From IMG/VR virus record IMGVR_UViG_3300023500_000029, positions 1 to 23,613 of that record: a stretch of DNA of 23,613 nt. The stretch is one strand, 5' to 3'. The DNA is from a virus. The position numbers and the translations under genes were made by a program. Shown in pieces: positions 1 through 23,613 of the stretch. Under the pieces are notes generated by a model. It saw only the letters and a list, made by a program, of their open reading frames with translations, was not told the origin of the DNA and did no database searches. The first letter of the stretch is position 1. Each line of letters starts with the position of its first letter.

Positions 1-61
1 GTTAAGTATACACCTAACGAGTTAAATATTGATGAATGAAGAGTTAATAAAAATTAATGTT

Positions 62-460
62 TTACTTGCTCTTCATCACTTCAGTTACTTTTGGGATAAT
101 CTTCTCAGCAGAACGGCCAACAACATACCCGCCAAGTCCAAGCTGGAGAAGTGTCCAAGCTTCAGGGGCTAGCCTATTGCTCAATATACCAAACGAATCA
201 AATACAACTAAAGCCAAAAATGTCAGCATTGTAATCGGCCGCCAATTTCGTTGCATCCAACTCGCGCCCTGTGCTTCCGCAACGATAATGGATTTTTGAG
301 AATCTAGGAGCTGCTTTTCCAATTCGATCGTTTTTGCGGCAATTTCATTTTGCATTACAAACATGCGGGCCCTAATCTCATTCGCCTTATCTTTGTCTTC
401 AACGAATTCAGAAACCAAATCAGCCACGGGCTTTATTAAGTTAGAAATAAATCCCAGCAT
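62..460 (-). CDS. Phage holin, 3TM (GTA-holin) family
   Basis: This 132-aa protein is likely the holin that permeabilises the inner membrane so that the lysozyme encoded two genes upstream can reach the wall. The N-terminal half is a charged amphipathic helix. It is followed by the block EAQGASWMQRNWRPITML (about 62-79), hydrophobic segments at about 76-95 and 103-118, and GGYVVGRSAEK (109-119). The SW-x-QRNWRP block and the GGY-x-x-GRS-x-EK block are typical of the 3TM/GTA holin family. The start overlaps the previous stop as TAATG, with AAAGG nine bases upstream. It is the last gene of the lysis cassette, and no clear terminator follows it in positions 1-61. The family call is from remembered motifs. 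Confidence 0.82.
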   Translation of the reverse strand: MLGFISNLIKPVADLVSEFVEDKDKANEIRARMFVMQNEIAAKTIELEKQLLDSQKSIIVAEAQGASWMQRNWRPITMLTFLALVVFDSFGILSNRLAPEAWTLLQLGLGGYVVGRSAEKIIPKVTEVMKSK

Positions 461-690
461 TATAGAATACCTTTCCCTAATATTTCAAACCATAAAAAAA
501 TCGCAAGAGCTGAAGAGAATGCTACGAAAGCAAAAACTCGCCACGAAATGCTATAATACAAGTGTGTGCTATAGCGCTCGTGATCTTCGTATTTGCAAAT
601 ACAAAACTGGCAAACTGAAACGCCAAAAGATAAAACAAAAATAAAAAGGAGAAACGTGCAAAATTCAAGACTTGACAAAAATAAAATCAT
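460..690 (-). CDS. Small two-TM membrane protein of the lysis cassette
   Basis: This is a 76-aa hydrophobic protein with two predicted membrane segments (about 2-27 and 47-70) and a polar loop with Cys and charged residues between them. The ATG overlaps the lysozyme stop as ATGA and has GGAG seven bases upstream. Its stop overlaps the holin start as TAATG, so the three genes should be translationally coupled. Position and topology suggest a holin, antiholin or inner-membrane spanin-like function. I see no spanin signature such as a long periplasmic coiled coil or a lipobox. The plus-strand ORF across this stretch is a shadow. Confidence 0.7.
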   Translation of the reverse strand: MILFLSSLEFCTFLLFIFVLSFGVSVCQFCICKYEDHERYSTHLYYSISWRVFAFVAFSSALAIFLWFEILGKGIL

Positions 691-1163
691 GAGTATGCTC
701 CGGTCTTCATCATTTCGCTTAATTCTGTAGCTCTTTCGTTAACCTGCAGCGCCCACTTCGAATCTAGCATTTCAACAGAAGTATCAGCATAGCGCCTTTC
801 TTTCAAATATTTCAGCGTTCTCTTAAATTTACGAAGCTTACCAAGGCCAAGGTTAAAGGTCATATTTACAATAACGTTTTTGCGAACGTCATCAAGGCTT
901 TCGAAGTCTATTCCTAGCCTTTTAGCACCTTGTATTGAGTTAAAAATATCATTATCCAGCAGGAAATTAGCCTCGTGACGCGTCATCGGCTCAGACTCAA
1001 AATCACGTCCCAACCCAATTCTTAGCAGTATCTTCTCAGCATTTGAAAATCCAACATCGTCAATGTTGCGACCGAATCCAATCGTTTTTTTGTTTCTTGA
1101 ACAAAGGTAAGGCTTACCTCTAAAACCTTCGTGTTTCATTAATAGCTTTTTTATTTTATTCAT
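687..1163 (-). CDS. Endolysin, T4-type lysozyme (GH24)
   Basis: This muramidase would hydrolyse the MurNAc-GlcNAc bond of peptidoglycan. The 158-aa length matches the family (T4 lysozyme is 164 aa). The catalytic block near the N-terminus gives Glu12 (KHEG), Cys21 and Thr27 (KKTIGFGRN), which is the GH24 spacing E-x8-D/C-x5-T with Cys where T4 has Asp20. P1 Lyz has the same Cys variant. The C-terminal half keeps the helix around VIVNMTFNLGLGKL (97-110) and a W-x-x-Q motif near 137-140. There is no signal peptide or SAR segment, so export should depend on a holin. The gene start has AAGGAGAG upstream, and the downstream membrane gene overlaps its stop. Confidence 0.9.
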   Translation of the reverse strand: MNKIKKLLMKHEGFRGKPYLCSRNKKTIGFGRNIDDVGFSNAEKILLRIGLGRDFESEPMTRHEANFLLDNDIFNSIQGAKRLGIDFESLDDVRKNVIVNMTFNLGLGKLRKFKRTLKYLKERRYADTSVEMLDSKWALQVNERATELSEMMKTGAYS

Positions 1164-1208
1164 AATTCTCTCCTTTTATAATTGTACGCTTTATTCTGTG
1201 GCGTTTTT

Positions 1209-1541
1209 TTATTTCACCGGAACAAATCCGAATTTACTCATTGCAAAAGCACCTATAAGCGCAACAAAAATCAATATAAAACCCTGCCCAAGCTTTCCCC
1301 AAAAACCATTAGAAAATTGATCCGTTTTTTTCATCCACGAATGCAAGAATTCACGCTCGGCATCGTAGCCCTCACCAAGCTCCTCTTTTATAACTTCACG
1401 CATGACTTCTTTAATTTCTGCACGCATGAATTTATTAGAAAGAACACCCTCTTCTTTAGCTATTTCGCGAGCAATTTCGCGCATATCTGCACGAGAGAAT
1501 TGGCTTGGAGCTTGTTGTGTGTGTGTGTTTTTTGGTGCCAT
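1209..1541 (-). CDS. Tail-anchored membrane protein, possible holin accessory
   Basis: This 110-aa protein has a long charged amphipathic helical region (about 15-70, rich in Glu, Arg and Lys and likely coiled coil) and one C-terminal membrane segment (about 84-103) ending in FGFVPVK. The start codon overlaps the upstream stop as TAATG. Its place just before the lysozyme, with two more membrane proteins after it, suggests a lysis role such as holin, antiholin or spanin component. I do not recognise a named family, and the function is inferred from context only. Confidence 0.65.
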   Translation of the reverse strand: MAPKNTHTQQAPSQFSRADMREIAREIAKEEGVLSNKFMRAEIKEVMREVIKEELGEGYDAEREFLHSWMKKTDQFSNGFWGKLGQGFILIFVALIGAFAMSKFGFVPVK

Positions 1542-1828
1542 TATTCAAATAACTCTTTGACATTAATGACAGCAGTTTCACCGCGAATTCCATCGGCCAA
1601 GCTCTGAAGCTTATAGATTCCGGCCGTGTTAAATGTTGAAGAACCTGTTGTGAATTCGATTTGAGTGTTTGCTATGCTGTTAATTGTACAGTTAACTGTT
1701 GAAATAGCCCCGTCCGGAGCCTGAATAGCGCACTTAAGAACTGTAAATATCGTCATATCTTGAAAAGTTTCAAGATTGATAACCGCACCGGCGGTATTTC
1801 TAAAAATGATAATATCTTGAAAAGCCAT
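1541..1828 (-). CDS. Small beta-rich phage protein, unknown function
   Basis: This is a 95-aa soluble protein with alternating hydrophobic strands and no membrane segment or cysteine cluster beyond two scattered Cys. It looks like a single Ig-like or beta-sandwich domain, similar in style to the decoration proteins upstream. The start is one base after the previous stop (TAG-A-ATG), with AAGGG eight bases upstream. Its own stop overlaps the next start (TAATG). It is the first gene downstream of the consensus promoter at 1893-1921. It may be a virion tip or decoration subunit, or a late accessory protein. I do not recognise it. Confidence 0.65.
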   Translation of the reverse strand: MAFQDIIIFRNTAGAVINLETFQDMTIFTVLKCAIQAPDGAISTVNCTINSIANTQIEFTTGSSTFNTAGIYKLQSLADGIRGETAVINVKELFE

Positions 1829-1829
1829 T

Positions 1830-1994
1830 CTATAAACCCTTTGGTTCTTGCCTTGAATTTACGCTAATAGTTGAATTAACCGCAGACTTCAAATTATACA
1901 CTAATTTGAGCTGGCTGTCAATGCTCAATATAGACAACACCCTTGACTTTATAGAAGTCAATGGTGTTATTCTTGAAATAACACGAACAGACAT
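1830..1994 (-). CDS. 54-aa basic hypothetical protein
   Basis: This small ORF starts MSVRVISRIT and ends PKGL. Its ATG shares its A with the stop of the preceding 47-aa ORF (TAATG), and AGGA lies eight bases upstream. It ends one base before the next gene starts. It is rich in Ser, Arg and Val, and I know no family for it. The stop/start overlap on one side and near-contact on the other argue that it is translated. Against this, the same DNA holds a perfect sigma70 promoter and a 13-bp hairpin, so part of this stretch may be regulatory and the ORF fortuitous. Confidence 0.5.
   Translation of the reverse strand: MSVRVISRITPLTSIKSRVLSILSIDSQLKLVYNLKSAVNSTISVNSRQEPKGL
1893..1921 (-). promoter_or_regulatory. 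Consensus sigma70 promoter for the lysis cassette
   Basis: TTGACA (1916-1921), 17 bases and TATAAT (1893-1898) match the consensus at all positions. The predicted start near 1886 gives a leader of about 58 bases to the 95-aa gene at 1828. A hairpin (1936-1968: two arms of 6 and 7 bp with one mismatch, five-base loop) lies just upstream of the -35 box. Confidence 0.75.
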
Positions 1995-2137
1995 TACAAA
2001 ATCCTGCTCATAATATTCACAACAGAGTGTAATTTGCTACTAATAAAAATAGCAACGACATAATCCCTAAAGGTTTGCCTTGTGAAACCTCTGGCTAAAA
2101 TCGTGCCAGTTGTATAGCCTCGCATTATTATAGACAT
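1994..2137 (-). CDS. 47-aa hypothetical protein
   Basis: This small ORF (start MSIIMRGYTT, end SRIL) begins in a TAATG overlap with the stop of the 149-aa gene and ends in a TAATG overlap with the 54-aa ORF. Together the two tiny ORFs fill the apparent 308-bp gap between larger genes. The product is basic, with a hydrophobic middle (about 26-33). Codon 5 is a second ATG that could serve as the start. No function is recognised. Confidence rests on gapless packing in a phage that packs all nearby genes this way. Confidence 0.5.
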   Translation of the reverse strand: MSIIMRGYTTGTILARGFTRQTFRDYVVAIFISSKLHSVVNIMSRIL

Positions 2138-2586
2138 TACACTTTCTCGCGTTTAAACACTTGAGATTCGGAAGGCTGTCCTGCAGCGTCAAACAGATTG
2201 AACCTAGCTATTTCTGTAGTGTTGTCTGACTTGAAAAAAATCATTTGGTTGTTAACTATTTGCCATTTACCGAGCTCTATGCCATGAATTTCAGCTACGT
2301 TATTAGCAACTGATACAAATTCAGTACGCGCCAAAATTGTGTCAGCAATCTCATCAGAGACCTCATTGTACGGTAACCTAAAAATGAATTGAATACTTGC
2401 TGAAATAGACGAAACGATTCCCCATTCCATAGCAGCCGTCATATTTATATCGGCGCGGTATACGCCGGAGATTTGACTCTCCGGCATACCTGCTGTGCTT
2501 ACGATTATATCATTAATATCATAGATGTCAATAGTTAAATCGGTTAAGCCGCTATCTGTACCGTAACGAAACGGACGAATAGCCAT
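2137..2586 (-). CDS. Tail/fibre accessory protein with Ig-like N-domain
   Basis: The N-terminal part of this 149-aa protein (about 8-50: SGLTDLTIDIYD, then SGVYRADINMT) is a small beta domain that is repeated in the next gene upstream (2591-2992). The C-terminal part (about 107-149) reads GKWQIVNNQMIFFKSDNTTE, continues with RFNLFD and ends in FKREKV, a segment I associate with small phage baseplate or tail-tip proteins. A short linker helix with Ala and Val separates the two. This is probably a virion surface or tail-tip subunit. The ribosome site is weak (GGCGGA about 12 bases upstream), so it may be coupled to the preceding gene, which ends four bases earlier. Confidence 0.65.
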   Translation of the reverse strand: MAIRPFRYGTDSGLTDLTIDIYDINDIIVSTAGMPESQISGVYRADINMTAAMEWGIVSSISASIQFIFRLPYNEVSDEIADTILARTEFVSVANNVAEIHGIELGKWQIVNNQMIFFKSDNTTEIARFNLFDAAGQPSESQVFKREKV

Positions 2587-2590
2587 TTTT

Positions 2591-2992
2591 TTAGATTAAT
2601 CCGCCGCGAGCTGAAGGAGCGTTCTGTGCTGCAAGAACCGAGTCGAGTTTATTACTAAGCGCCTCGTTCGAATCTGTTGCAGAAACAAAACCAATCCCAA
2701 CAATATCAGCCTGAGCATACGCCAAAACATTAACTGCCATCGCCTTGTCTGCGATAGGTGGATTTGATGCTACAGAATTAGCAATCAGAACGTGTACGCC
2801 GGTAACTGTAGGAGTCCAATTTCCGGTATAAACACCGGTTGTGCCGATTTCAGTCAGAACAAAATCGTTTGCCGGAATGTTTGTTGCGGCTGGATCATAT
2901 GCTGAAATAGTTAAATCTAAAAGACCAGTCTGTGTACCTTCAGAATCAAATACGACTTCAAAAATGTCATTTATTACTGCGTTTCTACTCAT
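2591..2992 (-). CDS. Ig-like decoration or fibre protein
   Basis: This 133-aa protein has the motif TGLLDLTISAYD (about 22-33) followed by a TTGVYTGNWTPT strand pair (50-61). The same arrangement is present in the neighbouring 149-aa protein, which suggests duplication. The C-terminus (about 92-133) is Ala/Asn-rich and probably helical or disordered. The start has GAGGT nine bases upstream and is the first start after an extended -10 promoter at 3033-3061. It likely encodes an external virion protein. The exact role is unknown. Confidence 0.65.
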   Translation of the reverse strand: MSRNAVINDIFEVVFDSEGTQTGLLDLTISAYDPAATNIPANDFVLTEIGTTGVYTGNWTPTVTGVHVLIANSVASNPPIADKAMAVNVLAYAQADIVGIGFVSATDSNEALSNKLDSVLAAQNAPSARGGLI

Positions 2993-3032
2993 TTCAATTT
3001 TACCTCTTTTTGTTTTTTATTTACACGCCCGT

Positions 3033-3061
3033 ATTGTACCACAATACTTAATTCAATGCAA
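3033..3061 (-). promoter_or_regulatory. Extended -10 promoter with dyad
   Basis: TTGCAT (3056-3061), 17 bases and TACAAT (3033-3038) preceded by TGG form an extended -10 type promoter. A 7-bp dyad GTATTGT-GGT-ACAATAC (3031-3047) overlaps the -10 box. It lies in the 72-bp gap before the 133-aa gene. Confidence 0.55.
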
Positions 3062-3064
3062 GGC

Positions 3065-3451
3065 TTACCTGAACCCGCCGTTGGCTGTAGTTCCGGCCGG
3101 AGCTGCTTGTGTAACTTCAACAATTCGAGAATCGCCTTCTTGCCCTATTGAGACGACAATTAAATAATTGCCCGCAGTCATTCCGTGGAGTGTTTTCAAA
3201 ATCAGGTATGAAATTGAGAACACATAAACGCCGTTTTTTATTTCGTTAGCTGTGTAGTTATTACCAACTTGAACGCCCTGCATATTGTACACCTTCAAGA
3301 CAGGATTCTGAAGCTCGGCATTTAAAAATAACACGCTTGAGTCTGTTTGGAAAATGCTCTCGTTTATATCGATTTGCTTAATTCCATAATTAGAACCCGC
3401 CGCATAAATAGGCGGGTCTAATAAAATACCCAAATCTTCGAATAAAATCAT
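3065..3451 (-). CDS. Small beta-rich structural protein, unknown
   Basis: This is a 128-aa protein with alternating hydrophobic residues. Its middle segment LKVYNMQGVQVGNNYTANEI (about 52-71) and the strand GNYLIVVSIG near 101-110 resemble an Ig-like fold. The C-terminus is an Ala/Thr/Gly tail that may be flexible. The start follows the large structural gene by one base (TAA-A-ATG) with only a weak purine-rich site, so translation is probably coupled. The context suggests a virion decoration or fibre component. No specific family is recognised. Confidence 0.6.
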   Translation of the reverse strand: MILFEDLGILLDPPIYAAGSNYGIKQIDINESIFQTDSSVLFLNAELQNPVLKVYNMQGVQVGNNYTANEIKNGVYVFSISYLILKTLHGMTAGNYLIVVSIGQEGDSRIVEVTQAAPAGTTANGGFR

Positions 3452-3452
3452 T

Positions 3453-4811
3453 TTAGTAGCTTTCTGAGAAATTCATAGAGGCGAATACATTGCCGCCTTT
3501 TAGTTGAATATCAACAACGTTCAAAGTTATGATGTCAGAAGTCAGATGATTCGCGGCCGCCGTCATTGCTAGCTTTTGAAGTGGCAAGGAAAAACCGGAG
3601 CTGCCTTTCCTTTCTGAATAACCAGAAAGCAATACGGCCCCGCCGAGCGATGCGGTGGCAGTAATATCGTACTCTGTTGCGGACTCTATATTTGCAGCAG
3701 TCCAAATGGGACCGGTCAAAACAGGATTCAAAACAACCTCCCAATAGATATTCGTGGAATCTGAAAGGAGTTGGATATCATTCACAATTGTTGAACCGTG
3801 GTATTCTAATGTTTTGAAAAGTAAGGCCGGCCTTATTGAAATTACCGGTGAGAGAATAGCAGGCGCTAATTTACCGAGTGCGCCGGTGCTAGCGCTGAAA
3901 ATCATACCAGAGTCTTCTGCTAATGAGCGACCACCTTCGGCAATAACGGAGGTATCATATTGCTCCAATGTTCCGATTCCTGTGGTTGAATCTATTTGAT
4001 AGCACACAGGAAGCGAATCGCTATGCAGCAAAGTGTGCGCAGACAGGTTTGCACCGTGGAATTCGTGGCAATAAGTGGTATGAGCGTCAATATTGAAACC
4101 GACACGAATTTCACCGGCACCCATGCCTTGAACTTCTACTACGACGATTTGAACCTTTGTCAAATCAAGAGTAAAACCGGAAGTGCCGAAGCCATCGAGC
4201 TTGTCAACATTCCACAGGCTCTGCGGGATTACTGTCTCAACAACTACACCCGTAACGCTTGAGCGCACAACAAACGAATTTGTAATGCCGTCATTCATAA
4301 AAAACACGCCGTTAAAATCATCAAAATAACCTACGCGCCTCACTGTACCAGCAGCCGAGCCTATGTTTGCAGTTAAATATGCAAGATTTGGCTTACCGGC
4401 TTGATATTTGAAATGTTCGTGCGATACTCTCGTAACACTCTGACCTGCCGCAACTGTTAGAGCGGCCGCCGATTCTGCCGGTAAATGAGTAACCGTGCCC
4501 GTGTTTAGTATGGGGCCATCTCCCCACAATTGCAGGCGTAGGTCATATTCTAGAACACTCTCGAACATAGTATACGGAGCAGAAGCCCGCTCTCTCCCAA
4601 ACAAATCGCGGTCTGAAACAACACGCCCGCCAACAGCGGTCTGATTTTCAACAGTAACAACTAGAGGGTTGGTAACTCCGCCGATATGCTCGCCAGATTC
4701 TCCCAATACCGCAACGCCTTGCGCGTGTTCTCCAGTTGATAGCTTCTGCGTAGATAGATCGTCACCAGTCAGAACGACGGGTCTTTTTACTGAACTAGGG
4801 GTTAGTGCCAT
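3453..4811 (-). CDS. Large virion structural protein, tail fibre/appendage
   Basis: This 452-aa beta-rich protein contains a block (about 200-275) with the order LWNVDKLDGFGTSGFTLDLT, then VQIVVVEVQGMGAGEIRVGF, then YCHEFHGAN and LPVCYQI. I recall very similar blocks (LDGTGPSG..LD.TK, GVGRVRFGF, YVHEFNHAN, LPVRYEI) in virion proteins of several unrelated phages and viruses. It is probably a fibre or capsid appendage protein. The start has GGAG eight bases upstream, and a TTGACT-17-TATAAT promoter lies inside the end of the preceding gene. It overlaps that gene by 10 bases. There is no sign of enzymatic residues. Receptor binding is inference. Confidence 0.72.
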   Translation of the reverse strand: MALTPSSVKRPVVLTGDDLSTQKLSTGEHAQGVAVLGESGEHIGGVTNPLVVTVENQTAVGGRVVSDRDLFGRERASAPYTMFESVLEYDLRLQLWGDGPILNTGTVTHLPAESAAALTVAAGQSVTRVSHEHFKYQAGKPNLAYLTANIGSAAGTVRRVGYFDDFNGVFFMNDGITNSFVVRSSVTGVVVETVIPQSLWNVDKLDGFGTSGFTLDLTKVQIVVVEVQGMGAGEIRVGFNIDAHTTYCHEFHGANLSAHTLLHSDSLPVCYQIDSTTGIGTLEQYDTSVIAEGGRSLAEDSGMIFSASTGALGKLAPAILSPVISIRPALLFKTLEYHGSTIVNDIQLLSDSTNIYWEVVLNPVLTGPIWTAANIESATEYDITATASLGGAVLLSGYSERKGSSGFSLPLQKLAMTAAANHLTSDIITLNVVDIQLKGGNVFASMNFSESY

Positions 4812-5329
4812 TGTGTTTTCTCCATAGCTTTATTGTTAAAATTATTTGATTCTGAATTATATACATGTAGGTGCCGAAAGTCAAGAGGATAACCTGAAAA
4901 CGATTTTTTTTTGTTGTGTAACTTCATGCATTTAATTATAGTATGCGCGTTGATTCTTCCTGTTTTTTCTATTGACATCCCTGCCTTATTGAGTATACTA
5001 GCAACTGCTTTAAAGCAATAAATATCACCTTCGCTATTTTTAACGTATGCCTTTATTGTGCTATACGAAAACCTTTTGCATTTTAAAATCATTGTCTCAA
5101 TTTCTTCATGAATATCATATCGCACACTGTTCGATATATCAAACAGGGATATTTTTCTGTTTACATCTATGTCCTCGATTCTTCCAATGCAAGAAAAATC
5201 GCCGTCGATTGCATCGTATACTGCTCCGTTTATGACTATTGCGGCGTGAGAATATTTTGAGAGCGTTAAAACGCTTATCAAAACGCTAATTAAACAATTC
5301 CATTTTGTGTGGAACAAAATCAATTGCAT
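4802..5329 (-). CDS. Possible permuted papain-fold (YiiX-like) hydrolase
   Basis: This 175-aa protein begins with a strand and helix (LILFHTK, then a hydrophobic helix about 12-23) leading into KYSHAAIVINGAVYDA (25-40). Further on, GDIYCFKAVASILNKAG (101-117) follows. In YiiX/DUF830-type and LRAT-like permuted NlpC/P60 domains the catalytic His sits in an SH-x-x-I strand and the Cys comes later at the start of a helix. Here His28 and Cys105 would fill those roles. A tail-borne cysteine peptidase or acyl-hydrolase would suit cell-wall entry or ligand processing. The N-terminal helix could instead be a membrane anchor. The ribosome site is weak (AGG nine bases upstream), and the ORF starts two bases after the previous stop. 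Confidence 0.6.
   Translation of the reverse strand: MQLILFHTKWNCLISVLISVLTLSKYSHAAIVINGAVYDAIDGDFSCIGRIEDIDVNRKISLFDISNSVRYDIHEEIETMILKCKRFSYSTIKAYVKNSEGDIYCFKAVASILNKAGMSIEKTGRINAHTIIKCMKLHNKKKSFSGYPLDFRHLHVYNSESNNFNNKAMEKTQWH
4856..4884 (-). promoter_or_regulatory. Sigma70-like promoter for the 452-aa structural gene
   Basis: TTGACT (4879-4884), 17 bases, TATAAT (4856-4861) lie inside the 3' end of the putative hydrolase gene, about 45 bases before the ATG at 4811. Confidence 0.62.
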
Positions 5330-5331
5330 AA

Positions 5332-5841
5332 TTATATGCCTAAACTGAAAACCCTCACCGTAGCTGCAGGGTTTAAAATATCGAAATTTTTCACAGAAAT
5401 ATCTGTAAGGGTTTCGGCTACTGGCTGAACAGTAACTGGATTGGCATCAATAACAGAAATGAACGAGCCAAGGTTAATGGTTGCAAATGGTTTTGAGTGA
5501 ATAAGTACAGCAGTTGACAGGGCGGCCAATACAGACGTGGTCTGCCAGTTCAATATAAGCCCGTTACCCAGCAAGATATGCCCAGATTGAGCGGTGGAAA
5601 CATCTGATGAATTCAACGAGTCTGTTGTTACTGTTGAAAAAACAGGAGAGCCTGCTACCATTTTCATAATTTGTCCCGCAGTTCCGGCAGGAATTTCAAC
5701 CGCATCGCCATTGCTGTCAATCTTTACGATAGATTCTGCATTAAGCAGTAAATTATCGCCTTGAATTAGGTACCTGTCAAGCTCTGTACCTGATACTGGG
5801 TTCCCATTTATTTCTTTTTGTGAAAACGATATTCTCGGCAT
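5332..5841 (-). CDS. Putative tail fibre / fibre-tip protein
   Basis: This 169-aa protein starts MPRISFSQKEINGNPVSG, followed by a short beta-repeat region (about 25-110) and a C-terminal strand-rich end (PAATVRVFSLGI). The IPAGTAGQIMKMVAGSPVFS pattern (about 50-69) is common in phage fibre shafts, where repeated short phrases describe a trimeric fibre attached after the hub gene. GAGG lies nine bases upstream of the ATG, and a TTGACT-16-TATAAT promoter overlaps the stop of the preceding gene. The receptor-binding role is inferred from place and composition. Confidence 0.6.
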   Translation of the reverse strand: MPRISFSQKEINGNPVSGTELDRYLIQGDNLLLNAESIVKIDSNGDAVEIPAGTAGQIMKMVAGSPVFSTVTTDSLNSSDVSTAQSGHILLGNGLILNWQTTSVLAALSTAVLIHSKPFATINLGSFISVIDANPVTVQPVAETLTDISVKNFDILNPAATVRVFSLGI

Positions 5842-5885
5842 TTTATTATTCCTCTGCTTTAATTTGCTTTTTTTGGAGTCCTTGC

Positions 5886-5913
5886 ATTATACAGGAATCT
5901 CAAGAATAGTCAA
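5886..5913 (-). promoter_or_regulatory. Sigma70-like promoter for the fibre gene
   Basis: TTGACT (5908-5913), 16 bases, TATAAT (5886-5891) lie over the end of the hub gene, and the TAA stop of the hub is part of the -10 box. The fibre gene starts at 5841. Confidence 0.6.
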
Positions 5914-7995
5914 CGATATTTTTTGATTCAACCAATCCAAATCTTTAGATACAACAATTCCGGTCTTTTTGTAGTTAGTAAATTTTGGAAGTTGTTTTGA
6001 AGTTATTGAAACCACGTCCAAGACTTCAATTTCAAGATTTGAAATATCAACCTTGAATGATAGAATTCCGCGCCCTCTTTTCCATTTGTTTACAAAGGTT
6101 TTTGCTCTTTTCTGAAGTTCTGAAGCGTCAACGTTAAATTTGTCTTTAAAAATATCCGTCGAAATCGTATCAAATTCAGCAACTGAGTCAGCATCGACAA
6201 ACACTTCACCGCCGCCAAAACTTTCTCTATTATCGGAGGTGGAATTATCGTATGCGCTCAAAATTATACACTGGTTTTTGATATCTTTCCAACCTGTTTT
6301 GTATGTTAGCGAATTCTCCAGAATATTCTCTTCAGTAAGTTCGAAAATATTAGCACCGTCAGAAAGTGAGGGCTCTTTTAGTAATGTTATTTTGCCGTTT
6401 ACTGTAACTATATGGCTTTCCAATAACCAAGAAGCTTCGTCTACAACCTTCTTCGCTTTTACCGGTTTGATAAGGTGAAGGGTTCCGATCCTATTAGGGA
6501 ACAGCGCCTTGACTTTAGCAAAAGAGTCAAAGTCTATTTTGCTACTGTGTATATTTATATGGTTGGTAATTAAGTCAATCAAAATATCAACCAGATTCCA
6601 CTTTTGACCAGACGGGCTCGTAGTTTCGTCATAGATTATATCCGCCCACGCCCCGCCCACAGCATTCCAGTCAAGTGGGCTAGTGTCTGGCTGAGAACCT
6701 ACATTCGTTTGAATTGCTGAATATAAAGCGGAGAAAAATACAGCTTTGTCACCGGCGTTATATGTTGTTAAAGCATTCCAAGACTGAGATGCTTTTGCGG
6801 CGGGGATCATGGTGTCAAATTCTGCAAAGTTGTCGGAAGCCGTTAACGTGAAAGACGCTTTTCTGTAACTTGCATCTTTTACCCTTGCTTTATAAAGTTC
6901 AAGACTGGAGTCTACATTCCTGTACCCGATTCTGATTCTGCACTCTTTGGCGGAAAGGTTCTGACTGAATACCTTATTGCTGTAATCGTCTTCTGCAATT
7001 ACAGCGGAGAACCCGCCGTTGATTGTACTTTGGAACCGTGGGTTTACTTTTGTAGCTTGCAAATTAACGGTACTCAAATTTTTCTCACCGTAGGTTTTAA
7101 TTCTCATAGAGCTCTGAGAAATCCAAGGAAGGCTTGCCTTTACAAAAAAACCTGCTTTTGTTGTTTTTCTTGTGTCAACAACAGTGCCAAATGTTTTTGG
7201 AAGCGGTCTATATTCAATTGAGTAATTTGCAACTTCAGGAGAGAAATCTCTGGCTGTATTTGAAGCCATAGTAGTTACTACTCTCCAATATCTGTGCTTA
7301 GGAATCGAGATACCATCTTCAGCGTTTGATATGAAAAAATCCCAATTTGTCAAGTCTGATTCTGTTGATATTAAATCGCTATCAGTATAATATAAATCTA
7401 TTGACATCAACGTACCAACGGGTACTATGTCGCTGACAGAAAAAACACCGTCCTGATTCAAGCTAGAAGCAGGCACACCCACGTCAAGGGTTCTCGTGAA
7501 AGAACCAGAGGCTGCATAAGACTGCCAACCGCCAATTGAAAAGTACGTCCCATTTCCTGCTGGCACTCTCCAAATAGGGTCTATAACGCCGTACCCAGAA
7601 ACCTGAATAACGTTTTTAAACATTACCTTCTGAGTAGCTCCTACCGTTAGCTGGCTGATATCATAATCAGAATGACCAATTACAAACTGGTACTTCCGCC
7701 CTCTTTGAAGGGATGCCTTAAATCCTGAAACTAAAATATCGGAAGGAGTAACTGAGGGAGCCTGAAAGGATATTTTTTTGCCCACAGGCTTGCCTGAACT
7801 CAAGTCAACTATATACAAAACGCTGGGGATATGCCAATTTCCAGAGCTGAAACAGTTAAGATTTATTTCATCAACCAACATAGTGGAGCTTGCAGTAAAC
7901 TCAAGGCCTATCGGGCTTGAATCGGAACGGATGTCCCTTGCAAAATCAAAATGCTGGTACGTACCGCCTCCGCCGCCTTTTCCGCCACCTGCCAT
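5887..7995 (-). CDS. Tail tip hub/central fibre protein with CBM5/12-like insert
   Basis: This 702-aa protein begins with a Gly-rich leader (MAGGGKGGGGG), often seen in phage tail hub proteins. The N-terminal half (12-270) is beta-rich. Residues 406-443 read WNALTTYNAGDKAVFFSALYS and so on, ending PLDW, which matches the W-x5-Y-x2-GD-x-V pattern of chitin-binding type 3 (CBM5/12) modules. The C-terminal third (620-702), with KWKRGRGILSFKVDISNLEI and a final LTILEIPV strand, resembles the end of siphophage tip-attachment (lambda J-type) proteins. The ATG overlaps the previous stop (TAATG), with GAGAGG upstream. It likely forms the central tail tip that contacts the host envelope. Confidence 0.72.
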   Translation of the reverse strand: MAGGGKGGGGGTYQHFDFARDIRSDSSPIGLEFTASSTMLVDEINLNCFSSGNWHIPSVLYIVDLSSGKPVGKKISFQAPSVTPSDILVSGFKASLQRGRKYQFVIGHSDYDISQLTVGATQKVMFKNVIQVSGYGVIDPIWRVPAGNGTYFSIGGWQSYAASGSFTRTLDVGVPASSLNQDGVFSVSDIVPVGTLMSIDLYYTDSDLISTESDLTNWDFFISNAEDGISIPKHRYWRVVTTMASNTARDFSPEVANYSIEYRPLPKTFGTVVDTRKTTKAGFFVKASLPWISQSSMRIKTYGEKNLSTVNLQATKVNPRFQSTINGGFSAVIAEDDYSNKVFSQNLSAKECRIRIGYRNVDSSLELYKARVKDASYRKASFTLTASDNFAEFDTMIPAAKASQSWNALTTYNAGDKAVFFSALYSAIQTNVGSQPDTSPLDWNAVGGAWADIIYDETTSPSGQKWNLVDILIDLITNHINIHSSKIDFDSFAKVKALFPNRIGTLHLIKPVKAKKVVDEASWLLESHIVTVNGKITLLKEPSLSDGANIFELTEENILENSLTYKTGWKDIKNQCIILSAYDNSTSDNRESFGGGEVFVDADSVAEFDTISTDIFKDKFNVDASELQKRAKTFVNKWKRGRGILSFKVDISNLEIEVLDVVSITSKQLPKFTNYKKTGIVVSKDLDWLNQKISLTILEIPV

Positions 7996-9380
7996 TATTT
8001 CTTACCTCTCCCTGAATCTATGGAATAAACATCAGCAACCAAAACATCGTAGCTGAATTCATTTGAAACTTGCAAAAGAGCAACGAACTCGCTAGAATAG
8101 CAAAGGTCACTTCTCATTACGTGGATATTGCCACCAGCCTCATGAACCATAGGGCTATAGTGCTCTGCATAAGCTGTTGAAGTAGAATTGGGAAAGTTGG
8201 CGATTTCTGTCTGAGTCCACGTTATGCCGTCAGACGTTTCCATTATCGAATCAGTAGTACCTAAATTCCACGCCACTAATTTCCCAGAGTCGAATTTATT
8301 GGTTTCAATACGGTTTGGTCGTAGGGGCGGCGTTGTTTCAGAGAAGCTAACACCAAGGTCTGTTGAGACGAGGTGTGCGGTGTGAAGAGTTTCGCAAAAA
8401 AGGCACATGTTTCCGCCCACAAATCTGATAAAAGTAGCTCCTGCAGGCCAACCCGCTGGAATTGCCACCGAATTAACTAGGTTCCACGAGTAACTTCCTA
8501 TAGCTGTTTGCGTAGCTTTATATATTTCAACAACTCCGGAGCTTAATTTATTGGCTATAAAAACCTCTCCGTTATAGTACGAGATTGAGGAAATAATCGC
8601 TGAGGTACCTATGAATGAAGTTGGTTGTTTAGTAATTCCATCGGCATCATATACACAAATCGCAGAATTTGTCCCGTCAGCAAACTGAAATCCTACGAAA
8701 TATTGCCCGTTTATCTTTGCACACGAATACCTTCTTGCTCCACTGTACGCAAACGGAGGTGTGAATATATAAGTTGACGGCGAAGCAGAACCTGCAAGAA
8801 ATTCAACAGAGTCGCCGTAGCCTGCGGTTCCTCGCCCCGTTACGTTGAATATTCCATCAAAATTGCTAAATGTATCGATACCGGTTGCGTTCCCTGAACC
8901 CATAACGCTGTAGTCTGTATTTGTTCCTACAAGTTCAGTAAGGTCCCAGCTTTGCCCTCCGTCAGAGCTTACAAAAACGCCGGTTTTATGAGCTCCTAGC
9001 CACCTACCATAATGAAGAGCCACCAAATTACTTCCCGAATTTCCAATTCCTAAAACGTATGGAGGAGGAGAGATTGAGACTGCAGGCGCGCCTATTGCTC
9101 CAAAGCTAACTGTTCCAGCACCCCAATTTGAAATTGGTGCCTTTGTAAGAGCAGCGTCTACTTTTTTCCCTGGCGCAATAACAGCAAAGCCAGGCTTACG
9201 GTCAAAATCAATATTTGTGTCGTTAGAATTTGCGGGGTCGTCTATAGCCTTGAATTGGTTTTCGGTATCTATTATATCAAAATCACCGCGCTCCGGCCAA
9301 ACATCAACGAACGCAACAGGCTCGTGGCCTGCTGTGCTTTTAATTACTTCAGATATATCGCTAGGTATCTTTAAGGCCAT
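7995..9380 (-). CDS. Tail-tip protein with Asp-box beta-propeller
   Basis: This 461-aa protein has an N-terminal segment (about 1-70: VIKSTAGHEPVAFVDVWP and following) that resembles the start of small tail-tip proteins placed between the distal tail protein and the hub. Residues about 75-430 form a repetitive beta-rich region with Asp-box motifs at 138-145 (SSDGGQSW), 339-346 (STDLGVSF) and 382-388 (TSDGITW). These are typical of sialidase/BNR or YCF48-like propellers. The last 30 residues return to a conserved-looking tail end (VLVADVYSIDSGRGKK). I read it as a short tail protein carrying a large propeller insert. Catalytic sialidase residues are not evident, so sugar binding is more likely than hydrolysis. 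Confidence 0.7.
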   Translation of the reverse strand: MALKIPSDISEVIKSTAGHEPVAFVDVWPERGDFDIIDTENQFKAIDDPANSNDTNIDFDRKPGFAVIAPGKKVDAALTKAPISNWGAGTVSFGAIGAPAVSISPPPYVLGIGNSGSNLVALHYGRWLGAHKTGVFVSSDGGQSWDLTELVGTNTDYSVMGSGNATGIDTFSNFDGIFNVTGRGTAGYGDSVEFLAGSASPSTYIFTPPFAYSGARRYSCAKINGQYFVGFQFADGTNSAICVYDADGITKQPTSFIGTSAIISSISYYNGEVFIANKLSSGVVEIYKATQTAIGSYSWNLVNSVAIPAGWPAGATFIRFVGGNMCLFCETLHTAHLVSTDLGVSFSETTPPLRPNRIETNKFDSGKLVAWNLGTTDSIMETSDGITWTQTEIANFPNSTSTAYAEHYSPMVHEAGGNIHVMRSDLCYSSEFVALLQVSNEFSYDVLVADVYSIDSGRGKK

Positions 9381-9382
9381 TT

Positions 9383-10966
9383 TTATATGAACTCGATAAA
9401 CTTTATTTTTGATTTTTTGTGTACGGGGCTTTGAATTCTCAAATCTATATCCCTGTCCACCTTCATCAAATAGGTTGTGTATTTGTCAGAATCTGGTTGA
9501 AAAACGAACCAAATAGGCTGGCGTGTATTATATACGAAATTGCGGAAGATGTCAATGTTTGAGGCTGTTGAATTATCAATAACGCTCAACCCAAAACTTA
9601 ATTCTAGCCTTTTCCACAAAACGGTCTCAAACAGCCTTCCGTTTTCACTATTGAATTTTTTAATCCCTGAACGAAGAGACTTCGGATCAACGCCATAATC
9701 AACGTGACCTATTTCGAGGTAGTTACCGATAAAGATTTCAGGTATTAAAAAATGACTTTGTGAGGTTAGCCCTGAGATATTAAGCCTATACCTGTAGCTC
9801 AAAAAGAAATTTTCAAGAGACGTTGCTGTGGAAGCAAAAAAATCGATTCCATTACTTGCCAAATCTATAGGCGAGCCTGAGATTGAATATGAAAGCTGGG
9901 AATAACTAGTTCCGTTATTTACAGAGGTAAATATGAGGCCGGTGTTTGTAATAGTTACCAATTCGGAATCGGTAACAACAATCTGTTGGTATGAGCTTCC
10001 GCCGCTGTCTATAGTATCAAAATTTACATAGTCCTCGCTTTTTCTTATAAGTCCATTACTTCCGCACGCATAGTAAACGCCATTATAAACCACCGCGTCG
10101 CTAATGGAGCCTAACGCAAGGGCGAGACCTCTGGTGAAAGTTGAGAGGTCGTCAAAACTGGAGTAGGTTTCAACATTTGAGCGAAGTATATAAGCGAATT
10201 GCGAGTTGTCAATTCCTAATATATTGGTAAGAACTGGGAAGGGGCTTATGACAGCGCTGAAAGTAATTAGGTCAGTACTCTGCCAAATCTCATTGCTTTC
10301 ACCAACAACCACAAAGCTTATGAAGTTAGTAGCCACCCCGTTTAAATTAGAGGCTGTTATTGTTTGCGAAGTCCATGCAGTTCCGTCAAAATAAGAGAAA
10401 ACGCCAGCGTTACCGCATAGCACAAATTTGTCTTCCAATCCTTTCACGTCATTATAGATTCCTGCCGGAATTGTAAAATCCTGAGTCCATGCATTGCCGT
10501 CTGTTGAAGTATAAAATCCTGTTCCTGCTGAATCTATGGCCGCGAATCGGTCACCCGTCCAAAACAATTTTTTGAATGTAGGCGCTCCTACTATGGTCGT
10601 TACTGCTGTAGGCACCGCCAGAGTGTGAGCTGGTAAATAGTTAAACATGCTTTCGTTCTGGTGAATGAAAGAGCCCGATTTGATACTTGAAAAGGCTGTG
10701 CCGTCATGAGCTTGCAGGTCAAAATTAAAATCAATCGTGCGGCCGGATTCATCGTACCTATGTTCGCCAAAAATTACACATTGAGCTGTGCTTGAATCAA
10801 CACTCAGGTCAATGGTTGCATTTCCTGCGGCATCGGCTTGCAAGATAAAACCGTTAGCCGCGTCGTTATTAAAAACTGAGTAGATGTCACCAATATCCCG
10901 CCCGTTCGTAAGAACCGCCGAATTTATATGGTTGTTAAATGCTACCTTTGGGATGTCTGTGGCCAT
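9383..10966 (-). CDS. Distal tail-like protein with beta-propeller insert
   Basis: The N-terminus of this 527-aa protein (about 1-110) looks like a discoidin-type or jelly-roll domain (FNNDAANGFILQADAAG, later TIDLSVDSS and GEHRYDESGRTIDFNF). Residues 125-390 hold about six blade-like repeats with Asp-box-like turns at 153-160 (TSTDGNAW), 192-198 (YFDGTAW), 229-236 (QSTDLITF) and 309-316 (KSEDYVNF). The C-terminal 130 residues (FLIPEIFIGNYLEIG onward, with RQPIWFVFQPDS) resemble the tube-side end of distal tail proteins. Its position right after the tape measure fits a Dit-like adaptor. It starts after GAGG with a 10-base spacer and is the first gene after promoter 10994-11022. Confidence 0.68.
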   Translation of the reverse strand: MATDIPKVAFNNHINSAVLTNGRDIGDIYSVFNNDAANGFILQADAAGNATIDLSVDSSTAQCVIFGEHRYDESGRTIDFNFDLQAHDGTAFSSIKSGSFIHQNESMFNYLPAHTLAVPTAVTTIVGAPTFKKLFWTGDRFAAIDSAGTGFYTSTDGNAWTQDFTIPAGIYNDVKGLEDKFVLCGNAGVFSYFDGTAWTSQTITASNLNGVATNFISFVVVGESNEIWQSTDLITFSAVISPFPVLTNILGIDNSQFAYILRSNVETYSSFDDLSTFTRGLALALGSISDAVVYNGVYYACGSNGLIRKSEDYVNFDTIDSGGSSYQQIVVTDSELVTITNTGLIFTSVNNGTSYSQLSYSISGSPIDLASNGIDFFASTATSLENFFLSYRYRLNISGLTSQSHFLIPEIFIGNYLEIGHVDYGVDPKSLRSGIKKFNSENGRLFETVLWKRLELSFGLSVIDNSTASNIDIFRNFVYNTRQPIWFVFQPDSDKYTTYLMKVDRDIDLRIQSPVHKKSKIKFIEFI

Positions 10967-10993
10967 TTTCTTAATACCTCTTTGTTGTTTGTA

Positions 10994-11022
10994 ATTGTAG
11001 CGCTTTAATTATTTTTTGTCAA
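10994..11022 (-). promoter_or_regulatory. Sigma70-like promoter for tail-tip genes
   Basis: The -35 element TTGACA (11017-11022) and -10 element TACAAT (10994-10999) are separated by 17 bases, about 28 bases before the start of the 527-aa gene. A 7-bp dyad (CTGTTAC at 11024-11030, GTAACAG at 11041-11047) abuts the -35 box upstream and could bind a regulator. Confidence 0.7.
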
Positions 11023-11025
11023 GCT

Positions 11026-11310
11026 GTTACTTTTAAAAAGGTAACAGAGTGAAAAAGGTAACGCAAAAGGTAACGCCCTGATTCGTTTGGTAGCAACGTT
11101 TTGCGGGGTTTGTTACCTTTTTGGCTGCCGTTACTGTAAAAATACAGACGAGTTGATATTCTTCAATATTATAAAAAAATACTGAATATATGCAGAGCCT
11201 TATCTATAAATCTATTTGGTAACATATATATATAAAAGAGAGCTTTTTTGAGGCTCTGCCTTATATTCAGCCGTTTCTTATTCGTTACCAACGCGTTACC
11301 TTCATGTTAC
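11026..11310. repeat. GGTAAC/GTTACC repeat array
   Basis: GGTAAC starts at 11040, 11057, 11069 and 11218. GTTACC starts at 11112, 11284 and 11295. The shorter GTTAC core is at 11026, 11130 and 11306. AAAAGGTAACGC is perfectly tandem at 11053-11064 and 11065-11076. The 10-mer AAAAGGTAAC also occurs at 11036 and, inverted, at 11112-11121. Copies at 11284, 11295 and 11306 are exactly 11 bp apart. About 0.6 copies of the 5-mer core would be expected by chance in 285 bp counting both strands. Confidence 0.85.
11182..11270. repeat. Imperfect 19-20 bp inverted repeat
   Basis: The left arm CTGAATATATGCAGAGCCT (11182-11200) is matched by the reverse complement of 11251-11270, CTGAATATAAGGCAGAGCCT, with 18 matching bases and a one-base indel. 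The arms flank 50 bp that include one GGTAAC site. On the minus strand a smaller hairpin, AGAGC...GCTCT followed by CTTTTAT, competes for the same arm and could act as a weak terminator after the tape measure gene. Confidence 0.75.
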
Positions 11311-11323
11311 TAAACTGACCAAC

Positions 11324-14083
11324 TTACGCTACGGCAAAATTCTGTCCGCGATCAAACGAAGACTGCAAGACGGGGGCTAGTCGGTCGCCGATGCTCTGCA
11401 TAGTAGTTTCATCGATTGCGGCAGGGTCAAGCGCCTGAATTGTTAGGTTAACCTGAGCTCCAGCCTGCTGAGCTGGCTGTGCCGATTCCTGTGTTGAGGA
11501 TGGTGAAGGCGGCGTTGGAATGCTCGGCGCGGAAGAGGCTGAAGGTTTAGCCCCTCCTCCGAATTTTGTCGAGGCGATTTTTGAAATATTAGCAACACCC
11601 ATGGCCGTAACAACGCCCGCCATTACTGGCCCCAGAATAGGCCCCAAGCTTAACGCTTGTGTAGCGCCCTGTATTGTTGAGATTGTAGCGTTTGCAATTG
11701 CGGCAACTTTACCAGCCTCAAACATTTTCCTGTTTCCTGAATCCATCAACCCAGAAATTACTCCGAGGCCAGCCTGTGTTACGGCAACCTTGCCGTCAAA
11801 ACCGCTCTTCCACAACTTTTGGGAATTATCGGCAAATTTCTTTGTGTCACCGAATAATTTAGAGAAGTTTGCGTTGGTTATGTTATTTTGTAACGCGCCA
11901 AATTCAGAAGCAAGGTCAGCGCCTCTATTCTTGAAGTCTACAATTATATCTTCTTTTGCCTGTTCGAATTCAGTAAGCTTTTCTAATTCAAGGGTTCGCT
12001 CTTCATCTTGTAGAGATATGAATTCGTCTTTTCTAGCAATCTCTAATTCAGCAAAGGCGAGTCTTCTTTCTTCAATTATAGCAGACTTGCCATCTTCATG
12101 AAGACCAAGCGCTACAAGTTCCAAATCAAATTCGGAACGTTTTCTATCTTGAGAGATTGCAAACGCATCGGCATCTATTGCTCTCTTTTCAGCATTAAAT
12201 GCCTTTTGTGCAACAATCCGAGAATCTATTCCTGACAGCGAACCGCTATCTACTGGTGCAGACTTAAATTTTAGGCTTGCCTTCGCCCTTCTTGAGGCGA
12301 TCAAAGCGTCCTGAAGCTGCTGGTCTTGAGATATTGCAAAAGACTTAATCCGCTCGTTTTTTCGCGCTTCAATTTCCTCCTCTCTTTTTGCCTTATCATT
12401 AAACGATTTGACTCTTTTCCTATTCTCAAATTCAGAGAACGAGGTAAATGCCTTATCTATTGCAATAACTTGCGCGGAACCTTCTCCGTGAATAGATACA
12501 ACTTTCGCCCTTTCAGTTGCATATTTTTTTGTAAGGCGTTCAAGCCTTGAGGTTGTAAGTTTTGAAATTGAGGCTATGAAGTTTTTGGAGCTAGCAGCCG
12601 CAGCGTTCATGAAAAGCGGTAGCTTGCTAAATGCCTGCTCCACCGCTTTCCGATTCTTATTTTTAGCCAATTCGTCGAAGCTTATTCCAATATTTTCCAG
12701 CTCTTTCCTGAATGGCTTAAGTGCTAAAATCTTACTATCTAGGTCGGCCTTTTTGAATACTGAAAGCGCTCGAATTACATTTTTGGCATTTTCAAATGTA
12801 CCTTTTGACGCTGAACTTGTTGTGATATTTAAAGATTTTAATTTTGCGTCGAGGTCTTTCCCTACGATGCCGAGTTTTCTATATTTTTCTATTAAAGTCT
12901 CAAGGTTTGCGTTTACGAGAAGATTAGACTTGATAGCCGCCAACCTATTACTTTCTGCAGTCGCATCGGCCTGCTCGTTCAATTTTATAACGTCGTACAA
13001 TTCTTTTAATTTAAGTGAAGTGAACCCAATAACAGCGGCCAGAGCAACAAAGGGTGCAGCAGCAGCTCCTACAGTTGCGGCAAGAGCTATAAGACTGGGT
13101 GCCGTGGCTATTTCCATGAAAGCAGTGGTTGCAAATGTTGCAATCACAGCGCTATTTCTCAAAACTATAAAACCAGCGCCTACTGCCGCAAGCGTTTCAG
13201 GTAAACCTCCGAGAGGAGCTGAAAGAGCAAGAACAACGCTAGACATTGTTTTGATTTCTTTTGTAGCGCCAACTATTCGAGGGGTCAATTCGTTTAATGT
13301 ATTTGCAAAACTGGCCATCGCAGGCGCAAGCTCAAGGCCAACAGAGGAGGTGATCAAGAATATAGAATTGTCTATCTTGTTCATACTGCCCTGTAAAGAG
13401 TCAGCCGCCTCTGAGGCCGATCCTCCCAAATCCTTTTTGAGCTGAGCGGCAAATTTAGGAAGAAATTCAGCGGACATTAGTTTACCAGTTGACATTAGTT
13501 TGTCAAGTTCCGTGGTTGTAACGCCCATGGCTCTGGCTGCTATGCCAAAAGCTCCAGCAAGGCCAGCGTCGCCTAGTTGGTTACGTAATTCTTCCGCCGA
13601 AACCTTGCCCTTTGACATAATTTGTTCAAGTGCTTTAAAAATTCGCTCCGAATTATTTGCGTCTAGTCCCATAGAAGCAACTGCGGCCGAGACATCTGAG
13701 AAGATTTTGGTAGCTGCTTTTCCTTCGATAATAGTGCCTCTTGTTGAGGCGGCAAATGAACCGAACGAATCAGCGGTTCTTGAAAGATTTAGGCCGTAAA
13801 GTTTAACGATTTCATTTACGCTTTCGAATGCAGCCTTGGAATCTCCGGTAGCAACAGACAGCTTTCGCTGTATTCTTTCAAACGTAACAGCAGACTCTAC
13901 AGATTTATCAAATGCCGATTTCAAAGCAACGAACGAGACGGTTGCACCCGCAAGCCTTTTAAAGCTAGCGGATGTTTTATCAACCTTTTCGTTCATTTTA
14001 CCCAGTTTTTTATTTATCTGGTCTATGTTAAGGCTCAAATTCTTCGAGTCACCAACGAATTTTATCTCAAGATTTTTATTCAT
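11324..14083 (-). CDS. Tail tape measure protein
   Basis: This 919-aa protein sets tail length and is carried inside the tail tube. The N-terminal 240 residues carry the classical tape-measure domain (SVESAVTFERIQRKLSVATG, then GLNLSRTADSFGSFAASTRG, LRNQLGDAGLAGAFGIAARA, and a segment like LMSTGKLMSAEFLPKFA). Hydrophobic Ala-rich segments lie near 310-360 and 795-850. A long charged coiled-coil region (about 540-750) precedes a Pro/Ser-rich linker and a short C-terminal domain. From the usual 0.15 nm per residue I would expect a tail of about 140 nm. The start has AGGTGA six bases upstream. It follows the chaperone frameshift product by 16 bases, the standard siphophage order. Confidence 0.92.
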   Translation of the reverse strand: MNKNLEIKFVGDSKNLSLNIDQINKKLGKMNEKVDKTSASFKRLAGATVSFVALKSAFDKSVESAVTFERIQRKLSVATGDSKAAFESVNEIVKLYGLNLSRTADSFGSFAASTRGTIIEGKAATKIFSDVSAAVASMGLDANNSERIFKALEQIMSKGKVSAEELRNQLGDAGLAGAFGIAARAMGVTTTELDKLMSTGKLMSAEFLPKFAAQLKKDLGGSASEAADSLQGSMNKIDNSIFLITSSVGLELAPAMASFANTLNELTPRIVGATKEIKTMSSVVLALSAPLGGLPETLAAVGAGFIVLRNSAVIATFATTAFMEIATAPSLIALAATVGAAAAPFVALAAVIGFTSLKLKELYDVIKLNEQADATAESNRLAAIKSNLLVNANLETLIEKYRKLGIVGKDLDAKLKSLNITTSSASKGTFENAKNVIRALSVFKKADLDSKILALKPFRKELENIGISFDELAKNKNRKAVEQAFSKLPLFMNAAAASSKNFIASISKLTTSRLERLTKKYATERAKVVSIHGEGSAQVIAIDKAFTSFSEFENRKRVKSFNDKAKREEEIEARKNERIKSFAISQDQQLQDALIASRRAKASLKFKSAPVDSGSLSGIDSRIVAQKAFNAEKRAIDADAFAISQDRKRSEFDLELVALGLHEDGKSAIIEERRLAFAELEIARKDEFISLQDEERTLELEKLTEFEQAKEDIIVDFKNRGADLASEFGALQNNITNANFSKLFGDTKKFADNSQKLWKSGFDGKVAVTQAGLGVISGLMDSGNRKMFEAGKVAAIANATISTIQGATQALSLGPILGPVMAGVVTAMGVANISKIASTKFGGGAKPSASSAPSIPTPPSPSSTQESAQPAQQAGAQVNLTIQALDPAAIDETTMQSIGDRLAPVLQSSFDRGQNFAVA

Positions 14084-14099
14084 TTAGTTTCACCTGTAG

Positions 14100-14767
14100 C
14101 TATTTTTTTCGAATCGATTCATTGTACTCATCCCATACAGAACCCACGATCGAAATGCCATGCATTAACAGGCAAGGCTGCCCTAATCCACCGCCGTCGT
14201 ACGGAAGTATGTGACGAAATTCATAGTCGTTAAAGCACTGGAATAACGTATTCATTTCTCCGCTCATGTCAAGTACAGGGCAGGATTTTGACGATACTGA
14301 GGTAAGATTCCAATCGAATTCGTAGTCTCTTATGCATTTACCAATGCCCTCTCTATCTTCCTCTTTGGGCATTTTGCCACAGTCACTAAGCGTGCATTTA
14401 GAGCATTTTTTGCCCTCAACCCAAGCCTGTGCTGTGGCTCTTATTTTTTTTCTTCTTCTTCGCTTATTCTATTGGCTACTGAACACAACTCTCCAACGGC
14501 TATGTACGTTTTCAAAGAATTATTATCTGAAAGGTCTGCATAGTTTGCAAACTTTTCAAAATCAACATCAACACCGTCAACGCTCAACTTAGTGACGCAG
14601 TTTTCCAATGCATATTTTCCCAATTCAATCCGGTCGCTAAAGTGTTGGCTAGATAACAGCTCAAGCATATGGCTCTGCTGGCTTGTTGTGAACTGTTTAC
14701 ATTTTCCTTTTATTTTAAGCTCTTTGTCTTTAATACTGTACTCGCTTTCTTTTAGAAATTTCACCAT
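14100..14767 (-). CDS. Tail assembly chaperone GT-type fusion by -1 frameshift
   Basis: Ribosomes reading the upstream chaperone meet a run of eight A (minus strand, 14444-14451) directly before its TAA stop. A -1 slip there enters a frame that stays open for 114 codons, to the TAG at 14100, giving a fusion of about 222 aa. The extension begins IRATAQAWVEGKKCSKCTLS (a CxxC-x5-C cluster) and includes HILPYDGGGLGQP and VWDEYNES, similar to the PGGLLDQ-containing ends of other chaperone extensions. The only internal start, ATG at 14372, lacks a convincing ribosome site, which favours the frameshift. As in lambda G/GT, the fusion would link the tape measure to tube subunits. Confidence 0.75.
14441..14767 (-). 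CDS. Tail assembly chaperone, G-type (short form)
   Basis: This 108-aa acidic protein (start MVKFLKESEYSIKDKELKIK, end RISEEEEKK) binds and stabilises the tape measure before tube assembly. A longer in-frame start exists at 14839, but it lies inside the terminator hairpin, so I chose the ATG at 14767, which has GGAG nine bases upstream. The gene sits between the tail tube and tape measure genes, as expected. Its terminal codons GAA-GAA-AAA-AAA-TAA form the slippery site for the longer product. The body shows alternating helices, typical of these chaperones. Confidence 0.8.
   Translation of the reverse strand: MVKFLKESEYSIKDKELKIKGKCKQFTTSQQSHMLELLSSQHFSDRIELGKYALENCVTKLSVDGVDVDFEKFANYADLSDNNSLKTYIAVGELCSVANRISEEEEKK
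14444..14451 (-). promoter_or_regulatory. Slippery A8 run, -1 ribosomal frameshift site
   Basis: Eight consecutive A on the minus strand lie immediately before the stop of the short chaperone (GAA-AAA-AAA-TAA). The A-AAA-AAA heptamer permits -1 re-pairing, and the -1 frame continues to 14100. No obvious strong hairpin follows within ten bases. Confidence 0.7.
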
Positions 14768-14808
14768 TTTGGTATTCTCCACTTTGTTTGGGTTATTTTT
14801 TTTAAACG

Positions 14809-14837
14809 AAAAAGGGGCTCCTCTTTCGAAGAACCCC
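14809..14837 (-). terminator. Intrinsic terminator after the tail tube gene
   Basis: A 10-bp stem (arms 14837-14828 and 14823-14814 on the minus strand, GGGG pairing with CCCC and a GAAA tetraloop) is followed by TTTTT at 14813-14809. It would end transcripts from the tail-tube block. The promoter at 14838-14866 overlaps it, with its expected start site inside the first arm. Confidence 0.8.
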
Positions 14838-14866
14838 ATACTATCATTAATTGCGCATTAAGTCAA
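14838..14866 (-). promoter_or_regulatory. Promoter for chaperone/tape-measure block
   Basis: The -35 element TTGACT (14861-14866) and -10 element TAGTAT (14838-14843) are separated by 17 bases in the short gap after the tail tube stop. Transcription should begin near 14831, inside the first arm of the terminator stem, so its own transcript could not form the full hairpin. Confidence 0.6.
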
Positions 14867-14868
14867 TA

Positions 14869-15774
14869 TTAAGAAAACGTTAATATAAACTGGTCATCGC
14901 CAACGCTTTCGTAAAGCCTGTAAGATGTCTCTAGGATATCCCTTTCAGCTCTTTCTGCGTACGCCATGCTTTCTTTACGAGCTACGGGAAAGCTAGCAGA
15001 GAACTGATTACCTACAGAGCCGAAGGTGAAACTGATAGCAGCGTCAAGCCCTGCAGCAAGACCATCCCATTCAGCGGTTGAGGAAACCGAGTCCTTTGTG
15101 ATGGATGCCGTTGGATTTCGATCTGCAATCTGAAAAGAATGCTCACCAATGACATAATGCTCTTGCAAATCCACACCATCGTCAAATGATAAAGCCGCCA
15201 CTTTGATATTGCCCAAGTTTTCGGTTGCAACGTCAACGTTGTTAGCGATAATCGGCTGTGAAGCCTGATAAACAGCTCCGGCCGGTAGCGCTGTGGCTGT
15301 TGGTGCAGTATAAAGGGCTTGCATTGTGAACTTTAAAACGGTAACCTGCCCGATTGTTGTTTCGAATGTCATCTTGCCCTTTCCGCCGATTAATTTCCAA
15401 AGCTTGCCGTCTTTGTATACGTAAATCGTACAGGTTTCGGCGGAGGTGGTTGAAGGTTCGTAGGTAACATCAACGCCAGCGTTTACAGTTTCAACAAGTC
15501 CGCACGCTTTAAGCAACGGGGCGAGTTCTGGTGAAGTACCCGCAGCGCCGGAGCCTTTTAGCTCCACTTCAATTTCAGCCGTAGCTGTCTTTTTACCAAT
15601 CATATGCGGAAGCATACCCATGGTATTTTTGAGAACCTTGCGGTCGATCGCCTCAATGTTGGGTGTAATGTTTGCCGTAATAACTCTGATTGCATTAAGT
15701 GCAGGCGTAGGAATGGAATCCGTACCAGCAACTGGTTCAATCTTTGTCAATATCAGGCGGTCAAAAATGCTCAT
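14869..15774 (-). CDS. Major tail tube protein
   Basis: This 301-aa beta-rich protein starts MSIFDRLILTKIEPVAGTDS, followed by PTPALNAIRV (23-32), a block common in siphophage tube proteins. A GKGKMTFETTIGQVTVLKFT strand pair (about 132-151) and a C-terminal domain with PTASITKDSV and ESMAYAERAERDI fit the two-strand-layer tube fold. GAGGAG lies seven bases upstream, and the ATG shares its A with the stop of the 36-aa gene (TAATG). A terminator follows it closely, so the gene may be highly expressed from upstream. The family call is strong from size, place and fold pattern. Confidence 0.82.
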   Translation of the reverse strand: MSIFDRLILTKIEPVAGTDSIPTPALNAIRVITANITPNIEAIDRKVLKNTMGMLPHMIGKKTATAEIEVELKGSGAAGTSPELAPLLKACGLVETVNAGVDVTYEPSTTSAETCTIYVYKDGKLWKLIGGKGKMTFETTIGQVTVLKFTMQALYTAPTATALPAGAVYQASQPIIANNVDVATENLGNIKVAALSFDDGVDLQEHYVIGEHSFQIADRNPTASITKDSVSSTAEWDGLAAGLDAAISFTFGSVGNQFSASFPVARKESMAYAERAERDILETSYRLYESVGDDQFILTFS

Positions 15775-15884
15775 TATTTAGTCTCCTCGGTTTTGTTCTT
15801 TTCTTTTATTCTCTCATCTCTGCGTAGAAATGACTCTGTACGAGTCTCCACAGATTTAGCGGGTGCTGATTTAGTCTTAGCCAT
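15774..15884 (-). CDS. 36-aa basic hypothetical protein
   Basis: This small ORF (MAKTKSAPAKSVETRTESFL and onward, ending NKTEETK) fills the gap between the tail terminator-like gene and the tail tube. It has a near-perfect GGAGG eight bases upstream of its ATG, placed over the end of the preceding gene. Its stop overlaps the tube ATG (TAATG). It is Lys/Arg/Glu-rich and probably helical or disordered, with no known family. The strong ribosome site and tight overlap make translation likely. It may help load or chaperone tube subunits, but that is a guess. Confidence 0.7.
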   Translation of the reverse strand: MAKTKSAPAKSVETRTESFLRRDERIKEKNKTEETK

Positions 15885-15885
15885 T

Positions 15886-16305
15886 TTATAATCCTCCGGC
15901 CATAGTTCCTTCAAAGGTAATCCTAAGAGGTCGTTCGAAATAGCCGTACGGTGCGAATTTGCTACCGCTTCGTTCAGTGTACGGTAATATTCGAATTATA
16001 GCCACATTTCCGCCCAGTGTCAAGTCTGAAGATATTACTTTTTTAAGTTCATCGTCCAAATTATTCAATGCAGTTGAAACTCCACCGATTTGGTTGACGT
16101 ATCCGATTATATTAATGTCAAAGCTGATATCTGCAAATCCGCCGGTCTTCCAAGCATACTCTTCTGCGCCATCGTCTTCTATGATTACAGCGGGGAATTG
16201 AGTGGTCGCAATATCATCAATAGGGCGAAATTCTCGCGTCACTAATTTAATACCTTTCATACCTTCAAGCAGTGACTTGATTAATACAAGAATATCTTCA
16301 CGCAC
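15886..16305 (-). CDS. Tail terminator/completion-like protein
   Basis: This 139-aa protein starts MREDILVLIKSLLEGMKGIK. It has a central strand region with FPAVIIEDDGAEEYAW (38-53), a helix with LNNLDDELKKVISSD (81-95), and a C-terminal FAPYGYFERPLRITFEG strand pair. This helix-strand-strand-helix-strand layout, size and position before the tail tube match tail terminator proteins of the lambda U or Mu gp37 type, which cap the tube and join it to the head. It overlaps the preceding connector gene by eight bases. Confidence 0.68.
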   Translation of the reverse strand: MREDILVLIKSLLEGMKGIKLVTREFRPIDDIATTQFPAVIIEDDGAEEYAWKTGGFADISFDINIIGYVNQIGGVSTALNNLDDELKKVISSDLTLGGNVAIIRILPYTERSGSKFAPYGYFERPLRITFEGTMAGGL

Positions 16306-16759
16306 GGAATACTCTCCTGCCGTTGTTTACTCTACGCTCTAAATCTGAAAATTGACTATCACCATTGAAGTCGTACAACGCCAACAGCTTGACGATTGAC
16401 CATTCTTCGCTATACATTTTTTTGTAAAATTCAGATTTGCGGCTAAACGAATCACCATCGGCATCTTTCATGGTTGACATTTTTGGGTAAATGTATGCGT
16501 ATGCAGCGCGGTAAATTGTTAACTTCTTAAGAACCGCTGAATTAAGTCGAGTAACATCAAGTGGTATAAATGCGTAAAAAGACAAGTCAGTATTCTCACG
16601 TATAAAGGTTGACCTTATCGCGCTGGGGTACCATGAGGATTTTATTAAGTTAATAATATCCTCTTCAGCATTAGCCAAATCATTAGTAAAATCATTATGA
16701 CCATGCCGAAAAATGTCAGGCATAAAATCCTGCAGGTCAGATTCTGTCGCGAATGCCAT
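16298..16759 (-). CDS. Head-tail connector/adaptor protein
   Basis: This 153-aa mainly helical protein starts MAFATESDLQDFMPDIFRHG, contains LANAEEDIINLIKSSW (28-43), and has a long helix LKKLTIYRAAYAYIYP (77-92) followed by an acidic D-A-D-G-D turn. Such all-helical 140-160-aa proteins that start with an AT-x-x-DL motif and lie just downstream of the capsid gene are usually gp6/gp15-type adaptors or Mu gp36-like (DUF1320) proteins. It would bind under the portal and offer the surface for the tail. I am confident of the class by position and helicity, not of the exact family. Confidence 0.65.
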   Translation of the reverse strand: MAFATESDLQDFMPDIFRHGHNDFTNDLANAEEDIINLIKSSWYPSAIRSTFIRENTDLSFYAFIPLDVTRLNSAVLKKLTIYRAAYAYIYPKMSTMKDADGDSFSRKSEFYKKMYSEEWSIVKLLALYDFNGDSQFSDLERRVNNGRRVFRA

Positions 16760-16765
16760 ACCTTA

Positions 16766-16987
16766 CTACTTCGTATTCTTTACTTTGGCTTTTGTTGTTG
16801 CCGTTTTCTTCGCAGTGCCTTTAACAATTTCAGCGCCGTATCCGAGCGTTAAAGTTTTGACCTGTGCTTCTGTTGCATCTAGTTCAGAAAAAAGAGTACC
16901 AGCGCCGTCACTAACAAACACAACTCCGCCCCTAGATATTTTAGTGCCTTTCGCAACATGTTCATAACCCTTAAATTCAAATCTCAC
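16766..16987 (-). CDS. Small head protein, GTG start
   Basis: This 73-aa protein starts at GTG, with AGGAG six bases upstream. Residues 1-45 form short strands (KGYEHVAKGTKISRGGVVFV, later a GTLFSEL turn), and the C-terminal 20 residues are a Lys/Thr/Ala-rich basic tail (KKTATTKAKVKNTK). It sits directly after the capsid terminator and before the connector. Small SH3-like or decoration proteins are often found here, and the basic tail may touch DNA or the capsid. The function is not recognised. No clear promoter is visible after the terminator, although TTAATATATATTAA (a perfect palindrome) lies just upstream. Confidence 0.62.
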   Translation of the reverse strand: MRFEFKGYEHVAKGTKISRGGVVFVSDGAGTLFSELDATEAQVKTLTLGYGAEIVKGTAKKTATTKAKVKNTK

Positions 16988-17044
16988 AATATTCTCCTTT
17001 TGTTTTGTAAAGGCTTCCCTTTTTAATATTAATATATATTAACA

Positions 17045-17080
17045 TTAAAAAAGGAGGGGCTTCCGCCCCTTCCTCTTTAC
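17045..17080 (-). terminator. Strong intrinsic terminator after capsid gene
   Basis: The core stem AGGGGC-GGAA-GCCCCT (minus strand, 17070-17055) extends through GG/CC and A/T pairs with one bulged A and is followed by TTTTTT (17052-17047). It lies about 15 bases after the capsid stop, as expected for a highly expressed gene. Confidence 0.85.
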
Positions 17081-17094
17081 CTATTTAGACCTTC

Positions 17095-18003
17095 TTATTT
17101 TACACCGGTCAATTTAGCAAGGCCGCGCCTGTTGTATGAGGCAAAACCAGCATACCACTTAACACGAGCTAACTCATCGTCAGTCTGTTCTTTACCGCCA
17201 AGCATCTGAACCTTGATGCCAGCATCGCCTTCAGGATGGATTCCAGCAACACCGATCTTACGCGTGCCGTCATCGAAACAACCAGCAAAAACTTCGGATT
17301 CGTTAAGACCAATACCGCCGTTGCTAGGAATGAAATCATTGCGGAACATTGGGATGCCATTGAAAGAAGTCACTTTGCGCCCTGATTCGAGCGTCACTTC
17401 TTCACCTGAAACACCGCCCAAACCTCTCAAGTAAGAACGATACAGACGAATTACTTTAGAAGTAGTCATCAAAAAGTCAACATCGCCGTCTTTAGCCAGA
17501 ACCAAATCAAGCAATGCGTCCAAATCGTCAACAAGAGCAGCGCCACCGGCAGCAGTAGAAGCGGCAATCTGAACAGGGTCAACAAGGTTAGTCATTCCGT
17601 TAAACTGCGGGGCAACACCAGTTCCGGAAACCATAGCCTGCTGAAACTGACGGGATACGGATTTAGCTTTTGAGCTAATTTCCACAGCCATCTGGTCAAC
17701 GTTAGCGGAAGAGCTTGTTGCCTGAACCAAGCCATTAACTTCAGCGTCGCCGATAATGCTGGTTGGGAAGAAAGTTACAGGGGTAACAGAAGAAGCGTTT
17801 TTTGAAGTGATAGTGTCGCCAACACCATAAAATGCCGCGTCACCAAGCGCGAGCTCTCTGTTTACAGTTACCGATTGGCCGGTAAAGCCGTCGAACGGTA
17901 TAACGTCCATGATTGGGTTAACGCTGATGATATCTTCAGCAACGCCAACAACCAAATCATCCTGAATGAGTTTTGCCGCTTCTAGTAAAGTTTGTGTAGC
18001 CAT
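17095..18003 (-). CDS. Major capsid protein (HK97-fold type)
   Basis: This 302-aa protein forms the icosahedral shell. The N-terminal helix (MATQTLLEAAKLIQDDLVVG) precedes strands with INP-x-MD-like text (NPIMDVIPFDGFTGQSVTVN, 29-48). The long spine helix covers about 100-130 (VDQMAVEISSKAKSVSRQFQ). Also seen are DFLMTTSKVIRLYRSYLRG (175-193), FNGIPMFRNDFIP and GIHPEGDAGIKVQMLGG, phrases I know from about 300-aa phage capsids. There is no N-terminal delta domain long enough to act as scaffold, which agrees with a separate scaffold gene upstream. AGGAG lies nine bases upstream. It has its own promoter, a 150-base structured leader and a terminator. Confidence 0.88.
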   Translation of the reverse strand: MATQTLLEAAKLIQDDLVVGVAEDIISVNPIMDVIPFDGFTGQSVTVNRELALGDAAFYGVGDTITSKNASSVTPVTFFPTSIIGDAEVNGLVQATSSSANVDQMAVEISSKAKSVSRQFQQAMVSGTGVAPQFNGMTNLVDPVQIAASTAAGGAALVDDLDALLDLVLAKDGDVDFLMTTSKVIRLYRSYLRGLGGVSGEEVTLESGRKVTSFNGIPMFRNDFIPSNGGIGLNESEVFAGCFDDGTRKIGVAGIHPEGDAGIKVQMLGGKEQTDDELARVKWYAGFASYNRRGLAKLTGVK

Positions 18004-18165
18004 TTTTGTATTCTCCTAATAGAATAATTTTATTTTTTTGTTATCTTATTAGGTCAGCCTCTAGCCAAACCTAAATTTTTGAAGTACCAGACTTCTGCGG
18101 TATATTTTAATTTGTATGCCGCAGATATAACCTCTGCGGATTTCTTTTGCAAAACAAGTGGTGCG
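18004..18165 (-). promoter_or_regulatory. Structured leader of the capsid mRNA
   Basis: From the predicted start near 18160 to the ATG at 18003 the mRNA would have about 157 untranslated bases without any ATG. Two sets of three arms can pair in competing ways. The first set is CCGCAGA (18139-18133), TCTGCGG (18125-18119) and CCGCAGA (18100-18094). The second is TTAGGT (18074-18069), ACCTAATA (18054-18047) and TATTAGG (18021-18015), the last of which overlaps the AGGAG ribosome site (18017-18013). The arrangement suggests translational control or RNA stabilisation. Confidence 0.55.
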
Positions 18166-18185
18166 GATTATACCACCCGCACCAC
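18150..18185 (-). terminator. Possible terminator overlapping the capsid promoter
   Basis: A 9-bp inverted repeat (GTGGTGCGG at 18185-18177 on the minus strand, CCGCACCAC at 18166-18158) is followed by TTGTTTT. Transcripts arriving from the scaffold gene could form this GC-rich hairpin and stop. The loop is exactly where the capsid -10 box lies. It could equally be an operator dyad. Confidence 0.5.
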
Positions 18186-18195
18186 CTTATGTCAA
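18167..18195 (-). promoter_or_regulatory. Consensus sigma70 promoter of the capsid gene
   Basis: TTGACA (18190-18195), a 17-base spacer and TATAAT (18167-18172) match the consensus at every position. The -35 box begins five bases after the scaffold stop. A 9-bp dyad is centred on the -10 box. Confidence 0.82.
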
Positions 18196-18199
18196 CTAC

Positions 18200-18934
18200 T
18201 TATGAGCTACGGCGGGCAGCAATGCCTTTGGCAATTTTCTCACGAGTTGATAATTCTGCTTTTGAACCTTTACCTGTTCCACCGGTTGAGCCTGCGCCAG
18301 ACCCTGCAGACTTCACTAAATGAGGGCGGGATTCGATAATTCCAGAAACAACTTGCTCAACTGTCAAAGGATTACCTTCGCCATCAGTTGCTATATCGCC
18401 ACCTTTTTGAACGCGAACCTTGCCATTTTCATCAACAGAGATAGAATAAGCAGCTTTTGCAATTGTGACAATATCATTAGAATCAACGGCATTATTTGCC
18501 TTTGCGAGGTTTGAAATGCTGTCGTCTACGATTTTAGTCTCATACATGCCTTTCCATTTAGTTGCTTCGTTTTTGCCAGCCTCAATTTGTTCGGTTAATG
18601 TTTTTGTTTTTTCTTCCAGTAGCTTATCATAATCACCACGGGCAAGGGCTTCCTTTTCCTTTGCTTTAGCGGCTTCCTCTTTCATCTTTTTGAATTCGTT
18701 GGCATCAAACCCTTCTGTTTCAGTCCGAAGGTCACGGAGTTGAGTGCGATATTTCGCGGCATCTTCACGCGCTTCCTTCAGTTTTGATTCGGCCTCTGAT
18801 CCTGCGTTACTTGAACCAGCTCCTGCATCATCGTCAGAAGTTGAGCCGCCTGCGATATAAGGAACATATTCGCCATCAGGCATTAGCCAATGTTTTTTTG
18901 ATTTGTGTATTACTATCTTAGGATTGTTTGACAT
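18200..18934 (-). CDS. Capsid scaffold protein
   Basis: This 244-aa protein should guide procapsid assembly and leave before DNA entry. After a short N-terminal segment (VIHKSKKHWLMPDGEYVPYI) and a Ser/Gly/Asp-rich linker, residues about 46-125 are a highly charged coiled coil (ESKLKEAREDAAKYRTQL, then FKKMKEEAAKAKEKEALARG). A compact middle domain (130-185) follows, and a Gly/Ser linker leads to a basic C-terminus (LSTREKIAKGIAARRSS) that would bind the coat protein, as in other GPO/GP20-like scaffolds. GGAG lies nine bases upstream, and it has its own promoter at 18993-19021. No protease motif is seen. Confidence 0.8.
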   Translation of the reverse strand: MSNNPKIVIHKSKKHWLMPDGEYVPYIAGGSTSDDDAGAGSSNAGSEAESKLKEAREDAAKYRTQLRDLRTETEGFDANEFKKMKEEAAKAKEKEALARGDYDKLLEEKTKTLTEQIEAGKNEATKWKGMYETKIVDDSISNLAKANNAVDSNDIVTIAKAAYSISVDENGKVRVQKGGDIATDGEGNPLTVEQVVSGIIESRPHLVKSAGSGAGSTGGTGKGSKAELSTREKIAKGIAARRSS

Positions 18935-18992
18935 TTTTATTTTCTCCGGTTTGCTTTATTATTCAGCGGTACTTTTTTTAGCTGGTTTGCGT

Positions 18993-19021
18993 ATTATAAC
19001 CATATAGACCTGACAAGTCAA
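18993..19021 (-). promoter_or_regulatory. Sigma70-like promoter for the scaffold gene
   Basis: TTGACT (19016-19021), 17 bases, TATAAT (18993-18998) lie in the 99-bp gap after the Mu F-like gene. Its upstream edge shares the 13-mer ATAAGTAGTTGAC (19017-19029) with the capsid promoter (18191-18203). A tandem ATAGGCAT repeat lies just upstream, over the stop codon. Confidence 0.72.
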
Positions 19022-19033
19022 CTACTTATATGC

Positions 19034-19750
19034 CTATATGCCTATGACAGGGCTGAAATGATGGCGGCATCTCCAGCCACCTCTGACAATAAAAGGGTCG
19101 CCTGATTTCTTGCCCTGCCATGAGATTCCAGCCCACGCCGTAATTTGCTCACGAGTGAATACCTTACCCACATGACTAACACACCACGGCCTAGAATCTC
19201 CGATCAGATTGCCTATATATTTGTATTTGGTTACACCTGCATCGTCACCTTTTTTAAGCATTAAAGTGGCATCCACTTCCATCGTAAACGTGTCAACCTC
19301 AGTGTCTAATACTGAAAGCATAGAGCGTCCGGCCACATTAGGCTCCGGCAATATGAGCGCGCTTAATTGAGCAGGTAAAAGTTTATTGTCAATACTTTTT
19401 GAGCTATACAATAATTGCGTAAGCTTGTGCTCATACGAAGCCCTTACTCCTTGCATATTACTAAGCGAGGCCTGCTGCATTGCTAGCATAAGATCGTTAT
19501 CAGAAGCGTCATACAGTAAAGGAATACCTTTAGATTTGAATTCGGTTTTTATTCTCCGGCCGATATCATTAAAGTTTGTCACGTTTTGCTCAATGGAAAG
19601 CATGCCGCTCATAGTTCCTTTGACAAGTAGAAGAATATCCGAATACGATAAGCTGGTCAGGTCAAGCGTTGAAAGTATAACAACAGCCCGTTCAATCAAA
19701 ACGAGTTCCTCGCCTACGATTGACAGCCTTTTCTTAACTATTTCGGTCAT
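19034..19750 (-). CDS. Minor head protein, Mu F/SPP1 gp7-like
   Basis: This 238-aa protein is mostly helical over residues 1-160. The C-terminal domain holds IGDSRPWCVSHVGKVFTREQ (183-202) and then GDPFIVRGGWRCRHHFSPV (217-235). The D-x-R-x-x-C-x-x-H...G-x-R-C-x-H pattern is the signature of the Mu F/SPP1 gp7 minor head family, which binds the portal and enters the capsid, probably via a metal-binding knot. It is shorter than many family members, which often exceed 300 aa. Its start overlaps the previous stop (ATGA). An alternative is a stand-alone C-terminal domain of a split protein. Confidence 0.75.
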   Translation of the reverse strand: MTEIVKKRLSIVGEELVLIERAVVILSTLDLTSLSYSDILLLVKGTMSGMLSIEQNVTNFNDIGRRIKTEFKSKGIPLLYDASDNDLMLAMQQASLSNMQGVRASYEHKLTQLLYSSKSIDNKLLPAQLSALILPEPNVAGRSMLSVLDTEVDTFTMEVDATLMLKKGDDAGVTKYKYIGNLIGDSRPWCVSHVGKVFTREQITAWAGISWQGKKSGDPFIVRGGWRCRHHFSPVIGI

Positions 19751-20214
19751 TTCAACTCTCTCAGTACATTCTTCTCGTATTGTTTGAAGAACCTACTTTT
19801 GTCTTTTTCATTTAACCAGAAGAAATTCCTTTTTGGAACCCCTACTCCGTTGACATGCCTAGACGCTTTTTCTTGCTCTGATTTTCTTGTAAATCCAATA
19901 ACGGCGGTGCTTTTAACTGTACCAGACTTCTTTTTTGCCTGAAGGCTTGCCATCATATGACCCTTGTCAAATAAGTCAACCTTTCCAGTAAAGTGCCGCC
20001 CACCCCTCTTTCTCTTTTGCTTTAAGGTTTGTGTAGCGTACTCTTTAAAAAATTTTCCGTCAGTGTCTCGCCCTTTCAAAGTCCTCTCTTTTATAAACGT
20101 CGTAGCAGCAAGGGCTACCTTTAAGATTGCCCTTTCATTTGCAGATATAAGCCTTTTTTTTCTTCGGATCATATCTTTTACTACTTCGCTTATGTTACTC
20201 GTTACATTAGCCAT
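19747..20214 (-). CDS. Phage virion morphogenesis protein (gpG/gpS-like)
   Basis: This 155-aa basic protein begins with helices (ISEVVKDMIRRKKRLISANE). The middle segment FTGKVDLFDKGHMMASLQ (75-92) is similar to the T-G-x-L-x-x-S-x-x-x pattern of the PF05069 virion morphogenesis family. It ends with VPKRNFFWLNEKDKSRFF, where family members have a P-x-R-x-F-LG-L-x-x-D phrase. In P2 (S) and Mu (G) such proteins act in head-tail completion. Here it lies between portal and the Mu F-like gene, rather than after F as in Mu. It overlaps the portal end by eight bases and the next start by four. Confidence 0.68.
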   Translation of the reverse strand: MANVTSNISEVVKDMIRRKKRLISANERAILKVALAATTFIKERTLKGRDTDGKFFKEYATQTLKQKRKRGGRHFTGKVDLFDKGHMMASLQAKKKSGTVKSTAVIGFTRKSEQEKASRHVNGVGVPKRNFFWLNEKDKSRFFKQYEKNVLRELK

Positions 20215-21637
20215 TATTCAATCCCGTCAAATCTGTAGATTTGCCAGTATCCTGTTTCCCCGAATCTTTTACCATCACCTCAACCTCTTCGATAGTTGCC
20301 GATTCTCCGAGTACCCTTGATATAATTTTGCGAGAGGCCTCTTCTTTAAATTTAAGGCTATTAACAAAAGAATCTGCTTTCATAATCGTATCAAGCTCCA
20401 TACCCAAATCACGAACTCCGAACCTGCGGGTGTACTCAATAGAGCCAGCGTAATCCATGCCATTCCATAGCGCTAAAAGGTTAAAAATTGCCATCTCAGT
20501 GTTTTCCATTGCCTCCGCTTTTTCAGAAAGCACAGCGTTTAACTGCTGGAACCTAAGTTCAAGACTAATACCAGATTCAGCATTACCACCCGTCTTTGTT
20601 GAATCAGTCCCGCCTATTTTGGAATGGTACCGAATATCTTCCAGCGTCTGGTTTCTCCATTGTAATATTGAGTCAAGAGACTGGCCAGAAGGTTCTACAT
20701 ATCTATGACCACCGCCGCCAGCGCTTCCATCAGGTTCGTATTCGAGTACGTTAGTTGTGCCAATTTCAACATCGCCAGAATCTCCGCCAACGTTTGGCAG
20801 TCTAGGAACTTCTAAAAATGGGAACGCCGTGTTTTCGATTATTTCCATAGCTGCCGAATCGAATTGATAGACGCGCTTGTTTAATTCTGCTATATCAATA
20901 ACGTCAGACGCTCCGGAGTCTTCAAGCATGCCGTCTTTGTTTTTGTGAAATACGAACGGAACAGTACCAAGGTTGTGATCGCCTTGAGAAATAAATACAG
21001 GCTGACCTCTCGCCTTCTTCTTAAACCTAAAAAATTCGGTTCTAGTATATATGACGTAATGCTCGTAAGCGCCTTCGCTAAAGTCCTCATGCAGTACAAT
21101 CATGTCCAAAATAGGCCGTCCTGTGCTGTAGTCAAAAATCATATTGATTATATTCTCAAGCGTATACAGCTTTGTATATGTATGCAACCCGTTAGAAAGG
21201 TCTGAACCAAGATTGCCCGTCAAATTTGAGGGTGAGTCAACTAATATACCAACCGAACCAAGCAGGGCAGCTAAGCGAGAAATTTCACGCATTACCTTTG
21301 AATGGCTCCTGCCCTCTAAATCAGCATCGTCAGAATAAGCCTCATATAGTGCGGGATTTATTCCTTCATTTGTACGCGTTACCTTGTCTTTATGCAGGTA
21401 TGAATTATAAATGTCAATTATCGGGCTGACATAATTCGTATAGACAGCCTGTTTCAATCTCCTGCCGAATGACTTTTTAGCCTCTCGCACATGACGGATC
21501 AAAAACTCGCCTTCACGGTATTCTTGTCCGCCAACGTATGACTTCTTAAGGAATTCCTGCTCGTTCTCATGCTCAGCGAGCTCCTTGCCTTTCTTTAGCA
21601 ATTCCTTCACTTCTATACCGTTAATTTTAAATGCCAT
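20207..21637 (-). CDS. Portal protein
   Basis: This 476-aa protein would form the dodecameric DNA channel at one capsid vertex. It starts MAFKINGIEVKELLKKGKEL, has a DIYNSYLHKDKVTR helix, a GILVDSP strand and VLHEDFSEGAYEHYVIYTR in the wing. ELNKRVYQFDSAAMEIIENT and PFLEVPRLPN lead to the stem/clip, and the crown region includes SLELRFQQLNAVLSEKAEAM. An upstream in-frame TTG at 21670 lies within the terminase gene. I prefer the ATG at 21637 because GGAG lies seven bases before it. Size, order and motifs match DUF4055/SPP1-like portals. Confidence 0.85.
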   Translation of the reverse strand: MAFKINGIEVKELLKKGKELAEHENEQEFLKKSYVGGQEYREGEFLIRHVREAKKSFGRRLKQAVYTNYVSPIIDIYNSYLHKDKVTRTNEGINPALYEAYSDDADLEGRSHSKVMREISRLAALLGSVGILVDSPSNLTGNLGSDLSNGLHTYTKLYTLENIINMIFDYSTGRPILDMIVLHEDFSEGAYEHYVIYTRTEFFRFKKKARGQPVFISQGDHNLGTVPFVFHKNKDGMLEDSGASDVIDIAELNKRVYQFDSAAMEIIENTAFPFLEVPRLPNVGGDSGDVEIGTTNVLEYEPDGSAGGGGHRYVEPSGQSLDSILQWRNQTLEDIRYHSKIGGTDSTKTGGNAESGISLELRFQQLNAVLSEKAEAMENTEMAIFNLLALWNGMDYAGSIEYTRRFGVRDLGMELDTIMKADSFVNSLKFKEEASRKIISRVLGESATIEEVEVMVKDSGKQDTGKSTDLTGLNNG

Positions 21638-21657
21638 TACTGAACTCCATTTTTTTA

Positions 21658-23004
21658 CTACTGTAGCCAAACCTTTCTATTTGTCAATATGCGCCCAATT
21701 GGAAATATGTATTCAACTGGGTACCCAAACGCATCTATCATATGCGTAAGGTTTCCCTTCACTGCTCTTTCCTGTTTAGCCAAATCCTCGTGGTTCATTT
21801 GCTCCAACCCTTTGATTAGCATTGTGCAAGACGCATCGATATAGATGCCCATATCTGCGAATTTGCTATTGACCGCATTATACCGATCCCTTTTTGTCGG
21901 GTGCGCTCTTCTACATACAGCTTCGAACCCAGCGGATTCTATCAACTTCTTGTCGGTTTGTCCAGCTTTCGCTGAAGTTCTCCGCTGAATACATGCCGGA
22001 TCGGGGAATATTATCCTACACCTTTCACCAAATTCATCTATTATCATATTACACGCTTCGCTCGTATCCGAGTTGTTAAGAGCATACTCCTTAAAAAAGA
22101 ACAGTTTGTCGCCGCGTCTTACGAATGCCACGAAGCTCATTGGGTTTACGTTGAAATCCATCCCAACGTATATAGTTTCGTCTTTTCCAACCTCAACCTT
22201 CGTTACGTGTTTGGAACGTTCAAAAGCATAGTAGATCATGCCAGTCGAAAGATTTACAAACTTACCCTCTTCATAGGCTTCCCTCATTTTAGGGTCAACA
22301 CCCGCAAACATCGTATCGAGAGCCTGCTTTGGTAATGCTTTATTTGCATATGTAGGCGCGTTGATTACCTCAATGTCATACATGTCATGTTTGTCACCTG
22401 CGCAAATATCATAGCCCCAATTCAATTGCTCAGGGGTTCCGGTTAATACGATCTCCCTATGTTTTGCCATAGGATCGCGAACACGAGCCTGCATCTGAAC
22501 GAATACGCTCTCGTCTTGAATAAAAGGCTCATCTATAATTGCGGCGCATATATTTGGCCCCTTTAACGATTCGGGATTCTCTCCGGATCGTATCCAAATT
22601 TTTCCATGTCTACCGTTGTGGAAAATGTTGAACTCAAATTCTGATTTGTTATATTTGTATCTTATTCTGCGGGCGTTAAGTATTTGCTGAATAGTAATGA
22701 CTACCGTTCCGCGTGCTTGTTTGTAGTTTGGGCTTACTACCATGACGGGCGAGGGTGCATTGTGTAAAGCGAGAGCAATACCCCGCTTTGCTGCGTATAG
22801 AGTTTTGCCAGCTCCGTAACCGCCAACCAGCGCCTTTATAAATGCCGAAGAGTTCCACATTTTTCTCTGGTGCGAGAACATGCCGCCCTTAATTACCGCG
22901 CCGGTTTCTTCGCAAACGATTGGGTCTTCAAGCCTGAAGAATTTGCTTTGCTTATTGGAAACTATTGACATATTAAAGGGTGCCCTGTTATAGATATGCT
23001 TCAT
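21658..23004 (-). CDS. terL: Terminase large subunit
   Basis: This ATP-driven DNA packaging motor and nuclease shows, numbered from a TTG one codon upstream of the ATG used here, Walker A at 62-69 (GGYGAGKT), Walker B at 153-161 (ICAAIIDEP, Asp159/Glu160) and the coupling motif LTGTP (188-192). The RNase H-like nuclease has Asp284 (VGMDFN), Asp336 (FPDP) and Asp424 (HMIDAFGY). The length (about 448 aa) is normal. The ATG at 23004 overlaps the small subunit by 17 bases and has no clear ribosome site. The ATG at 22971 (MSIVSNKQ), 16 bases after the small-subunit stop, is an equally good start, so translation may be coupled. Confidence 0.93.
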   Translation of the reverse strand: MKHIYNRAPFNMSIVSNKQSKFFRLEDPIVCEETGAVIKGGMFSHQRKMWNSSAFIKALVGGYGAGKTLYAAKRGIALALHNAPSPVMVVSPNYKQARGTVVITIQQILNARRIRYKYNKSEFEFNIFHNGRHGKIWIRSGENPESLKGPNICAAIIDEPFIQDESVFVQMQARVRDPMAKHREIVLTGTPEQLNWGYDICAGDKHDMYDIEVINAPTYANKALPKQALDTMFAGVDPKMREAYEEGKFVNLSTGMIYYAFERSKHVTKVEVGKDETIYVGMDFNVNPMSFVAFVRRGDKLFFFKEYALNNSDTSEACNMIIDEFGERCRIIFPDPACIQRRTSAKAGQTDKKLIESAGFEAVCRRAHPTKRDRYNAVNSKFADMGIYIDASCTMLIKGLEQMNHEDLAKQERAVKGNLTHMIDAFGYPVEYIFPIGRILTNRKVWLQ

Positions 23005-23386
23005 CAATTTCTTCGTCGTCGTTAAATGAGTCGTTCAATAATGCCAAACCGGTTAACTTAGAACGGGCTTCTATGGTTTTGATTAAACGGTCAGAAGCAG
23101 CTAGCCGAGTCAGTTCCTTCTGTGATGTTCTCATAATCTTACCGCATTCTAGAAGTATTTCGTCCAGCCTGTGAAGCTCAAGCTCTCGCAGATTGTCGCC
23201 CATGATTGAGCGCTTTACACGAGATTCTTCAAGTGCGTCGGTTACATACTTATGCGCAGTCGTGTGGGTTACACCTATTTCTTTACCGATTGCACGGAAA
23301 TTAAGCCCTTGAGCTCGTAACTCAAGTGCTTTCTCTCTCTTCGCTGCTATGCTAACTCCTTTTTTGGAGTTCGGTTTTACTGCCAT
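22988..23386 (-). CDS. Terminase small subunit
   Basis: This DNA-recognition subunit of the packaging motor is 132 aa. The N-terminal half is a helix-turn-helix of the resolvase/sigma-like type (REKALELRAQGLNFRAIGKE, then VTHTTAHKYVTDALEE, about residues 16-54). A helical oligomerisation region follows (LRELELHRLDEILLECGKIM, then LIKTIEARSKLTGL), and the acidic end DDEEIDEAYL may contact the large subunit. An AAGGA site lies 12 bases upstream. A good promoter lies at 23421-23449. Its place directly before the large subunit is diagnostic. Confidence 0.85.
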   Translation of the reverse strand: MAVKPNSKKGVSIAAKREKALELRAQGLNFRAIGKEIGVTHTTAHKYVTDALEESRVKRSIMGDNLRELELHRLDEILLECGKIMRTSQKELTRLAASDRLIKTIEARSKLTGLALLNDSFNDDEEIDEAYL

Positions 23387-23420
23387 AATGTAAGATTTTC
23401 CTTGTGTAAGTCTTTGCTGA

Positions 23421-23449
23421 AGTATAACAGGATCAACCTGTTTTGTCCA
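23421..23449 (-). promoter_or_regulatory. Sigma70-like promoter for the packaging/head genes
   Basis: TGGACA (23444-23449), 17 bases and TATACT (23421-23426) each match five of six consensus bases. A 6-bp dyad AACAGG-TTGAT-CCTGTT (23426-23442) fills the spacer and would suit an operator. The promoter lies over the end of the 40-aa ORF. Confidence 0.62.
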
Positions 23450-23555
23450 GTTTCTCTTCTTCAGGCTTCCCTTTTTTCTTGCCGAAAATCCTGTCGTAGT
23501 TTTTATGGAAGTTTTTCGTACCTTCTTTTTGCCGCTCTTTTCTCTCGTATGACAT
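23433..23555 (-). CDS. 40-aa basic hypothetical protein
   Basis: This small ORF (MSYERKERQKEGTKNFHKNY and onward, ending EEEKLDKTG) has a strong AAGGAG site about eight bases before its ATG. The product is very hydrophilic (Lys, Arg, Glu), with a KKKGK patch near 26-30. It likely binds nucleic acid or a partner, but no family is known. It precedes the small terminase by 46 bases, and the terminase promoter overlaps its last codons. The ribosome site makes translation likely. Confidence 0.6.
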   Translation of the reverse strand: MSYERKERQKEGTKNFHKNYDRIFGKKKGKPEEEKLDKTG

Positions 23556-23571
23556 TCCTAGGGTCTCCTTT

Positions 23572-23613
23572 TTATTCTATTATTTTATTGCGTTTTTGTG
23601 CGGTGCTAAAATA
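23572..23613 (-). CDS. Possible 3' end of an upstream gene (partial)
   Basis: From the window edge one minus frame is open for 13 codons (ending AQKRNKIIE) to a TAA at 23572-23574, just before the ribosome site of the 40-aa ORF. The close packing of genes elsewhere makes a gene end here plausible, but 13 codons cannot prove it. It could equally be AT-rich spacer. Confidence 0.2.
   Translation of the reverse strand, partial: YFSTAQKRNKIIE

Follow-up and report, generated by a model that had tools for sequence, protein, structure and literature searches.

A conserved GGTAAC box array in the tail module of an uncultured phage resembles the iteron clusters of phage replication origins

Introduction

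The initiators of several phages and phage satellites recognize short repeated boxes at the site where replication starts. P4 alpha binds repeats at its origin (PMC4234260), Rep of the SaPIs binds iterons of the kind described below (PMC7581432), and a position 3' of the initiator gene is a defining feature of the SaPI/VapE-type origins (PMC6092414, PMC7581432). In uncultured phages origins are rarely annotated. Here we describe a box array in a virus fragment of 23.6 kb (G000; IMG/VR record IMGVR_UViG_3300023500_000029), the whole of which is referred to as the window. The array shares its layout with the origins of VapE phages and P4 and is located among tail genes. As it does not lie 3' of an initiator gene, we call the site origin-like and assign it to none of the named systems. 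Among the papers searched, none combines GTTACC with iterons or GGTAAC with phage origins.

Results and Discussion

The late genes of the window, comprising terminase, portal, scaffold, capsid, tail proteins, tape measure, further tail genes and lysis, are all encoded on the minus strand, and the array lies in a gap between two of them:

10967..11323, minus strand: non-coding island with the whole iteron array region, in the gap between the tape measure gene and the gene of a 527-aa tail-module protein
11324..14083, minus strand: flanking tape measure protein gene (PHROG 2335, E 4e-33)
9383..10966, minus strand: flanking 527-aa tail-module gene, no PHROG match and no known family

No conserved ORF was found in the island (10967..11323), an Rfam search of the window gave no match, and neither a transposase nor a second copy of the island is present within the window. 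GC skew, the inspection of which had been proposed in the preliminary description of this DNA, and third-position skew across the window show no clear switch at the island, which argues against an origin. In a comparison with named phages the large terminase was at best ~45% identical to that of Vibrio siphophages, the two tail proteins tested had no protein match and the island DNA had no meaningful match (short chance matches with E 0.4 only).

A recount of the boxes agreed with the composition given in the preliminary description, namely ten GTTAC/GTAAC cores within 285 bp (11026-11310), a perfect tandem 12-mer (AAAAGGTAACGC on the plus strand at 11053-11064 and 11065-11076), four copies of AAAAGGTAAC (11036, 11053 and 11065 on the plus strand, 11112 on the minus strand) and three boxes spaced exactly 11 bp (11284, 11295, 11306). 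The helical phasing proposed along with it, with a protein on one face of the DNA, does not extend to the array as a whole, as the remaining box spacings are 65, 89, 18, 42, 12, 17 and 15. Read on the minus strand the boxes follow the order >>><>><<<> with >> 42 bp << as the core, and together with the adjoining promoter the island consists of the following parts:

11284..11310, minus strand: three GTAAC boxes with 11-bp spacing (11306, 11295, 11284)
11135..11283, no strand: AT-rich stretch (76% AT in the largest gap free of boxes), interrupted by a single GTTAC box at 11219-11223, possible melting region
11181..11271, no strand: inverted repeat, potential long hairpin (DNA fold z = -5.2), in this phage only
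11112..11134, minus strand: forward iteron pair, GTAAC at 11130 and 11112, the second being AAAAAGGTAACA
11075..11111, minus strand: spacer between the convergent iteron pairs, 42 bp box to box, a spacing as in VapE-phage origins
11089-11103, within this spacer: spacer element CAAAACGTTGCTACC
11058..11074, minus strand: reverse iteron pair, GTTACC at 11070 and 11058 (the tandem 12-mer of the plus strand)
11026..11045, minus strand: inverted box pair GTTACCTTTTTAAAAGTAAC adjoining the promoter
10994..11022, minus strand: sigma-70-type promoter TTGACA-17-TACAAT for the downstream tail gene (11/12 consensus matches; consensus match only)

The densest 285 bp of the window hold 10 boxes, compared to a maximum of 5 in 300 dinucleotide shuffles. 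GGTAAC occurs 20 times in the window (6.5 +/- 2.7 per whole window in the shuffles), and with 7 of these 20 copies inside the island the hexamer is not equally dense elsewhere; equal density would have spoken against a special site. No comparable array was present in 80 capsid-relative loci, none of which had more than 5 boxes per 300 bp.

To follow the island in other phages, relatives were sought by the tape measure, tail and 122-aa proteins (the last of these encoded in the relative described here), and G001 (IMGVR_UViG_3300007777_000032, 29.5 kb) alone was returned with the island. The evidence for conservation thus comes from one relative, and both G001 and the window are fragments. The tape measure protein of G001 is 46% identical to that of the window and its 527-aa tail protein 73%, and the same gap aligns with the island over its whole length, so that the island is not missing from the only relative found; its absence from related phages was the second outcome named in the preliminary description as speaking against the site. 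Island identity amounts to 73%, with 65% and 69% in the flanking coding stretches, and the boxes are better conserved than the rest (47 of 50 box bases identical versus 214 of 307 other island bases, i.e. 70%; P = 1e-4). Order and spacing (18, 42, 12, 17, 15) of the six boxes nearest the tail gene are exactly the same in G001, including an identical iteron pair at 11112..11134 with its 18-bp spacing and both boxes of the inverted pair at 11026..11045 with their 15-bp spacing. The 11-bp-spaced boxes 11306, 11295 and 11284 read GTAAC, GTTGC and GTAGC in G001, and the AT-rich stretch is 79% AT there. We rejected the hairpin in the AT-rich middle as a shared part, since it is strong in the window (z = -5.2) and absent in G001 (z = +0.6); where the window has part of it, G001 carries a 20-bp AT-rich tandem repeat, AATAGATTAATAGATAGGAT (L002:9021-9088). 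Another locus with a related tape measure (L003) has no such gap, no relatives were found in bacterial genomes, and a strict 21-base palindrome pattern, sought in three records, had no match.

The contig of G001 stops within a second GGTAAC array (L086:14396-14450), in which GTTACCTTTTTTATCGTTT is repeated three times at 19 bp as a same-orientation direct repeat that probably broke the assembly. G001 therefore has two separate repeat clusters, the island and the array at the contig end, while one is visible in the window. The second array is located directly before the ribosome-binding site of the 122-aa gene. Behind this gene come a 75-aa ORF and a replication-module gene for a 139-aa nuclease-like protein matching PHROG 2165 and 93; the sequence breaks off before the position expected for an initiator. 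The arrays of G001 and L097 are each accompanied by small ORFs, and those of the one are unrelated to those of the other. At its left end G001 also shows a 22-nt direct repeat, CATCTTAATGTACCTTTTATTC (L085:1-59).

When viral contigs were scanned for three closely successive GTTACCTTT-type boxes, 43 stretches matched. Replication initiators are frequent among the genes next to them, namely Rep_3 with ParA in phage-plasmids, VapE, PrimPol/PriCT-2/DUF5906 and other primases, while some of the stretches are coding repeats or have no recognised initiator. Among the matches listed for bacterial genomes the GTTACCTTT pattern likewise occurs beside Rep_3, VapE and primase genes, and the GTTACC clusters listed there also include many Prevotellaceae chromosomal repeats without an initiator. 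Because of these chromosomal and coding repeats the motif alone is no proof of an origin, and the GTTACC arrays of L105, L123 and Palleniella, being coding or chromosomal repeats, were left out of the count. In the Palleniella, Prevotella and NALB_7861 genomes (L154, L155, L161, L164, L168 and other loci) GTTACCTTT clusters with 22-23 bp units number in the dozens and are scattered over the chromosome, and no initiator was found with them; NALB_7861_17, labelled Bacillota, shares this Palleniella/Prevotella repeat family. Rep_3 phage-plasmids and Firmicutes plasmids (L095, L119, L106, L156, L157, L244) have 21-22 bp iterons that share the AAAGGTAACA core with D5/VapE-type arrays, although the initiator family is different. 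The PrimPol of L112 had no relatives besides L112 itself.

In the reverse direction, the VapE of L257 served as the protein reference by which 29 VapE loci were collected, regardless of arrays; L257 itself had been found through its array. In 10 of 24 scored loci (L257 aside) the 500-bp window around the vapE 3' end holds 7-10 copies of one phage-specific ARG-NNN-AC box, with at most 2 copies in any other 500-bp window of the same loci; their box cores are TAGAC, TTGAC, TATAC and TTTAC. In several other loci the box differs slightly (GTTACA, AGTAAC, TGTCAA, GAAACA and others) and is present in 6-12 copies, L281, L282, L283 and L293 have no array, and in four Bacteroidales phages whose VapE proteins are more distant no boxes were seen. 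Taken together, many VapE phages have a phage-specific AARG-NNN-AC box in 7-12 copies adjoining the 3' side of vapE, compared to no more than 2 of any such box in other windows. In whole contigs the vapE-adjacent array forms one main cluster per contig. Convergent boxes are 42-45 or 53-56 bp apart, two classes that differ by about one helical turn, and in two named phages, Paenibacillus Pd_22F and Bob, 10 boxes lie in the interval from vapE to a nuclease gene (VRR-Nuc in Bob). As the VapE loci share ancestry, their agreement does not represent independent cases, and we settled on the box forms and the spacing thresholds in the course of the analysis. 3' of vapE in L272-L300 the middle three bases of AARG-NNN-AC vary between phages (TAG, TTG, TAT, TTT or GTA before AC), which, judged from the sequences, looks like a recognition code between initiator and iteron.

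The core >> 42 bp << of the island is also present in G001, and such a core arises in ~1% of random placements of ten boxes, by a criterion that was set once both the VapE loci and the island had been seen. A spacer element derived solely from VapE loci has a match inside the island spacer (rank 22 of 47,198 window positions), which is weak by itself, and again a weak one in G001 (rank 8 of 58,872), which is not independent of the window.

That the boxes are far above chance and more conserved than the rest of the island speaks for a site bound by an initiator, while the lack of an initiator gene in the window and a position that, unlike that of SaPI/VapE origins, is not 3' of such a gene speak against an origin. 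Weighing both, we consider the island to be probably an iteron cluster (core AAAGGTAAC, both orientations) for the phage replication initiator, at which replication would start or which would serve as a crr-like second site required by the initiator. The initiator would most likely be a primase-helicase of the VapE/D5/P4-alpha-like kind. What the sequences show are the array and its conservation, the second array of G001, the layout common to the island and the origins of VapE phages and P4, and the link between such arrays and initiators in other genomes. The presence of an initiator of this kind in the phage, its binding to the island and the firing of the site we infer; no initiator gene, Rep_3 included, was found in the window, which is a 23.6-kb fragment. 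As in P4 and the SaPIs, the initiator would bind the island boxes, the AT-rich stretch would then melt and a helicase would be loaded at the opened stretch, while the promoter on the side of the array might ensure that the tail genes downstream are transcribed despite the interruption of the late operon.

The main rival is an operator role for this adjoining tail promoter, in which a phage regulator would bind the GGTAAC boxes at the tail-gene promoter as well as at the promoter of the 122-aa gene in G001, activating or repressing them. The sigma-70 promoter starts only 3 bp from the last box of the inverted pair and is conserved, as the corresponding position of G001, again between array and tail gene, reads TTTACA-17-TATACT, and the second array of G001 lies just before a ribosome-binding site; all this would suit transcription control. 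Near-perfect sigma-70 sequences on the coding strand of the late genes are also found at 18195-18167, 16023-15995 and 19021-18993 (minus strand), and promoter-like sites in 9000-23613 are more frequent than expected (48 vs 28), suggesting from sequence that the late genes are read from host-type promoters. However, strong late promoters such as 18195-18167 and 19021-18993 have no boxes nearby, which speaks against a site for general late activation, an operator would not usually have its boxes scattered over 285 bp on either side of AT-rich DNA, and same-box arrays in unrelated phages adjoin initiators. Transcription control as the explanation thus appears unlikely to us, and it may coexist with an origin, as an initiator could act as its own regulator.

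The other functions that the preliminary description had listed fare less well than the replication site, the one of its options that the evidence supports, and packaging and partition gained no positive evidence. A centromere-like partition site, at which a ParB-type protein would bind the boxes and segregate a plasmid-like prophage, is very improbable: some phages with GTTACC arrays are indeed phage-plasmids with ParA, but their arrays have the Rep_3 iteron form (21-22 bp direct repeats), unlike the island, and no par gene was found in the window or in G001. That the island is the scar of a mobile element or a functionless chance repeat is highly improbable, even if the inverted repeat around the AT-rich middle occurs in this phage only; box positions kept in a relative whose tape measure is 46% identical largely contradict it, as do boxes more conserved than their surroundings and the lack of a transposase or second copy. 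Recognition by the small terminase as a packaging site is likewise highly improbable, since the terminase genes are 10 kb away from the island and such arrays are linked to initiators and not to terminases in other phages, although next to the large terminase gene there is one for a small HTH protein.

More tentatively, we propose as possible a lineage with a two-site replication system, in which the replication module has an iteron array of its own and an origin-type array separates the tape measure from the tail genes of the late operon, next to a tail promoter. In wider terms, phage origins may form a family of common layout in which the middle bases of the box depend on the initiator. An origin inside the tail operon would raise the question how late transcription and replication starts are kept apart. 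The AARG-NNN-AC box family together with the 42-45 or 53-56 bp core offers a sequence-based way to find VapE/D5-type phage origins, and it allows one to ask how each initiator reads the three middle bases.

Conclusion

Compared with the described systems, the island is similar to the annotated ori and crr of P4 (NC_001609) in having short boxes in both orientations around AT-rich DNA, with three type-1 repeats at 10 and 11 bp in the P4 ori and three boxes at 11 bp in the island, and P4 has two separate repeat clusters per genome, as has G001. The P4 type-1 box, however, is GGTGAACA and differs from the island box GGTAAC/GGTAACA, and crr adjoins the alpha gene while the island is located among tail genes with no initiator seen. 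Rep_3 (PF01051/PF21205) origins of phage-plasmids and Planococcaceae-type plasmids share the AAAGGTAACA core with the island, but their arrays are same-orientation repeats at 21-23 bp beside the Rep_3 gene, in contrast to the mixed orientation and variable spacing of the island; the second array of G001 is likewise a same-orientation direct repeat (19 bp). The origins of VapE phages such as Pd_22F and Bob have AARG-NNN-AC-kind iterons in both orientations and AT-rich DNA like the island, with the same spacing class of convergent boxes (42 bp in the island) and a similar spacer element. SaPI/PICI elements are grouped with these origins, and the likeness of the boxes was established with the VapE loci. 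VapE/SaPI origins are found directly 3' of the helicase gene, whereas the neighbours of the island are the tape measure and a tail gene. One VapE locus, L257, carries the same AAGGTAAC box as the island.
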